Assembly: GCA_024372625.1 (NCBI GenBank)
Contig: CP099605.1
Coordinates: 2,604,001 to 2,668,000 of the forward strand
Origin: Comamonadaceae bacterium OTU4NAUVB1
Lineage (GTDB): Bacteria > Pseudomonadota > Gammaproteobacteria > Burkholderiales > Burkholderiaceae_C
Length of the DNA: 64,000 nucleotides
Direction of reading: 5' to 3'
Positions 1 through 64,000 of this stretch are shown piece by piece. The position numbers and the translations under genes are program-made. Every line of letters begins with the position of its first letter. Position 1 is the first letter of the stretch. Below the pieces are notes generated by a model, which was not told the DNA's origin, searched no databases, and saw nothing but the letters and a program-made list of their open reading frames with translations.

Positions 1-407
1 TGTTCGGACGCCGCGAGCCGCACATCTACGGCCACACGACGCTCGCGCAGATCGACGAGCGCCTGGCGGGCCTGGCCGGCGAGCTCGGCGTCGAGCTGCT
101 CACGCTGCAGTCCAACCACGAGGGCGCGCTGGTGGATTTCCTGCACCAGCACATCGACTCGGCCCAGGGCGCGCTGGTCAATCCCGCGGGCCTGACCCAG
201 CACGGCGTGCCGCTGCACGACGCGATCAAGGCGATGCCCTTTCCCACCATCGAGGTGCACATGTCCAACATCGCCGCGCGCGAGGCCTGGCGCGCCCACT
301 CGATCATCTCGCCGGCCGTGAAGGCCACCATCCAGGGCCTGGGGCCGGTGTCCTACCTGGCGGCCCTGCGCGCCCTGGTGGAGACGCTCCGGGCGAGCGA
401 GCGCTGA
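1..407 (+). CDS. aroQ: 3-dehydroquinate dehydratase type II (5' end cut by window)
   Basis: The reading frame is open from base 3, and the start lies outside the window. Type II dehydroquinases interconvert 3-dehydroquinate and 3-dehydroshikimate in the cytoplasm. The fragment carries the family landmarks: the FGRREPHIYGH loop near the start, LQSNHEGALVDFLH with the catalytic-face Asn-His, LVNPAGLTQHGVPLHDA, and IEVHMSNIAAREAWRAHSIISP with the product-binding His/Ser stretch. Only about the first 10-15 residues appear to be missing. It lies 23 bp upstream of two TRAP permease genes with an AGGAAG ribosome-binding site between them. That pairing suggests a catabolic quinate/shikimate-type role rather than housekeeping aromatic biosynthesis, but this is inference. 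Confidence 0.93.
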   Translation, partial: FGRREPHIYGHTTLAQIDERLAGLAGELGVELLTLQSNHEGALVDFLHQHIDSAQGALVNPAGLTQHGVPLHDAIKAMPFPTIEVHMSNIAAREAWRAHSIISPAVKATIQGLGPVSYLAALRALVETLRASER

Positions 408-430
408 GCGCCGTCGAACAAGGAAGACGC

Positions 431-1045
431 ATGAACCGATGGGTGGACGGCGCGTGCCGGGCGATCGAGGGCGTGATCGCCCTCATGCTGGCGGTGATGG
501 TGGTGCTGGTGTTCGGCAACGTCGTGCTGCGCTACGGCTTCAACTCCGGCATCACGCTGTCCGAGGAGGTCTCGCGCTGGCTGTTCATCTGGATGACCTT
601 CCTCGGCGCGGTGGTGGCCCTGCGCGAGCACGCCCACCTGGGGGTGGACATGGTGGTCCAGCGCCTGCCCCCGGCGGGCAAGAAGGCGTGCCTGGCCATC
701 GGCCACCTCGTGATGCTCTACATCGTGTGGCTGCTGCTGCAGGGCAGCGTCGCGCAGGCGCGCATCAACTGGGACGTCCAGGCGCCCACCACCGGCGCCT
801 CCATGGCGATCGTCTACGCGGCGGCCGTCGTCTTCGCCGTCCTGGCCGCGGCCCTGCTGGTGCTCGACCTCGCGCGCCTGCTCACCGGGCGCCTCGCCGA
901 GGCCGACCTGGTGATGGTCCAGGAGTCCGAGGAGGCCGTGCAGCTGCGCGAGATCCTGGGGCGGGCGTCCGCCGAACCCCCTGGACCCCCTGAACCCACC
1001 GACCCCTCCGGGACCCGCGCCGCCGCGCCGGGGAAGCTGCCATGA
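431..1045 (+). CDS. TRAP transporter small permease (DctQ family)
   Basis: This is the small integral-membrane subunit of a tripartite ATP-independent periplasmic transporter, 204 aa. Four hydrophobic segments are visible (about residues 13-35, 48-68, 88-108, 125-150). The family hallmark EEVSRWLFIWMTFLGAVVALREHAHLGVD follows the second segment. The Pro/Gly-rich cytoplasmic tail after residue about 165 is longer than usual and looks disordered. A ribosome-binding site AGGAAG precedes the ATG. The stop overlaps the next gene by four bases (ATGA), so translation is coupled with the large permease. No DctP-type binding protein is in the window; it may lie upstream. Confidence 0.9.
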   Translation: MNRWVDGACRAIEGVIALMLAVMVVLVFGNVVLRYGFNSGITLSEEVSRWLFIWMTFLGAVVALREHAHLGVDMVVQRLPPAGKKACLAIGHLVMLYIVWLLLQGSVAQARINWDVQAPTTGASMAIVYAAAVVFAVLAAALLVLDLARLLTGRLAEADLVMVQESEEAVQLREILGRASAEPPGPPEPTDPSGTRAAAPGKLP

Positions 1046-2322
1046 CCATCCTCGTCTTCGTCGGCGCGCTCCTCGCGGCCATGGCGCTGGGCATCCCCAT
1101 CGCGTTCTCGCTGCTGGCCAGCGGGGTGGCGCTGATGTGGCACCTGGACCTGTTCGATCCGCAGATCCTGGCGCAGAACCTCATCGGCGGGGCCGACAGC
1201 TTCCCGCTGCTGGCCGTGCCGTTCTTCATGCTCGCCGGGGAGATCATGAACGTGGGCGGGCTGTCGCGGCGCATCGTGGACTTCGCCCTGGCCCTGGTGG
1301 GCCACGTCAAGGGCGGCCTGGGCTACGTCACCATCATGGCCGGGTGCCTGCTCTCGGCGCTGTCGGGCTCGGCCGTGGCCGACGCGGCCGCGCTCACCGC
1401 GCTGCTGCTGCCCATGATGGTCAAGGCCGGCCACGACAAGCCGCGCGCGGCCGGCCTCATCGCCGCGACCGGCGTGATCGGCCCGGTGATCCCGCCGAGC
1501 ATCGGTCTGGTCATCTTCGGCGTGGCGGCCAACGTGTCGATCTCCAAGCTGTTCCTCGCGGCGATCGTGCCGGGCCTGCTCATCGGCGGCGCGCTGTGGG
1601 TCACCTGGGCCTGGCTGGTGCGCCGCGAGCGCATCGCCGCGCCGCCGCGCAAGTCCGGCGCCGAGATCGCCAGGGCCTTCCGCGACGCGCTGTGGGCGCT
1701 GCTGCTGCCGGTGATCATCCTGGTGGGCCTGCGCATGGGCGTCTTCACGCCCACCGAGGCGGCGGTGGTGGCGGCGGTCTACGCGCTGTTCGTCTCCACC
1801 GCGGTCTACCGCGAGCTGGGCTGGCGCGACCTCTACGGCGTCTTCGTGGGCGCGGCCAAGACCAGCGCCGTCGTGATGTTCCTCATCGCCGCGGCCATGG
1901 TCAGCGCCTGGCTCATCACGGTGGCCGACCTGCCCTCCAAGGTCATCGCGCTGCTCCAGCCGGTGATGGACAACAAGATCCTGCTGATGCTGGCCATCAT
2001 GGTGCTGGTGATGGTGGTGGGCACGGCCATGGACATGACCCCCACCATCCTGATCCTCACGCCGGTGCTCATGCCGGTGGTCGCCGCCGCGGGCATCGAC
2101 CCGGTCTACTTCGGCGTGATGTTCATCATCAACAACTCGATCGGCCTGGTCACCCCGCCGGTGGGCACGGTGCTCAACGTGGTCGCCGGCGTCGGGCGCA
2201 TGCGCATGGACGACGTCACGCGGGGGGTCCTGCCCTTCATGCTCGCGGAGTTCGCCGTCATGTTCCTCATGGTGCTGTTCCCCTGGCTCGTCACCGGGCC
2301 GGCCAGGCTCTTCGCCGGCTGA
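1042..2322 (+). CDS. TRAP transporter large permease (DctM family)
   Basis: This 426-aa polytopic protein is the ion-coupled translocation subunit of the TRAP system. It has about a dozen hydrophobic segments and typical DctM signatures such as GGADSFPLLAVPFFMLAGEIMN near residue 50, LSGSAVADAAALT near 112 and a C-terminal NNSIGLVTPPVGTVLN. Length is normal for the family (about 425-430). It overlaps the small permease gene by 4 bp. The substrate cannot be read from sequence; the neighbouring dehydroquinase hints at a shikimate/quinate-like organic acid. Confidence 0.93.
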   Translation: MTILVFVGALLAAMALGIPIAFSLLASGVALMWHLDLFDPQILAQNLIGGADSFPLLAVPFFMLAGEIMNVGGLSRRIVDFALALVGHVKGGLGYVTIMAGCLLSALSGSAVADAAALTALLLPMMVKAGHDKPRAAGLIAATGVIGPVIPPSIGLVIFGVAANVSISKLFLAAIVPGLLIGGALWVTWAWLVRRERIAAPPRKSGAEIARAFRDALWALLLPVIILVGLRMGVFTPTEAAVVAAVYALFVSTAVYRELGWRDLYGVFVGAAKTSAVVMFLIAAAMVSAWLITVADLPSKVIALLQPVMDNKILLMLAIMVLVMVVGTAMDMTPTILILTPVLMPVVAAAGIDPVYFGVMFIINNSIGLVTPPVGTVLNVVAGVGRMRMDDVTRGVLPFMLAEFAVMFLMVLFPWLVTGPARLFAG

Positions 2323-2349
2323 GGCGGGACGCCGGCGGCCCAGCGCCCG

Positions 2350-3348
2350 TCAGTCCGGCGCCGGTGCCAGGTAGGTCTTGTCGATGCCCGCGCCCACGGT
2401 GTACTTCGGGTCGACGAAGTTGCCCAGGCGCACCCTGCCGCACTGGCTGAGCATCATGTAGGCGTCCCAGCGGTCGTAGCCGTACTCGGCCTCCATCCAC
2501 AGGATCAGCTCCTTGTAGGCGATGCGCGTCGCGTCCTCCAGCGGCCGGGCGCTGCCGATGGCCATGATCATGCGTTCGGTCTCCAGGCGCGGCCAAGCCA
2601 GCGTCCAGCCCTTGACGAGGTCGACGCGGATGGTCGTGAGGCTGGGGTACTCGACCGCCGTGCCGCAGACCTCGCCGTCGCCCTGGCAGGCGTGCGCGTC
2701 GCCGATGAACAGCCGCGCGCCGGGCGTCCACACCGGCAGGTAGGTGATGCTGCCGGGGCCCATGTCGGGCAGGTCCATGTTGCCGCCGTGCTGGTCGGGC
2801 GTGAGGCTGTTGATCGAGTCGAGCTGCGGCGAGCAGCTCAGCGTGCCGATGTGCGGCCGGTAGGGCAGCGTGACGCGCCGGCTCCAGTAGACGCCCTGCT
2901 CGTCGACGTCGATCTTGCGCACCTTCTCCGGCAGCGGCTCGTTGAGCAGCGCGGTGAAGGCGGTGCCGCTCAGGGCGCCGAAGTCCGGGATCATGCAGCA
3001 GGTGCCGCGCGGGTTGTCGCCGCGCGGGGCCATCGACTCGATGTGCACGGCCAGCGCGTCGCCGGGCTCGGCGCCCTCGATCAGGATGGGCCCGTTCTGC
3101 GGGTTGACGAAGGGCATCGTCAGCACCTTCGAGGGCAGGTCCTGCTCGGAGCGGATCTTGCCCTCGAAGGCATCGCGCGTCTCCACCACGATGCGGTCGC
3201 CGGGCCGGACCGTCATCACCGGCTGCGAGTACGGCCCGATCGTGTAGTGGAAGGTGCCCTGCCGCGCCTCGGTGAGTTCGTGCGTGGTGACGCTGTCGCC
3301 ACGGCCGACGCCGCGCGTGTGCATGATCGATCGTTCCAGCCAGCTCAT
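2350..3348 (-). CDS. acetamidase/formamidase family protein
   Basis: A 332-aa member of the FmdA/AmdA family, zinc-type hydrolases that split short aliphatic amides to carboxylate and ammonia in the cytoplasm. Recognisable stretches are PGDRIVVETRDAFEGKI near residue 50, PQNGPILIEGAEPGDALAVHIESM near 85, and TPGARLFIGDAHACQGDGEVCGTAVE near 210, with the expected His/Asp/Glu metal-site residues. AGGAG lies 7 nt before the chosen ATG; an in-frame ATG eight codons later is less well placed. It is the last gene of the minus-strand amide block, 37 bp after the ABC ATPase gene. This matches the pairing of formamidase with amide importers known from fmd clusters. Confidence 0.9.
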   Translation of the reverse strand: MSWLERSIMHTRGVGRGDSVTTHELTEARQGTFHYTIGPYSQPVMTVRPGDRIVVETRDAFEGKIRSEQDLPSKVLTMPFVNPQNGPILIEGAEPGDALAVHIESMAPRGDNPRGTCCMIPDFGALSGTAFTALLNEPLPEKVRKIDVDEQGVYWSRRVTLPYRPHIGTLSCSPQLDSINSLTPDQHGGNMDLPDMGPGSITYLPVWTPGARLFIGDAHACQGDGEVCGTAVEYPSLTTIRVDLVKGWTLAWPRLETERMIMAIGSARPLEDATRIAYKELILWMEAEYGYDRWDAYMMLSQCGRVRLGNFVDPKYTVGAGIDKTYLAPAPD

Positions 3349-3385
3349 CGGGTATCTCCTCGGGTGTGGGGCCTCGGCGGCCGGT

Positions 3386-4183
3386 TCAGATCATCAGGTG
3401 GCCGCGCACCGTGGCCGCGTCCATGTGGCCGGGGTCGATGCGCGCGACCACCCGGCCCTTCTCCATGACGTAGGCGCGCTCGCCGACGTCCAGGATGGTG
3501 TCGAGGTTCTGCTCGACGAACACGATGGTGGTGCCCAGGTCCCGGCGGATGGCGCGCAGCACGTCGCAGATGAGCTGCACGATCGAGGGCTGGATGCCCT
3601 CGGAGGGCTCGTCCAGCAGCATCAGCGCGGGGTTGCCCACCAGCGCGCGGCCGATGGCCAGCTGCTGCTGCTCGCCCCCGGACATCGTGCCGGCGAGCTG
3701 GTCGCGGCGCTCGGCCAGGCGCGGGAAGTACTGGTAGACCAGCTCGGGCTGCTTTCTGCCCTTGGGGCCACCCACGAGTTCGCCCACGGCCAGGTTCTCC
3801 GCGACGGTCATGCGCGGGAACACCTCGCGCCCCTGCGGCACGTAGCCGATGCCCAGGCGCGCGCGGGCGTCGCTCGGCAAGGTCGTGATGTCGCCGCCCT
3901 GCAGCGCGATGCTGCCGCCGCGCGCGCGCAGCAGGCCCATCAGGCAGCGCAGGGTGGTGGTCTTGCCCACGCCGTTGCGCCCGATCAGGCTGACGATCTC
4001 GCCGCGCCCGACGCGCAGGTCCACGCCCTGCAGGATCGGCGTCTCGCCGTAGGCCGCGCGCAGGCCCCGGACCTCGAGCACGGGCGCCGCGTCGGCGGTG
4101 GCGGTGGCGGTGGCGGTGGCGGTGGCGGTGGCGGTGGCGCCAGTGTGCGAGGCGGTGGCGGCGGAGGGGGTCTCGGGGGTCAT
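3386..4183 (-). CDS. branched-chain/urea-type ABC transporter ATPase (LivF/UrtE-like)
   Basis: A 265-aa ATP-binding subunit of an importer for amides, urea or branched-chain amino acids. Walker A GRNGVGKTT is at about residues 68-76, the ABC signature MSGGEQQQLAIGRAL near 168, and Walker B LMLLDEPSEG follows. The N-terminus carries an extra Thr-Ala repeat (residues about 16-30) encoded by a hexanucleotide repeat. This pushes the ATPase core about 33 residues in from the start, unlike typical 230-235-aa family members. The ATG overlaps the stop of the upstream ATPase gene (ATGA). The LGIGYVPQGREVFPRMTVAEN stretch is typical of UrtE/LivF. Confidence 0.93.
   Translation of the reverse strand: MTPETPSAATASHTGATATATATATATATADAAPVLEVRGLRAAYGETPILQGVDLRVGRGEIVSLIGRNGVGKTTTLRCLMGLLRARGGSIALQGGDITTLPSDARARLGIGYVPQGREVFPRMTVAENLAVGELVGGPKGRKQPELVYQYFPRLAERRDQLAGTMSGGEQQQLAIGRALVGNPALMLLDEPSEGIQPSIVQLICDVLRAIRRDLGTTIVFVEQNLDTILDVGERAYVMEKGRVVARIDPGHMDAATVRGHLMI
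4094..4138. repeat. GGCGGT hexanucleotide tandem repeat, 7.5 copies
   Basis: Seven full GGCGGT units plus a half unit lie inside the start of the LivF-like gene. Read on the minus strand they encode alternating Thr and Ala. Because the unit is six bases, copy-number change would alter linker length without shifting the frame. Confidence 0.95.
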
Positions 4184-4905
4184 TGCGTCTTGCCCAGGTA
4201 GATCTCGGCCACGCGCGGATCGGCGACGATCTCCTGGATCGAGCCCTCGGCGAACACCTTGCCGAAATGCAGCACCGTCACGCGCTGCGCGATCTGGCGC
4301 ACGAAGGCCATGTCGTGCTCCACCGCCAGCACCGTCATGCCGCCCGCGTTGAGTTCGCGGATGAGTTCGCCGGTGCGGAAGGTCTCCTCGGGCGAGAGGC
4401 CGGCGGTGGGTTCGTCCATCAGCAGCAGCGCGGGCCTGAGCGCGATGGCCATGCCGATCTCCAGCCACTGCTGCTGGCCGTGCGCCAGCGCGCCGGCGGG
4501 CTTGGCCTGGTCGCGGGCGAGGTCGAGCAGTTCGAGCAGCCGGTCCTCCTCGCGCGCCAGCTCGGCGCCGCGCACGTGATGCTGCAGCGCGATGTGCAGG
4601 TTCTGGCGCACCGGCAGTTCCCTGAACACGCTGGGCGTCTGCATCTTGATGCTCATGCCCTGCTGGACGCGCCGGAACGGCCGGTCGCCCGTCACGTCGC
4701 GGCCCTGGAACTCGATGCACCCGGCCGTGGGCTCGTGCATGCCCACGACGAGCTTGAAGAGGGTGCTCTTGCCCGCGCCGTTGGGGCCGATCAGGCAGTG
4801 GATCTCGCCCTGCGCGATGTCGATGCCGACCTCCGAGACGGCCGTGTGGCCGCCGAAGCGCTTGGACAGGCCGGTGGTCCTGAGCAGGGGTGCGGCGGCG
4901 TTCAC
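4180..4905 (-). CDS. branched-chain/urea-type ABC transporter ATPase (LivG/UrtD-like)
   Basis: A 241-aa ATPase with Walker A GPNGAGKST at about residues 40-48, signature LAHGQQQWLEIGMAI and Walker B LLLMDEPTAG. The HGQQQWLEIG form of the signature and the TAGLSPEET stretch resemble the urea-transport ATPase UrtD more than classical LivG. The start is a GTG overlapping the stop of the LivM-like permease (GTGA). The stop in turn overlaps the LivF-like start, so three transporter genes are translationally chained. Confidence 0.92.
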   Translation of the reverse strand: MNAAAPLLRTTGLSKRFGGHTAVSEVGIDIAQGEIHCLIGPNGAGKSTLFKLVVGMHEPTAGCIEFQGRDVTGDRPFRRVQQGMSIKMQTPSVFRELPVRQNLHIALQHHVRGAELAREEDRLLELLDLARDQAKPAGALAHGQQQWLEIGMAIALRPALLLMDEPTAGLSPEETFRTGELIRELNAGGMTVLAVEHDMAFVRQIAQRVTVLHFGKVFAEGSIQEIVADPRVAEIYLGKTQ

Positions 4906-5978
4906 GAGCCCCCCTCCTCGGCCATCGCCGTGGCCGCCTCGCGGCGCCGCCGGGGCGCGAACACGCCACGCACGAGCTGCACCATCCCGATGACGAAGCC
5001 CTGCGGCGCCAGCATCACCGTGGCCAGCAGCATCGCCCCCATCAGCAGCAGCGCGGCCTGCTGGCTGTGGACGGTGAGGGCCTGGAACGTCCACAGCACC
5101 AGGAAGGAGCCCACCGTCGTCGCCGTCAGGTCGCTGCGCCCGGAGAAGGCCACCCACACGATCGGCATCGACGCCGCCGGCAGGCCGACGCTGGCCGGCG
5201 TGATGAACTGGCCCCACGAGGTGTAGAGCACCCCGCTCAGGCCGGCCAGCATGGAGCCGATGACGAAGGTCGCGAGCTGGTACTTGCGCACGTCGTAGCC
5301 GAGCAGCTCGGCGCGCTGGGGGTCCTCCCGCACCGCCACCACCACGTGGCCGAAGCGCGAATTCAGCAGGATGCGCAGGCCCAGGTACACCACCAGCAGC
5401 AGGCCCACCACCAGGTAGTAGAGCGGCACGCCCTCGAAGTAGAGCGGCTCGCCGCCGAACCACGGGACGTTGAGCGGCGCCATGTCCTTCATCCCGTTGA
5501 AGCCGTTCAGGCGGGCCTCGCCGACGCGCCATTCGGGTCCCGCCGTCTGCCCGAGGAAGAACGCCAGGACCAGCGTGGAGGACAGCGTGACGATGCCGAA
5601 GAAGACCCCGCCGATGCGCCCCCAGATCATGAAATACCCCAGCACGGCGGCCACCGCCCCGGACGCGAGGATCGCCAGCGCCAGGGCCAGCACGGTCGTG
5701 GCGGACTCGCCGCCCAGGTTGATGGCCAGCACGCCGTAGCCGTAGCCGCCGATGCCGAAGAACAGCGTCTGGCCGAACGACAGGATGCCCCCGTAGCCCC
5801 ACACCAGGCACAGCCCCATGGCCATGAAGACCCACAGCAGCAGGTAGGCCATGTTGCCCACGCTGTAGGCATCGGCGAAGACCGGATAGACCAGCATGGC
5901 GGCGACCACCGCCACGAACGGCAGCCAGAACGCGCGGGTCGCGCCCAGCGTCTGCGAACCGTTGATGAGTTTCAGCAT
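4902..5978 (-). CDS. branched-chain/urea-type ABC transporter permease (LivM/UrtC-like)
   Basis: A 358-aa membrane permease with about nine hydrophobic segments. It carries the LivM-family GLCLVWGYGGILSFGQTLFFGIGGY region (about residues 58-82) and a cytoplasmic coupling stretch REDPQRAELLGYDVRKYQL near residue 215. It forms the inner-membrane channel with the LivH-like protein encoded 43 bp upstream. The C-terminal tail is basic and then acidic. Confidence 0.92.
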   Translation of the reverse strand: MLKLINGSQTLGATRAFWLPFVAVVAAMLVYPVFADAYSVGNMAYLLLWVFMAMGLCLVWGYGGILSFGQTLFFGIGGYGYGVLAINLGGESATTVLALALAILASGAVAAVLGYFMIWGRIGGVFFGIVTLSSTLVLAFFLGQTAGPEWRVGEARLNGFNGMKDMAPLNVPWFGGEPLYFEGVPLYYLVVGLLLVVYLGLRILLNSRFGHVVVAVREDPQRAELLGYDVRKYQLATFVIGSMLAGLSGVLYTSWGQFITPASVGLPAASMPIVWVAFSGRSDLTATTVGSFLVLWTFQALTVHSQQAALLLMGAMLLATVMLAPQGFVIGMVQLVRGVFAPRRRREAATAMAEEGGS

Positions 5979-6021
5979 GGGTGTGACTTCCAGGTTGCGC
6001 GGGGAACTCTCGAGGCGCGCC

Positions 6022-6888
6022 TCAGCGGGTGCGGCGCGCCAGCCAGCCCGACAGCCCCTCGGGCAGCAGGCGGATGACCACGATGACGGCCAGGAGCATG
6101 CCGATCTGGCCGATGATCTGGCCGCCCCAGCCGTTGAGCGCGGTGCGCACCACCGCCAGCACCACGCCCGCCGGGGCCGTGCCCAGCAGCACGTTGGCCC
6201 CGCCGACCACCACCGTCACGAAGCTCTCGATGAGGAAGGCGGCGCCCATCGTGGGCATCAGCGTCATGGTCGGCGCGTACATCGCCCCGCAGAAGCCCGC
6301 CAGCGCCGCGCCCAGGCCGAAGCTCAGCGCGTAGACGCGGCCCACGCGCACGCCGGTGGCCTGCGCGATCGACGCGTTCTGCATGGTGGCGCGCGCATGG
6401 ATGCCGAAGCGGGTGCGCATGAACACGAGGTAGATGACCGCCAGCACCGCCAGGGCGCAGCCGAACAGCACGAGGCGGTAGGTCGAGAACGTGTAGGCCC
6501 CGATCGAGAAGCTGCCCTGCGGCGTGCCGATGCCCGCGAGCGACGAGCCGAAGATCAGCAGCATCCCCTGCGTGACGATCAGGCTCAGGCCCCAGGTCGC
6601 GAGCAGCGAGTCGAGCGGGCGCTTGTAGAGCTTGCGCACGATGGTCCATTCCACCGCCACCCCGACCACGCCCGCCGCCAGGGTGCCCAGCGCCTGGGCC
6701 AGCACCAGGGGCAGGCCCGCGTGGACCAGCCCCACGGTGACGTAGGCACCGCACATGATGAATTCGCCATGCGCCATGTTGATGACCCCCATCATCCCGA
6801 AGACGATGGCCAGGCCCGCCGCCGCCAGGATCAGGAACGCGAAGACGTCGGCGAACTGGTAGGCGAAGGAGAAGATTTCGGCGAACAC
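6022..6888 (-). CDS. branched-chain/urea-type ABC transporter permease (LivH/UrtB-like)
   Basis: A 288-aa permease with the GLAIVFGMMGVINMAHGEFIMCGAY signature near residues 26-50 and about eight hydrophobic segments. The start codon is a GTG 18 bp downstream of the binding-protein gene. No ATG lies near the expected N-terminus, so GTG is the best choice. It pairs with the LivM-like subunit. Confidence 0.92.
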   Translation of the reverse strand: MFAEIFSFAYQFADVFAFLILAAAGLAIVFGMMGVINMAHGEFIMCGAYVTVGLVHAGLPLVLAQALGTLAAGVVGVAVEWTIVRKLYKRPLDSLLATWGLSLIVTQGMLLIFGSSLAGIGTPQGSFSIGAYTFSTYRLVLFGCALAVLAVIYLVFMRTRFGIHARATMQNASIAQATGVRVGRVYALSFGLGAALAGFCGAMYAPTMTLMPTMGAAFLIESFVTVVVGGANVLLGTAPAGVVLAVVRTALNGWGGQIIGQIGMLLAVIVVIRLLPEGLSGWLARRTR

Positions 6889-6906
6889 GCGGTGCTACCG
6901 GTGGGT

Positions 6907-8133
6907 TCAGGACTTCTTGGGCAGGTCCGACGGCGTGTACTGCTTCCGGTCGTTCTTCTTGGTCAGGTCGCAGCCGATCTGGCCGAGCCAGTAGGGCTGG
7001 ATCGTGCCGTAGTCCTTCACCACCTTCACGGCGTGCTTGTCGTCCACCGAGATCAGGCGCATGCGGTGGGAGGTGTGCTGGCTCTTGGGGTCGATGCAGA
7101 CCTTGCCCTCGGGCGCGTCGATGCAGGCCTGGCCGGTGGCGATGACCTTGCGCAGGTCGGCCAGCTTGGTGGACTTGGCCTTCTCCACCAGGTCCTTGTA
7201 CATGTAGAGCGCGGCATAGGCGTTGTAGCCCATGTCGTTGATGTAGGGCTCGTTGGGGAACTTGGCGTGCCAGCGCTTCTTGAAGTCGGCGGCCTCGGGC
7301 GTGTCGATCTCCTCGAACCAGTTGGCCGCCGCGTGCATGCGGTTGAGCGCCGGCGGCGCGAAGCGCTTGTGCTCGAAGCCCAGCATCACCTTGATCGACG
7401 AGCCCATGGGCAGGTTGAGCTTGGCCGCGGCCGCCTGCTCGAAGAACGAGTCCTGCGCGGCGCCGACGTTGATCGTCAGGATCCAGTCGGGCTTGGCGCG
7501 CTGGATGTTCTGGATCGTCTGCGCGAACTGCGACACCCCCAGCGGGATGAACTCCTCGCCCACCACGGTGCCCCCCAGCTCCTTCAGGATGGTGCGGTTC
7601 CATTCCGAGGAGATCTGGCCGAAGTTGTAGTCGGCGGCCACCACGTAGACCTTCTTGCCGAACTTCTCGACCATGTAGGGGATGAGCGTGGAGAACTGCT
7701 GCTCCGGGATGGCGCCCATGCTGATCATGTTGGCGTCGCACACGCCGCCCTCGTACTGGTTGGTATAGAAGTACGGCGTCTGGGTGCGGTCGACGATCGG
7801 CCGCACGGCCTCGCGCGAGGCCGAGGTGATGCCCCCGATGAGCACGTCGACCTTGTCCCGGCTGAGCAGGCGCCGCGTGAACTCCTGGTAGCGCGCGTTG
7901 TCGCCCTGCGGGTCGAGGTGGATCAGCTCCAGCGGGCGGCCCATCACGCCGCCGGCCTTGTTGATCTCCTCCACCGCCAGCTGCGAGCCGTGCAGCTTGG
8001 GCAGCCCGATGACCGCGAGGTCGCCCGAGATGTCCTCCATCAGGCCGACCTTCAGGGGCTCGGCGGCCGATGCGGCGACGGTCAGGCCCGCGAGGACGAG
8101 GGCGAGCGGGGCGAGCGTGTGGCGCAGTGTCAT
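6907..8133 (-). CDS. ABC transporter substrate-binding protein (urea/short-chain amide type)
   Basis: A 408-aa periplasmic binding protein. It has a Sec signal peptide (MTLRH then a hydrophobic core ending ASA, cleavage about residue 23) and a type-I fold of the AmiC/UrtA/FmdD group. Landmarks are VGLMEDISGDLAVIGLPKLHG, AVEEINKAGGVMGRPLELIHLD and YFYTNQYEGGVCDANMI, where the latter YTNQYEGG form is shared with urea/amide receptors. The neighbouring formamidase and amidases make a short amide, urea or an N-carbamoyl compound the likeliest ligand. It heads the transporter genes and lies 79 bp after an amidase gene. Confidence 0.9.
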   Translation of the reverse strand: MTLRHTLAPLALVLAGLTVAASAAEPLKVGLMEDISGDLAVIGLPKLHGSQLAVEEINKAGGVMGRPLELIHLDPQGDNARYQEFTRRLLSRDKVDVLIGGITSASREAVRPIVDRTQTPYFYTNQYEGGVCDANMISMGAIPEQQFSTLIPYMVEKFGKKVYVVAADYNFGQISSEWNRTILKELGGTVVGEEFIPLGVSQFAQTIQNIQRAKPDWILTINVGAAQDSFFEQAAAAKLNLPMGSSIKVMLGFEHKRFAPPALNRMHAAANWFEEIDTPEAADFKKRWHAKFPNEPYINDMGYNAYAALYMYKDLVEKAKSTKLADLRKVIATGQACIDAPEGKVCIDPKSQHTSHRMRLISVDDKHAVKVVKDYGTIQPYWLGQIGCDLTKKNDRKQYTPSDLPKKS

Positions 8134-8212
8134 GGTGTGCTTCCGGTCAATGGGGTCGAGGAAAAAGAAGGGAGGAACGGGAGGAGGGAAACGGGCCGGA
8201 CGCCACGGGCGC

Positions 8213-9613
8213 TCAGGGCGCCGGGTGCCGGCGGTGCCAGTCGGTGACCTGCTGGAACGCCCAGCCCGCGCGCACCAGAAGGTCCTCCTCGAAATGCCGC
8301 CCGACGAGCTGGAAGCCCACCGGCATGCCCGCGGCCGTGAAGCCGCCCGGCAGCGTGATGGTGGGACTGCCGGTCATGTCGAACGGGCAGGTGTAGCGCA
8401 GCACGGCGGAGATGAGCTCGGCGTCCTCGCCCATCCTGGCCATGCGCTCCATGGTGGGCGAGGCGATGCCCGTGGCCGGCACGATCAGCAGGTCGACGTC
8501 CTCGAACAGCGCCTTCACGCGGCCGGCGAAGTCGAGCCGGTGCAGCACGATCTTCTGGTAGGCGAGCCCGCTCTGGGCCCGGCCCAGCTCGATCAGGCCG
8601 GCCAGTCCGGGGCCGTACTCGTCCTTGCGCGCCGGGTAGGTGGCCTCGTGCGCCACGGCGACTTCCATGCCGCACAGCGGGAACCAGTCGTCGATGACCT
8701 GGGCCGGATCGGGGAACGCCACCGGGCGCAGTTCGCCCCCGAGCGTCTTCACCGCGGCGATCGCGGCGTCGAGCACCGCGCGCGTCTCGGCGTCGACGCC
8801 CTCGGTGATCCAGCGCGCGTCCACCCCGATGCGCAGGCCGTCCAGGCCGCGATGCATTCCCGCGAGGTAGTCGGGCACCGGCAGCGGGCTCGCCGTCGGG
8901 TCCTTCGCATCGGCCCCGGCGATCGCGCCGAGCATGGCGCCGGCATCGGCGGCGCTGCGCGTCATGGGGCCGATGTGGTCGAGCGTGGCGGCGAGCTCGA
9001 AGGCGCCGTGGCGGCTGACCCGGCCCCAGGTCGGCTTCAGCCCGGTGAGGCCGTTGGCGGCCGAGGGAAACCGGATCGAGCCGCCGGTGTCGGTGCCCAG
9101 CGAGCCGTAGCACAGGCCCGCCGCCGTCGCCACGCCCGACCCGCTGGACGACACGCCCGGCCAGTGCGCGGCGTTCCACGGGTTGACCGGCGCGGCGATG
9201 GCCGGGTGGTGGTCGGCGTAGGCGCCCTCGGTCATCTGGAGCTTGCCCAGGATCACCGCGCCGGCCTCGCGCAGCCGGCGCACCACGGTGGCGTCCTCGG
9301 TCGGCACGAAGTCGCCGTGGATCGTCATGCCGGCGGCCGAGACCACGCCCGCCGTCCAGCACAGGTCCTTCACGGCGATGGGCACGCCGTGCAGCGGACC
9401 GCGCGGGACACCGCTCGCGAGCTCGGCGTCGGCACGGCGCGCGTCGGCCAGGGCCTGCTCGCGCATCACGCGGGCGTAGCTGCCGAGCCGGCCGTCGAGC
9501 GCGTCGATGCGATCGAGCTGGGCCTGCGTCGCCTCGACGCTGGAGAGTTGCCTGGACTGGATCAGTCGCGAGACGTCGAGCAGTTCCAGGTAGTGCAGTT
9601 CGGTGTCGGCCAT
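8213..9613 (-). CDS. amidase (amidase-signature family)
   Basis: A 466-aa serine amidase. The Ser-cisSer-Lys triad is visible: Lys in PIAVKDL, Ser in GVSSSGSG, and the nucleophile Ser in GTDTGGSIRFPSA. The GLTGLKPTWGRVS stretch after the nucleophile is typical of GatA-like amidases. The frame is open about 48 codons further upstream, but that stretch is basic and unlike the family, and MADTELHYLELL is a typical amidase start. It sits between a second amidase and the amide importer, so it probably acts on an imported amide. Confidence 0.88.
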   Translation of the reverse strand: MADTELHYLELLDVSRLIQSRQLSSVEATQAQLDRIDALDGRLGSYARVMREQALADARRADAELASGVPRGPLHGVPIAVKDLCWTAGVVSAAGMTIHGDFVPTEDATVVRRLREAGAVILGKLQMTEGAYADHHPAIAAPVNPWNAAHWPGVSSSGSGVATAAGLCYGSLGTDTGGSIRFPSAANGLTGLKPTWGRVSRHGAFELAATLDHIGPMTRSAADAGAMLGAIAGADAKDPTASPLPVPDYLAGMHRGLDGLRIGVDARWITEGVDAETRAVLDAAIAAVKTLGGELRPVAFPDPAQVIDDWFPLCGMEVAVAHEATYPARKDEYGPGLAGLIELGRAQSGLAYQKIVLHRLDFAGRVKALFEDVDLLIVPATGIASPTMERMARMGEDAELISAVLRYTCPFDMTGSPTITLPGGFTAAGMPVGFQLVGRHFEEDLLVRAGWAFQQVTDWHRRHPAP

Positions 9614-9695
9614 GGATGGAAAACTCGCTGGAAAGGAAGGACCCGGGAGGAGGAGGAAGCCGGTGGCGGGCGGGCGCCCGGCCGTCGAAGTCACT

Positions 9696-11171
9696 TTAGG
9701 CAGCGGCCGGCGCTCCCGCTTGTCCCGCACCGCCAGCGGATGTGCTGGTCGCGCCATCGCGCAGCACGGGCGCGCGGCGATGGAAATCGGTCGCCTGCTG
9801 GAACGCGTGTCCGGCGCGCAGCAGCATCGCCTCGCCGAACGGCCGGCCGATGATCTGCAGGCCCATGGGCATGCCCTCGCCGTCGAAGCCGCAGGGCACG
9901 TTGAGCGCGGGCAGGCCCGTCAGGCTGGCCACGCCGGTGAACTGCATGATGGCCGAGAGCATGTCCTCGGGACGGCCCTCCTCGATGGCGACGGTGGTCT
10001 CGCCCAGGCGCGTGGCGGTGAACGGCAGGGTCGGACAGACGAACACGTCGACCGCGTCCTCGAAGGCCGCCAGGAACTCCCCGCGCAGCAGCGCGCGGTA
10101 GCGCTGCGCCTGCAGGTAGTGCGTCGCCGGCAGCAGCTCGCCGACGTCGAGCAGCGCGCGCACGTCGTCGCCGTAGTCCTGCGGTCGCTCGCGCAGGTCG
10201 CGCTGGTGGTAGGTGCTGGGCTCGGCCGACTCGATGGTCAGCTGCGCCGCGATGTTGCCGTGGATGTGCCGGATGTCGACGTCGACCAGCACGGCCCCCA
10301 GGTCGACGAAGGTGGCGAGCGCCTGCTTCAGGCCCGCGAGCACGCTCGGCTGCAGGTGTTCGAGGAAGTAGCCCGGCACGATGCCGATGCGCAGGTGGCG
10401 GCAGCCGCCGTCCAGGCGCCGCAGGACGTCGTCGCACGGGTGCTGGGCACTGCCCGCGTCGCGCGGATCGAAGCCCGCCATGGCGCCGAACATCAGGGCG
10501 CAGTCCTCGACCGTGCGGGCCATCGGACCGACCGTGTCCATGCTCCAGGCCAGCGGCACCACGCCGTGGTTGCTCACGCGTCCGTAGGTCGGCCGCAGGC
10601 CCGCGATGCCGTTGACGGCCGAGGGCAGGCGGATCGAGCCGCCGGTGTCGGTGCCCACGGCGCCGAAGCACATCCGCGCGGCCACGGCGACGGCCGAGCC
10701 GCCGCTGGAGCCGGCCGGGAACCGCGTGGTGTCCCAGGGGTTGCGCACCGCGCCGTAGTGCGGGTTGGCCGAGGTGCCGCCCCAGGCGAACTCGTGCATG
10801 TTGGTCTTGCCGATGAAGATCGCGCCGTGCTGGCGCAGGCGCGTCACGACCGTGGCGTCGGCCTCCGGATGCCAGTCGGCCAGGACCTTGCTGCCGGCGG
10901 TGGTGCGCGTGCCGCGCACGGCGACGTTGTCCTTGAGCGCGATCGGCACGCCGTGCAGCGGGCCCAGCCCGCAGCCGGCGGCCGAGAGCATCTCGGCGGC
11001 GCGGGCGACCTGCAGCGCCTGCTCCTCGAAGACGGTGATGAACGAGCGCAGCACGCCGTCGTGCGCCCGGATGCGCGCGAGCGCCGCCTCGACCAGTTCG
11101 ACCGGCGAGACCGCGCGTTCGCGCACCAGGCGCGCGGCCTCCGCCAGCGTGAGTTCGAGCAGGTCGCTCAT
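9696..11171 (-). CDS. amidase (GatA/AtzE-like)
   Basis: A 491-aa amidase-signature enzyme. Catalytic elements are Lys in PIALKDNVAV, Ser in AGSSGGSA and the nucleophile in GTDTGGSIRLPSAVNG. The N-terminal half resembles GatA/AtzE. Its ATG overlaps the stop of the small upstream gene (ATGA). This is the arrangement seen when a GatC/AtzG-like subunit is made together with its amidase. The last 30 residues are Ala/Gly-rich and poorly conserved in appearance. The exact substrate is unknown. Confidence 0.9.
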   Translation of the reverse strand: MSDLLELTLAEAARLVRERAVSPVELVEAALARIRAHDGVLRSFITVFEEQALQVARAAEMLSAAGCGLGPLHGVPIALKDNVAVRGTRTTAGSKVLADWHPEADATVVTRLRQHGAIFIGKTNMHEFAWGGTSANPHYGAVRNPWDTTRFPAGSSGGSAVAVAARMCFGAVGTDTGGSIRLPSAVNGIAGLRPTYGRVSNHGVVPLAWSMDTVGPMARTVEDCALMFGAMAGFDPRDAGSAQHPCDDVLRRLDGGCRHLRIGIVPGYFLEHLQPSVLAGLKQALATFVDLGAVLVDVDIRHIHGNIAAQLTIESAEPSTYHQRDLRERPQDYGDDVRALLDVGELLPATHYLQAQRYRALLRGEFLAAFEDAVDVFVCPTLPFTATRLGETTVAIEEGRPEDMLSAIMQFTGVASLTGLPALNVPCGFDGEGMPMGLQIIGRPFGEAMLLRAGHAFQQATDFHRRAPVLRDGATSTSAGGAGQAGAPAAA

Positions 11172-11467
11172 GGCCGGCTCCCGGTGGACGCGGGCGCCGC
11201 CGACGGGCCGCGCGCCTCACCCGCCGCCGCGCCCGCCGCGCCCGCCTCTTCCACGGGCCCCGGCGCCGCGACCTGCGCGAACACCGTCGCGGGCATCAGC
11301 GACCGGTGCGCGGGCGCGCTCATCTTGCGGTTGAGTTCGTGGGCGGCCGGCATCCAGGCCGCCAGGATCGCCGCCGCCGCGGCGGCGCGCTCCGGACTCA
11401 GGTCCAGTCCGGCATGGGCGGCCAGCGCCGCCATGGCGGCATCGGTCCCGGGAGGGTGGTCTTCCAT
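11168..11467 (-). CDS. small AtzG/GatC-like amidase partner (DUF4089-like)
   Basis: A 99-aa acidic-to-neutral protein directly upstream of, and translationally coupled to, the GatA/AtzE-like amidase. The core (about residues 10-60) has predicted helices and ends LMPATVFA. This resembles the short AtzG/DUF4089 proteins that wrap around AtzE-type amidases and usually end in an EPA-x-VF motif. The C-terminal 40 residues are Ala/Gly/Pro-rich. GGAG lies 7 nt before the chosen ATG; an upstream in-frame ATG at 11491 lacks a ribosome-binding site. Assignment rests on size, position and a short motif, so it is tentative. Confidence 0.55.
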   Translation of the reverse strand: MEDHPPGTDAAMAALAAHAGLDLSPERAAAAAAILAAWMPAAHELNRKMSAPAHRSLMPATVFAQVAAPGPVEEAGAAGAAAGEARGPSAAPASTGSRP

Positions 11468-11521
11468 CGGTGTCTCCAGTCGTTCGTGCATGACGCGACG
11501 ATAGGAAACGATGCCCGTGCG

Positions 11522-11544
11522 GACTTGGCTGGCATCGCCAAGTC
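11522..11544. promoter_or_regulatory. inverted repeat, candidate operator of the amidase operon
   Basis: Perfect 8-bp arms GACTTGGC and GCCAAGTC are separated by 7 bp in the 114-bp gap between the AraC-type regulator and the AtzG-like gene. It lies about 55 bp upstream of the latter's start. Position and symmetry suggest a regulator site, most simply for the adjacent AraC protein. Confidence 0.45.
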
Positions 11545-11581
11545 GATGGCCTGGGCGCGCCAGGCCGCCGCGGCCCTCAGC

Positions 11582-12517
11582 TCAATGGGTGCGCAGCAGC
11601 GTGTGCGGCGTGGTGCCGTAGGCCTTCTTGAAGACCCGGCAGAAATGCGAGAGATCGCTGAAGCCGCACTGGAACGCGGCCTGCGTCACCTGCTGCACGC
11701 GGCCCTCGGTCAGGGCGCGATGGCTCGCTTCGAGGCGCCGTTTCCACAGCCACTGCATCGGCGTGGTGCCATGGCAGGCGAAGACGCGCGTGAGCGTGCG
11801 CGCGGAGACGTGCTGGGACGCGGCGATCCGGGCGACGTCCAGCTCGCAGTCGTCCAGGTGGGCATCGATGTGGGCGCAGGCGCGCTGGAACAGCGCCTCG
11901 TGCGCCGAGCGCGGGACCGACGCGCCGTCCTGGCGCATCTGGAGCACCACGGCGAGCATGTCGAGCAGCGAGTTGGCCAGCGGCCCCTGGGCGCCTTCGT
12001 GGCCGGAGAACTCCATGACCGCCGCCTCGCGCATCACGCCCGCCAGCAGCGTCGCCACCGGAGAGCCTTCGCTCAGGGGCACGGCCGTCAACCGCTCGGC
12101 CTCTGGCACCAGCGCGAGCAGCCGCCGGCGCGGGATGCGCAGCATCAGGAACGCGTCGGGCTGCAGGTCGTAGGTGAAGGGGCGCGCCGCGTCGTAGAGG
12201 GCGATGTCGCCCGGGCGCTGCACCATCTGGCGACCGCCCTGCGACAGGCGGCCGTGGCCTTCCACCACGAGGCTGAGCATGAAGTCGTCATTCGGGCCGG
12301 TGCGCAGGTGGTACGGGGTGCGCTCCCAGGCGTGCGCGGGCGAGGACATCCGCGCCAGGGTCAGGCTGCCGAGCGGGCGCACCTCCAGGCGGGCGTCGAA
12401 GTCGTCGCGGCACGGCACCGTGCTCGCGGCGGGAATGAAATGACTGCACACCACATCGCTCCAGTAGGCGAAGCGGTGCGCGGTGCCGGCGGCACGCGTC
12501 GAGTAGTTCAGTTCCAT
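11582..12517 (-). CDS. AraC-family transcriptional regulator (FeaR-like)
   Basis: A 311-aa protein with an AraC-binding-like N-terminal sensor (RFAYWSDVVCSHFIP near residue 15, RPGDIALYDAARPFTY near 120) and a C-terminal double HTH (about residues 205-308). The second helix region shows AAFQCGFSDLSHFCRVFKKAYGTTP, the AraC signature. Such N-terminal domains occur in regulators of amine and amide use. The ATG preceded by a G-rich stretch was chosen; a GTG three codons upstream is possible. It is the first gene of the minus-strand amide block, with a sigma-54-like promoter about 60 bp upstream. Confidence 0.9.
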   Translation of the reverse strand: MELNYSTRAAGTAHRFAYWSDVVCSHFIPAASTVPCRDDFDARLEVRPLGSLTLARMSSPAHAWERTPYHLRTGPNDDFMLSLVVEGHGRLSQGGRQMVQRPGDIALYDAARPFTYDLQPDAFLMLRIPRRRLLALVPEAERLTAVPLSEGSPVATLLAGVMREAAVMEFSGHEGAQGPLANSLLDMLAVVLQMRQDGASVPRSAHEALFQRACAHIDAHLDDCELDVARIAASQHVSARTLTRVFACHGTTPMQWLWKRRLEASHRALTEGRVQQVTQAAFQCGFSDLSHFCRVFKKAYGTTPHTLLRTH

Positions 12518-12575
12518 GATCGGCACCCCCGGGGCGAGAAGCGATGGGGCACTGTAAAGAGGTGCTCACCCTCAC

Positions 12576-12590
12576 GCAACTTCTGTGCCG
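12576..12590 (-). promoter_or_regulatory. sigma-54 (-24/-12) promoter match upstream of the AraC regulator
   Basis: On the minus strand the site reads CGGCACAGAAGTTGC. It has GGCAC at -24 and TTGC at -12 with the required 12-bp GG-to-GC register. The predicted transcription start is about 12565, some 48 bp before the regulator ATG. It lies in the 95-bp gap after the urate oxidase gene. Confidence 0.55.
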
Positions 12591-12612
12591 CCGGGCCTGC
12601 CCGCGGCGGCGG

Positions 12613-13818
12613 CTACTGCGTCTTCGCGCCGGCCAGGAACCACTTGCCGATCAGCGCGCGCTCCGCGTCGGTGATGCCGGTGGCGTTGTTCATCGGCATG
12701 ATCTTCGTCACCACCGCCTGCTGGTAGACCGCCTGGGCGTGCAGCGCGACCTGGTCGGGCGTGTCCAGGCGCACGTTCTTCATCTGCACGGCCGCGCCGT
12801 GGCACAGGTAGCAGCGCTGTTCCAGCACCTTCTGCACCTCGCCGAAGGACACCTGCTGCACCGCCGCGCCCGGCGCCGGCGCGGCGACCGGCTCGGGCCG
12901 CATCCAGACGATGGTCAGGCCCAGCACCGCGACGCCGACCATCGCGTAGGGCAGCGGATTGCCCGCGTTGCCCAGCTTGAAACGATGGCGCACCACGAAG
13001 AACTGCCGGATGGCCGCGCCGCCGAGCATGATCAGCAGCAGCACCACCCAGTTGTGCTTGTGCGTGTAGGTGAAGCTGTAGTGGTTGCTCAGCATGGCGA
13101 AGAGCACCGGCAGCGTGAAGTAGGTGTTGTGGACGCTGCGCTGCTTGCCGCGCTGGCCGTGCACCGGATTGACCGGCTTGCCCTCCCGCAGCAGGCCCAC
13201 GTTCTCGCGCTGGCCGGGAATGATCCAGAAGAACACGTTGGCGCTCATGGTCGTGGCCATCATCGCGCCCACCAGCAGGAACGCGGCGCGGCCGGCGAAC
13301 CACTGGCAGGCCAGCCACGTCGCGAAGGCGATGAAGATCGCGATCAGCACGCCCACGATGGTGTCGCCGTTCTTGCGGCGCCCGAAGACCTGGCAGATGC
13401 CGTCGTAGACGATCCAGAAGACGACGAAGAAGGCCAGCGCCACCGAGATGGCCGCGCCGGGCTGCCAGTCCATCTTCGACTTGTCGATCAGGTAGGTGCT
13501 CGCGTTCCACAGGTAGGACATGGTGAACAGCGAGAAGCCGGTGATCCAGGTCGAGTAGCTCTCCCAGTACGACCAGTGCAGGTGGTCGGGCAGCTTCTTC
13601 GGCGCCAGCGCGTACTTCTGCATGTTGTAGAAGCCGCCGCCGTGCACGGCCCACTGCTCGCCGCCCACGCCCTTGTCGAGCGATTCGGCGTCCTGCGGCT
13701 TCTCCAGGCTGTTGTCCAGCATCACGAAGTAGAACGAGGCGCCGATCCAGGCGATGGCGGTGATGACGTGGACCCAGCGCAGCAGCAGGTTGGCCCAGTC
13801 GAGGTAATAGCTTTCCAT
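12613..13818 (-). CDS. puuD: membrane urate oxidase (hydroxylase) with C-terminal cytochrome c domain
   Basis: A 401-aa protein of the PuuD family, which oxidises urate to 5-hydroxyisourate at the membrane using a cytochrome c domain as electron acceptor instead of making peroxide. The N-terminal 300 residues hold eight or nine hydrophobic segments, including WVHVITAIAWIGASFYF at the start and an HNTYFTLPVLFAML segment. The C-terminal domain has the haem c motif CYLCH at residues 336-340 and a likely Met ligand in IMPMNN. An A/G-rich ribosome-binding region precedes the ATG. It supplies the substrate of the HIU hydrolase encoded about 1.6 kb away. Confidence 0.95.
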   Translation of the reverse strand: MESYYLDWANLLLRWVHVITAIAWIGASFYFVMLDNSLEKPQDAESLDKGVGGEQWAVHGGGFYNMQKYALAPKKLPDHLHWSYWESYSTWITGFSLFTMSYLWNASTYLIDKSKMDWQPGAAISVALAFFVVFWIVYDGICQVFGRRKNGDTIVGVLIAIFIAFATWLACQWFAGRAAFLLVGAMMATTMSANVFFWIIPGQRENVGLLREGKPVNPVHGQRGKQRSVHNTYFTLPVLFAMLSNHYSFTYTHKHNWVVLLLIMLGGAAIRQFFVVRHRFKLGNAGNPLPYAMVGVAVLGLTIVWMRPEPVAAPAPGAAVQQVSFGEVQKVLEQRCYLCHGAAVQMKNVRLDTPDQVALHAQAVYQQAVVTKIMPMNNATGITDAERALIGKWFLAGAKTQ

Positions 13819-14010
13819 GGCTCTTTCTTTCTCTTTCAGCCTGGCCGGCGCGTGACTGCGCCGGACGGTCGGTGCCTGCTCACCACTGCGGGCGCTGTAA
13901 GCAGAAAGAAGGCCGCGAACGCAGGCTCTGATGGCCTCGCTCCGCTGCGGCGTGGGGTCGGGAGTGTAAACAAGGGGGTCGGTGGGTGTGGGCGGTCTCC
14001 GGGAAACTCC

Positions 14011-14829
14011 TCAGCCGCGCGGGCCGAGCGACTGCAACAACTGTGCCGCCACCGCCACGGCGATCACCTCGGGCTCCTTGCCGGCGATGCCGGGGATGCC
14101 GATCGGGCAGGTGACGCGGTCCATCTCGGCCTCGGTGAAGCCGCGCGCGGCCAGGCGGTGGCGGAAGGTGGCCCATTTCGTCCGGCTGCCGATCAGGCCG
14201 ACGTAGGGCAGGTCGTCGCGCGTTCGCAGGCGCTTCAGGCAGGCCACGACGATGTCGAGGTCCTCGGCGTGGCTGAAGCTCATGACCAGCACGCGCGAAC
14301 CCGGCACCAGGTCGGCGACGGCGTCCTGCACGGGCTCGGAATGCTCGGTGGCGATGCGCGCCGGCAGCGCGGGGGCGAAGACGCCCTCGCGGCTGTCGAT
14401 CCAGCGCACCGCGAACGGCAGGGTGGCCAGCAGCCGGGCCAGCGCGGCGCCGACGTGGCCGCCGCCGAACAGCGCGACCGGCTCCAGGCGCCGGGTGAAC
14501 GCGTCGCGCAGCGCCGGCGCGTCGGCCGCGCCGACCCGCTGATACGACAGCACCACGACGCCGCCGCAGCACTGGCCCAGTGCCGGGCCGAGCGCGTGGC
14601 GCCTTGGCCCCTCGATGGCCGGGCCGCCGCCGAGCCAGTCGCGCGCGGCGCGCGCGGCCTGGAATTCGAGGTGGCCCCCGCCGATGGTGCCGGTCAGCGT
14701 GCCGTCGCCCCACACGGCCATCCAGGTGCCGGCCTCGCGCGGCACCGAGCCCTGCGTGGCGTCGATGCGCACCAGCACGCCGTCCTCGACGCGCAGGCGC
14801 TGCAGCAGCAGGTCGAGCATCGATGTCAT
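14011..14829 (-). CDS. xdhC: xanthine dehydrogenase accessory protein XdhC
   Basis: A 272-aa XdhC/CoxI-family chaperone that inserts the sulfurated molybdenum cofactor into xanthine dehydrogenase. Landmarks are VRIDATQGSVPREAGTWMAV (residues about 20-40), IGGGHLEFQA, GQCCGGVVVLSY with the paired Cys, and a Rossmann-like VALFGGGHVGAALARLLA near 140. The C-terminal ENE-type region ends CPIGIPGIAGKEPEVIAVAVAAQLL. The xdhA/xdhB genes are not in the window. Xanthine dehydrogenase makes the urate consumed by PuuD, so the neighbourhood is coherent. Confidence 0.95.
   Translation of the reverse strand: MTSMLDLLLQRLRVEDGVLVRIDATQGSVPREAGTWMAVWGDGTLTGTIGGGHLEFQAARAARDWLGGGPAIEGPRRHALGPALGQCCGGVVVLSYQRVGAADAPALRDAFTRRLEPVALFGGGHVGAALARLLATLPFAVRWIDSREGVFAPALPARIATEHSEPVQDAVADLVPGSRVLVMSFSHAEDLDIVVACLKRLRTRDDLPYVGLIGSRTKWATFRHRLAARGFTEAEMDRVTCPIGIPGIAGKEPEVIAVAVAAQLLQSLGPRG
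14034..14048 (-). promoter_or_regulatory. sigma-54-like promoter match inside the xdhC 3' end, facing puuD
   Basis: The minus strand reads CGGCACAGTTGTTGC with the GG-to-GC spacing of -24/-12 promoters. The predicted start is near 14023, about 205 nt upstream of the PuuD ATG. It lies in coding sequence (Ala-Gln-Leu-Leu codons), so chance is possible; the 190-bp gap before puuD shows no better promoter. Confidence 0.35.
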
Positions 14830-14870
14830 GCGGCGCTCCGGGCCGGGCGGCGCACGGTATAACCGCGCCG

Positions 14871-15386
14871 ATGACGAAACTCCCGCCCGCGCCGCGCCGC
14901 CTCGCCCTGGCCGGCGTCCTCCTCGCCACGCTGTGGCTCGCCGGGTGCGCCGGCAGCCCGACGGCGCCGATCACGCGCCCCGTGCCCGGCCAGCTCACCG
15001 ACGCCACGCCCGAACCCCCGCCCGGCCGCTCGCCCATGCCGCGCGCCTCCGAGGCCGCCAACGCGCGCGACTACCGCCGCGACGCCGCCCGCCACGTCTA
15101 CGACGGCAACCGCGCCCGCATCTACGGCGGCAAGCTGCCCGCCCTGCTCTACGCGGTCGGCACGCTGCAGGTGAACCTCGACGCCAACGGCAAGGTGCTC
15201 TCGATGCACTGGATGCGGGCGCCGAAGCACGCGCCGGAGGTCATCGCCGAGATCGAGCGCACCGTGCTGGAGGCCTCGCCCTTCCCGGCGGCGGCGCGCA
15301 TCGGCAAGGTGACGTGGACGGACACCTGGCTGTGGGACAAGGGCGGTCATTTCCAGCTCGACACGCTGACCGAAGGGCAGTTGTAG
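14871..15386 (+). CDS. putative lipoprotein with TonB-C-like fold
   Basis: A 171-aa protein with a lipoprotein signal (hydrophobic core then LAGC, lipidated Cys at about residue 26), a Pro-rich linker, and a C-terminal part ending in a beta-rich stretch. That part includes GTLQVNLDANGKVLSMHWMRAPKHAP, RTVLEASPFPAA and TWTDTWLWDKGGHFQLDTLTEGQL. The pattern of a short strand, a helix ending in SPFPAA and another strand resembles TonB/TolA C-terminal domains. It sits alone on the plus strand between xdhC and uraH, and there is no functional link to purine use that I can support. Confidence 0.75.
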   Translation: MTKLPPAPRRLALAGVLLATLWLAGCAGSPTAPITRPVPGQLTDATPEPPPGRSPMPRASEAANARDYRRDAARHVYDGNRARIYGGKLPALLYAVGTLQVNLDANGKVLSMHWMRAPKHAPEVIAEIERTVLEASPFPAAARIGKVTWTDTWLWDKGGHFQLDTLTEGQL

Positions 15387-15420
15387 CGACGGCGCCGGGC
15401 GCGGAGCTTGCAAGGCACGC

Positions 15421-15771
15421 TCAGGAGCCCCGGTAGGTCGAGTAGCTCCACGGGCTCACCAGCAGCGGCACGTGGTAGTGCTCGTCGGTGCGCGCGACGC
15501 CGAAGTCGAGCGACACGCGGTCGAGGAAATTGGGCTCGGGCAGCACGACGCCCCGCGCCTTGAAGTACGCCGCGACGTCGAACACCAGCCGGTAGGTGCC
15601 GGCCCTGAGGGTCTGGTTGTCGTAGAGCGGGCCGTCGCTGCGGCCGTCGGCGTTGAGCACGAAGCGCCGCACCAGCGTCGCCGCGTCGCCCTGCGTGGTG
15701 AACAACGCGACCGACATGCCCGCGGCGGGCGCGCCGTGCATCGTGTCGAGGACGTGGGTGCTGAGGCCCAT
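15421..15771 (-). CDS. uraH: 5-hydroxyisourate hydrolase (transthyretin-like)
   Basis: A 116-aa HIU hydrolase converting 5-hydroxyisourate to OHCU. All signature elements are present: N-terminal LSTHVLDTMHGAPA with the first catalytic His, Arg in LNADGRSDGPL, HYHVPLLVSPWSYSTYRGS with the second His, and the C-terminal YRGS tetrapeptide. AGGAG lies 7 nt upstream of the ATG. It is divergent from the FCD regulator, and a GTGTATACAC palindrome lies between them, suggesting control by that regulator. Confidence 0.96.
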   Translation of the reverse strand: MGLSTHVLDTMHGAPAAGMSVALFTTQGDAATLVRRFVLNADGRSDGPLYDNQTLRAGTYRLVFDVAAYFKARGVVLPEPNFLDRVSLDFGVARTDEHYHVPLLVSPWSYSTYRGS

Positions 15772-15802
15772 GGAAAGCTCCTGGTAATTCCGGTGGACAA
15801 AA

Positions 15803-15812
15803 GTGTATACAC
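15803..15812. promoter_or_regulatory. palindromic operator GTGTATACAC between uraH and the FCD regulator
   Basis: A perfect 10-bp palindrome lies 31 bp upstream of the uraH start and 20 bp upstream of the regulator's first plausible ATG. Its TGTATACA core recurs at 20791 upstream of the xanthine/urate-type permease. The core fits the AT-rich palindromes bound by FadR/FCD-type GntR proteins. Confidence 0.6.
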
Positions 15813-15832
15813 ATTCCCGGTTGCCGCCTATC

Positions 15833-16507
15833 ATGGATGTCATGGAGTCCTCCACCACCGCCGCCATCGTCGACGCCCTGACCCGGGCCATCGTCGAGCA
15901 CCGGCTGCATCCGGGCAGCAAGCTCGCCGAGCAGAAGCTGGCCGACCACTTCGGCGTCTCCCGCACGCTGGTGCGGCAGGCCCTGTTCCAGCTCTCGCAG
16001 AACCGGCTGATCCGGCTCGAACCCGCGCGCGGCGCCTTCGTCGCGTCGCCGTCGGTGGACGAGGCGCGCGAAGTGTTCGCGGTGCGCCGCATGCTGGAGG
16101 TCGAGATGACGCGCAGCTTCGTGCGCGGCGTGACCCCGGCGCGCCTGAAGGCGCTGCGCGAGCACGTCGCCGCCGAACGCGCGGCCGTGACCGCCGGCGA
16201 CGCCACCGGCCGCACCGAGCTGCTGGGCGACTTCCACGTGCGCATGGCCGAACTCATCGGCAACCGGGTGCTGGCCCAGATGCTGGGCGAGCTGATCTCG
16301 CGCTGCGCCCTCATCACGCTCATGTACCAGAGCCCGAGCGCCGCCGCGCACTCCAACGACGAACACGCCGACATCGTGCGCGCCCTCGCCGCCCGGGACG
16401 AGGACCTGGCCGTGCGCCTCATGAGCGAGCACCTCGACCACGTCGAGGCGAGCCTGACCTTCGACCGCAAGGTGCCCACGCACGACGTGGCGCTGGCCCT
16501 GACCTGA
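15833..16507 (+). CDS. GntR-family regulator with FCD domain (ureide/purine regulator)
   Basis: A 224-aa protein with an N-terminal winged HTH (LAEQKLADHFGVSRTLVRQALFQLSQNRLI, residues about 30-60) and an all-helical FCD effector domain. The FCD metal-site residues are in the order D-FH (LLGDFHVRMAEL), then NDEHADIVRAL and MSEHLDHVEASL. It faces away from uraH and towards puuE. The first two ATGs (15833 and 15842) are both plausible, and the upstream GTG at 15803 overlaps the operator. It probably senses a purine or ureide intermediate. Confidence 0.9.
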   Translation: MDVMESSTTAAIVDALTRAIVEHRLHPGSKLAEQKLADHFGVSRTLVRQALFQLSQNRLIRLEPARGAFVASPSVDEAREVFAVRRMLEVEMTRSFVRGVTPARLKALREHVAAERAAVTAGDATGRTELLGDFHVRMAELIGNRVLAQMLGELISRCALITLMYQSPSAAAHSNDEHADIVRALAARDEDLAVRLMSEHLDHVEASLTFDRKVPTHDVALALT

Positions 16508-16563
16508 CCCGGCCCCGTCGGCCTTCCACCCCCGTCCTCACCGCCCTCACCGCCCCGCCCGCC

Positions 16564-17529
16564 ATGACCGTCTACGACTCGACGCTCCCCTATCCCCGCG
16601 ACCTGGTCGGCTACGGCCGCAACCCGCCGCACGCGCGCTGGCCCGGCGGCGCCCGCATCGCGGTGCAGTTCGTGCTGAACTACGAGGAAGGCGGCGAGAA
16701 CAGCGTGCTGCACGGCGACGCGGGCTCGGAGCAGTTCCTGTCGGAGATGTTCAACCCGGCGAGCTACCCGGAACGCCACATCAGCATGGAGGGCATCTAC
16801 GAGTACGGCTCGCGCGCCGGCGTCTGGCGCCTGCTGCGCGAGTTCGAGAAGCGCGGCCTGCCGCTGACGGTGTTCGGCGTGGGCATGGCGCTGGAGCGCC
16901 ACCCCGAGCTCACCGCCGCCTTCGTCGCGCTCGGCCACGAGATCGCCTGCCACGGCTGGCGCTGGATCCACTACCAGGCCATCGACGAGGCGACCGAGCG
17001 CGAGCACATGGCGCTGGGCATGGCCGCCATCGAGCGGCTCACCGGAGCGCGCGCGCTCGGCTGGTACACCGGCCGCGACAGCCCGCGCACGCGCCGCCTG
17101 GTGGCCGACTACGGCGGCTTCGAATACGACAGCGACTACTACGGCGACGACCTGCCCTTCTGGATGCGGGTCGCGAAGAGCGACGGCGAGGTGGTGCCGC
17201 AACTCATCGTGCCCTACACGCTCGACTGCAACGACATGCGCTTCGCGCTGCCCCAGGGCTACTCGCACGCCGACCCGTTCTTCCAGTACCTGAAGGACAC
17301 CTTCGACGCCCTCTACGCCGAGGGCGACCCCGCGGGCGACGACCGCCCCAAGATGATGAGCGTGGGCATGCACTGCCGCCTGCTCGGCCGGCCCGGGCGC
17401 ATCGCGGCGCTGCAGCGCTTCCTCGACCACGTCGCCGCCCATGCGGACGTGTGGGTGTGCCGGCGCGTGGACATCGCGCGGCACTGGCGAGCGACGCATC
17501 CCTTTCGTGCCGAAGACACAGGAGCCTGA
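16564..17529 (+). CDS. puuE: allantoinase, polysaccharide-deacetylase type
   Basis: A 321-aa PuuE-family allantoinase that hydrolyses allantoin to allantoate without the dihydroorotase fold. It shows the NodB-homology-like elements IAVQFVLNYEEGGENSVLHGD (about 36-56), ISMEGIYEYGSRAGVWRLL, GHEIACHGWRWIHYQ, GWYTGRDSPRTRRLV and the C-terminal MSVGMHCRLLGRPGR. It follows the FCD regulator by 56 bp and precedes the fused UraD-amidohydrolase by 4 bp. This order follows the pathway closely. Confidence 0.95.
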   Translation: MTVYDSTLPYPRDLVGYGRNPPHARWPGGARIAVQFVLNYEEGGENSVLHGDAGSEQFLSEMFNPASYPERHISMEGIYEYGSRAGVWRLLREFEKRGLPLTVFGVGMALERHPELTAAFVALGHEIACHGWRWIHYQAIDEATEREHMALGMAAIERLTGARALGWYTGRDSPRTRRLVADYGGFEYDSDYYGDDLPFWMRVAKSDGEVVPQLIVPYTLDCNDMRFALPQGYSHADPFFQYLKDTFDALYAEGDPAGDDRPKMMSVGMHCRLLGRPGRIAALQRFLDHVAAHADVWVCRRVDIARHWRATHPFRAEDTGA

Positions 17530-17533
17530 GACC

Positions 17534-19366
17534 ATGACCACCGCATCGACGACCGCCCCCCGCGCGCCCTTGACCCTCGAGGCCCTCAACGCCGCCACGC
17601 CGGAGGCGGCCGTGGCGCTGCTCGACGGCACCTACGAGCACTCGCCCTGGGTGGCGGAGGCGGCCCTGGCCGAGCGGCCGTTCCGCTCGCTGCAGCACCT
17701 CAAGCACGCCCTGGCGCGGGTCGTCGACGCGGCACCGGCCGAGCGCCAGCTGTTTCTCATCCGCGCCCACCCCGAACTCGCCGGCAAGGCGATGGAGCGC
17801 GGCGCCCTGACCGCCGAATCGACCAACGAGCAGGGCAAGGCCGGCCTCACGAACTGCACGCCCGCAGAGCTCGCGCACATCGGCGACCTCAACGCCGCCT
17901 ATGGCGCGAAGTTCGGCTTCCCGTTCATCCTGGCCGTGCGCGGGCCGCGCGGCACCGGGCTGGCCAAGCAGGAGATCGTGCGGACCTTCGAACGCCGGCT
18001 GGGCCACCACCCGTCCTTCGAGCGCGGCGAGGCGCTGCGCAACATCCACCGCATCGCCGAGATCCGCCTGCACGACAAGTTCGGCGCCGACACCTCGCTG
18101 GGCGACGACGTCTGGGACTGGCAGGAGGCGCTCGCGGTCCACACCGACCCGGGCTACGCCGAACTCGGCCAGCTCACCGTCACCTACCTCACCGACGCGC
18201 ACCGCGCCTGCGCCGCGCAGATCGCGCAGGGCATGCGCGACTGCGGCTTCGACGCGGTGGACACCGACGCCGTGGGCAACGTGGTCGGCCGCTACGAGGC
18301 CGCCACGCCGGGTGCCAGGGCGCTGCTGACCGGCTCGCACTACGACACCGTGCGCAACGGCGGCAAGTACGACGGCCGGCTGGGCATCTTCGTGCCGATG
18401 GCCTGCGTGCGCGAGCTGCACCGCCAGGGCCGGCGCCTGCCCTTCGCCATCGAGGTGGTCGGCTTCGCCGAGGAGGAAGGCCAGCGCTACAAGGCGACCT
18501 TCCTGGGCTCGGGCGCGCTCATCGGGCATTTCGACCCCGCCTGGCTCGACCAGAAGGACGCCGAGGGCGTGACCATGCGCGAGGCCATGCGTCACGCCGG
18601 GCTGAGCGAAGCCGACATCCCCGCCATCCGGCGCGACCCGGCGCGCTACCTCGGCTTCGTCGAGGTCCACATCGAGCAGGGCCCGGTGCTCACCGAGCTC
18701 GACCTGCCGCTGGGCGTGGTCTCCTCCATCAACGGCAGCGTGCGCCACGTCGGCGAGGTCCACGGCATGGCCAGCCACGCCGGCACGACGCCGATGGACC
18801 GGCGCCGCGACGCGGCGGCGGCGGTGGCCGAGCTGATCCTGTTCGCCGAGCAGCGCGCCGCGCGCGACGGCGACTCGGTCGCCACCGTCGGCATGCTGGA
18901 GGTGCCCAACGGCTCGATCAACGTCGTCCCGGGCCTGTGCCGCTTCAGCCTGGACATCCGCGCGCCCGACGATGCCCAGCGCGACGCCGTCGTCGCCGAC
19001 GTGCTGGCCGCGCTGGCCGGGATCTGCGAGCGCCGCTTCGTGCGCCACACCCTGGAGGAGACCATGCGCGCGGCCGCCGCGCCGAGCGCGCCCGAATGGC
19101 AGCGGCGCTGGGAGCGCGCGGTCGAGTCGCTGGGCCTGCCGGTGCACCGCATGCCCAGCGGCGCCGGCCACGACGCCATGAAGCTGCACGAGGTCATGCC
19201 GCAGGCGATGCTGTTCGTGCGCGGCATCAACTCGGGCATCAGCCACAACCCGCTCGAATCGAGCACGTCGGCCGACATCGACCTCTCGGTGCGGGCGTTC
19301 CAGCACCTGCTCGACGACCTGGCGCGGGACGTGGCCGGGGCCACCGCGCCGTCGCCGTCGGCCTGA
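17534..19366 (+). CDS. fused OHCU decarboxylase - allantoate amidohydrolase
   Basis: A 610-aa bifunctional protein. Residues 1 to about 185 are UraD (2-oxo-4-hydroxy-4-carboxy-5-ureidoimidazoline decarboxylase). They carry the catalytic His79 in HPELAGKAM, Glu/Gln in STNEQGKAGL and KFGFPFILAVRG. After a short linker (about 185-205) comes an M20-family allantoate amidohydrolase with metal residues in TGSHYDTVRNGGKYDGRLG (about 265-283), FAEEEGQRY, VHIEQGPVL and the C-terminal SGISHNPLE. Allantoinase acts between these two reactions and is encoded immediately upstream. Both halves look complete. Fusing them gives one polypeptide acting on both sides of the PuuE step. Confidence 0.95.
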   Translation: MTTASTTAPRAPLTLEALNAATPEAAVALLDGTYEHSPWVAEAALAERPFRSLQHLKHALARVVDAAPAERQLFLIRAHPELAGKAMERGALTAESTNEQGKAGLTNCTPAELAHIGDLNAAYGAKFGFPFILAVRGPRGTGLAKQEIVRTFERRLGHHPSFERGEALRNIHRIAEIRLHDKFGADTSLGDDVWDWQEALAVHTDPGYAELGQLTVTYLTDAHRACAAQIAQGMRDCGFDAVDTDAVGNVVGRYEAATPGARALLTGSHYDTVRNGGKYDGRLGIFVPMACVRELHRQGRRLPFAIEVVGFAEEEGQRYKATFLGSGALIGHFDPAWLDQKDAEGVTMREAMRHAGLSEADIPAIRRDPARYLGFVEVHIEQGPVLTELDLPLGVVSSINGSVRHVGEVHGMASHAGTTPMDRRRDAAAAVAELILFAEQRAARDGDSVATVGMLEVPNGSINVVPGLCRFSLDIRAPDDAQRDAVVADVLAALAGICERRFVRHTLEETMRAAAAPSAPEWQRRWERAVESLGLPVHRMPSGAGHDAMKLHEVMPQAMLFVRGINSGISHNPLESSTSADIDLSVRAFQHLLDDLARDVAGATAPSPSA

Positions 19367-19425
19367 TCCACCCGCTCCCACTTTCCCCTTCTCCGATCCC
19401 TTCCGATCTTTCCGGACCGCTGCCC

Positions 19426-20658
19426 ATGACCGCCTACGACCGCCTCGACGCCTGGATCGACGCCCATTTCGACGAGGAAGTGCGCTTCCTGCAGGAGCTG
19501 GTGCGCGTGCCCACCGACACCCCACCGGGCAACAACGCGCCGCACGCCGAGCGCACCGCCGAGCTGCTCGCGGGCTTCGGCCTGGACGCCGAGCGCCACG
19601 CGGTGCCCGAACAGGCCGTGCGCGACTACGGCCTCGAATCCATCACCAACCTGATCGTGCGCCGCCGCTACGGCACCGCCGGCGACGGCCCGACGGTGGC
19701 CCTCAACGCCCACGGCGACGTGGTGCCGCCCGGCGAGGGGTGGACCCACGACCCCTACGGCGGCGAGATCGAGGACGGCCGGCTCTACGCCCGCGCCGCC
19801 GCCGTCAGCAAGAGCGACTTCGCCAGCTTCACCTTCGCCCTGCGCGCGCTGGAGGCGGTGGCGAAGCCGTCGAAGGGCGCCGTCGAGCTGCACTTCACCT
19901 ACGACGAGGAGTTCGGCGGCCTGCTCGGTCCGGGCTGGCTGCTGTCGCAGGGCCTGACGAAGCCCGACCTGATGATCGCCGCGGGCTTCGGCTACGAGGT
20001 GGTGACCGCGCACAACGGCTGCCTGCAGATGGAGGTGACCGTGCACGGCAAGATGGCCCACGCGGCCATCCCCGACACCGGCGTCGACGCGCTGCAGGGC
20101 GCCGTGCGGATCCTGAACGCGCTCTACGCGCAGAACACGCGCTACCGGGAGGTCACCTCGGCCGTCGAGGGCATCACCCACCCCTACCTCAACGTCGGAC
20201 GCATCGAGGGCGGCACCAACACCAACGTCGTGCCCGGCAAGGTCGTCTTCAAGCTCGACCGCCGGATGATTCCCGAGGAGAACCCGGTGGAGGTCGAAGC
20301 CGCGATCCGCGAGGTCATCGCCGAGGCGGCGGCGCCGCTGCCGGGCGTCACGGTGGAGATCAGGCGCCTGCTGCTGGCCAACGCGATGAAGCCGCTGGCC
20401 GGCAACCAGCCCCTGGTCGAGGCCATCCAGAAGCACGGCCGGACGATCTTCGGCGAGCCGATCCCGGCCATGGGCACGCCGCTCTACACCGACGTGCGCC
20501 TCTACGGCGAGGCCGGCATTCCCGGCGTGATCTACGGCGCCGGCCCGCGCACGGTGCTGGAGTCGCATGCCAAGCGCGCCGACGAGCGCCTGGTGCTGGA
20601 GGACCTGCGCCGGGCCACCAAGGTCGTGGCGCGCACGCTGGCCGACCTGCTCGGCTAG
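19426..20658 (+). CDS. M20-family metallohydrolase, atypical metal site
   Basis: A 410-aa ArgE/DapE-like protein. The first metal motif NAHGDVVPPGEGW is present, as are the catalytic-base region TYDEEFGG, MAHAAIPDTGVDAL and the C-terminal ESHAKRADE. At the place where most M20 enzymes have GRGxxDxKG the sequence reads LYARAAAVSKSDF, so the usual bridging-metal Asp is replaced by Val in an ungapped alignment. It is 59 bp downstream of the UraD-allantoate fusion and ends the operon before a strong terminator. A ureidoglycolate or related N-carbamoyl substrate is possible but unproven. Confidence 0.85.
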   Translation: MTAYDRLDAWIDAHFDEEVRFLQELVRVPTDTPPGNNAPHAERTAELLAGFGLDAERHAVPEQAVRDYGLESITNLIVRRRYGTAGDGPTVALNAHGDVVPPGEGWTHDPYGGEIEDGRLYARAAAVSKSDFASFTFALRALEAVAKPSKGAVELHFTYDEEFGGLLGPGWLLSQGLTKPDLMIAAGFGYEVVTAHNGCLQMEVTVHGKMAHAAIPDTGVDALQGAVRILNALYAQNTRYREVTSAVEGITHPYLNVGRIEGGTNTNVVPGKVVFKLDRRMIPEENPVEVEAAIREVIAEAAAPLPGVTVEIRRLLLANAMKPLAGNQPLVEAIQKHGRTIFGEPIPAMGTPLYTDVRLYGEAGIPGVIYGAGPRTVLESHAKRADERLVLEDLRRATKVVARTLADLLG

Positions 20659-20679
20659 GCACCCGCACCCCTGACACGG

Positions 20680-20706
20680 ACGGCGCTTCGGCGCCGTTTT
20701 CTTTTG
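20680..20706 (+). terminator. rho-independent terminator of the ureide operon
   Basis: A perfect 7-bp stem ACGGCGC/GCGCCGT with a TTCG loop is followed by TTTCTTTT, 21 bp after the M20 hydrolase stop. It separates the regulator-puuE-fusion-M20 transcript from the permease genes. Confidence 0.9.
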
Positions 20707-20720
20707 GCGCGCAACTTGCA
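20705..20720 (+). promoter_or_regulatory. sigma-54-like promoter match upstream of the NCS2 permease
   Basis: TGGCGCGCAACTTGCA matches the -24/-12 consensus with one change (A to G in GGCAC) and correct spacing. The predicted start is near 20731, 145 nt before the permease ATG. It directly abuts the terminator T-tract. Confidence 0.45.
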
Positions 20721-20786
20721 TCGCGAGGTCCGTCCCGCCAGGCCGGGTCGCGGACTAGGCGTTTTCCTCGATGCGTGCGCAGCCAT

Positions 20787-20814
20787 GCTTTGTATACAGT
20801 TTCGCGTACAAAGC
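20787..20814. promoter_or_regulatory. operator-like dyad containing TGTATACA upstream of the NCS2 permease
   Basis: Perfect 8-bp arms GCTTTGTA and TACAAAGC flank a 12-bp centre, and the left side also contains the palindrome TGTATACA (20791-20798). This shares its core with the site between uraH and the FCD regulator. The permease genes are thus likely part of the same regulon. Confidence 0.6.
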
Positions 20815-20875
20815 AGTCGTCGCCCGCTCCGGCCCGCCGCGATCGCCACCGTCGTCCTTCCTCAGGAGCCACGTG

Positions 20876-22390
20876 ATGTCCTCTCCCTCCGCCGCCGCCT
20901 CGCCGGCCGCAGATTCCCTCCCGTCGGTCCACCTCGTCGACCAGCAGCTGCCCCTGGGCCGGCTCTCCGCCCTGGGACTGCAGCACGTGCTGGTGATGTA
21001 CGCCGGCGCGGTGGCCGTGCCGCTGATCGTGGGGCGCGCGCTGCGCCTGAGTCCGGACGAGGTGGCGCTGCTGATCTCGGCCGACCTGTTCTGCTGCGGC
21101 ATCGCCACGCTGATCCAGTCGCTGGGCGCCACGCGGTGGTTCGGCATCAGGCTGCCCGTGATGATGGGCGTGACCTTCGCCTCGGTGGCGCCGATGGTGG
21201 CCATCGCCAACGCCAACCCGGGCGTCGCCGGGGCGCAGCTGCTCTTCGGCTCGATCATCGGCGCGGGCGTGATCTCGATCCTGATCGCGCCGATGGTCAG
21301 CAGGATGCTGCGCTTCTTCCCGCCGGTGGTGACCGGCACGATCATCGCGGTCATCGGCATCAGCCTGATGCGCGTGGGCATCAACTGGATCTTCGGCAAC
21401 CCGTTCGGCCCGACCGCCCCGGCCATCGTCGACCCGGTCTACGCCAAGTGGCTGGCCGACGTGACCTCGCCGGGCAGCGCGCTGCCGCCGGTGCCCAAGG
21501 GTTTCGCCATCCTGCCGACGGTGCCCAACCCGCGCTATGCCGACCTCACGGGCTTCGGCGTGGCGGCCGTCGTGCTGGTGTCGATCCTGCTGATCGTGAA
21601 GTACGCCCGGGGCTTCGTGGCCAACATCTCGGTGCTGCTGGGCATCGCCATCGGCGCGGTGGTGGCCTCGGCGATGGGCATCATGACCTACGAGAAGGTC
21701 GGCCGCGCGCCGTGGTTCGACGTCGTGCTGCCGTTCCACTTCGGCATGCCGCAGTTCGACGCGGTGCTCATCCTGACCATGACGCTCATCATGATCGTGG
21801 TGATGATCGAGTCGACCGGCATGTTCCTGGCGCTGGGCGAGATGACCGAGCGGAAGATCGACCAGAAGGACCTGGCCAAGGGCCTGCGCACCGACGGCCT
21901 GGGCACGCTGATCGGCGGCATCTTCAACACCTTCCCCTACACCAGCTTCTCGCAGAACGTCGGCCTGGTGGCCGTCACGGGCGTCAAGAGCCGTTACGTG
22001 TGCGTGGCCGGCGGCGTGATCCTGATCGTGCTGGGCCTGCTGCCCAAGATGGCCGCGCTGATCGAGTCGCTGCCCACCGTGGTGCTCGGCGGCGCCGGGC
22101 TGGTGATGTTCGGCATGGTGGCGGCCACGGGCATCCGCATCCTCTCGGGCGTGGACTTCAAGGGCAACCGCCACAACCCGATGATCGTCGCGGTGTCGAT
22201 CGGCATCGGCATGATTCCGCTGATCGCGCCCAACTTCAAGCAGTGGATGCCGCACGCGCTGCACTCGCTGATCGAGTCGGGCATCCTGCTCGCGTCGATC
22301 ACGGCGGTGCTGCTCAACCTGTTCCTCAACGGCGCGAAGCACGACGAGGCCGCCGTCATCGCCGCGGCCAAGCAGGCCGAGGCGCATTGA
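20876..22390 (+). CDS. NCS2-family xanthine/urate-type permease
   Basis: A 504-aa nucleobase:cation symporter of the NAT/NCS2 family with about 14 hydrophobic segments. Family motifs include LGLQHVLVMYAGAVAVPLIVG (about residues 31-51) and the NAT signature FSQNVGLVAVTGV (QNxGxxxxTG) near residue 362. Acidic residues in the ESTGMFLALGE segment precede it. The Q-N-x-G-x-x-x-x-T-G form is typical of uric acid/xanthine transporters. AGGAG lies 7 nt before the ATG. With the operator match to the ureide regulator, xanthine or urate uptake is the best inference. Confidence 0.93.
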   Translation: MSSPSAAASPAADSLPSVHLVDQQLPLGRLSALGLQHVLVMYAGAVAVPLIVGRALRLSPDEVALLISADLFCCGIATLIQSLGATRWFGIRLPVMMGVTFASVAPMVAIANANPGVAGAQLLFGSIIGAGVISILIAPMVSRMLRFFPPVVTGTIIAVIGISLMRVGINWIFGNPFGPTAPAIVDPVYAKWLADVTSPGSALPPVPKGFAILPTVPNPRYADLTGFGVAAVVLVSILLIVKYARGFVANISVLLGIAIGAVVASAMGIMTYEKVGRAPWFDVVLPFHFGMPQFDAVLILTMTLIMIVVMIESTGMFLALGEMTERKIDQKDLAKGLRTDGLGTLIGGIFNTFPYTSFSQNVGLVAVTGVKSRYVCVAGGVILIVLGLLPKMAALIESLPTVVLGGAGLVMFGMVAATGIRILSGVDFKGNRHNPMIVAVSIGIGMIPLIAPNFKQWMPHALHSLIESGILLASITAVLLNLFLNGAKHDEAAVIAAAKQAEAH

Positions 22391-22440
22391 GGCCGTTGCC
22401 TTCCCGACATCCACGACGACGACACAGGCGACACCTCCTC

Positions 22441-23886
22441 ATGCAACCCACCGGCCTCCACGGCGTCCCCGGCTCGGACGAACGCCTCATCAACCACGAC
22501 CTCGCGCCCGTCGCGGGCGAGCGCAAGAACTGGTCGAGCTACAGCATCTTCGCGATGTGGATGTCCGACATCCACAGCGTGGGCGGCTACACCTTCGCGG
22601 CCAGCCTGTTCCTGCTGGGACTCAACGGCTGGCAGGTGCTCGGCGCCCTGGTGGTGGGCATCGCCATCGTCAACGTGCTGATGAACTGGATCGGCCGGCC
22701 CAGCCAGCGGCACGGCATCCCCTACCCCGTGATGGCGCGCGTGAGCATGGGCGTGATGGGCGCGAACTTCGCCGCGCTCATCCGCGGCATCGTCGGCGTG
22801 GTCTGGTACGGCGTGCAGACGTACTTCGCCTCCAAGGCCGTGGCCACGCTGGTGCTGGTGTTCTTCCCGGCCGCCGCCGCGCTGCAGTCCAGCAGCTTCC
22901 TGCGGCTGGACCTGCTGGGCTGGGCGAGCTTCATGTTCATGTGGATCTTCCAGCTGCTGATCTTCCAGCGCGGCATGGACTCGATCCGCAGGTTCATCGA
23001 CTTCTGCGGCCCGGCGGTGTACGTGGTGATGTTCCTGCTGGCCGGCTGGATCGTCTGGAAAGCCGGCTGGGACGCGCTGGACCTGTCGCTCAGCGACAAG
23101 GTGCTCACCGGCGGCGAGTCGTTCGTCGCCATGGGCAGCGCGATCCTGCTGGTGGTGAGCTACTTCGCCGCGCTGCTGCTGAACTTCGGCGACTTCTCGC
23201 GCTACGCGCGCAGCGAGCGCGACATGCGCGTGGGCAACTTCCTGGGCCTGCCGGTCAACTTCATCCTGTTCGCGGTCATCGTGGTGATCGTCACCGCCGG
23301 CAGCGCCAAGGTGTTCGGCCACATGATCATGGACCCGATCGAGATCGTCGCGCGCATCGACAACAAGTGGGCCGTGGTGCTGGGCAGCGTGACCTTCATC
23401 ATCGCCACGATGGGCATCAACATCGTCGCCAACTTCGTCTCGCCGGCCTACGACTTCGCCAACCTGTTTCCCAAGCACATCGACTTCAGGCGCGGCGGGC
23501 TCATCACCTCGGTGCTGGCGGTGGCGGTGTGTCCGTGGATCTTCGTGGACAGCCCCAAGGCGATCACGGTGTTCGTGAGCGTGTTCGGCGCGGTGCTGGC
23601 GCCGCTGTTCGGCGTGATGGTGGCGGACTTCTACCTGCTCAAGAAGCAGGTGCTGAAGGTCGAGGACCTCTACACCATGGCCCCCGGCGGGCGCTACCAC
23701 TACGACGGCGGCTGGAACCGGGTCGGCGTCGCGGCCCTGGTGCTGGCCAGCGCGGTCTCCATCGGCTGGGAGCTGTGCACGCAGCTCCTGAAGGTGCTGC
23801 CGGAGAACAATTTCGGCTGGGTCATCGGCGCGGTCGCCGGCGCGGTCCTCTACGTCGCGATGATGCGCGGCGCCCGGCGCACCTGA
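22441..23886 (+). CDS. NCS1-family purine/allantoin-type permease
   Basis: A 481-aa nucleobase:cation symporter-1 protein with 12 hydrophobic segments. Landmarks are an N-terminal NHDLAPVAGERKNWSSYSIFAMWMSD, the HGIPYPVMARVSMGVMGAN loop near residue 100 and LLLNFGDFSRYARSERDM in the middle. This resembles PucI/allantoin and cytosine permeases. It lies 50 bp after the NCS2 gene and is probably co-transcribed. Allantoin or a related ureide is the expected substrate from context. Confidence 0.92.
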   Translation: MQPTGLHGVPGSDERLINHDLAPVAGERKNWSSYSIFAMWMSDIHSVGGYTFAASLFLLGLNGWQVLGALVVGIAIVNVLMNWIGRPSQRHGIPYPVMARVSMGVMGANFAALIRGIVGVVWYGVQTYFASKAVATLVLVFFPAAAALQSSSFLRLDLLGWASFMFMWIFQLLIFQRGMDSIRRFIDFCGPAVYVVMFLLAGWIVWKAGWDALDLSLSDKVLTGGESFVAMGSAILLVVSYFAALLLNFGDFSRYARSERDMRVGNFLGLPVNFILFAVIVVIVTAGSAKVFGHMIMDPIEIVARIDNKWAVVLGSVTFIIATMGINIVANFVSPAYDFANLFPKHIDFRRGGLITSVLAVAVCPWIFVDSPKAITVFVSVFGAVLAPLFGVMVADFYLLKKQVLKVEDLYTMAPGGRYHYDGGWNRVGVAALVLASAVSIGWELCTQLLKVLPENNFGWVIGAVAGAVLYVAMMRGARRT

Positions 23887-23923
23887 GCCGCGCCCCGCGC
23901 GACCCGCCCGGGCACGGCCGCGC

Positions 23924-25006
23924 TCAGATCGGCGTGCCCTTGTCGTCGTGCCGGTCGCCCACGTCGCCGGAGTTCGCGAACAGGCTCCACGCGGCCATGA
24001 ACAGGGCGGCGATGACCGGGCCGATCACGAACCCGTTGATGCCGAACAGCGCCATGCCGCCGATGGTGGACATCAGCACGATGTAGTCGGGCATCTGCGT
24101 GTCCTTGCCCACCAGGATGGGGCGCAGGATGTTGTCGACCAGGCCGATCACGAAGACGCCGACGAAGACCAGCACCAGGCCCTGCCAGATGCGCCCGGTC
24201 GCGAGGAAGTAGAGCGCCACCGGCCCCCAGATGAGCGCCGCGCCCACCGCCGGCAGCAGCGACAGGAAGGCCATCAGCACCGCCCAGAGCAGCGCCCCCT
24301 GCACGCCCAGGAACCAGAACGCCAGCCCGCCGAGCGTGCCCTGCGCGATCGCCACGGCCACGTTGCCCTTGACGGTGGCGCGGATCACGGTGGTGAACTT
24401 GTTGAGCAGGTAGTGCGTGTGCGGCTTGGCCAGCGGCAGCGCGTCGCGCACGGTCTTCGACAGCGCCGGACCGTCGCGCAGCAGGAAGTACAGCAGGTAC
24501 AGCATCACGAAGAAGCTGACGAAGAAGTCGAAGGTGTTCTGGCCGATGGTCAGCGCCTGGCCGGCGACGACCTGACTGCCCTGCGCCGCGCCGGCGGTGA
24601 TGCGCGATTCGAGCGAGGACATGTTGGTCAGGTCGAAACGCTCCAGGATGTTCATGACCCAGCGCGGCATCGCGCCCAGGATCTGCTGGAAGTAGGCGGC
24701 GAAATTGATCTGGCCCGTGCGGATGTCCTGCGTCACCACCGCCACCTGCTGCACCAGCGACACGCCGATCATGGCCAGCGGCAGGATCACGATCACCAGG
24801 CAGATCGCCAGCGTCGAGAGCGCGGCGGTGTTCTTGCGGCCGGGAAACTTCCGCAGCAGCCAGCGATACATGGGCGTGAACAGGATCGCCAGCGCCACCC
24901 CCCACAGCACGGCCCCGAAGAACGGCATCAGGATCCAGATGAAGGCGACCGTGACGATGGCGAGCAGGGCAAAGAAGGTGCCGCGCTGGAGTTGGGGGGA
25001 ATTCAT
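23924..25006 (-). CDS. AI-2E family transporter (PerM/YhhT-like)
   Basis: A 360-aa membrane protein of the AI-2E exporter-like family with about eight hydrophobic segments. Typical elements are FALLAIVTVAFIWILMPFFGAVLWG at the N-terminus, QGTLGGLAFWFLGVQGALLWAVLMAFLSLLPAVGAALIW (residues about 220-260) and LVDNILRPILVGKDTQMPD near 290. The function of these proteins is often unclear (autoinducer-2 export, ion or permease roles). It is convergent with the allantoin permease and appears unrelated to the nitrogen genes. Confidence 0.9.
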   Translation of the reverse strand: MNSPQLQRGTFFALLAIVTVAFIWILMPFFGAVLWGVALAILFTPMYRWLLRKFPGRKNTAALSTLAICLVIVILPLAMIGVSLVQQVAVVTQDIRTGQINFAAYFQQILGAMPRWVMNILERFDLTNMSSLESRITAGAAQGSQVVAGQALTIGQNTFDFFVSFFVMLYLLYFLLRDGPALSKTVRDALPLAKPHTHYLLNKFTTVIRATVKGNVAVAIAQGTLGGLAFWFLGVQGALLWAVLMAFLSLLPAVGAALIWGPVALYFLATGRIWQGLVLVFVGVFVIGLVDNILRPILVGKDTQMPDYIVLMSTIGGMALFGINGFVIGPVIAALFMAAWSLFANSGDVGDRHDDKGTPI

Positions 25007-25049
25007 AGGTGACGCAATGTAGTGCAGCCCTGCGCCGCGGCCGTGTACG

Positions 25050-25802
25050 TCAGGAACCGGACTTCGCGCCGTCCGTCGGTGGTCGTGGCGTTTGCGCAAC
25101 GTCCAGCGGCGCGAGCGTCGCGCGCAGGCGCGCCGGCGCATCGGGCTCGCGCGCCGCCGGTTCGACCTCCAGCGCCTGCTCGACGTTGCCGATGTGGGCC
25201 AGCATCAGGTCGCGCGCGCGGGCCGTGTCGCCGTCCTCGAGCGCGTCGACGATGGCGCCGTGCTCGGCGCAGGACTGTCCCGCGTCGTGGCGCGACTGGT
25301 AGAGCGTGGCCGCCAGCGTGGTGCGCGCGGTCAGGTCGCGCAGCACGTCGACCAGCAGCCGGTGGCCCATCTGCGCGGCCAGGCAGACGTGGAAGTCGGC
25401 CAGCAGGAAGGCGCGCGTGGCCGCGTCGGCGCCGTCGATGGCGCGCCGCTCGTCGGCGATGTGCTGGCGCAGGCGGCGCGTGACGGCCTGCAGCGGCCGC
25501 CCGGCTTCCGCGAGGATGCCGGCCTCGACGATGCGCCGCGCCGCGAAGGCGTCGCGCGCCTCCTCGGCCGAGGGCTGCACCACGTACCAGCCGCGCTTGC
25601 TCTGCACCTCGACGAAGCCGCGCGCCTGCAGCTTCATCAGCGCCTCGCGCACCATGGTGCGGCTGACGCCGAAGTTGCCCGCGAGCGCCTGCTCGCCCAG
25701 GCGCTCGCCCGGCGCGAGCTTCTGCGCCAGGATGGCCTCGACCACGCGCTCGGCGATGACGGTGGGCGAGACCTCGTCCAGGGCCGGTGCGCCCTCAGGC
25801 AT
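25050..25802 (-). CDS. GntR-family regulator with FCD domain (dctA-linked)
   Basis: A 250-aa regulator with wHTH GEQALAGNFGVSRTMVREALMKLQARGFVEV (about residues 32-62) and an FCD domain with LADFHVCLAAQMGH and CAEHGAIVDALEDGD. Its ATG overlaps the 3' end of dctA by 8 bp, so the two are co-transcribed. The paired TTGCATGCAA palindromes upstream of dctA are the obvious candidate target. The regulator would then control its own operon. The C-terminal 30 residues are Pro/Ala-rich and extend beyond the domain. Confidence 0.9.
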   Translation of the reverse strand: MPEGAPALDEVSPTVIAERVVEAILAQKLAPGERLGEQALAGNFGVSRTMVREALMKLQARGFVEVQSKRGWYVVQPSAEEARDAFAARRIVEAGILAEAGRPLQAVTRRLRQHIADERRAIDGADAATRAFLLADFHVCLAAQMGHRLLVDVLRDLTARTTLAATLYQSRHDAGQSCAEHGAIVDALEDGDTARARDLMLAHIGNVEQALEVEPAAREPDAPARLRATLAPLDVAQTPRPPTDGAKSGS

Positions 25803-27129
25803 GGCGCGCCGTCGCCGTGGCGGCGCTGGTGGCGACCGGCGCGTCGGCCGTCGTCGCGTCGTCGGGGGTCCAGGTGCCGTCGAGCACGGCATGGGCGCGT
25901 TCGCGGTCGATGTCGCCCTCCCAGGCGGCGACGGCCACCGTGGCGACGCAGTTGCCGATCAGGTTGCCCAGCGCGCGGGCGATGCCCATGAACCAGTCCA
26001 CCGACAGCACCAGCACCAGCCCGATGGCGGGGATCGCGGGGATCGCCTGCAGCGTCGCGGCCAGCACCACGATGGCCGAGCCCGGCACGCCGTGCGCGCC
26101 CTTGGAGGTGACCAGCGCGATCGCCAGGATCGCCAGCAGGTCCGACAGGGAGATCGGCGTGTTGGTGGCCTGCGCGATGAACACCGCCGCCAGCGTGATG
26201 TAGATGGAGAAGGCGTCGAGGTTGAACGAGTAGCCCGTCGGGATCACCAGGCCGACGGTCGAGTCGCGGATGCCCATGCGGCGCAGCTTGGCCATGACCT
26301 GGGGCAGCACGCTGTCCGACGAGGTGGTGGCGAAGACGATCGTGAGCTCCTCGCGCAGGTAGCGCAGCAGCTTGACCAGGCTGAAGCCCGACAGCCGCAT
26401 CACCAGCCCCAGCACGCCGAAGACGAAGATCAGCACCGCGCCGTAGAACAGCGCCACCAGCATTCCCAGCTGCTTGAGCGAGCCGATGCCGTAGCGCCCC
26501 ACCGTGAACGCGATCGCCCCGAGCACGCCCAGCGGCGCGAGCTTGATGATGATCCCCATGATCTTGAACAGGACCAGGGAGAGCGAGTCCACCACCTGCG
26601 CGACCGGCTTGCCGTGCTCGCCCAGCAGCGCCAGCGCGCAGCCGAAGAGCACCGCGAACAGCAGCACCTGCAGCACGTCGCCGGTGGCGAAGGCGCCCAC
26701 CACCGTGTTGGGGATGAGCTTCATCAGGAACTCCACCGTGCCGCCGCTGGTGAGCTTGTCGGCGTTGGAGGCGTAGGCGCTCATGGCGCTCGCGTCCAGC
26801 AGGCGCGGATCGACGTTCATGCCCACGCCGGGCTTGAAGACGAAGGCCAGCACCAGGCCCAGCACCAGCGCGATGGTGGTGAGCGCCTCGAAGTAGATCA
26901 GCGCCTTCACGCCGACCCGGCCCACGCGCCGGAGGTCGCCCGCGCCGGCGATGCCGTGCACCACGACGCAGAACACCAGCACCGGGATGATCATCTTGAT
27001 CAGCTTGATGAAACCGTCGCCCAGCGGCTTGAGCTTGACGGCGAGGTCGGGCACCAGCAGGCCGGCCAGCACGCCGAGCACCAGCGCGATGACGACTTGG
27101 CCGAAGAGGGATCGGGCGAAGCGGGGCAT
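25795..27129 (-). CDS. dctA: C4-dicarboxylate:cation symporter DctA
   Basis: A 444-aa member of the DAACS family taking up succinate, fumarate or malate. Characteristic stretches are the serine-rich TTSSDSVLPQVMAKL (about 275-290), GLVIPTGYSFNLDAFSIYITLAAVFIAQATN and SKGAHGVPGSAIVVLAATL. About eight transmembrane segments plus two re-entrant hairpins are expected. The start MPRFARSLFGQ was chosen; an in-frame ATG 12 codons upstream would place the coding start inside the operator region. It forms an operon with the FCD regulator. Confidence 0.94.
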   Translation of the reverse strand: MPRFARSLFGQVVIALVLGVLAGLLVPDLAVKLKPLGDGFIKLIKMIIPVLVFCVVVHGIAGAGDLRRVGRVGVKALIYFEALTTIALVLGLVLAFVFKPGVGMNVDPRLLDASAMSAYASNADKLTSGGTVEFLMKLIPNTVVGAFATGDVLQVLLFAVLFGCALALLGEHGKPVAQVVDSLSLVLFKIMGIIIKLAPLGVLGAIAFTVGRYGIGSLKQLGMLVALFYGAVLIFVFGVLGLVMRLSGFSLVKLLRYLREELTIVFATTSSDSVLPQVMAKLRRMGIRDSTVGLVIPTGYSFNLDAFSIYITLAAVFIAQATNTPISLSDLLAILAIALVTSKGAHGVPGSAIVVLAATLQAIPAIPAIGLVLVLSVDWFMGIARALGNLIGNCVATVAVAAWEGDIDRERAHAVLDGTWTPDDATTADAPVATSAATATARHA

Positions 27130-27151
27130 GGGAGGTTCCTGGAGTGGCAAG

Positions 27152-27185
27152 GTTGCATGCAACATCGCTCAAACTTGCATGCAAG
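27152..27185. promoter_or_regulatory. two tandem 12-bp palindromes (TTGCATGCAA core) upstream of dctA
   Basis: GTTGCATGCAAC (27152-27163) and CTTGCATGCAAG (27174-27185) are each perfect palindromes with centres 22 bp apart, two helical turns. The nearer one is 23 bp upstream of the dctA ATG. The arrangement is typical of a dimer-pair operator for the FCD regulator encoded in the same operon. Confidence 0.75.
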
Positions 27186-27270
27186 TAATGTAGGCAAGAT
27201 GGGCGCACGGGACCGAGCGGGTATTCCCGGGGCCTCGGCCGACGCAAGCAAGCGCCGTGCGCGGCGCATC

Positions 27271-28143
27271 ATGGGCACCATGGACACCCTGAGAACCCTG
27301 GAACTGCCGGCGGGACCGGCCATGCCCGTGCTCGGCCTGGGCACCTGGCGCCTGGGCGAGGACCCGGCCCGGCGCGCCGGCGAGGTGGCCGCCGTGCGCG
27401 CGGCCCTGCGCATGGGCTACCGGCTGATCGACACGGCCGAGATGTACGGCGACGGCGGTGCCGAGGAGGTCGTCGGCCAGGCGATCGCCGAGGCGGTGGA
27501 CGCGGGCGAGGTGCGGCGCGAATCGCTCTTCGTCGTGAGCAAGGTGCTGCCCCACAACGCCAGCCGCCGGGGCACGGCGCAGGCCTGCGACCGCAGCCTG
27601 GCGCGCCTCGGGCTGGCGCGCGTGGACCTCTACCTGCTGCACTGGCGCGGTCCGCACCGGTTGGCCGACACCGTCGCCGCCCTGGAGGCGCTGGTGGCCG
27701 ACGGCCGCGTCGGCGCCTGGGGCGTGAGCAACTTCGACACCGACGACATGGACGAACTCGCCGGCGTGCCCGGTGGCGATCGCTGCGTGACCGACCAGGT
27801 GTACTACTCGATCGCCGAGCGCGGCCCGGAGTTCAGCCTCGCGCCCTGGCTGCGCGCGCGTGGCCAGGCGCTGATGGCCTACAGCCCGATCGACCAGGGC
27901 GCGCTGGCGTCGGATCACGCCCTGGCCGCGCTGGCCGAGGCGCGCGGCGTCACGGCGGCGCAGCTGGCGCTCGCCCGGCTGCTGGCCGAGCCCGGCGTGG
28001 TCGCGATCCCGAAGGCGGCGCGCGAGACGCACCTGCGCGAGAACCTGGCGGCGGCGTCGATCGTGCTGTCCCCCGGGGACATCGCCGCGATCGACCGGCT
28101 GCACCCGCCGCCCAGGCGCAAGACGCCGCTGGCGATGATCTGA
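27271..28143 (+). CDS. aldo/keto reductase
   Basis: A 290-aa NADPH-dependent aldo/keto reductase. The catalytic tetrad is readable: Asp in RLIDTAEMYGDGG, Tyr in the same segment, Lys in VVSKVLPHNAS and His in LYLLHWRGP. The NADP-binding end IPKAARETHLRENLAA is present. ATGs at 27271 and 27280 are both possible starts. It is convergent with the LysR gene and shows no clear tie to nitrogen metabolism. Confidence 0.9.
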   Translation: MGTMDTLRTLELPAGPAMPVLGLGTWRLGEDPARRAGEVAAVRAALRMGYRLIDTAEMYGDGGAEEVVGQAIAEAVDAGEVRRESLFVVSKVLPHNASRRGTAQACDRSLARLGLARVDLYLLHWRGPHRLADTVAALEALVADGRVGAWGVSNFDTDDMDELAGVPGGDRCVTDQVYYSIAERGPEFSLAPWLRARGQALMAYSPIDQGALASDHALAALAEARGVTAAQLALARLLAEPGVVAIPKAARETHLRENLAAASIVLSPGDIAAIDRLHPPPRRKTPLAMI

Positions 28144-28165
28144 GGCGGCCTGGGCCGGTCGCGCC

Positions 28166-29092
28166 TCAGGCCTCCGGCGGCCCGGGCGGCGCGATCTCCC
28201 ACCAGCGCTCGCCGAAGCGCCCCTGCAGGAAGGCCACGAAGCCCGCGACCTTGCCGCCCAGCCGCCGGGGCGAGGGAAAGACGGCGTGGATCTCCTGGCT
28301 CGCCAGGGCATGGTCGGCCAGCACCTCCACCACCCGCCCCGTGGCGAGCGATTCCGCCGCGACGTAGCGCGGCACCATCGCCAGCCCCAGGCCGTCGCGC
28401 ACCGCCGCCAGCACGGCCGAGACGTTGTTCGAGCGCAGCCGCGCGGTCACCGGCACGCTCGCCGGTTCGCCCCGGGGCGTGCGCAGGTGCCAGACGTCGT
28501 CGCCCACCACGCTGCTGTAGGTGATCGCCACGTGCGCGCTCAGGTCGGCCGCGCGCCGGGGCGTGCCGTGGCGCGCCAGGTAGCCGGGCGCGGCCACCAC
28601 CACCCACGGGTTCAGGCCCAGGAAGCGCGCGCCGAGCGAGGAATCGGCCAGCCGCCCCATCCGGATCGCCACGTCGATGCCCTGCGCCACCAGGTCCACG
28701 TAGCGGTCCTCGAAGCTCAGGTCGAGCCGCACCCGCGGGTGGTCCGCCATGAATTCGAGCGCCAGCGGCACCACCACGCGGCGGCCGAAGGCGACCGAGG
28801 TGGCGATGCGCAGCAGCCCCTGCATGGCCGAGGGCTGCTGGCGCGCGACGTGCTCGGCCTCCTCGGCGTCGCGCACGACGGCCTTGCACCGCTCGCAGTA
28901 GAGCGCGCCCGCCTCGGTCGGGCTGACGCCGCGCGTGTTGCGGTGGAGCAGCCGCACCCCCAGGCGCGCCTCGAGGGCGGCGACCTGCTTGGTCACGGTG
29001 GGCTGGGTGGTGTTGAACTCGCGCGCCGCGCGCGAGAAGCTGCCGGTCTCCACCACCCGCACGAACATCGCCATCGCCTGCAATCGGTCCAT
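28166..29092 (-). CDS. LysR-family transcriptional regulator
   Basis: A 308-aa LysR regulator. Its N-terminal HTH reads MDRLQAMAMFVRVVETGSFSRAAREF followed by TTQPTVTKQVAALEARLGVRLLHRNTRGV, and an effector domain follows (RIATSVAFGRRVVVPLALEFM, SFEDRYVDLVAQGIDVAIRMG). It is divergent from the glyoxylate carboligase gene with a 130-bp gap holding a T-N11-A palindrome. Control of gcl-hyi is therefore a reasonable inference. Confidence 0.92.
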   Translation of the reverse strand: MDRLQAMAMFVRVVETGSFSRAAREFNTTQPTVTKQVAALEARLGVRLLHRNTRGVSPTEAGALYCERCKAVVRDAEEAEHVARQQPSAMQGLLRIATSVAFGRRVVVPLALEFMADHPRVRLDLSFEDRYVDLVAQGIDVAIRMGRLADSSLGARFLGLNPWVVVAAPGYLARHGTPRRAADLSAHVAITYSSVVGDDVWHLRTPRGEPASVPVTARLRSNNVSAVLAAVRDGLGLAMVPRYVAAESLATGRVVEVLADHALASQEIHAVFPSPRRLGGKVAGFVAFLQGRFGERWWEIAPPGPPEA

Positions 29093-29125
29093 GGCCGGAT
29101 GCTAGCCACGGATCGGCCCGCGGTC

Positions 29126-29140
29126 ATTCCGCGGCGGAAT
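29126..29140. promoter_or_regulatory. LysR-type T-N11-A palindrome between lysR and gcl
   Basis: ATTCCGCGGCGGAAT is a 15-bp dyad with 6-bp arms ATTCCG/CGGAAT. It contains a T-N11-A core and lies 34 bp from the LysR start and 83 bp from gcl. Placement is as expected for autoregulation and gcl activation. Confidence 0.55.
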
Positions 29141-29222
29141 AGCTTCTATGGCGCGGCACCGTCTTCCGCCCGGCGGCACCGGTTCCTAGAGTCGGTCCAT
29201 CGACATCCAAGGAGACATGCAC

Positions 29223-31022
<1,800 letters not shown>

Positions 31023-31038
31023 GCGGACGACGCACGCC

Positions 31039-31857
31039 ATGCCCCGTTTCGCCGCCAACCTGTCCATGCTGTTCACCGAGCGGCCCTTCATGCAGCGCTT
31101 CGAGGCGGCCGCCGCGGCCGGCTTCGAGGCCGTGGAATGCCTCTTCCCCTATGCCCTGCCCCGGCGCGAACTCGCCGCCGCGCTGCGCGCCAACGGCCTC
31201 GCGCAGGTGCTGCACAACCTGCCCGCGGGCCGGTGGGAGGCCGGCGAGCGCGGCATCGCCTGCCACCCGGGGCGCATCGGCGAGTTCCGCGCCGGCGTCG
31301 ACCGGGCCATCGACTACGCCCGGGCGCTGGGCTGTCCGCGCGTCAACTGCCTGGCCGGACGGCGCCCCGAAGGCGCGAGCGAGGCGGACGTCCGGCGCAC
31401 GCTGGTCGACAACCTGCGCTTCGCCGCGTCCCGGCTGCAGGCCGCGGGCATCGGGCTGCTGGTGGAGCCGGTCAACCACTTCGACGTCCCCGGCTTCGCG
31501 CTGACCACCACCGCGCAGGCGCTGTCGCTGATGGACGAGGTCGCTGCGCCCAACCTGCGGCTGCAGTACGACATCTACCACGCGCAGCGCATGGAAGGCG
31601 AGCTCGGCGCCACGCTGGCCGCCCACATCGGTCGCATCGGCCACATCCAGCTGGCCGACAACCCCGGACGCGGCGAGCCCGGCACCGGCGAGGTCCATTT
31701 CCCGTGGCTCCTGCGGCACATCGACGCGCTCGGCTACGACGGCTGGATCGGCTGCGAATACCGGCCGCGCGGCGACACGGCGGCCGGGCTGGGATGGCGC
31801 GACGCGTGGGCCGGACCCGTGCTTCCCATTAGACGGAAAGTGCCAATTCTGGAGTAG
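31039..31857 (+). CDS. hyi: hydroxypyruvate isomerase
   Basis: A 272-aa TIM-barrel isomerase (xylose-isomerase-like) interconverting hydroxypyruvate and tartronate semialdehyde. It has the Hyi landmarks NLSMLFTERPFMQRFEAAAAAGFEAVE at the start, LVEPVNHFDVPGF with the metal Glu, LQYDIYHAQRMEGEL and IGCEYRPRGDTAAGLGW near the end. Family members usually finish about a dozen residues after GLGW or sooner. Here a tail of about 19 residues runs into lower-GC DNA just before the malic enzyme gene. It is 17 bp downstream of gcl, and no tartronate-semialdehyde reductase gene follows. Confidence 0.92.
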   Translation: MPRFAANLSMLFTERPFMQRFEAAAAAGFEAVECLFPYALPRRELAAALRANGLAQVLHNLPAGRWEAGERGIACHPGRIGEFRAGVDRAIDYARALGCPRVNCLAGRRPEGASEADVRRTLVDNLRFAASRLQAAGIGLLVEPVNHFDVPGFALTTTAQALSLMDEVAAPNLRLQYDIYHAQRMEGELGATLAAHIGRIGHIQLADNPGRGEPGTGEVHFPWLLRHIDALGYDGWIGCEYRPRGDTAAGLGWRDAWAGPVLPIRRKVPILE

Positions 31858-31902
31858 CCTGCGGGTCGCTTTCGTCGTTTGAACCCAGGAGACTTCTCTC
31901 AA

Positions 31903-34203
<2,301 letters not shown>

Positions 34204-34216
34204 CGGCGCCGGCGGC

Positions 34217-36313
34217 TCAGGCCGCGCCGGAACGCCGGCGGTGGCGCTTGGCCGTCTCCTTGCGCAGGGCCAGCGAGAGCTGGTCGAAGGAATAGGGCTT
34301 CTGCAGCAGTTCGAAGCCGCTCGTGCCGTCGTGCACCAGCGCGTCGCTGTAGCCCGAGGTCAACACCACCGGCACGTCCGGGTGCCGCCGGGCGATCTCC
34401 CGGGCCAGTTCGACGCCGTTCATGCCGGGCATCACCACGTCGGAGAAGACGACGTCGAAGGCATCGGGGGCGCGGTCGAGTTCGGCCAGCGCCTGCGTCG
34501 CGTCGACGGCCCAGGCCGTGACGTAACCCAGTTCGGCCAGCGTCTGCGTCGCCAGCGCGCCGACCTCCACGTTGTCCTCCACCACCAGCACGCGGGTGCC
34601 GTGCCCGGTCAGCAGCATCTCGGGCACGTCCGCCTCCTGCGCGGCACCCTCCCCATGGGCCCAGGGCAGGTAGAGCGTGAAGGTGCTGCCCCGGCCCGGC
34701 GTGCTGTCGACCTGGACCTCGCCGCCGGACTGCTTGGCGAAACCGTAGACCTGCGACAGCCCCAGCCCCGTGCCCAGACCGACCGACTTGGTGGTGAAGA
34801 ACGGTTCGAAGATCTTCTTCAGGTGGTCCGTCGGGATGCCCGTGCCGGTGTCCGCGAGCGACACCTCCACGTAGGCGCCCGGGCGCACCGGGTGCGAGCG
34901 GATCGCCGGCAGGGCCTCGACGCGGCGCACGCGCAGGCTCAGGGTGCCCTCGCCGCCCATCGCGTCGCGGGCATTGACGGCCATGTTGATGATGGCCGTG
35001 TCGAACTGGCTCGCGTCCGCGTGCACGAAGCAGGGGTGCGGCGGCAGGTCGATGCGCACGCGGATGCGCGACCCGGTGAGCGTGTCCATCATCTCGCCCA
35101 CCATCCGGATGTTGCGCACGACGTCGAACACGGTGGGCACGAGCGCCTGCCGGCGCGCGAAGGCCAGCAGCTGGCCCGTCAGCTTGGCCGCCCGGTCCAC
35201 CGCGTCGGAGATCGACTGGATGTAGCGCCGCCGCTTCTCCACCGCGCCCGCGTCGACGCGGCGCAGCAGCTCGACCGACGAGCGCACCACCGTCAGCAGG
35301 TTGTTGAAGTCGTGCGCCACGCCACCGGTGAGCTGCCCCACGGCCTCCAGCTTCTGCGACTGGCGCAGCTGCTCCTGCGAGGCCGCCAGGGCGCTCGACT
35401 GCGCGAGTTCCTCGGTCACGTCGCGCCCGACGGCGTTGATCAGGCCGTTGGCCGAACGGGTCGACCAGCTGATGTGGCGATGGCTGCCGTCCTTGTGGCG
35501 AAAGCGGTTGTCGAAGCGCTGGAACGAGCGGCCTTCGGCCGAGGCGTTGGCGCCATCGATGGTGCGCTGCAGGTCGTCCGGATGGATCAGCTCGAACAGC
35601 GAAGTGCCCAGCAGTTCGTCGTCCCGCCAGCCCAGCAGGCGCAGCCACGCCGGATTGACCGCGACGATGCGGCCGTCGAAGCCGCAGCGCAGCATCAGGT
35701 CCGAGGACAGCTCCCACAGGGCGTTGCGGTCGCGCGTGCGCTCCTCGACCGTCATCGCCAGGTGGCGGGTGAGCGCGCGCAGCTCGGCGGCGGTGGCGTC
35801 GCGCTGCATCTCGGCGACCACCTGTTCGGTGACCTCGGTGCCCTGGTTGAACAGCCCGGCGATGCGCCCGTCCTCGCCCCGGATGGGCGTGGCGGTGAAG
35901 TCCCACCAGGTCTCGACGTCGTGGCCGTGGCGGCGGATCACGAGCGGCACGCGCCGCTGCATCATGCCCACGCCCGTGGCCACGACCCGGTGGAAATCCG
36001 GCGCGACCGCCGCCCAGGCCTCCCCCCACACGTCGGCCACCGGCCGCCCCAGCGCGAGCGGGTGGCGCTCGACCATCGACGGGATGTAGGCGTCGTTGTA
36101 GAGCATGCGCAGGTCGGGACCCCACAGCACGGTGCCCAGCACGGGCGAGTTCAGGCAGGCCGAGACCATCGAGCGCAGGGACTGGGGCCACTCCGTCGGC
36201 GCACCGAGCGGATGGCCGCGCCAGTCCATCCGGCGCATGAGGTCGCCCATCTCGCCGCCGCCCGAGAGGAAGGCCAGGTCATCCGAGCCGGGGTCGATGG
36301 GCGTTGAGGTCAT
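34217..36313 (-). CDS. hybrid sensor histidine kinase with PAS domains and receiver
   Basis: A 698-aa soluble hybrid kinase with no transmembrane segment. Two PAS-like regions (about 40-175 and 205-320) sense an intracellular cue. The HisKA H-box [17 protein letters not shown] is followed by HATPase motifs [19 protein letters not shown] and [20 protein letters not shown]-terminal receiver has [11 protein letters not shown], phospho-Asp in [19 protein letters not shown] and LLQKPYS. There is no output domain, so phosphate must pass to another protein. It is divergent from the NMT1-type ABC operon but shows no proven link. An in-frame ATG at 36424 would add a Pro/Arg-rich stretch; the later start was preferred. 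Confidence 0.92.
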
Positions 36314-36434
36314 GGCGATGGGAAGGCTGTTCGGTGGGGCGGCGCGGTCGTTGCGGCCGGATGCTGGCACCCGGCCCGCCGCCCGCCTGTCAGCCGGGGA
36401 CTGTCGCGGGCCTTCCCGATTCGCCATGAAACGA

Positions 36435-36451
36435 TGCACCGGAACGGTGCA
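36435..36451. promoter_or_regulatory. perfect NtrC-type dyad TGCACC-N5-GGTGCA
   Basis: TGCACCGGAACGGTGCA is a 17-bp dyad with the arm sequence and spacing of enteric NtrC sites (TGCACC-N5-GGTGCA). It touches the -24 side of a sigma-54-like promoter. Such sites normally act from further upstream, so its position is unusual. Confidence 0.6.
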
Positions 36452-36466
36452 GGCACCGTTATTGCT
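36451..36466 (+). promoter_or_regulatory. sigma-54 promoter match for the NMT1-type ABC operon
   Basis: AGGCACCGTTATTGCT has GGCAC at -24 and TTGCT at -12 with the correct 12-bp register. The predicted start is near 36477, 48 nt before the binding-protein ATG. Together with the adjoining NtrC-type dyad it points to nitrogen-limitation control. Confidence 0.6.
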
Positions 36467-36524
36467 AATTCCCGACGCCATTCTCCCGACGCCATCCCCC
36501 TCCTCCTCCCGCACGCCCTCCCCG

Positions 36525-37553
36525 ATGAACAAGCGCCACCTCCTCCAGTCCTTCTTCGCCGCTTCCGTCCTCGCCCTCGGCCTCGCCGGGAGCGCGAACG
36601 CGCAGACGCCCGTCAAGTTCCAGCTCGACTGGCGCTTCGAGGGACCGGCCGCGCTGTTCCTGCACCCGGCGGCCAAGGGCTACTTCAAGGGCGCCGGACT
36701 CGACGTGACGATCGACGCGGGCAACGGCTCGGGCGGCACGGTCACGCGCGTGGCCTCCGGCGCCTACGACATGGGCTTCGCCGACCTCGCCGCGCTCATG
36801 GAATTCCACGCCAACAACCCCGACGCGCCCAACAAGCCCGTGGCGGTCATGATGGTCTACAACAACACGCCGGCCTCGGTGATGGCGCTGAAGAAGAGCG
36901 GCATCGCGAAGCCGGCGGACCTCGCGGGCAAGAAGCTCGGCGCGCCGGTGTTCGACGCCGGGCGCCGCGCCTTCCCGATCTTCGCCAAGGCCAACAACGT
37001 GGGCGCGGTCAACTGGACCGCCATGGACCCGACCCTGCGCGAGACCATGCTCATGCGCGGCGACGTCGACGCCATCACCGGCTTCACCTTCACCTCGCTG
37101 CTCAACCTGGAGGCGCGCGGCGCCAAGGCGGCCGACGTCGTGGTGCTGCCCTATCCCGACTACGGCGTGAAGCTCTACGGCAACGCGATCATCGTCTCGC
37201 CGAAGATGCTCAAGGACAACCCGGCTGCGGTGAAGGCGTTCCTCTCGGCCTTCGCCAAGGGCGCGAAGGAAGTCATCGCCAACCCGGCGGTGGCGATCGA
37301 ATCGGTCAAGGCGCGCGACGGCATCATCGACGCCAAGCTGGAGACGCGCCGGCTGCAGCTGGCCATCGACACCGTGATCAACAGCGCCGACGCGCGCACC
37401 GAGGGCTTCGGCGCCGTCAACGCCGCCCGCCTGTCGCTGATGGCCTCGCAGGTGTCGGACGCCTTCGCGACCAAGACTCGGGTCGACCCGGCCACGGTGT
37501 GGAACGCCACGCTGCTGCCGCCGGCCGCCGAACTCGCCGTCCTGAAGAAGTGA
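36525..37553 (+). CDS. NMT1/THI5-like ABC transporter substrate-binding protein
   Basis: A 342-aa periplasmic protein with a Sec signal (MNKRHLLQSFFAASVLALGLAGSANA, cleavage after about residue 26). It is of the NMT1/THI5/SsuA type: PVKFQLDWRFEGPAALFLHPAAKGYFKGAGLDVTIDAGNGSGGTVTRV is the classical ligand-site opening, and LYGNAIIVSPKMLKDNP is conserved later. Relatives bind pyrimidines, purines, riboflavin precursors or sulfonates. The deaminase at the end of the operon suggests a nucleobase-like ligand. Confidence 0.9.
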   Translation: MNKRHLLQSFFAASVLALGLAGSANAQTPVKFQLDWRFEGPAALFLHPAAKGYFKGAGLDVTIDAGNGSGGTVTRVASGAYDMGFADLAALMEFHANNPDAPNKPVAVMMVYNNTPASVMALKKSGIAKPADLAGKKLGAPVFDAGRRAFPIFAKANNVGAVNWTAMDPTLRETMLMRGDVDAITGFTFTSLLNLEARGAKAADVVVLPYPDYGVKLYGNAIIVSPKMLKDNPAAVKAFLSAFAKGAKEVIANPAVAIESVKARDGIIDAKLETRRLQLAIDTVINSADARTEGFGAVNAARLSLMASQVSDAFATKTRVDPATVWNATLLPPAAELAVLKK

Positions 37554-37588
37554 CGCCCGACGCCCGCCGACCCCGCGCCCCCGAAGCC

Positions 37589-38413
37589 ATGTCCGAACCC
37601 ACCCACTTCGTCGATTTCCAGGATGTCTGGCTGGCCTACAACGAACAGCTGCTGCGCGAGAACCATTTCGCGGTCGAGGCCATCGACCTGAAGATCCGGC
37701 GCGGCGAGTTCATCGCCATCGTCGGACCCTCGGGCTGCGGCAAGTCGACCTTCATGAAGCTCGCCACCGGCCTGAAGATGCCCTCGATGGGCCGCATCCG
37801 CATCGACGGCGCGCCGGTCACCGGACCGCTGAAGGTCTCGGGCATGGCCTTCCAGGCGCCGTCGCTGCTGCCCTGGCGGACCACGGTCGACAACGTGCTG
37901 CTGCCGCTGGAGATCGTCGAGCCCTACCGCTCCAGCTTCCGCGCCAAGCGCAAGGAATACGAGGAACGCGCCCGCCGGCTGCTGCAGAAGGTCGGCCTCG
38001 CCGGCTACGAGGACAAGTTCCCCTGGCAGCTCTCCGGGGGCATGCAGCAGCGTGCGAGCATCTGCCGCGCGCTCATCCACGAGCCCCAGATGCTGCTCCT
38101 GGACGAGCCTTTCGGCGCGCTCGACGCCTTCACGCGCGAGGAGCTGTGGTGCATCCTGCGCGACCTGTGGACCGAACAGCGCTTCACCGTCATCCTGGTC
38201 ACCCACGACCTGCGCGAGAGCGTCTTCCTGGCCGACACGGTCTATGTCATGAGCAAGAGCCCCGGGCGCTTCGTCGTGCGCCGCGAGATCGAGCTGCCGC
38301 GCCCGCGCGAGCTCGAACTCACCTACACCAAGGAATTCACCGACATGGTCCTGGAACTGCGCGGGCACATCGGCGCGTTGCGGGGCAGTCCGGCCCCGGC
38401 GGTGGCGGCATGA
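37589..38413 (+). CDS. ABC transporter ATPase (nitrate/sulfonate/pyrimidine type)
   Basis: A 274-aa ATPase with Walker A GPSGCGKST (about residues 47-55), Q-loop AFQAPSLLPWRT, signature LSGGMQQRASICRAL, Walker B LLLDEPFGALD and H-loop VTHD. The NVLLPLEIVEPYRS insertion and SPGRFVVRREIELPRPRELE tail are typical of SsuB/TauB/ThiZ-like subunits. It overlaps the permease start by 4 bp (ATGA). Confidence 0.93.
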   Translation: MSEPTHFVDFQDVWLAYNEQLLRENHFAVEAIDLKIRRGEFIAIVGPSGCGKSTFMKLATGLKMPSMGRIRIDGAPVTGPLKVSGMAFQAPSLLPWRTTVDNVLLPLEIVEPYRSSFRAKRKEYEERARRLLQKVGLAGYEDKFPWQLSGGMQQRASICRALIHEPQMLLLDEPFGALDAFTREELWCILRDLWTEQRFTVILVTHDLRESVFLADTVYVMSKSPGRFVVRREIELPRPRELELTYTKEFTDMVLELRGHIGALRGSPAPAVAA

Positions 38414-39192
38414 GCGCGATGCAGCGCAACGCCCGGCAGATCGAGCGCTGGTCGCCGTGGCTGCTGCTGGTGGCGGTGCTGGTGCTCTGGCAGATCGTCT
38501 GCGCGGGCTTCGGCATCTCGGAATTCATCTTCCCCAGCCCGATGCGCATCTGGACGCAGTTCTGGGAGTTCAAGGAGATCATCGCCGGCCACGCCTGGCG
38601 CACCTTCTGGGTCACGATGGCCGGCTTCGGCCTGGCCATCGTCGTGGGCGTGCTGCTGGGCTTCGTCATCGGCAGCTCGCGCCTGGCCTACGCGGCGATG
38701 TACCCGCTGATGACGGCCTTCAACGCCCTGCCCAAGGCGGCCTTCGTGCCGATCCTGGTGGTGTGGTTCGGCATCGGCGTCGGTCCGGCGATCCTGACGG
38801 CCTTCCTCATCAGCTTCTTTCCGATCATGGTGAACATCGCCACCGGTCTGGCGACGCTGGAGCCGGAACTCGAGGACGTGCTGCGCGTGCTGGGCGCCCG
38901 GCGCTGGGACGTGCTGATGAAGATCGGCCTGCCGCGTTCCATGCCGTACTTCTTCGCCTCGCTCAAGGTGGCCATCACGCTGGCCTTCGTCGGCACCACG
39001 GTCAGCGAGATGACGGCGGCCAACGAGGGCATCGGCTACCTGCTGATCTCCGCCGGCTCGGCCATGCAGATGGGCCTGGCCTTCGCGGGCCTGATGGTGG
39101 TGGGCGCGATGGCGATGGTGATGTACGAGCTGTTCAGCCTGATCGAGAAGCACACGACCGGCTGGGCGCACCGCGGCTCGCAGGGCGGATGA
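38410..39192 (+). CDS. ABC transporter permease (SsuC/ThiX-like)
   Basis: A 260-aa permease with six hydrophobic segments and the EAA-like loop ELEDVLRVLGARRWDVLMKIGLPRSMPY (about residues 155-182). The N-terminal FGISEFIFPSPMRIW is typical of this family. It overlaps both neighbours by 4 bp, so it is tightly coupled to the ATPase and the deaminase. Confidence 0.93.
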   Translation: MSAMQRNARQIERWSPWLLLVAVLVLWQIVCAGFGISEFIFPSPMRIWTQFWEFKEIIAGHAWRTFWVTMAGFGLAIVVGVLLGFVIGSSRLAYAAMYPLMTAFNALPKAAFVPILVVWFGIGVGPAILTAFLISFFPIMVNIATGLATLEPELEDVLRVLGARRWDVLMKIGLPRSMPYFFASLKVAITLAFVGTTVSEMTAANEGIGYLLISAGSAMQMGLAFAGLMVVGAMAMVMYELFSLIEKHTTGWAHRGSQGG

Positions 39193-39671
39193 CGCGCGAT
39201 CAGGCGATCGCCGCGCTGCGGCGGGCCGACGCGGTGGCGCGGCGGGCGATGGCGATGGGCCGGCATCCGTTCGGGGCCGTGCTGGTGGCCCCGGACGGCG
39301 ACACGGTGCTGGCCGAGCAGGGCAACATCGACACCGTCCATCACGCCGAGGCGACGCTCGCGCGCCACGCCTCGCTCGACCATCCGGCCGCCTACCTGCG
39401 GCGCTGCACGCTGGTGACCACCTTCGAGCCCTGCGCGATGTGCGCGGGCACCGTGTACTGGGCGGACATCGGCCGGGTCGTCTACGGCGCGGGCGAGGAC
39501 GCCCTGCTCGCCCTGACCGGCGACCACCCCGAGAACCCCACGCTCGCGCTGCCCTGCCGCGAGGTCTTCGCGCGCGGCCAGAAAGCCATCGAGGTGATCG
39601 GGCCGGTGGCCGAAGTGGCCGAGGAGATGGTGGCGACGCACCGCGGCTTCTGGGCCTCGCGCGGGCGGTAA
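39189..39671 (+). CDS. nucleobase/nucleoside deaminase (cytidine-deaminase superfamily)
   Basis: A 160-aa zinc deaminase of the CMP/dCMP-guanine deaminase fold. The zinc/proton-shuttle motif is HHAEATL and the two Cys ligands are in EPCAMCAGTVYW, which is also the substrate-pocket segment. GRHPFGAVLVAPDG and IGRVVYG are typical of guanine/cytosine-deaminase-like proteins. Overlap with the permease stop (ATGA) shows it belongs to the transporter operon, so the imported compound is probably deaminated directly, releasing ammonia. Confidence 0.9.
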   Translation: MTRDQAIAALRRADAVARRAMAMGRHPFGAVLVAPDGDTVLAEQGNIDTVHHAEATLARHASLDHPAAYLRRCTLVTTFEPCAMCAGTVYWADIGRVVYGAGEDALLALTGDHPENPTLALPCREVFARGQKAIEVIGPVAEVAEEMVATHRGFWASRGR

Positions 39672-39726
39672 GCGCGCAGGCGGCACAATCCCCGCCCGCC
39701 CCTTCTTCGCCTTCGCGATCCGCCCC

Positions 39727-40293
39727 ATGACCACCCGCCAGTCCCGCCGCAAGCTCATCGTCGTCGTGCTGCTGTTCCTGGCGGTCGCGGGGGCGGCGAT
39801 CCGCCACTTCGCCGTGCCCGGCACCACCACGCGCGACATCGGCACGCTGATGCTGCTGCTGTGGATTCCGGTGATCGGCAATGTCGTGGGCTGGCTGATG
39901 GGGCGCCTGAAGCGGCCCGCGAAGCCGGCGCCCACCTCGGCCGTCCTCCTGGCCGACCAGGTGTCGCTGGCGGCCCGGGCGCCCTTCCACGCGCACGCGC
40001 TGGCGGAAATCACCCTGCGACCCGCCGCCGTGCCGGCCGAGGACGTGCTGATCGCCGAGGGCCAGCATTTCTGTGCGTTCGTCGTCGACAACGCTGGTTT
40101 TTCCGGGCGTTGGGAGGTGCCGGCGGGTGGCGCCTTCCGGCGCGGCACGGTGCAGCGCCTGCCGGTCGAATTCCTGTCGCCGGCGGTGGCGCGACCCCGC
40201 TTCGCTCCCGGCACGGCCTTCCGCATGCTGGTGGGCGAGGCGTTCGTCGGCGACGGGACGATCGTCGAGGTGAGGCCCGACACGGATCGCTAG
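39727..40293 (+). CDS. hypothetical membrane protein
   Basis: A 188-aa protein I do not recognise. Two hydrophobic segments (about residues 9-27 and 37-56) are followed by a basic loop and a C-terminal domain of about 120 residues rich in short strands (APFHAHALAEITLRPAAV, FVVDNAGFSGRWEVPAGG). The stretch resembles generic beta-sandwich domains but shows no diagnostic motif. It starts 55 bp after the deaminase and is probably a separate unit. Confidence 0.7.
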   Translation: MTTRQSRRKLIVVVLLFLAVAGAAIRHFAVPGTTTRDIGTLMLLLWIPVIGNVVGWLMGRLKRPAKPAPTSAVLLADQVSLAARAPFHAHALAEITLRPAAVPAEDVLIAEGQHFCAFVVDNAGFSGRWEVPAGGAFRRGTVQRLPVEFLSPAVARPRFAPGTAFRMLVGEAFVGDGTIVEVRPDTDR

Positions 40294-40376
40294 AAACCCG
40301 GGTATTACATGTCGCACAGGCGACTTACCGTCGACGACCAAGTGCGCGGGCGTTAACCGTGCAAGCGGGATAGCCA

Positions 40377-40544
40377 ATGGCTGACAAGCCGTTACAACAA
40401 TCGATCCAGACTCTCGCCATGGTCAATTTCCTCATCACCGTTGTCATCTCGACGGCTTCTGCTGCGATCTTCATGTTGGCGGTACCGGCCGATGCGGCCA
40501 GCGCTGATTGGGAGATTCCGACAGTGGCGACGTTCGAACGCTGA
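40377..40544 (+). CDS. small hypothetical membrane protein, 55 aa
   Basis: The reading frame MADKPLQQSIQTLAMVNFLI continues through a hydrophobic segment (about residues 14-38) to PTVATFER and a stop. Base composition is clearly less GC-rich than neighbouring genes, with codons such as TTA, CAA, AAT and GTT that are rare elsewhere here. A GCGGGA stretch 10-15 nt upstream is a weak ribosome-binding site. A start at the internal Met15 is also possible. Real coding status is uncertain. Confidence 0.35.
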   Translation: MADKPLQQSIQTLAMVNFLITVVISTASAAIFMLAVPADAASADWEIPTVATFER

Positions 40545-40691
40545 CCCGACCCGGGTTCCTCCGTCGTGGACGGAGCAGTGCGCGGGCGGCATCGCCGCTG
40601 CTCGCGTCATGGCCGCGTGACCGGCGCGCGGTCCGCCCGCCGGCAGCGGCCGTCGCTTTCCTTCACGCCCCGAAAGCCTAGGATCGCGGTC

Positions 40692-42828
<2,137 letters not shown>

Positions 42829-42842
<14 letters not shown>

Positions 42843-43827
42843 AGTTCGCCGCGATGCGCTGGTTCAGGAAATCGCCCGCGCTGATCGGCGCGTGCGTTCC
42901 GCCCGGGCTCACGATCATCGCGTCGCGGTTGGCCTGGGCGAAGAAGGCGATGCTGTAGCGCGGCCCCATGTACTCGCCCGGCAGCGGGTTCTTCACGCGG
43001 TGGAAGTTGCTCGGCAGACGGTCGTCGCTCCAGCGCATGAGCATGTCGCCGATGTTGCAGGTGATGGCGTCGCCGTCGGGCGCGATCGGCGTCCATTCCT
43101 GCGCGTCCATCTCCTTGCCCGGACACACTTCCAGGCCGCCCTGGCCGTGGCGCTGGTAGAGCAGGGTCAGGCAGTCGAAATCGGTGTGGGCGCCGGCCCG
43201 CCAGAGTTCGAGCCGGTCCTGCGCCTCGGGCGGGATCGCGTAGTAGTGCAGCAGGCGCAGGGTGCTCTGGTAGCTGGCGCGTTCGGAATCGTGCGCGCGG
43301 GCGAAGAAGTCGCGCTCGAAGCCCAGCCGGGTGGCGAAGCACGACAGCACCCGCATGGCGACCTCCCAGCTCTCGCGCTCGAAGGCGAGCATCGTCTCGC
43401 GAAAGCCCGGCAGTTCCGCGTCGGTCGGCCACAGGCCGGCCATGTGCGGACGGGTGAGCTGGTAGCTTTCCTTCTGGTCGGGCGTGCCGGTGGAGGGCCG
43501 GACCTGCGCCTTGCTCTCCCAGCCGGCGTTGAGCGCCTTTTTCAGCGGGTACTGCGCCTTGACCGGTTCGGGCAGCGCGAACAGGCGTTCGGCCATCTCG
43601 AAGGCGCCGCGTACCTTGGCGAGGTCGATGCCGTGGTTGACGAGCTGGAAGAAACCGACATCGACGGCCGCGTCCCACAGCGCCTGCGCGATGACGTCGC
43701 GGCGGCGCTCGAAGTCGGAGAGGTCGATGCGGCGGATCTCGCGCGCGGTGGTGGTGCGGCCCACCGCGCCCATGCGGGTCTCGCGCTGGATCTCGGCGAG
43801 GTCGTGGTCGGCGGCGCTCGTGGTCAT
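42829..43827 (-). CDS. 2-oxoglutarate/Fe(II) oxygenase, isopenicillin-N-synthase-like
   Basis: A 332-aa non-haem iron dioxygenase. The DIOX_N region [17 protein letters not shown] with [20 protein letters not shown] is followed by the C-terminal 2OG-FeII domain. The facial triad is His and Asp in [13 protein letters not shown], the distal His is in [14 protein letters not shown], and 2OG-binding Arg-Ser is in [17 protein letters not shown] is 9 nt before the ATG. Upstream lies a putative xanthine/urate (NMT1-type) riboswitch, and divergently an NMT1 transporter with a deaminase. The related fungal thymine 7-hydroxylase shows that this fold can oxidise nucleobases. A purine- or pyrimidine-ring oxygenase is therefore a testable inference; the substrate is unknown. 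Confidence 0.88.
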
Positions 43828-43860
43828 GGCATGGATCTCCTGAAGGTTGGAACAACGCAT

Positions 43861-43919
43861 CAAGAGCAATTTCCTGCCAGCCCGTGAAGGCCTGCGGCTG
43901 GTGAACGCTTCTACTCTCG
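43861..43919 (-). promoter_or_regulatory. putative NMT1-motif (xanthine/urate) riboswitch leading the 2OG oxygenase
   Basis: Read on the minus strand, the RNA forms P1 (CGAGAG with CUCUUG, six pairs including one G-U) around an asymmetric internal loop, UAGAAGCGUUCA on one side and GGAAAUUG on the other. An apical P2 pairs CCAGCC with GGCUGG. Loop sequence and P1 are identical to the plus-strand copy, but the P2 arms differ and still pair. P1 ends 33 nt before the oxygenase ATG, with AGGAG in between. A weak -24/-12-like TGGC-N7-TTGC lies at 43954-43968. Class assignment rests on remembered consensus plus the NMT1 gene association. Confidence 0.75.
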
Positions 43920-44070
43920 CGGCGCCGATGATGCGCCCGCCCCGTCCCCCGGGGCAAGCCGGCGGCCACGGTGACCCCGCGCGGTGGTCGAACTTCGCTG
44001 GTGCACGGCGCGCCGCGTCTTGGTGCATGCCGGCGGCGCGGCGCGCGGCCGGTTCGGGACGACGGGGGAT

Positions 44071-44085
44071 TGGCATGCCTCGTGC
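44071..44085 (+). promoter_or_regulatory. sigma-54 promoter match directly before the plus-strand riboswitch
   Basis: TGGCATGCCTCGTGC has the -24 GG and -12 GC in the right register with two mismatches to the extended consensus. The predicted transcription start, about 44097, is exactly at the first paired base of the riboswitch motif. That strengthens the call. Confidence 0.5.
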
Positions 44086-44097
44086 TTGCCGCAGGAC

Positions 44098-44160
44098 CGA
44101 GAGTAGAAGCGTTCAGCAGCGCACGCACCCGGTCCGGGCGCTGCCCGGAAATTGCTCTTG
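44098..44160 (+). promoter_or_regulatory. putative NMT1-motif (xanthine/urate) riboswitch leading the NMT1 transporter/deaminase operon
   Basis: P1 pairs 44098-44103 with 44155-44160. The internal loop is UAGAAGCGUUCA (44104-44115) opposite CCGGAAAUUG (44145-44154). P2 is a perfect 7-bp stem, GCAGCGC (44116-44122) with GCGCUGC (44138-44144), capped by a C/G-rich loop. The motif is the inverted partner of the minus-strand copy. The gene it leads encodes an NMT1-domain protein, the namesake association of this riboswitch class. Confidence 0.78.
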
Positions 44161-44221
44161 AAGCACCTGTCGCCCTCGCGCGACGGGTTTCAAGGCCACC
44201 ACGATTCCAGGGTTCATCGCC

Positions 44222-45253
44222 ATGCAACGCCGCACCTTCCTCGCCACCGGCTCCGCCGTGGCCGCCTGCTCGCTCGCCGCCCCGCTCGCCTTCGCACAGG
44301 GCACGAAGCCCGTGCCGATCAAGTTCACGCTCGACTTCCGCATCAACGGCCAGACCGCGCCGTTCTTCCTCGCACTGGCCAAAGGCTACTACCGCGACGA
44401 GGGGCTGGACGTGACGATCGACACCGGCGCCGGCTCGGTCGCCTCCATCACGCGCATCGCCAGCGGCGTCTACCAGCTCGGCCTGGGCGACATCAGCTCG
44501 CTGGTCGAGTTCAACGCCCAGCACCCGGGCACGCCGGTGGTGCAGGCGGTCTACCAGTACTACAACCGGGCGCCCTTCGTCATCATCGGCCGCAAGGACC
44601 GGGGCGTGACCGGCGACTTCCGCAGCCTGGCGGGCCGCAAGGTGGCCGCGGCCGCCGTCGAGTCGACCCGCCGCGCCTGGCCGATGGTGGCGCGCAAGAC
44701 CGGCATGAAGCCCGACGCCTTCCAGTGGCAGACCACCGACTTCAGCGCCCGCGACAACGTCATGGTGCGCGGCGACGTCGATGCCGCGACCTACTTCCAC
44801 GACTCGGCCGTGTCGCTGTTCGCGCGCATGAAGACGGACGAACTCTCGATCCTGAAGTACGCCGACGCCGGCGTCGACCTGTACGGCAACGCCATCCTCG
44901 CGAGCAGCAACCTGGTCGCCCAGAATCCCCAGGCCGTCGCCGCCTTCCTGCGCGCGAGCAACCGCGCCATCGTCGAGACCCTGGCCAACCCGGGTCCGTC
45001 GATCGCCGCGATGCGCCAGCGCGAGCCGATCCTCGACGAGCGCGTCGAACTCGATCGCTGGGCCATCACCGCCCAGTACGTGGCGGCGTCCGACACCCGC
45101 TCGCACGGACTGGGCGATATTCGCAAGCTCGTCCTCGAGCGCCAGGTCGACGAGGTGGTCGACGTCTTCGGCCTCCGGACCCGGCCCTCGGCCGATGCCA
45201 TCTTCAACACCTCGATGCTGCCCGCGCGCGGCGAACGCACCGTCAAGACATGA
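44222..45253 (+). CDS. NMT1/THI5-like substrate-binding protein
   Basis: A 343-aa periplasmic protein with a Tat-like or Sec signal (MQRRTFLATGSAVAACSLAAPLAFAQ). The NMT1-type opening is IKFTLDFRINGQTAPFFLALAKGYYRDEGLDVTIDTGAGSVASITRIASG, and YGNAILASSNLVAQNPQAVAAFLRASN is conserved downstream. It is led by a putative xanthine/urate riboswitch. No permease or ATPase gene follows, so it must use subunits encoded elsewhere, perhaps those at 37589-39192. Purine uptake is the best inference. Confidence 0.9.
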   Translation: MQRRTFLATGSAVAACSLAAPLAFAQGTKPVPIKFTLDFRINGQTAPFFLALAKGYYRDEGLDVTIDTGAGSVASITRIASGVYQLGLGDISSLVEFNAQHPGTPVVQAVYQYYNRAPFVIIGRKDRGVTGDFRSLAGRKVAAAAVESTRRAWPMVARKTGMKPDAFQWQTTDFSARDNVMVRGDVDAATYFHDSAVSLFARMKTDELSILKYADAGVDLYGNAILASSNLVAQNPQAVAAFLRASNRAIVETLANPGPSIAAMRQREPILDERVELDRWAITAQYVAASDTRSHGLGDIRKLVLERQVDEVVDVFGLRTRPSADAIFNTSMLPARGERTVKT

Positions 45254-45789
45254 CCTCCACCACCTCCCCCCCGATCCGCACCCCCGCAAGACTCCCCGCC
45301 GAGCAGCCCCTGGACGAACGCGACGGCCGCTACCTGCGCAAGGCCATCTACTGGTCGCACGCGGCGGTCCGGCGCGGCAACCGGCCCTTCGGCGCCCTCG
45401 TGGTGTCGGCCGCCGGCGAAGTCATCGCCGAGGCCTACAACAACACCGCGGAGACGGGCGACTGCACCGGCCACGCCGAGATGGGCGCCATCCGCGCCCT
45501 GGCGGCGCGCAAGCCCTCGCGCGACGAACTCGCCGGCGCCACGCTGTACTCGTCGGGCGAGCCGTGCGTGATGTGCGCCGGCGCGATCTTCTGGTCGAAC
45601 ATCGGGCGCGTGGTGTTCGGCATCGACGCCGAGCGCCTGCGCGTCTTCCGGGGCGAGCACCAGGACCAGCGCGACGCCGAACTCTCGTGCCGGGACGTGT
45701 TCGCCGCCTCCCCGCACCCGATCGAATGCATCGGTCCGGCGTTGATCGGCGAAGCCACGGTGCCCCACGAAGGGGCCTGGAAGCCCTGA
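45250..45789 (+). CDS. guanine-deaminase-like nucleobase deaminase
   Basis: A 179-aa cytidine-deaminase-superfamily protein with zinc ligands in TGHAEMGAIRAL and GEPCVMCAGAIFWSNIGRVVFGID. The NNTAETGDCTGHAEM stretch and the C-terminal HPIECIGPAL with an aromatic tail resemble GuaD-type guanine deaminases, which yield xanthine and ammonia. It overlaps the binding-protein stop (ATGA). Being in a putative xanthine-riboswitch operon supports a purine substrate. Confidence 0.9.
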   Translation: MTSTTSPPIRTPARLPAEQPLDERDGRYLRKAIYWSHAAVRRGNRPFGALVVSAAGEVIAEAYNNTAETGDCTGHAEMGAIRALAARKPSRDELAGATLYSSGEPCVMCAGAIFWSNIGRVVFGIDAERLRVFRGEHQDQRDAELSCRDVFAASPHPIECIGPALIGEATVPHEGAWKP

Positions 45790-45814
45790 CCCGGGGGACT
45801 TCTAGACTCCCCGG

Positions 45815-46648
45815 ATGCCCTGGCACGCCCGACTCGCGCTCGACTACAGCGCCACCGACCCCTCACGCACCGTCGCGCGCTTCCGCCACGACGGCCCCCT
45901 GCGCATCCTGCAGAGCCTGTACCCGGAAGGCCCCGCGGTCTGCCACAACGTGCTGGTGCATCCGCCGGGCGGCCTGGTGGGCGGCGACACGCTCGACATC
46001 GACGTGAGCGCGGCGCCCGGCAGCCACGGGCTGGTCACGACGCCGGGGGCGACGCGCTTCTACCGCAGCGAGGGCGAGGCGGCGGTGCAGCGCGCCACGC
46101 TGCGCCTCGCGGCCGGCGCGCGACTCGAATGGCTGCCCCTCGAAGCGCTCTGCTACAGCGGCTGCCGGGCCGAGAACCGCCTGCGCATCGAGGCCGCGCC
46201 CGGCGCCGAGCTGATCGGCTGGGACGTGAGCGCGCTGGGGCTGCCGGCCGCCGGCCAGCCCTTCGTGCGCGGCAGCCTGCTGCAGCACATCGAGGTGCCG
46301 GGCACGTGGCTGGAGCGCGCGCGCATCGACGCGGCCGACCACCGGCTGCTCGCCAGCCCGATCGGCCTGGCCGGCCACCGCTGCATGGCCACGCTGTTCC
46401 TGGTGACGGGCACGCCGCTCGCGCGCGCGCGGCGCGAGGCGCTGCTCGACCTCGCGCGCGCGCTGGCCGACGCGCACCCGCTCGCGGCGAGCGCCGGCGC
46501 CACCAGCCCGCACGGCGGGATCGTCGTGCTGCGCGTGCTCGCGCCCGTGGTGGAACCGGCGATGCACCTGCTGCGCCAGGTGTGGCTGGCCTGGCGCGGC
46601 GAACTCTGGCGGCGCCCGGCCGTCGCGCCGCGCATCTGGTCGATGTGA
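45815..46648 (+). CDS. ureD: urease accessory protein UreD
   Basis: A 277-aa UreD/UreH protein, the scaffold that with UreF and UreG loads nickel into urease. Typical stretches are LQSLYPEGPAVCHNVLVHPPGGLVGGD (about residues 32-58), TTPGATRFYRS, LEWLPLEALCYSGCRAENRL and RPAVAPRIWSM at the C-terminus. It stands 25 bp after the deaminase, but no ureA, ureB, ureC, ureE, ureF or ureG gene is in the window. The gene looks complete. Urea is the expected end product of the ureide route here. Confidence 0.95.
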   Translation: MPWHARLALDYSATDPSRTVARFRHDGPLRILQSLYPEGPAVCHNVLVHPPGGLVGGDTLDIDVSAAPGSHGLVTTPGATRFYRSEGEAAVQRATLRLAAGARLEWLPLEALCYSGCRAENRLRIEAAPGAELIGWDVSALGLPAAGQPFVRGSLLQHIEVPGTWLERARIDAADHRLLASPIGLAGHRCMATLFLVTGTPLARARREALLDLARALADAHPLAASAGATSPHGGIVVLRVLAPVVEPAMHLLRQVWLAWRGELWRRPAVAPRIWSM

Positions 46649-46667
46649 CGGCGTCCCGGCGCGGCGG

Positions 46668-48008
46668 CTAGGCGCCCGGCGCCGGCGCGGCGCGGTCGCT
46701 CAGGAACAGCACCCCGGCCGCCAGCGCCAGCGCGCCCCCCATCAGGCACACGCCGCTCCAGCCGTGGAAGGCGTAGATCGCCGCCGAGACGCCGGAGGCG
46801 ACGGCCGCGCACAGGAAGATGAAGGTCATGAACAGGCCGTTGAGGCGGCCGCGCAGCTCGGGCGCGAGCATGTAGAGGCTGCGCAGGTTGAGCACCTGGC
46901 ACAGCTGCACCGCGCCGTCGAGCAGGATGCCCGCGAGCACCAGCCCGGCGAGCGAGTGGAAATGCACCGACACCGCGCCGATCACGAACGACAGCAGCGC
47001 CGCGCCGATGGCCGCGCCGGTGGCCGGCCGTGTCAGCCCGCGGTCGGCCAGCCGTCCGGCCCACGGGGCGGCCAGCGCCCCGGCGGCGCCGGCCAGCGCG
47101 AACAGCGCGATGCCGCCCTGCCCCAGGCCGAACTCGTGCGCCAGCAGCAGCGGCACCGCCGTCCAGAAGGCCTGGAAGCCCGCGAACAGCATGCCCTGGT
47201 AGAAGCCCCGGCGCTGCAGCAGCGGCGTGCGCCAGGCGATGCCCGGCAGCGAGGCCATGGTGCGCGCGTAGCCGATGGTCCCGTGCGGCACGCGGCGCGG
47301 CAGGGCGCGCCAGAGCACCGCGATCAGCACCGTCATCAGCAGCGCCGAGACGGCGAACACCGCGCGCCAGCCGAAGGCCGACGCCACCAGGCTGGAGAAC
47401 GGCCGCGCCAGCATGATCCCGGCGATCAGCCCGCCCATGATGTTGCCGACCACCCGGCCCCGGCCGGCCTCCGGCGCGAGGTGCGACGCGAACGGCACCA
47501 GCACCTGGGCCGCCACCGCGCACAGCCCGACCACGAAGGAGGCGCCCAGGAAGGTCGCGGCCGAATTCGACAGCGCCACGCCCGCCAGGCCCAGCACCGC
47601 GCCGGCCATGGCCACCAGGATCAGGCGGCGGTTCTCCACCACGTCGGCCAGCGGCACCAGCAGCAGCAGGCCGGTGCCGTAGCCCAGCTGCGTGAGCGTG
47701 ACGACCAGCCCCGCCATGCCGGCGTGCAGCCGCAGGGTCTCGGCGATGGGGCCGACCAGCGGCTGCGCGAAGTACAGGTTGGCCACGCACAGCCCGCAGG
47801 CGACGGCGAAGAGCAGCGTCAGGCGCGGCGACAGGCCGGGGCCCGCCGGGACGGCGGACCGCCCGGCGGCGGTGGCATCGGCATCGGCGCGGGCGGCGCG
47901 CGCGGCGACGGCCGCTGCGCTGGGGACGGGGGGTTCGGGGAGGGGCACGGGGCGCTCGGTTCCAGGGTCACGGCCGGAGGGGGCTCCGGGCGGCGGGCAC
48001 CTTAGCAC
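46668..48008 (-). CDS. MFS transporter
   Basis: A major-facilitator protein of up to 446 aa with 12 hydrophobic segments. Motif A-like LVPLADVVENRRLILVAM lies near residue 115 and GRLADRGLTRPATG in the second half. The order NLYFAQPLVGPIAETL then VVTLTQLGYGTGLLLLVPL is that of the YnfM/NepI-like drug or nucleoside exporter group. The start is uncertain: the listed GTG gives about 55 disordered Pro/Ala-rich residues, and a later GTG near 47945 is possible. Substrate unknown. Confidence 0.85.
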   Translation of the reverse strand: MLRCPPPGAPSGRDPGTERPVPLPEPPVPSAAAVAARAARADADATAAGRSAVPAGPGLSPRLTLLFAVACGLCVANLYFAQPLVGPIAETLRLHAGMAGLVVTLTQLGYGTGLLLLVPLADVVENRRLILVAMAGAVLGLAGVALSNSAATFLGASFVVGLCAVAAQVLVPFASHLAPEAGRGRVVGNIMGGLIAGIMLARPFSSLVASAFGWRAVFAVSALLMTVLIAVLWRALPRRVPHGTIGYARTMASLPGIAWRTPLLQRRGFYQGMLFAGFQAFWTAVPLLLAHEFGLGQGGIALFALAGAAGALAAPWAGRLADRGLTRPATGAAIGAALLSFVIGAVSVHFHSLAGLVLAGILLDGAVQLCQVLNLRSLYMLAPELRGRLNGLFMTFIFLCAAVASGVSAAIYAFHGWSGVCLMGGALALAAGVLFLSDRAAPAPGA

Positions 48009-48124
48009 GCGACCCGTTTCGCTGCGCGCGAAAGGTTGCCGGGGACGTTCCCGTGCGACGTGCGCGCGGCGCCGAAGCGGCGTAAGGTCTTCAACCTCTT
48101 CCAGCCCCAGCCAGGACCCTCTCC

Positions 48125-49195
48125 ATGACCCGACTCACCCACGCCTACGCGGCGCGCTCCGCCACCACGCCGCTCGCGCCCTTCACCTTCGAGCGCCGCG
48201 ACCCGACCGCGCGCGACGTCGCCATCGACATCCTGCATTGCGGCGTCTGCCACTCCGACCTGCACACCGCGCGCAGCGAATGGGGCGCGGCCAACTACCC
48301 GTGCGTGCCCGGCCACGAGATCGTCGGGCGCGTCACCGCCATCGGCGAGGGCGTCTCCAAGTTCGCCGTCGGCGACATCGTCGGCGTCGGCTGCATGGTC
48401 GACAGCTGCCAGCACTGCCAGCATTGCGCCGACGGCGTGGAGCAGTACTGCGACAACGGCTTCACCGGCACCTACGACAGCCCCGAGCAGGTCTCGCGCG
48501 CCAACACGCTGGGCGGCTATTCCGACCACATCGTGGTGCACGAGAAGTTCGTGCTGAAGGTCAACCACCCGGAGGCCGATCTCGCCGCCGTCGCGCCGCT
48601 GCTGTGCGCGGGCATCACCACCTACTCGCCGCTGCGCCAGTGGAAGGTCGGCCCGGGCTCGAAGGTGGGCATCGTCGGCCTGGGCGGCCTCGGCCACATG
48701 GGCGTGAAGATCGCCGCCGCGATGGGCGCGCACGTGGTGCTGTTCACCACCTCGCCCGACAAGCGCGAGGACGCGCTGCGCCTGGGCGCGAAGGAGGTCG
48801 TGGTGTCGAGGAATGCCGAGGAGATGGCCGCCCACGGCAACAGCTTCGACTTCATCCTCAACACCGTCGCCGCCGCGCACGACCTCGACCCGTTCCTGGC
48901 GCTGCTCAAGCTCGACGGCACCATGACGCTGGTCGGCGCACCGTCCACGCCCCACCCCTCGCCCACCGTCTTCAACCTGATCCTCAAGCGCCGCCGCCTG
49001 GCCGGCTCGCTCATCGGCGGCATCGCCGAGACCCAGGAGATGCTCGATTTCTGCGCCGCGCACGGCATCGTCTCGGACATCGAGCCGATCCGCATGTCGC
49101 AGATCAACGAGGCCTACGAACGCATGCTGAAGAGCGACGTGAAGTACCGCTTCGTGGTCGACATGGCGACGCTCGCCGAAGGCGCGCCGGCCTGA
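48125..49195 (+). CDS. zinc-dependent alcohol dehydrogenase (YahK/cinnamyl-alcohol type)
   Basis: A 356-aa medium-chain dehydrogenase. Catalytic zinc residues are Cys in CGVCHSDLH, His-Glu in VPGHEIVG and a later Cys in LLCAGITTY. Structural zinc Cys are in DSCQHCQHCADGVEQYC. The Rossmann motif is VGLGGLGHMGVK. This is the YahK/AdhC-like group that reduces a broad range of aldehydes with NADPH. It stands alone on the plus strand, with no obvious partner. Confidence 0.93.
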   Translation: MTRLTHAYAARSATTPLAPFTFERRDPTARDVAIDILHCGVCHSDLHTARSEWGAANYPCVPGHEIVGRVTAIGEGVSKFAVGDIVGVGCMVDSCQHCQHCADGVEQYCDNGFTGTYDSPEQVSRANTLGGYSDHIVVHEKFVLKVNHPEADLAAVAPLLCAGITTYSPLRQWKVGPGSKVGIVGLGGLGHMGVKIAAAMGAHVVLFTTSPDKREDALRLGAKEVVVSRNAEEMAAHGNSFDFILNTVAAAHDLDPFLALLKLDGTMTLVGAPSTPHPSPTVFNLILKRRRLAGSLIGGIAETQEMLDFCAAHGIVSDIEPIRMSQINEAYERMLKSDVKYRFVVDMATLAEGAPA

Positions 49196-49211
49196 GCGGC
49201 GGCGCGGCGCC

Positions 49212-49946
49212 TCAGCGCTCGAACAGGCTGCCCCAGCCCGTCAGGCGGCGCGTGTCCACGCCCGCCAGGCGCAGCGACTTCCACACCACCGTGGCGATGG
49301 TGTCGTAGACCGGCACGCCCAGCTCGGCCTCCAGCCGGGCCGTGACCGGCGCGCCGCACAGGTTGGTGCAGTAGATGGCGATGGCCTCGGGCCGCGTCGC
49401 CGCCGGGCCGGACATCACCTCGCGCGCCATCGCGCAGATCTCGTCCTCGGTCACCTGCGAGAACGAGAAGTTGTCCTGCAGGCCGAGGTGGCGCTCGGCC
49501 GAGCAGTCGATGCCCTCGCGCGCGTAGTTGCGCACGATCGCGGCCTGCACGTCGTCGCGGTAGGGCGACACCAGCCCGAGGCGCGTCACGCCGGTCTCGC
49601 GCAGGATCTCGTTGAGCGCCAGGATCGACGTGCACGCGAGCGCGCCGGTCGTGCGCTCGATGGCCGTGCACAGCGCGCGGTCCGACTCGAACCCCAGCCA
49701 GCCGGCCGCCGTGCCGTTCCAGCCGATCACGTGGCAGCGCGCGTGCGAGAGCAATTCGGCCGCGGCCAGGATCTCGCGGTTGTCGAACTGCGCCAGGGCG
49801 TCGGCCGACAGCGCGATCTCGGTCACGCGGAAGCGCCCGAAATGCGCGCTGACCTCGCTCAGGTCCGCCAGCATGGCGGCGGTGACGGGTTCAAGGATGG
49901 TGTTCGACGAGGGGGTGAGCATCCCGAGCAGCTTGCGGTCCGGCAT
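49212..49946 (-). CDS. Asp/Glu racemase-superfamily protein (maleate isomerase-like)
   Basis: A 244-aa protein of the aspartate racemase/arylmalonate decarboxylase/maleate isomerase superfamily. It opens KLLGMLTPSSNTILEPVTAAM and has a candidate catalytic Cys in IYCTNLCGAP, while the first catalytic position (WNGTAAGWLG) lacks a Cys. This matches the one-Cys branch. AAGGA precedes the ATG. It is divergent from the FCD regulator, with GGATAC/GTATCC boxes between, so it probably belongs to the same regulon as the amidase and amidohydrolase. Confidence 0.85.
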   Translation of the reverse strand: MPDRKLLGMLTPSSNTILEPVTAAMLADLSEVSAHFGRFRVTEIALSADALAQFDNREILAAAELLSHARCHVIGWNGTAAGWLGFESDRALCTAIERTTGALACTSILALNEILRETGVTRLGLVSPYRDDVQAAIVRNYAREGIDCSAERHLGLQDNFSFSQVTEDEICAMAREVMSGPAATRPEAIAIYCTNLCGAPVTARLEAELGVPVYDTIATVVWKSLRLAGVDTRRLTGWGSLFER

Positions 49947-50007
49947 CTTGTCCTTTGGGGCATGAATGATCGGCCTCCGACGCCAGAAGCGTGCCAGCCC
50001 CCGGCGC

Positions 50008-50040
50008 ATTGGATACGATCCCCGGCGTTCGTGTATCCAT
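50008..50040. promoter_or_regulatory. inverted ATTGGATAC / GTATCCAT boxes upstream of the FCD regulator
   Basis: ATTGGATACGATC at 50008 and GTGTATCCAT at 50031 form an inverted repeat whose GGATAC/GTATCC centres are 22 bp apart. They lie between the racemase-like gene and the regulator. The same box recurs at 52377, 52490, 53984 and 54065. Confidence 0.65.
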
Positions 50041-50098
50041 CCATGCCGCGCCGCCCGACCCGGACGCGCGCACCCTCCGCCGCAACCGCCCTCGCCCG

Positions 50099-50851
50099 AT
50101 GACTTCCTCCAGATCCCGCCCCGCCGTGCCCGCGACGCCCGGGACGGCCGCGCCGTCGGCCGCCACCCGCGGCGGCGCCAGCCGGGCGGACATCCACCGC
50201 AGCATCTACGACGCCATCGTCGAGCACCGGCTGCTGCCGGGCACCAAGCTGTCGGAGGAGCGCGTGGCCGAACTCTTCGCGGTCAGCCGCACGCAGGTGC
50301 GCGGGGCCCTGCAGCGCCTGGCCGTCGAGCAGCTCGTCACGCTGATCCCCAACCGGGGCGCCTTCGTCACCACGCCCAGCGCCGAGGAGGCGCACGACGT
50401 GCTCTCCGTGCGCCGCACGCTGGAGCCGGCCGCCGTGACGCGGCTGATCGAGCGCATCGCCACGGGCAAGGCGCCGACGGCCGTGCGGCAGCTGCGCGCG
50501 CTGGTGCGGCGCGAGCAGCAGGCGCACGCGCGCGGCGAGCGCCGCCAGGCGGTGCGGCTGTCGGGCGACTTCCACGTCCTGCTCGCCGAGCTCTCCGGCA
50601 GCAGCATCCTCGCGCGGCTGATGCGCGAACTCACCCCGCTCACGTGCCTCGCGATCCTGACCTTCGAGGCGCCCACGGCGGTCGCCTGCCCCAACGACGA
50701 GCACGCCCTGCTGATCGACGCCATCGAGCGCGGCGACGCCGAGGGGGCCGCGCGGCTGATGACCGAGCACCTGACGCACATCGAGGGCGCGCTGAACCTG
50801 GACGCGCAGGCGCCCGGCGAGGTCGATCTGGCGCAGGTGCTGTTCGGCTGA
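50099..50851 (+). CDS. GntR-family regulator with FCD domain (ATTGGATACA regulon)
   Basis: A 250-aa protein. A Pro/Ala-rich N-terminus of about 30 residues precedes the wHTH (LSEERVAELFAVSRTQVRGALQRLAVEQLVTLI) and the FCD domain with LSGDFHVLLAELSGSS and NDEHALLIDAIERGD. It is a paralogue of the regulator at 15833. An upstream GTG at 49991 would put the operator inside the gene and is less likely. Its position among five ATTGGATACA-type boxes makes it the probable regulator of the amidase, amidohydrolase and ABC genes. Confidence 0.9.
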   Translation: MTSSRSRPAVPATPGTAAPSAATRGGASRADIHRSIYDAIVEHRLLPGTKLSEERVAELFAVSRTQVRGALQRLAVEQLVTLIPNRGAFVTTPSAEEAHDVLSVRRTLEPAAVTRLIERIATGKAPTAVRQLRALVRREQQAHARGERRQAVRLSGDFHVLLAELSGSSILARLMRELTPLTCLAILTFEAPTAVACPNDEHALLIDAIERGDAEGAARLMTEHLTHIEGALNLDAQAPGEVDLAQVLFG

Positions 50852-50881
50852 ACCCCGCCCGCGCGCTCGCCCGCGCCGGCC

Positions 50882-52357
50882 TCAGGCCATCAGGGGCGAC
50901 GGCGCGCCCGTGCCGAGCACCTGCTGCGCGTGCCACGCGAGCCGCAGCACGCGCGCGTCGGCGAAGCGCGGCCCGGCGATCTGCAGGCCCACGGGCAGGC
51001 CCTGGCGCCCGGTGCCGCACGGCAGCGAGATCGCGGGCACGCCGCCGTAGTTGAAGATCGGCGTGAAGGCCGCGTGGCCGCGCGGGCCGGCCGGCCGCCC
51101 GCCGATCGCCGCCGGCCCCAGGCGGCCGAGCGGCCACGCCTCGACCGGGCTCACCGGACACAGCAGCGCGGCGAAGCCGCCTTCGCCGCCACCGCCCCCG
51201 TCGCCGCCGTCGGCCGCGCCGAAGAAGCGCGTGAAGCTCGCATGGAAGTCCTCGCGCAGCTTCATCAGTTCCATCACCCGCGCGCCGGAGATCGCGAAAC
51301 CGAGCTCGATCTGCGCGCCGATGTCGGGGTCGAGCACCTCCGGCGTGCGGCGCCAGACGTCGCCGAAGCGCTGGGCCAGGGCGGCCTGCTGCAGCGCGAT
51401 GAGCGGGTATTCGGCGGCGCCGGCGGGCCAGACCGGATCGGCGTCCTCGATGCGCCAGCCGGCGCGGCGCAGCGCCTCGACGGCGGCCTCCAGCGTGGCG
51501 CGCACGTCGGCGTCGATCGCCAGCCCGCAGCCCAGGTGGGGCGACCACGCGAGGCGCAGCGGCCCCGGCGGCGCCTCGAGCGCGGCCAGCGCGTCGGGCA
51601 CGGCGAAGGCCGGCGACGAGCGCGTGTCGGCCGGCACCCAGGCGGTGAGCGCGTCGAGCATGAGCGCCACGTCCTCGACGTCGCGGCCGATCTGCCCGAC
51701 CACCGACAGCAGGTGGCTGGGGTCGTCGAAGCCCCACGGGTCGGGCACCCGGCCGAGCGTGGGCTTCATGCCGACCAGCCCGGTGTGCGCGGCCGGGCGG
51801 CGCACCGAGCCGCCCGCGTCGGTGGCCAGCGCGATCGGCCCCAGCCCGGCCGCGACGGCGGCCACCGCGCCGCCGGAGGAGCCGCCGGTGGTGCGCTCCG
51901 GGTCCCAGGGGTTGCGCGTCTCGCCGTGCAGGGGCGTGGCGGTGATGCCCTTGCAGGCGAACTCGGAGCAGTTCGTCACCCCCAGCGGCACCGCGCCGAG
52001 CGCACGCAGGCGCGCCACGCACCACGAATCGCGCGGGGCGACGAAGTCCTCGAACACCTTCGAGCCGAAGGTGGCCGGCCGCCCGCCGAGCCACAGGTTG
52101 TCCTTGACGGTGAAGGGCACGCCCGCGAGCGGCAGGTGCGCCCCGGCGGCGAGGCGCGCGTCCACCGCGCGCGCCGCGGCCAGCGGCACGGCGGGGTCGA
52201 AGTCGGCGAAGGCGTTGAGCCGCGGCTGCAGCCGCGCGACGCGCGCGACCAGGTCCTGCGCGACCTCGGTGGCGGACAGGGCACGGGCGTTCACGCGCGC
52301 GGCCAGGTGCCGGGCGGTCCAGCGATGCGGTTCGAGGTTCGTGGAAGTCGGATTCAT
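50882..52357 (-). CDS. amidase (amidase-signature family)
   Basis: A 491-aa amidase with Lys in FTVKDNLWLGG, Ser in TTGGSSGGAVAA and the nucleophile Ser in TDAGGSVRRPAAHTGLVGMKPTLGRVP. The C-terminal VPAISLPCGTGRQGLPVGLQIAGPRFAD is typical. A Gly-rich run lies at about residues 376-386 (GGDGGGGGEGG). The start is 20 bp from an ATTGGATACAAAAG box. It faces away from the amidohydrolase gene, and both probably act on one substrate class such as N-carbamoyl or ring amides. Confidence 0.9.
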   Translation of the reverse strand: MNPTSTNLEPHRWTARHLAARVNARALSATEVAQDLVARVARLQPRLNAFADFDPAVPLAAARAVDARLAAGAHLPLAGVPFTVKDNLWLGGRPATFGSKVFEDFVAPRDSWCVARLRALGAVPLGVTNCSEFACKGITATPLHGETRNPWDPERTTGGSSGGAVAAVAAGLGPIALATDAGGSVRRPAAHTGLVGMKPTLGRVPDPWGFDDPSHLLSVVGQIGRDVEDVALMLDALTAWVPADTRSSPAFAVPDALAALEAPPGPLRLAWSPHLGCGLAIDADVRATLEAAVEALRRAGWRIEDADPVWPAGAAEYPLIALQQAALAQRFGDVWRRTPEVLDPDIGAQIELGFAISGARVMELMKLREDFHASFTRFFGAADGGDGGGGGEGGFAALLCPVSPVEAWPLGRLGPAAIGGRPAGPRGHAAFTPIFNYGGVPAISLPCGTGRQGLPVGLQIAGPRFADARVLRLAWHAQQVLGTGAPSPLMA

Positions 52358-52376
52358 GGGATGCACCAGTGCCTGT

Positions 52377-52390
52377 CTTTTGTATCCAAT
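52377..52390 (-). promoter_or_regulatory. ATTGGATACAAAAG box before the amidase
   Basis: On the minus strand the box reads ATTGGATACAAAAG and ends 20 bp before the amidase ATG. It is the mirror of the box at 52490 in the same gap. Confidence 0.65.
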
Positions 52391-52392
52391 CT

Positions 52393-52408
52393 GGTGCGAC
52401 GGCGCACC
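52393..52408. promoter_or_regulatory. GGTGCG-N4-CGCACC dyad, candidate sigma-54 enhancer
   Basis: The dyad is centred about 104 bp upstream of the -24 element at 52504. A near-identical dyad (GGTGCG-N3-CGCACC) occurs at the same relative place before the sigma-54 match at 54080. This distance suits an activator-binding enhancer. Confidence 0.45.
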
Positions 52409-52489
52409 GGACTGCGGCGGGCAACGGCCGCCGTGGACCCCGCATGCAAGGATGGTTCCAGAGACTCCGGGGGCCAGGACCGGACCAGG

Positions 52490-52502
52490 ATTGGATACAA
52501 AA
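52490..52502 (+). promoter_or_regulatory. ATTGGATACAAAA box before the amidohydrolase
   Basis: The box lies directly against the upstream side of the sigma-54 match (52504). A bound regulator would therefore sit beside or block the polymerase. Confidence 0.7.
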
Positions 52503-52503
52503 C

Positions 52504-52519
52504 TGGCACAGCGATTGCA
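52504..52519 (+). promoter_or_regulatory. sigma-54 promoter, full consensus match
   Basis: TGGCACAGCGATTGCA fits TGGCACR-N4-TTGCW at every defined position. The predicted start is near 52530, two bases before the listed ATG of the amidohydrolase. Either that mRNA is nearly leaderless or the real start codon is further in. Confidence 0.7.
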
Positions 52520-52531
52520 TGACGTCCCGCC

Positions 52532-53947
52532 ATGGAACCGACCGCCGGACGACCCCCCGCCCCGGACGACACCGTGCCCCGCCCCGGCGGACCGACGGCG
52601 CCTCCCGGCCCCCACTTCGACCTCCTGCTGCTCGACGCCATCGCGCTGACCGCCGACCCGAGTCGCCCGGAGGTGCGCGACTGCGCCATCGGCATCCGGG
52701 ACGGGCGCATCGCCTGGCTCGACCGCGCGCCGCCGGCGCACTTCACGGCCGCGCGCACGCTGCGCCTGCCGGGCCACTTCGTCACGCCCGGCTTCGTCAA
52801 TCCGCACACGCACGGCGTGCTGACCATGGTGCGCGGCGTCGCGGCCGACCTGGGCTTCGCGCCCTCGTACACGCCGGGCATCCCCAAGGGCACCGCCGTC
52901 ACCCCGGCGCAGGCGCGCGCGCTGGCCCGGCTGGGCGCGCTGGAGGCCCTGCTCTTCGGCTCGACCGTCATCGGCGACAACTTCGTCCACGCCGACATCG
53001 GCACCGAGGCGATGGTCGAGCTGGGCGTGCGGCTGTGCCCGAGCTGGCGCATCCACGACGTCGATTTCTCGCGCGTGGCGCACGGCGACTGGCACCACGA
53101 CCGCGCCATCGGCCGCCGCACGCTGGAGGCGGGGCTGGCGCTGCACGAACGCTGGTCCGGCCACCCGCGCGTGCGCGTGAACCTGGCCGCGCACGCGGTC
53201 GACACCTGCTCCAACGACTTCCTGCGCGAGATCGCCGCGGCCGCGCAGGCGCACGACCTGGTCGTCAGCACCCACCTGGGCCAGAGCCGCACCGAGGTCG
53301 ACCGCGTGAAGGCGCGCACCGGCCGCAGCTCGACCGAGGTGCTGGCGGAGACCGGCCTGCTCGACCACCGCCTGATGGGCGGCCACTGCATCTACGTGAG
53401 CGAGGACGACGTCGCGCGCATGGCCCGGGCCGGCGCGCACGCCGTGCACATCCCCAAGTGCAACGCCACTTCCGGGCGGCTCGCGCCCACGCCGATGCTC
53501 AAGCGCGCCGGCGTCAACATCGCCCTGGCCACCGACACCCAGCACGGCGACATGGTCGAGCTGATGCGCTGGGCGCTGGTCACCGCGCGGGTCCAGGAAG
53601 GCGGCGTCGACGAACACTGGCAGCCGCACCACGTCTTCCACATGGCGACGATGGGCGGTGCCCGGGCGCTCGGGCTGGACGACGAGATCGGCAGCCTGAC
53701 GGTCGGCAAGGCCGCCGACCTGGTGGTCTTCGACGCCAACCGGCCGCACCTGCGCCCGCACGTCAACCCGCTGGGCAACCTGGTGCACACCGGCCAGGGC
53801 CGCGACGTGCGCCTGGTGCTGGTGGCCGGCGACGTCCTGGTGGAGGACGGCCGTCCGACCCGGGTGGACATGGAGGCCGTCTGCGCCGAGGCCGAGGCGG
53901 CCGCGCGCGAACTCTGGGGCGCCGAGGGCAAGCGGTACTGGCAGTGA
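52532..53947 (+). CDS. amidohydrolase (cytosine deaminase/AtzB-TrzN-like)
   Basis: A metal-dependent deaminase or hydrolase of up to 471 aa. The metal site is FVNPHTHG (H-x-H), His in VVSTHLGQSR, His in GGHCIYVSEDD and Asp in LATDTQHGD. The position after the third His, often Glu in this family (HxxE), is Gln-Ser here. The first 30 residues are Pro-rich and atypical. Given the sigma-54 start site, a GTG near 52573 is a possible true start. It probably deaminates or dechlorinates-type hydrolyses an N-heterocycle; the substrate is unknown. Confidence 0.88.
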   Translation: MEPTAGRPPAPDDTVPRPGGPTAPPGPHFDLLLLDAIALTADPSRPEVRDCAIGIRDGRIAWLDRAPPAHFTAARTLRLPGHFVTPGFVNPHTHGVLTMVRGVAADLGFAPSYTPGIPKGTAVTPAQARALARLGALEALLFGSTVIGDNFVHADIGTEAMVELGVRLCPSWRIHDVDFSRVAHGDWHHDRAIGRRTLEAGLALHERWSGHPRVRVNLAAHAVDTCSNDFLREIAAAAQAHDLVVSTHLGQSRTEVDRVKARTGRSSTEVLAETGLLDHRLMGGHCIYVSEDDVARMARAGAHAVHIPKCNATSGRLAPTPMLKRAGVNIALATDTQHGDMVELMRWALVTARVQEGGVDEHWQPHHVFHMATMGGARALGLDDEIGSLTVGKAADLVVFDANRPHLRPHVNPLGNLVHTGQGRDVRLVLVAGDVLVEDGRPTRVDMEAVCAEAEAAARELWGAEGKRYWQ

Positions 53948-53956
53948 GCCCCCGGC

Positions 53957-53975
53957 ATGGTGCGCCACGCACCAT
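53957..53975. promoter_or_regulatory. 19-bp dyad ATGGTGCG-CCA-CGCACCAT, candidate enhancer
   Basis: Perfect 8-bp arms, 10 bp after the amidohydrolase stop and centred about 114 bp upstream of the sigma-54 match at 54080. There is no T-tract, so a terminator is unlikely. It is closely related to the dyad at 52393. Confidence 0.5.
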
Positions 53976-53983
53976 CGCTGGTC

Positions 53984-53997
53984 CTTTTGTATCCAAT
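53984..53997 (-). promoter_or_regulatory. ATTGGATACAAAAG box, inverted copy
   Basis: An exact 14-base match to the box at 52377, including the flanking C. It pairs in inverted orientation with the box at 54065, about 80 bp away. Confidence 0.65.
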
Positions 53998-54064
53998 CCA
54001 TTCCTGACCTGGGTCGCCCTCCTCCAGGGCTTCGCTCGGCACGTAACCCGAATCGCCAAAACGG

Positions 54065-54074
54065 ATTGGATACA
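54065..54074 (+). promoter_or_regulatory. ATTGGATACA box before the ABC operon
   Basis: The box ends five bases before the -24 element at 54080, the same arrangement as the 52490/52504 pair. Confidence 0.7.
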
Positions 54075-54079
54075 GTTTT

Positions 54080-54095
54080 TGGCACGGCCCTTGCA
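54080..54095 (+). promoter_or_regulatory. sigma-54 promoter, full consensus match
   Basis: TGGCACGGCCCTTGCA fits TGGCACG-N4-TTGCA exactly. The predicted start is near 54106, 42 nt before the binding-protein ATG. Confidence 0.75.
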
Positions 54096-54147
54096 AGACC
54101 GGTGGCAGGCGACACCCGGTCGTCCATCCACCTCCATGGGAAACCGC

Positions 54148-55155
54148 ATGTTCAGACGCATCGTCAACTTCGTGCTGGCCGCCGCCGCCGTGCTGCCGCT
54201 GGCCAGCCTCGCGCAGGCCCAGGCCGTGCCCGAGATCAAGCTCGGCTACGCCAAGTGCGCCCACTGCACGCCGCTGTCGCTCACGCCGCAGAACGCCGCC
54301 AACGTCAAGCTGGAGGCCATCGGCTTCAACACCGGCAACGACGTCCTCACCGCCCTGCTCTCCAAGAGCATCGACGTCGCCCAGGTCACCTACCTGCACT
54401 ACGCCACCGCGCTGGACAAGGGCTTCGACGTCGTCGCCGTCTCCGGCCAGGTCAACGGCGGCTCGCAGATCCTGGTGGGCAACGACCTGCCCATCAAGGA
54501 GAACGACTGGGCCGGCCTGAAGAAGGTCATCGCCGATTACAAGGCCGCCGGCAAGCCCTTCCGCGTCGCGGCCTCGCGCGGCAACGCGCAGGACATCCAC
54601 ATGCGCGGCGCCTTCGCCAAGCAGGGCATCGACGTCAACAAGGACGTGCAGTTCATCAACATCCCCAACCCGTCGGACCACGTCCAGGCCCTGCGCCGCG
54701 GCGAGATCGAGCTCATCTGCTCGGTCGACCCCTTCGCCACGCAGATCCGCCAGCTCAACGCCGCCAAGTTCTTCGCCTACCCCTACGACCAGGCCGCCGG
54801 CAAGCTCACCAACCTGATCGTCACGCGCTCGGACGTCATCGCCGGCAAGCCCAAGGGCGTGGAGGAGACCGTGCGCGCCATCGTCAAGGTCAACGACCTG
54901 ATGACCGCCGACAAGGGCCTGTTCGTCGACACCATCCAGAAGGTCACCGGCCTGGACAAGGCCATCGCCGCAGGCGCGGTGGAGAACCTCTACCCCGACT
55001 ACCGCATGTACCGCGCGCCGGCCGTGGCCATCGGCGCCATGATGCGCGACCTCAAGTACATCAATTCCGACGTCTCCGGCGCGATCGAGAAGCACATGGA
55101 CTACCGCTTCCTCGAGGCGGCCACGGGCAAGCCGAAGTCCGCGCTGGGCTACTGA
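54148..55155 (+). CDS. ABC transporter substrate-binding protein (NMT1/nitrate-taurine type)
   Basis: A 335-aa periplasmic protein with signal peptide (FRRIVNFVLAAAAVLPLASLAQAQA). The mature start EIKLGYAKCAHCTPLSL carries a Cys-x2-Cys where relatives have other ligand-site residues. It continues ALLSKSIDVAQVTYLHYATALDKGFDVVAVSGQ and VAASRGNAQDIHMRGAF. GGAA lies upstream of the chosen ATG; another ATG four codons earlier is possible. It is the first gene of an ABC operon controlled by the ATTGGATACA/sigma-54 module. Confidence 0.9.
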   Translation: MFRRIVNFVLAAAAVLPLASLAQAQAVPEIKLGYAKCAHCTPLSLTPQNAANVKLEAIGFNTGNDVLTALLSKSIDVAQVTYLHYATALDKGFDVVAVSGQVNGGSQILVGNDLPIKENDWAGLKKVIADYKAAGKPFRVAASRGNAQDIHMRGAFAKQGIDVNKDVQFINIPNPSDHVQALRRGEIELICSVDPFATQIRQLNAAKFFAYPYDQAAGKLTNLIVTRSDVIAGKPKGVEETVRAIVKVNDLMTADKGLFVDTIQKVTGLDKAIAAGAVENLYPDYRMYRAPAVAIGAMMRDLKYINSDVSGAIEKHMDYRFLEAATGKPKSALGY

Positions 55156-55166
55156 GCCCCACCGCC

Positions 55167-55991
55167 ATGGCCGCCCGCTCCCTGCTCGCCCGCTTCTACC
55201 TCCGCATCGAGCGCGCCATCGTGCCGGTGCTGCTGCTCGTCGGCTGGGAGCTGTTCTCCCGCTCGGGCATCCTGCCGCGCGCGCTGCTGCCGGCGCCCTC
55301 GCAGGTGCTGGTGGCCTGGGCCGACTGGGTCTTCGCCACCGACGGCAACACCCAGAGCTACAGCGGCCACTGGGCGATGGACACCGCCGCCAGCGCCACC
55401 CGCGTGTTCTCCGGCTTCGCGCTGGCGACCTTGCTGGGCGTGGGCCTGGGCATGGCGATCGGCTGGTCGCGCACCGTGGAGAAGCTCATCGAGCCGGTGC
55501 TGCAGGTGCTGCGCCCGGTGCCGCCGGTCTCGTGGATCCCGCTGGCCATCATCTGGTTCGGCATCGCCGACAAGCCGGCCATCTTCCTGGTGTTCCTGGG
55601 TTCGTTCTTCCCGGTGCTGCTGAGCACCATCCACGGCGTGAAGACGGTCGACCGCAACCTGCTGCGCGCCGGCGCGATGGCCGGCGGCACGCCGCGCAAG
55701 CTGCTGCGCCACATCGTCTTCCCGGCGGCGCTGCCGAGCATCTTCTCGGGCCTGCGCATCGCCATCGGCTCGGCCTGGATGCTCACCGTCACGGCCGAGA
55801 TGGTGGCCGTGAAGAGCGGCGTGGGCTACGTGCTGTGGGACTCCTACTACTTCCTGCGCTACGACCTCGTGATCGCCGCCATGGCCAGCATCGGCCTGCT
55901 CGGCTTCCTGAGCGACTTCGCCATCAAGCGCGTCGCCGCGCACGTGCTGCGCTGGCAGCGCGGCTCCACCCTGCAGGCCAAGGAAGGCTGA
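55167..55991 (+). CDS. ABC transporter permease (SsuC/TauC-like)
   Basis: A 274-aa permease with six hydrophobic segments, LVGWELFSRSGILPRALLPAPSQVL at the start and the coupling loop LLRAGAMAGGTPRKLLRHIVFPAALPSI (about 170-198). It is 11 bp after the binding-protein gene. Confidence 0.93.
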   Translation: MAARSLLARFYLRIERAIVPVLLLVGWELFSRSGILPRALLPAPSQVLVAWADWVFATDGNTQSYSGHWAMDTAASATRVFSGFALATLLGVGLGMAIGWSRTVEKLIEPVLQVLRPVPPVSWIPLAIIWFGIADKPAIFLVFLGSFFPVLLSTIHGVKTVDRNLLRAGAMAGGTPRKLLRHIVFPAALPSIFSGLRIAIGSAWMLTVTAEMVAVKSGVGYVLWDSYYFLRYDLVIAAMASIGLLGFLSDFAIKRVAAHVLRWQRGSTLQAKEG

Positions 55992-55995
55992 CGCC

Positions 55996-56763
55996 ATGAC
56001 GCTCATCACCATCGACCGCGTCACGCGCCTGTTCGAGGACCCCAAGCGCGGGGTGCCCGTCAAGGCGCTCGACGACATCAGCCTGAGCGTGGGGCGCAAC
56101 GAGTTCCTGTGCCTGCTCGGGCCCAGCGGCTGCGGCAAGTCGACCCTGCTCAACATGATCGCGGGCTTCGACCACCCCACCACCGGCACCGTGACGGTGG
56201 GCGGCCAGGCCGTGAGCGCGCCGGGCTCGGACCGCGGCTTCGTGTTCCAGCAGCCCACGCTGATGCCGTGGCTGACGGTGTGGGAGAACGTGGCCTTCCA
56301 CCTCACCATGCGCGGCGTCGGCCGGCCCGAGCGCCGCGAGCGCGCCCAGCGCTTCATCGACATGGTGCGGCTCACCGGTTTCGAGAACCACTTCCCGAGC
56401 GAACTCTCGGGCGGCATGAACCAGCGCGTGGGCATCGCGCGCGCGCTGCTGATGAACCCGGAGGTGATCCTGATGGACGAGCCCTTCGGCGCGCTCGACG
56501 AGCAGACCAAGATGGAGATGCACACGGAGCTGGTGCGCATCTGGCGCGAGAGCCAGGCGACCATCGTCTTCGTCACGCACGGCATCGACGAGTCGCTCGC
56601 GCTGGGCACGCACGTGGCCGTGATGTCGGCGCGCCCGGGGCGCATCCGCGAACTGCTGCCGATCCACCTGGAGCGCCCGCGCGACCCCACCAGCGCCCAG
56701 TTCAACGACTACAAGCGCCACATCCTCCACCTGCTGCGGCCCGAGGCGGCCGTCGCGGCCTGA
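55996..56763 (+). CDS. ABC transporter ATPase (SsuB/TauB-like)
   Basis: A 255-aa ATPase with Walker A GPSGCGKST (about residues 40-48), Q-loop FVFQQPTLMPWLTV, signature LSGGMNQRVGIARAL, Walker B ILMDEPFGALDEQT and H-loop VTHG, where Gly replaces the more usual Asp after the switch His. It starts 4 bp after the permease stop and completes the importer. Confidence 0.93.
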   Translation: MTLITIDRVTRLFEDPKRGVPVKALDDISLSVGRNEFLCLLGPSGCGKSTLLNMIAGFDHPTTGTVTVGGQAVSAPGSDRGFVFQQPTLMPWLTVWENVAFHLTMRGVGRPERRERAQRFIDMVRLTGFENHFPSELSGGMNQRVGIARALLMNPEVILMDEPFGALDEQTKMEMHTELVRIWRESQATIVFVTHGIDESLALGTHVAVMSARPGRIRELLPIHLERPRDPTSAQFNDYKRHILHLLRPEAAVAA

Positions 56764-56777
56764 GGCCGGCGCCGCGC

Positions 56778-57788
56778 ATGGCCACCACCACCGTCCTGGT
56801 CACCGGCGCGAGCGGCTTCGTCGGTCTGGCGCTCGCGGAGCACCTGCTCGCGCGCGGCGACCGCGTGGTCGGCTACGACCTCGCCGCGCCGCCGCCGGCC
56901 GCCCGGCGCGCCTTCGCCGCCCTGCCCGGGCGCTTCGACGCGGTGGCGGGCGACGTGCGCGACGCCGCCGCGCTCGGCCGCGTGCTGCGCGACCACGCGG
57001 TCGAGCGGATCGTGCTGCTGGCCGCGATCACGGCCGACGCCGCGCGCGAGCGGGCGATGCCGCAGGCGATCCTCGAGGTCAACGTCGGCGGCGTGCTGGC
57101 GGCGCTGGACGCCGCCGCCGGGGCGGGCGTCGGCCGCGTGGTGCTGGGCAGTTCCGGGTCGGTCTACGGTGCCGCCGGGTACGCGACGACGCCGCTCGAC
57201 GAACGCGATACGCCCCTGCGGCCGGAAGGCCTCTACGGCATCTCCAAGCAGGCCGCCGAGGCCGCCGCCGCGCGGCTGGCGGCGCTGCACGGCATCGACC
57301 TGCGCACCGGCCGGCTGGGCACCTGCTTCGGCCCCTGGGAGGCGGCCACCGGCGTGCGCGACACCCTGAGCGCGCCCTGGCAGGTGCTGCACCACGCGCG
57401 CCACGGCCGGGCGGTGCGCCTGCCGCGCGACAGCCGGCGCGACTGGCTCTACGTGCGCGACGCCGCGGCGGCCCTGGCCGCGCTGCTGGATGCGCCGTCG
57501 CCGCCCGCGCCGGTCTACCACCTGGCGGCCGGTTTCGAGTGGTCTCTGAGCCAGTGGTGCGAACGCGTCGCCGCCTGGCATCCGGGCTTCGCGTGGCGCA
57601 TCGCCGACGACGCCGATGGCGATGCCGGTGCCGACGGCGCGGCCCGCATCGACTGCTACGCCCCCCGCGACCGCGCCCCGATGTCGATTCGCCGCCTGCG
57701 CGCGGACACCGGCTTCGCGCCGCGCTTCGACCTGCCCGAGGCGGCGGCCGATTTCCACGCCTGGCTGCAGGCCACCGACCGGGACTGA
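56778..57788 (+). CDS. NAD-dependent epimerase/dehydratase family protein
   Basis: A 336-aa extended-SDR protein with the nucleotide motif VTGASGFVGLALAEHL near the start, Ser in LGSSGSVYGA and the catalytic YGISKQAAE (YxxxK). It resembles UDP-sugar epimerases, but in this operon it more likely acts on a small metabolite. It starts 14 bp after the ATPase stop. Substrate unknown. Confidence 0.88.
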   Translation: MATTTVLVTGASGFVGLALAEHLLARGDRVVGYDLAAPPPAARRAFAALPGRFDAVAGDVRDAAALGRVLRDHAVERIVLLAAITADAARERAMPQAILEVNVGGVLAALDAAAGAGVGRVVLGSSGSVYGAAGYATTPLDERDTPLRPEGLYGISKQAAEAAAARLAALHGIDLRTGRLGTCFGPWEAATGVRDTLSAPWQVLHHARHGRAVRLPRDSRRDWLYVRDAAAALAALLDAPSPPAPVYHLAAGFEWSLSQWCERVAAWHPGFAWRIADDADGDAGADGAARIDCYAPRDRAPMSIRRLRADTGFAPRFDLPEAAADFHAWLQATDRD

Positions 57789-57789
57789 G

Positions 57790-58641
<852 letters not shown>

Positions 58642-58695
58642 GCGGCCCGCGACGCCTGTTTTTCCCCACCCTCCACGACACCCCCCGGGACACCC

Positions 58696-60111
58696 ATGAC
58701 CGACTTCGACCTCGTCGTGCGCAACGCGCGCGTCGTCACCGCCTCCGACACCTTCGACTGCGACATCGGCATCGTCGGCGGGCGCATCGCGCAGCTCGGC
58801 CGCGCGCTCGGGCCCGGCGCGCGCGAGATCGACGCGGCCGGGCGCACCGTGACGCCCGGCGGCGTCGACGCCCACTGCCACCTCGACCAGCCGATGGCGC
58901 CGCCCGCGCGCAACGCCGACGACTTCGACAGCGGCACGCGCTCGGCGGCCTGCGGCGGCACCACCACCGTGATCCCGTTCGCCGCGCAGCACAAGGGCCA
59001 GTCGCTGCGCGCGGCGGTCGAGGACTACCGCGCGCGCGCCGCCGGCAAGGCGCACGTCGACTACGCCTTCCACCTGATCGTGAGCGACCCGACGCCCGAG
59101 GTGCTGCGCGACGAACTGCCCGCGCTCATCGCCGAGGGCTTCACCTCGTTCAAGATCTACATGACCTACGACGACATGAAGCTCGACGACGGCCAGATCC
59201 TCGACGTGCTCGCGGTCGCGCGAGCGCACGGCGCGATGGCCATGCTGCACGCGGAGAACGCCGACTGCATCGAGTGGCTGACCAGGCGCCTCGAAGCGGC
59301 CGGGCGCACCGCGCCGCGCTTCCACGCGCACGCCCGCCCGATGCTGGTGGAGCGCGAGGCCACGCACCGCGCCATCGCCCTGGCCGAGCTGGTGGACGTG
59401 CCGATCCTGATCGTCCACGTCTCCGGGCGCGAGGCGGTCGAGCAGATCCGCTGGGCCCGCGCGCACGGCCTCAACGTGTTCGCCGAGACCTGTCCGCAGT
59501 ACCTGTTCCTGACGGCCGAGGACCTGGGCATCGACGACAGCTACAAGGGCGCGAAGTGCGTGTGCAGCCCGCCGCCGCGCGACAAGGCCAACCAGCAGGT
59601 GATCTGGGACGCCCTGACCGACGGCCTGTTCTCGGTCTTCTCCTCCGACCACGCGCCTTTCAAGTACGACGCGCCCGAGGGCAAGAAGCCCGACGGCGAG
59701 GAGGTCGCCTTCCGCCACATCCCCAACGGCATCCCGGGCCTGGAGACGCGCATGCCGCTGCTGTGGTCCGAGGGCGTGCTGACCGGGCGCATGACCGAGC
59801 ACCGCTTCGTCGAGCTGACCGCCACCGGCCCGGCCAAGGCCTACGGGCTGCACCCGCGCAAGGGGACCATCGCCATCGGCGCCGATGCCGACTTGGTGAT
59901 CTGGGACGAGCGCGAGGTGGCGCTGAGCAACGCGCTGCTGCACCACGAGGTCGACTACACGCCCTACGAGGGCATGACGCTCAAGGCCTGGCCGGGCCTC
60001 ACCCTCGCCCGGGGCGAGGTGGTGTGGGACGGCACGGATTTCCACCCCCGGCGCGGGCGCGGCGAGCTGCTGGCCTGCGGCCTGCCCACGCTGATGCCGC
60101 GCCGCCGCTGA
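58696..60111 (+). CDS. dihydropyrimidinase / D-hydantoinase
   Basis: A 471-aa cyclic amidohydrolase opening hydantoin or dihydropyrimidine rings. The binuclear metal site is complete: GGVDAHCHLDQP (H-x-H), carboxylated Lys in SFKIYMTYDD, HAENADCIEW, IVHVSGREAVEQI and VFSSDHAPF. Substrate-loop Tyr is in IYMTYDD. Length is normal (460-480). It is followed 16 bp later by a hydantoin-racemase-like gene. The expected N-carbamoylase is not obvious, although the M20 protein or amidases of the window could serve. Confidence 0.94.
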   Translation: MTDFDLVVRNARVVTASDTFDCDIGIVGGRIAQLGRALGPGAREIDAAGRTVTPGGVDAHCHLDQPMAPPARNADDFDSGTRSAACGGTTTVIPFAAQHKGQSLRAAVEDYRARAAGKAHVDYAFHLIVSDPTPEVLRDELPALIAEGFTSFKIYMTYDDMKLDDGQILDVLAVARAHGAMAMLHAENADCIEWLTRRLEAAGRTAPRFHAHARPMLVEREATHRAIALAELVDVPILIVHVSGREAVEQIRWARAHGLNVFAETCPQYLFLTAEDLGIDDSYKGAKCVCSPPPRDKANQQVIWDALTDGLFSVFSSDHAPFKYDAPEGKKPDGEEVAFRHIPNGIPGLETRMPLLWSEGVLTGRMTEHRFVELTATGPAKAYGLHPRKGTIAIGADADLVIWDEREVALSNALLHHEVDYTPYEGMTLKAWPGLTLARGEVVWDGTDFHPRRGRGELLACGLPTLMPRRR

Positions 60112-60127
60112 GGAAGGGACGGCCCCG

Positions 60128-60880
60128 ATGCGACTGCTCGTCATCAACCCCAACATCTCCGACAGCGTCACGGCGCTGATCGAGGCCGAGGCCCGGCGCA
60201 GCGCCGAGCCCGGTACCGAGCTGACGATGAGGACCGCCGCCTTCGGCGTCGCCTACATCGAGACGCGCTTCGAGGCGCTGATCGGCGCCTACGCCACCGC
60301 GCAGCTGGCCGCCGAGCACCACGCGGGCCACGACGCGGTGATCGTCGCGGCCTTCGGCGACCCCGGCCTGGCCGCCCTGCGCGAGGCGTTGCCCGTGCCG
60401 GTGCTGGGCATGACCGAGTCGGCGCTGGCCACCGCCTGCCTGCTGGGCCACCGCTTCTCGATCGTCGCGATCTCGCAGCGCATCCAGGCCTGGTACCGCG
60501 AGATGGTGGAGAGCCACGGGCTGATCGGCCGGCTGGCGAGCATCCGCGCGCTCGACCGGCCCCTGGCCAGCATCGGCGGCGTGCAGGACGAGCACGCCGA
60601 CGCGCTGCTGGCGCTGTGCGAGCGCGCGGTGCGCGAGGACGGCGCCGAGGTCATCGTGCTGGCCGGGGCGCCGCTCGCGGGACTCGCGCGCGCGCTGCGC
60701 GGGCGCCTGCCGGTGCCGGTGGTCGACGGCGTCTCCAGCGCCGTGCGGCACGCGGCCACGCTGGTGGCGCTGGCGCCGGGCCGGGCCACGGCCGGCAGCT
60801 TCGCGCCGCCGCCGGCCAAGCCCCACCAGGGCCTGCCCGAGGCCATCGCGCGGCTGCTCGACGCCCGCGCGCCGCGCTGA
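60128..60880 (+). CDS. hydantoin-racemase-like protein lacking the catalytic cysteines
   Basis: A 250-aa Asp/Glu/hydantoin racemase-family protein starting MRLLVINPNISDSVTALIE. In HyuE/AllR-type racemases the two catalytic Cys lie in a CFGDPG-like and an L-G-C-A-G-like motif. Here they read VAAFGDPGL (Ala about residue 75) and VLAGAPLAG (Ala), so neither is present. Other features such as MTESALATACLLGHRFSIVAIS are intact. It follows the hydantoinase directly; the enzymatic role may differ from classical racemisation. Confidence 0.82.
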   Translation: MRLLVINPNISDSVTALIEAEARRSAEPGTELTMRTAAFGVAYIETRFEALIGAYATAQLAAEHHAGHDAVIVAAFGDPGLAALREALPVPVLGMTESALATACLLGHRFSIVAISQRIQAWYREMVESHGLIGRLASIRALDRPLASIGGVQDEHADALLALCERAVREDGAEVIVLAGAPLAGLARALRGRLPVPVVDGVSSAVRHAATLVALAPGRATAGSFAPPPAKPHQGLPEAIARLLDARAPR

Positions 60881-60932
60881 CCGCGCCCCACGCCGCGGGC
60901 GGGAAACCGTCGCCCGGCATAGAGTGCGTCGG

Positions 60933-62408
60933 ATGAACGCCGCCACCCCCGCCTCCCCGCCACGCCACCGCACCACCGACATTCCCGCCCGCCTCGACCG
61001 CCTGCCCTGGTCGCGCTGGCACTGGCGCGTGGTGATCGCGCTGGGCATCGCCTGGGTGCTCGACGGCCTGGAGGTGACGCTGGTCGGCTCGGTGGGCAGC
61101 GTGCTGGAGCGCCCGGACACGCTGGGGCTGTCGGCCGCGCAGATCGGCGGGGCGGGCTCGCTCTACATCGGCGGCGCGGTGCTCGGCGCGCTGGTCTTCG
61201 GGCGCATGGCCGACCGGCTGGGGCGCAAGAAGCTGTTCCTCATCACGCTGGCGGTCTATACGGCGGCGAGCTTCGCGACCGCGTTCTCGACCGACTTCCT
61301 GTTCTTCGCGGTCTGCCGCTTCATCACCGGCGTGGGCATCGGCGGCGAGTACGCGGCGATCAACTCGGCCATCGACGAGCTGATCCCGGCGCGCGTGCGC
61401 GGGCGCGTCAACCTCGCGATCAACGGCAGCTTCTGGCTCGGCGCGGCCATGGGCGCGGGCCTGAGCCTGGTGCTGCTGGACCCGCGCGTGCTCGGGCCGG
61501 TGTGGGGCTGGCGCGTGGGCTTCGGGCTGGGCGCGCTGCTGGCGCTGTCGATCCTGCTGATCCGGCGCGACGTGCCCGAGAGCCCGCGCTGGCTGATGGC
61601 GCACGGCCGCGAGGCCGAGGCCCTGGCCGTGATCGAGGCCATCGAGGCCCGCGTCGCGGCCGAGCACGGCCCGCTGCCGCCGGTGCCCCTCGCGCAGCAT
61701 CACGCCTTCGTGGCCGGCGGCACGGCGCCGTCGCTGCGGCGGGTGGCGCAGGTGCTGTTCCACCGCTATCGCCAGCGCAGCATCGTCGCGCTGGCGCTGA
61801 TGGTGTCGCAGGCCTTCTTCTACAACGCGATCTTCTTCACCTACGCGCTGGTGCTCACGCGCTTCCACGGCGTGCCGGCCGGGCGCGTGGCGCTCTACAT
61901 CTTCCCGTTCGCGCTGGGCAACGTGCTCGGCCCGCTGCTGCTGGGCCCGCTGTTCGACCGCGTGGGGCGGCGCAGGATGATCGCGCTGACGTACACGCTG
62001 TCGGGCGTCGGCCTGGCGCTCACCGGGGCCGCCTTCATGGCCGGCTGGCTCGACGCGCTGACGCAGGCGCTGTGCTGGTCGGCGGTGTTCTTCCTCGCCT
62101 CGGCGGCGGCGAGCTCGGCCTACCTGACGGTCAGCGAGGTGTTCCCGCTGGAGATGCGCGCGCTGGCCATCTCGCTGTTCTACGCCGTGGGCACGGGCGC
62201 CGGCGGCTTCGCCGCGCCGTTCCTGTTCGGCCTGCTGATCGAGACCGGCAGCCGGGGCGCGGTGGCCGCGGGCTATGCCCTGGGCGCCGTGCTGGTCGTG
62301 GCCGCCGGCCTGATCGCGCTGCGCTGGGGCGTGGACGCGGAGCGGCGCTCGCTGGAGGACATCGCCCCGCCGATGGGCAGCGAGGACGGATCGCGCTACT
62401 CGACCTGA
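60933..62408 (+). CDS. MFS transporter (sugar-porter/SV2-like organic-acid type)
   Basis: A 491-aa MFS protein with 12 hydrophobic segments, an acidic residue in helix 1 (IAWVLDGLEVTLVGSV), motif A GRMADRLGRKKLFL, RFITGVGIGGEYAAINSAIDE and a second GPLFDRVGRRRMIAL. This is the metabolite:H+ symporter/SV2-like group. It probably carries a substrate or product of the hydantoinase operon. The 3' end overlaps the convergent Bug gene by 13 bp. Confidence 0.9.
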   Translation: MNAATPASPPRHRTTDIPARLDRLPWSRWHWRVVIALGIAWVLDGLEVTLVGSVGSVLERPDTLGLSAAQIGGAGSLYIGGAVLGALVFGRMADRLGRKKLFLITLAVYTAASFATAFSTDFLFFAVCRFITGVGIGGEYAAINSAIDELIPARVRGRVNLAINGSFWLGAAMGAGLSLVLLDPRVLGPVWGWRVGFGLGALLALSILLIRRDVPESPRWLMAHGREAEALAVIEAIEARVAAEHGPLPPVPLAQHHAFVAGGTAPSLRRVAQVLFHRYRQRSIVALALMVSQAFFYNAIFFTYALVLTRFHGVPAGRVALYIFPFALGNVLGPLLLGPLFDRVGRRRMIALTYTLSGVGLALTGAAFMAGWLDALTQALCWSAVFFLASAAASSAYLTVSEVFPLEMRALAISLFYAVGTGAGGFAAPFLFGLLIETGSRGAVAAGYALGAVLVVAAGLIALRWGVDAERRSLEDIAPPMGSEDGSRYST

Positions 62409-63376
62409 ACGTTGCCTTCCCTGGCGATCCGGGCGAACCGGGCGGTCTCCGAGGCGATGCGCGCCTCGAACTCCTCCACCGAGCCCCCCAGGGGTTCGCA
62501 GCCGCCCAGGGCGATGCGCTTGACGAATTCCGGGCTCCGGATGACCGCCAGCATCTGGGCGTTGAGGCGCGCCACGATCGGCTTGGGGGTCGCCGCCGGG
62601 GCGAGCACGCCGTACCAGGTCTCGATGCCGAAGCCCTTTAGGCCCGCCTCCTCCAGGGTCGGCACGTCCGGCAGGAACGGCGTGCGCGCGCGCGTCGTCA
62701 CGGCCAGGGCGCGCAGCTTGCCGGTGGCGATGTGCTGCGTCAGCGTCGTGATGCTGTCGAAGGACATGTTGACCTGGCCGCCGAGCAGGTCGGTGGTGAG
62801 CGGCGCGCTGCCCTTGTAGGGCACGTGCAGCAGGGTGGTGCCGGTCGAGCTCTGGAACAGCATGCCCATGAGGTGCTGGGCGGTGCCGTTGCCGTTCGAG
62901 CCGAAGGACAGCCGGCCGGGCGACGCCTTGGCCAGCGCGACGAGTTCCGCGACGTTCCTGGCGGGCGTGAACTCGGGATTCACGACCAGCGCGTTGGGCA
63001 CCATCGCCACGGTCGTGATCGGCGCGAGGTCCTGCGTGAAATCGTAGGGCAGCTTCCGGTAGACGCTCGGCGCGATGGTGTGGTGCACCGCGCCCATCAG
63101 CAGCGTGTGGCCGTCGGGCCGGGACTTGGCCACGTGGTCCGCGCCCAGGGTGGTGCCAGCGCCGGGCCGGTTCTCCACGACGACCGGCTGACCGAGGCTG
63201 CGGCCGAGCTGGTCGCCCAGCGCGCGCGCCACGAGGTCGGTGGTGCCGCCGGCCGCGAAGGGCACCACGATGACGACCGGCCGGGTGGGCCAGTCCTGGG
63301 CGAAGGCGCCGCGGGCGGCGGCGGCGAGGCAGGCGCCGGTGAGCAGGGCCGCGCGGCGTGTCGGGCGAAGGTTCAT
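62396..63376 (-). CDS. Bug-family (TctC-like) solute-binding protein
   Basis: A 326-aa tripartite-tricarboxylate receptor protein with a signal peptide (RRAALLTGACLAAAARGAFAQ). The Bug hallmarks are WPTRPVVIVVPFAAGGTTDLVARALGDQLG, VENRPGAGTTLGADHVAKSRPDGHTLLMG, LHVPYKGSAPLTTDLLGGQVNMSFD and GFGIETWYGVLAPAATP. Such proteins are greatly expanded in Burkholderiales. It is one base downstream of, and co-oriented with, the DHDPS-family gene, so the two are probably co-transcribed. Confidence 0.93.
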   Translation of the reverse strand: MNLRPTRRAALLTGACLAAAARGAFAQDWPTRPVVIVVPFAAGGTTDLVARALGDQLGRSLGQPVVVENRPGAGTTLGADHVAKSRPDGHTLLMGAVHHTIAPSVYRKLPYDFTQDLAPITTVAMVPNALVVNPEFTPARNVAELVALAKASPGRLSFGSNGNGTAQHLMGMLFQSSTGTTLLHVPYKGSAPLTTDLLGGQVNMSFDSITTLTQHIATGKLRALAVTTRARTPFLPDVPTLEEAGLKGFGIETWYGVLAPAATPKPIVARLNAQMLAVIRSPEFVKRIALGGCEPLGGSVEEFEARIASETARFARIAREGNVQVE

Positions 63377-63377
63377 G

Positions 63378-64000
63378 TCATGTCTCCTGGGGTGCGCGGG
63401 GGTAGCCGGGCATGGCGAAGCCGATGGCTTCCAGGTCGCCGCGAAGCCGGCGCCCGGCGTCCTCGCCGAGCGGGGTCAGCGGCGGGCGGACGGTCCGCCA
63501 GACCGGCTGGCCGGCGTGCAGGGCCACGGCATGCTTCATGGCGGGGATCATGCTGGCGCCCTGGAACGCCTGGCGGACCCGGTCGGCCGCGCGCTGCAGG
63601 TCGGGCCCCTCGGGGCCGCGCCAGCCCTCGATCAGGCGCTGGATGCCCCCCGGGTTCACGTTCACGGTGGCGCTGATGCAGCCGGCCGCGCCCAGCGGGA
63701 GCGCCGCCGACAGGAGCGATTCGCTGGCGGGAAAGACATCGAAGCCGCCGGCGGCGAAGTTCTCGAGCAACGCGCGGGTGTTGTCCCAGTCGCCCGAGGA
63801 GTCCTTGGCGCCCGCGATCACGCCTGGGTAGCGCGCGAGCAGGCGCTCGACGAGCGCGGGCGTGACGGGCACGCAGGTGAACTGGGGGATGTGATAGAGG
63901 TAGATGGGCGCGCAGCCGCTGCCCACGCGCTCGATGAGCTCGGCGTAATAGGCGAACACGCCGTCCTCGGAGACGCCCTTGAAGAAGAACGGCGGCAGCA
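63378..64000 (-). CDS. dihydrodipicolinate synthase family protein (5' end cut by window)
   Basis: The C-terminal 207 or so residues of a DapA/NAL-family aldolase; the gene continues past 64000. The Schiff-base Lys is in VIAGAKDSSGD and the Tyr of the catalytic triad in IYLYHIPQF. The substrate-determining LPPFFFKGVSEDG is at the window edge, and the C-terminal PVWRTVRPPLTPLGEDAGRRL is typical. Next to a Bug receptor it is more likely a catabolic keto-acid aldolase or dehydratase than lysine-pathway DapA. Confidence 0.9.
   Translation of the reverse strand, partial: LPPFFFKGVSEDGVFAYYAELIERVGSGCAPIYLYHIPQFTCVPVTPALVERLLARYPGVIAGAKDSSGDWDNTRALLENFAAGGFDVFPASESLLSAALPLGAAGCISATVNVNPGGIQRLIEGWRGPEGPDLQRAADRVRQAFQGASMIPAMKHAVALHAGQPVWRTVRPPLTPLGEDAGRRLRGDLEAIGFAMPGYPRAPQET

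Follow-up and report, generated by a model that had tools for sequence, protein, structure and literature searches.

A divergent pair of xanthine riboswitches with leaders suggestive of translational induction at a purine-catabolism locus

Analysis of the window (the whole 64,000-nt stretch of DNA from Comamonadaceae bacterium OTU4NAUVB1) revealed two xanthine riboswitch aptamers facing away from each other within one intergenic region. Comparison of their leaders with those of other loci suggests that, where the leader is short or mid-length, xanthine riboswitches are ON switches inducible by substrate, in which the 3′ end of the aptamer would act as an anti-Shine-Dalgarno sequence. If so (we give this reading a probability of roughly 0.58), the published assignment of the class as OFF would be wrong or not general, and the divergent pair would serve as an RNA inducer of purine catabolism acting on both sides. 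The accepted physiology would then be reversed: instead of a waste product shutting genes off, a substrate would induce the pathway that degrades it. Both the class and the layout of the window pair have been published before, and the pair adds one more case to each; what is new here is the expression platform, in which, judging from the leader sequences, the ribosome site would pair with the 3′ end of its own aptamer.

Results

Two aptamers and the genes that they lead

Both strands were searched with the Rfam covariance model of the xanthine riboswitch (RF03054, the former NMT1 motif; gathering score 36 bits) and each copy scored above the cut-off (Table 1). As had been proposed in the preliminary description, there is one copy per strand, placed back to back; the Rfam matches reach slightly beyond positions 43861–44160, to which the pair had been assigned. 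The structural details given there were also recovered: the flanks CGAGAGUAGAAGCGUUCA and GGAAAUUGCUCUUG have the same letters in the plus and minus copies, the P2 arms are unlike yet pair in each (CCAGCC/GGCUGG in the minus copy, GCAGCGC/GCGCUGC in the plus copy), and P1 is present in both. One non-standard pair is marked in P2 of the minus copy in the Rfam alignment. Both copies contain the conserved core letters together with P1, P2a and P2b in the full-length alignment to RF03054.

The minus copy leads a gene encoding a 2OG-Fe(II) oxygenase, while the plus copy leads genes for an NMT1 protein, as noted previously, and a deaminase. Both leading gene types are linked to the class, whose published partners are NMT1, pcbC-like, other dioxygenase and tadA genes (Yu & Breaker 2020, PMC7373994). 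The identification of the copies as xanthine (NMT1) riboswitches is thus supported by the model scores, the full-length alignments and the class-typical genes downstream. The deaminase lies below the NCBI TadA cut-off (NF008113; 68.7 vs 150 bits), and thymine dioxygenase is the second-best match of the oxygenase among solved structures (2.8e-26). Two genomes belonging to the same genus as the window (L008 and L016) show a Rieske-type N-terminal pattern opposite NMT1, in the place occupied in the window by the 2OG oxygenase.

When the entire 4.66-Mb genome was searched, with 150 of the 374 first-look candidates scored, these were the only two matches; the presence of both copies at this locus is therefore beyond chance. 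The class binds xanthine and uric acid, as reported for a Serratia representative (PMC7373994), and by family membership both copies would be expected to respond to xanthine or urate.

Table 1. Coordinates of the riboswitch features and of the genes discussed (positions in the window).
Feature	Position	Strand	Details
Urate oxidase	12613-13818		PF06181
XdhC	14011-14829		
Hydroxyisourate hydrolase	15421-17631		C-terminal part of frame
OHCU decarboxylase/allantoate amidohydrolase-type fusion	17441-19366		
Xanthine permease	20771-22390		
Glyoxylate carboligase	29217-31022		
Hydroxypyruvate isomerase	31039-31857		
2OG-Fe(II) oxygenase, isopenicillin N synthase-like, pcbC type	42829..43827	-	PF03171 2.8e-20, PF14226 2.6e-18
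UCAGGAG, Shine-Dalgarno region of oxygenase gene	43837..43843	-	ATG start at 43827
CUCUUGA, P1 3′ strand and flank, predicted anti-Shine-Dalgarno of minus copy	43860..43866	-	pairs with 43837-43843
Xanthine riboswitch aptamer, minus copy	43921..43859	-	RF03054 50.4 bits, E 3.2e-8, model 1-56/56
Xanthine riboswitch aptamer, plus copy	44096..44162	+	RF03054 59.4 bits, E 1e-10, model 1-56/56
CCCGG, P2 tip, main predicted Shine-Dalgarno partner in free leader	44128..44132	+	pair probabilities 0.81-0.98
CCCGGAA, aptamer 3′ side, second possible Shine-Dalgarno partner	44144..44150	+	two-strand duplex -9.4 kcal/mol
Hairpin CUUGAA...UUCAAG competing with P1	44157..44194	+	takes part of P1 3′ strand; minimum-energy fold, free leader
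UUCCAGGG, weak Shine-Dalgarno region of NMT1 gene	44205..44212	+	letters checked
NMT1/THI5-like substrate-binding protein	44222..45253	+	PF09084 3.6e-36
Cytidine/deoxycytidylate deaminase family deaminase, TadA-like	45256..45789	+	PF00383 4.2e-22

Purine-catabolism surroundings

Positions 12613–31857 of the window form a purine-catabolism island (Table 1), and XdhB is encoded approximately 12 kb before the window. The riboswitch-led genes share their neighbourhood with genes for urate and allantoate breakdown, which would fit induction. Genes for the breakdown of oxidized purines were not seen among the class-linked genes, according to the account of Yu and Breaker (PMC7373994).

The region 36434–39671 contains genes for an ABC transporter ATPase, a permease and a second TadA-like deaminase, and the Rfam model search of the window gave no xanthine riboswitch match there. 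The riboswitch-led deaminase gene is followed by a UreD urease accessory gene (45815–46648); the next called gene, on the other strand, encodes an MFS transporter.

Distribution of the divergent arrangement

The divergent arrangement is less unusual than the preliminary description implied. It is already in print, adjacent copies in opposing orientations being reported for Hydrogenophaga intermedia S1 (PMC7373994), and it is common in the window's bacterial family, where the riboswitch was found in 48 of 250 genomes and a divergent pair in 28 of these 48 (i.e. in 28 of the 31 genomes with at least two copies). Draws from the order, class and phylum, which share some genomes, gave matches at E ≤0.001 in 17/399, 4/369 and 17/398 genomes, respectively (13, 2 and 17 over the cut-off). 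Among the matches listed, all 62 opposite-strand pairs are divergent, with the copies 67 to 404 nt apart; as judged by N-terminal pattern, 44 of these pairs combine NMT1 with a pcbC-type gene and 11 combine NMT1 with a Rieske-type gene, and seven could be typed on one side.

The view that one copy arose from the other by a recent local duplication is not supported. The shared flanks do not imply such an event, since in 57 pairs the compared ends of the NMT1-side aptamers are more alike across loci (0.873 identity) than they are like those of their own partners (0.821).

Predicted folding of the two leaders

In the free minus leader, all seven bases of UCAGGAG are predicted to pair with positions 43860–43866, each with a probability of at least 0.95, and the predicted cost of opening the ribosome site falls from 7.56 kcal/mol in the free leader to 3.38 kcal/mol with the aptamer enforced. 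Since its ribosome site is predicted to pair with the 3′ strand of P1, the minus copy clearly fits an ON switch, and its modelled leader has a clean ON design. Without ligand, the P1 3′ segment CUCUUGA would pair with UCAGGAG before the oxygenase start and block ribosome loading; with xanthine or urate bound, P1 would be locked, the ribosome site freed and translation switched ON.

For the plus leader the predicted opening cost changes from 5.54 kcal/mol (free) to 1.79 kcal/mol (aptamer enforced). The ribosome site of this leader is predicted to pair chiefly with the P2 tip, which leaves the plus copy ambiguous in sign; the models argue only weakly for ON. Nested pairing with the P2 tip would open P2. 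A pseudoknot that leaves P2 intact is an alternative and, coexisting with the formed plus aptamer, would favour OFF. The segment CCCGGAA, the partner favoured among NMT1-gene leaders, is unused in the free ensemble of the plus leader; it was dropped as the anti-Shine-Dalgarno of this copy, as the pair probabilities place the ribosome site on the P2 tip. The plus copy would probably follow a like logic with other partners, a segment of the aptamer hiding the ribosome site while the competing hairpin takes up the 3′ strand of P1, its sign being less certain. We consider it reasonably probable that the two riboswitches drive the divergent purine-catabolism locus in this way, by translational ON control, with that reservation on the sign of the plus copy.

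Control by an intrinsic terminator is not supported: the region 43800–44260 contains one terminator-like site (44133–44149), which lies within the plus aptamer, where shuffled sequences lead one to expect 0.4. A consensus scan of the same region, which is little informative, found no sigma-70 promoters.

Pairing of ribosome sites with their own aptamers

A set of leaders was assembled from at least 248 motif matches, of which 194 were unique and 193 had a called start; 148 remained after clustering at 72%. Stretches without the aptamer 3′ half were left out. A script working on N-terminal patterns assigned the starts and gene types, and some of the starts are wrong (e.g. that of the L008 minus leader, 235 nt); L159 from a Cyclobacteriaceae contig, probably a chance match, was kept in the set. 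The leaders were classified by start distance as short (within 50 nt; 34 leaders), mid (51–110 nt; 64) or long (50).

In a swap test, pairing of the zone from −24 to −5 with the 3′ end of its own aptamer was compared with pairing to the aptamer 3′ ends of other leaders. Own pairing was the stronger in short leaders (−11.41 vs −9.01 kcal/mol; 0/20000 permutations) and in mid leaders (−11.18 vs −9.88 kcal/mol; 0/20000), while the 50 long leaders were without a ribosome-site signal in this test (own −9.75, swapped −10.11 kcal/mol). Under stricter clustering, the result for short leaders was kept (n=23, 0/20000) and that for mid leaders became weaker (n=34, 14/20000). Divided by gene, the test gave p values of 0.008 for NMT1, 5e-5 for Rieske-type and 0.067 for pcbC-type genes alone, the last figure counting against ON. 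Nothing comparable was obtained for short and mid leaders with the P1 5′ strand, P2 segments, coding sequence or an upstream shift. Two of the controls were not flat: the P2 loop side reached z −1.95 against long leaders (131/5000) and the P1 5′ strand z −1.41 against short ones.

The best duplex comprises at least four P1 3′ nucleotides and at least three Shine-Dalgarno bases in 25/34 short, 26/64 mid and 23/50 long leaders, that of the long leaders not being specific to the own aptamer. The arms beside the constant CUC:GAG co-vary (TTGA/TCAG, TTTC/GAAG, TTCGG/CCGAA, TTGG/CCAA, TTGAT/ATCAA, CAAT/ATTG and others), and such compensated arms extend the pairing by at least four pairs, in several letter combinations, in 24 of the 81 leaders examined, when the best of several registers is taken for each leader.

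The letters before GGAG differ according to the gene. TCA occupies this position in 16 of the 44 dioxygenase leaders with GGAG, and TCC does so in 9 of the 33 NMT1 leaders with GGAG; among 131 other genes from these loci, the counts are 2 for TCA and 0 for TCC. The favoured partner of NMT1 genes is CCCGGAAATT (mean −7.07 kcal/mol in 44 NMT1 leaders vs −4.35 in 72 dioxygenase leaders), equalled on the NMT1 set by none of 300 shuffled ten-letter segments. Ribosome sites on the NMT1 side and on the dioxygenase side prefer different partners.

The complementarity could in principle merely reflect the richness of the P1 strand in pyrimidines and of Shine-Dalgarno sequences in purines, with no role in switching: composition alone gives CUC:GAG, swapped pairs already reach about −9 kcal/mol, and clustering controls relatedness only partly. 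However, the swap test holds the common part constant and own-leader specificity remains; in addition, the arms change together, and TCA and TCC before GGAG are rare in the other genes of the same loci. An origin as a by-product is thus highly improbable.

Distal pairing in long leaders

In long leaders, the partner of the P1 3′ strand is a distal element (own −14.06, swapped −12.56; z −4.92, 0/5000), in a test whose control segment, the P2 5′ arm, also reaches z −1.99. In leaders such as L180, L009, L191 and L098, a long sequence complementary to this strand (e.g. CTTCAAGAGC) lies well upstream of the start. Some long leaders contain AAGAGG and an ATG opening a short frame after the distal complement, and in several the short upstream frame ends at the main start (e.g. 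AAGAGGCGATG after the distal element). The ATGA overlaps of such upstream frames are expected by composition.

Predicted direction of regulation

As the enforcement of any fold removes competitors, swapped ribosome-site zones were used as a control for the predicted effect of the aptamer on opening cost. The gain was scored in 144 of the 148 leaders, and the swap control was applied to 34/34 short leaders, 62/64 mid leaders and 43 long leaders of up to 200 nt. With the aptamer enforced, the predicted gain exceeds 1 kcal/mol in only 72/144 leaders and is below −1 in 9/144, in partial agreement with release of the ribosome site by ligand. Mean predicted gains for own and swapped zones are 2.95 vs 0.80 (short), 1.37 vs 0.61 (mid) and 0.89 vs 0.03 (long), and the own gain is above the mean of the leader's own swaps in 28/34, 42/62 and 31/43 leaders, respectively. 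A point against ON is the energy needed to enforce the aptamer, 8.2 and 11.4 kcal/mol in the two window leaders. Binding at micromolar affinity would return about this amount or less, so that switching would need to occur during transcription, unless the model overstates the cost.

The signs of regulation might also be mixed, with short leaders (including the minus copy) ON and the plus copy or the long leaders OFF or acting at another step. This would agree with the variation of platforms among the 34 short, 64 mid and 50 long leaders, with the use of a distal element by the P1 3′ strand of the long ones, with the different partners favoured on the two sides of the pairs, and with the origin of the sole leader assayed in the published reporter work, an NMT1-containing locus (PMC7373994). 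We nevertheless regard mixed signs as unlikely, as long leaders keep a small ON-ward gain over their swaps and the distal signal has to be read against the z value of its own control segment.

Discussion

The case for substrate-inducible ON switches in short and mid leaders depends on which nucleotides hide the ribosome site. P1 is required for binding, as reported for mutant M3 (PMC7373994); since the ribosome-site pairing uses P1 or core nucleotides, ligand binding and burial of the site should be mutually exclusive, and the site should become exposed once ligand is bound. The same study gives evidence that sequestration of the ribosome site is a common platform of the class (PMC7373994).

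The predicted leader architecture is clearly of the ON type in the minus copy and in the short leaders taken together, and this conflicts with the published OFF assignment. If that assignment holds here, both copies would be ligand-OFF translational switches, with accumulated xanthine stopping transport and oxidation genes. The assignment rests on one reporter, in which the H. intermedia S1 leader was compared with a one-base mutant: the wild type was lower than the binding-dead mutant in rich and minimal media (PMC7373994). The complementarity of the plus ribosome site to the P2 tip, where pairing is possible with the aptamer formed, also speaks for OFF. Against this, the published methods text names no added xanthine (PMC7373994), and the conserved, compensated ribosome-site pairing takes aptamer 3′ nucleotides needed in the bound fold. 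The NMT1 leader of H. intermedia MER 62 (L134) has a modest predicted gain (from 5.73 to 4.05 kcal/mol with the aptamer enforced), and single A-to-U changes in its core shift the opening cost of the NMT1 site from 6.02 to values between 5.50 and 6.05 kcal/mol, in a strain and at positions that may differ from those of the published mutant; these modelled folds neither explain nor exclude the rise observed with that mutant. On balance, we consider OFF control of both copies rather unlikely and prefer ON control of short and mid leaders.

The logic proposed for the minus copy resembles that of translational ON riboswitches such as the add adenine riboswitch, in which part of the aptamer hides the ribosome site in the free state and the ligand releases it. 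The aptamer, ligand and genes of the add riboswitch are unrelated to those of the window. The crystal structure of the xanthine riboswitch (Xu et al. 2021, PMC8266621) concerns the same aptamer class and treats the aptamer rather than these leaders; that paper restates OFF regulation, citing Yu and Breaker. With RF03054 as described by Yu and Breaker (PMC7373994), the window pair shares the aptamer sequence and structure, the partner genes and the opposed arrangement seen in H. intermedia S1; the difference is in the sign, published there as OFF, whereas the leaders surveyed here, and that of the minus copy especially, appear to be built for ON.
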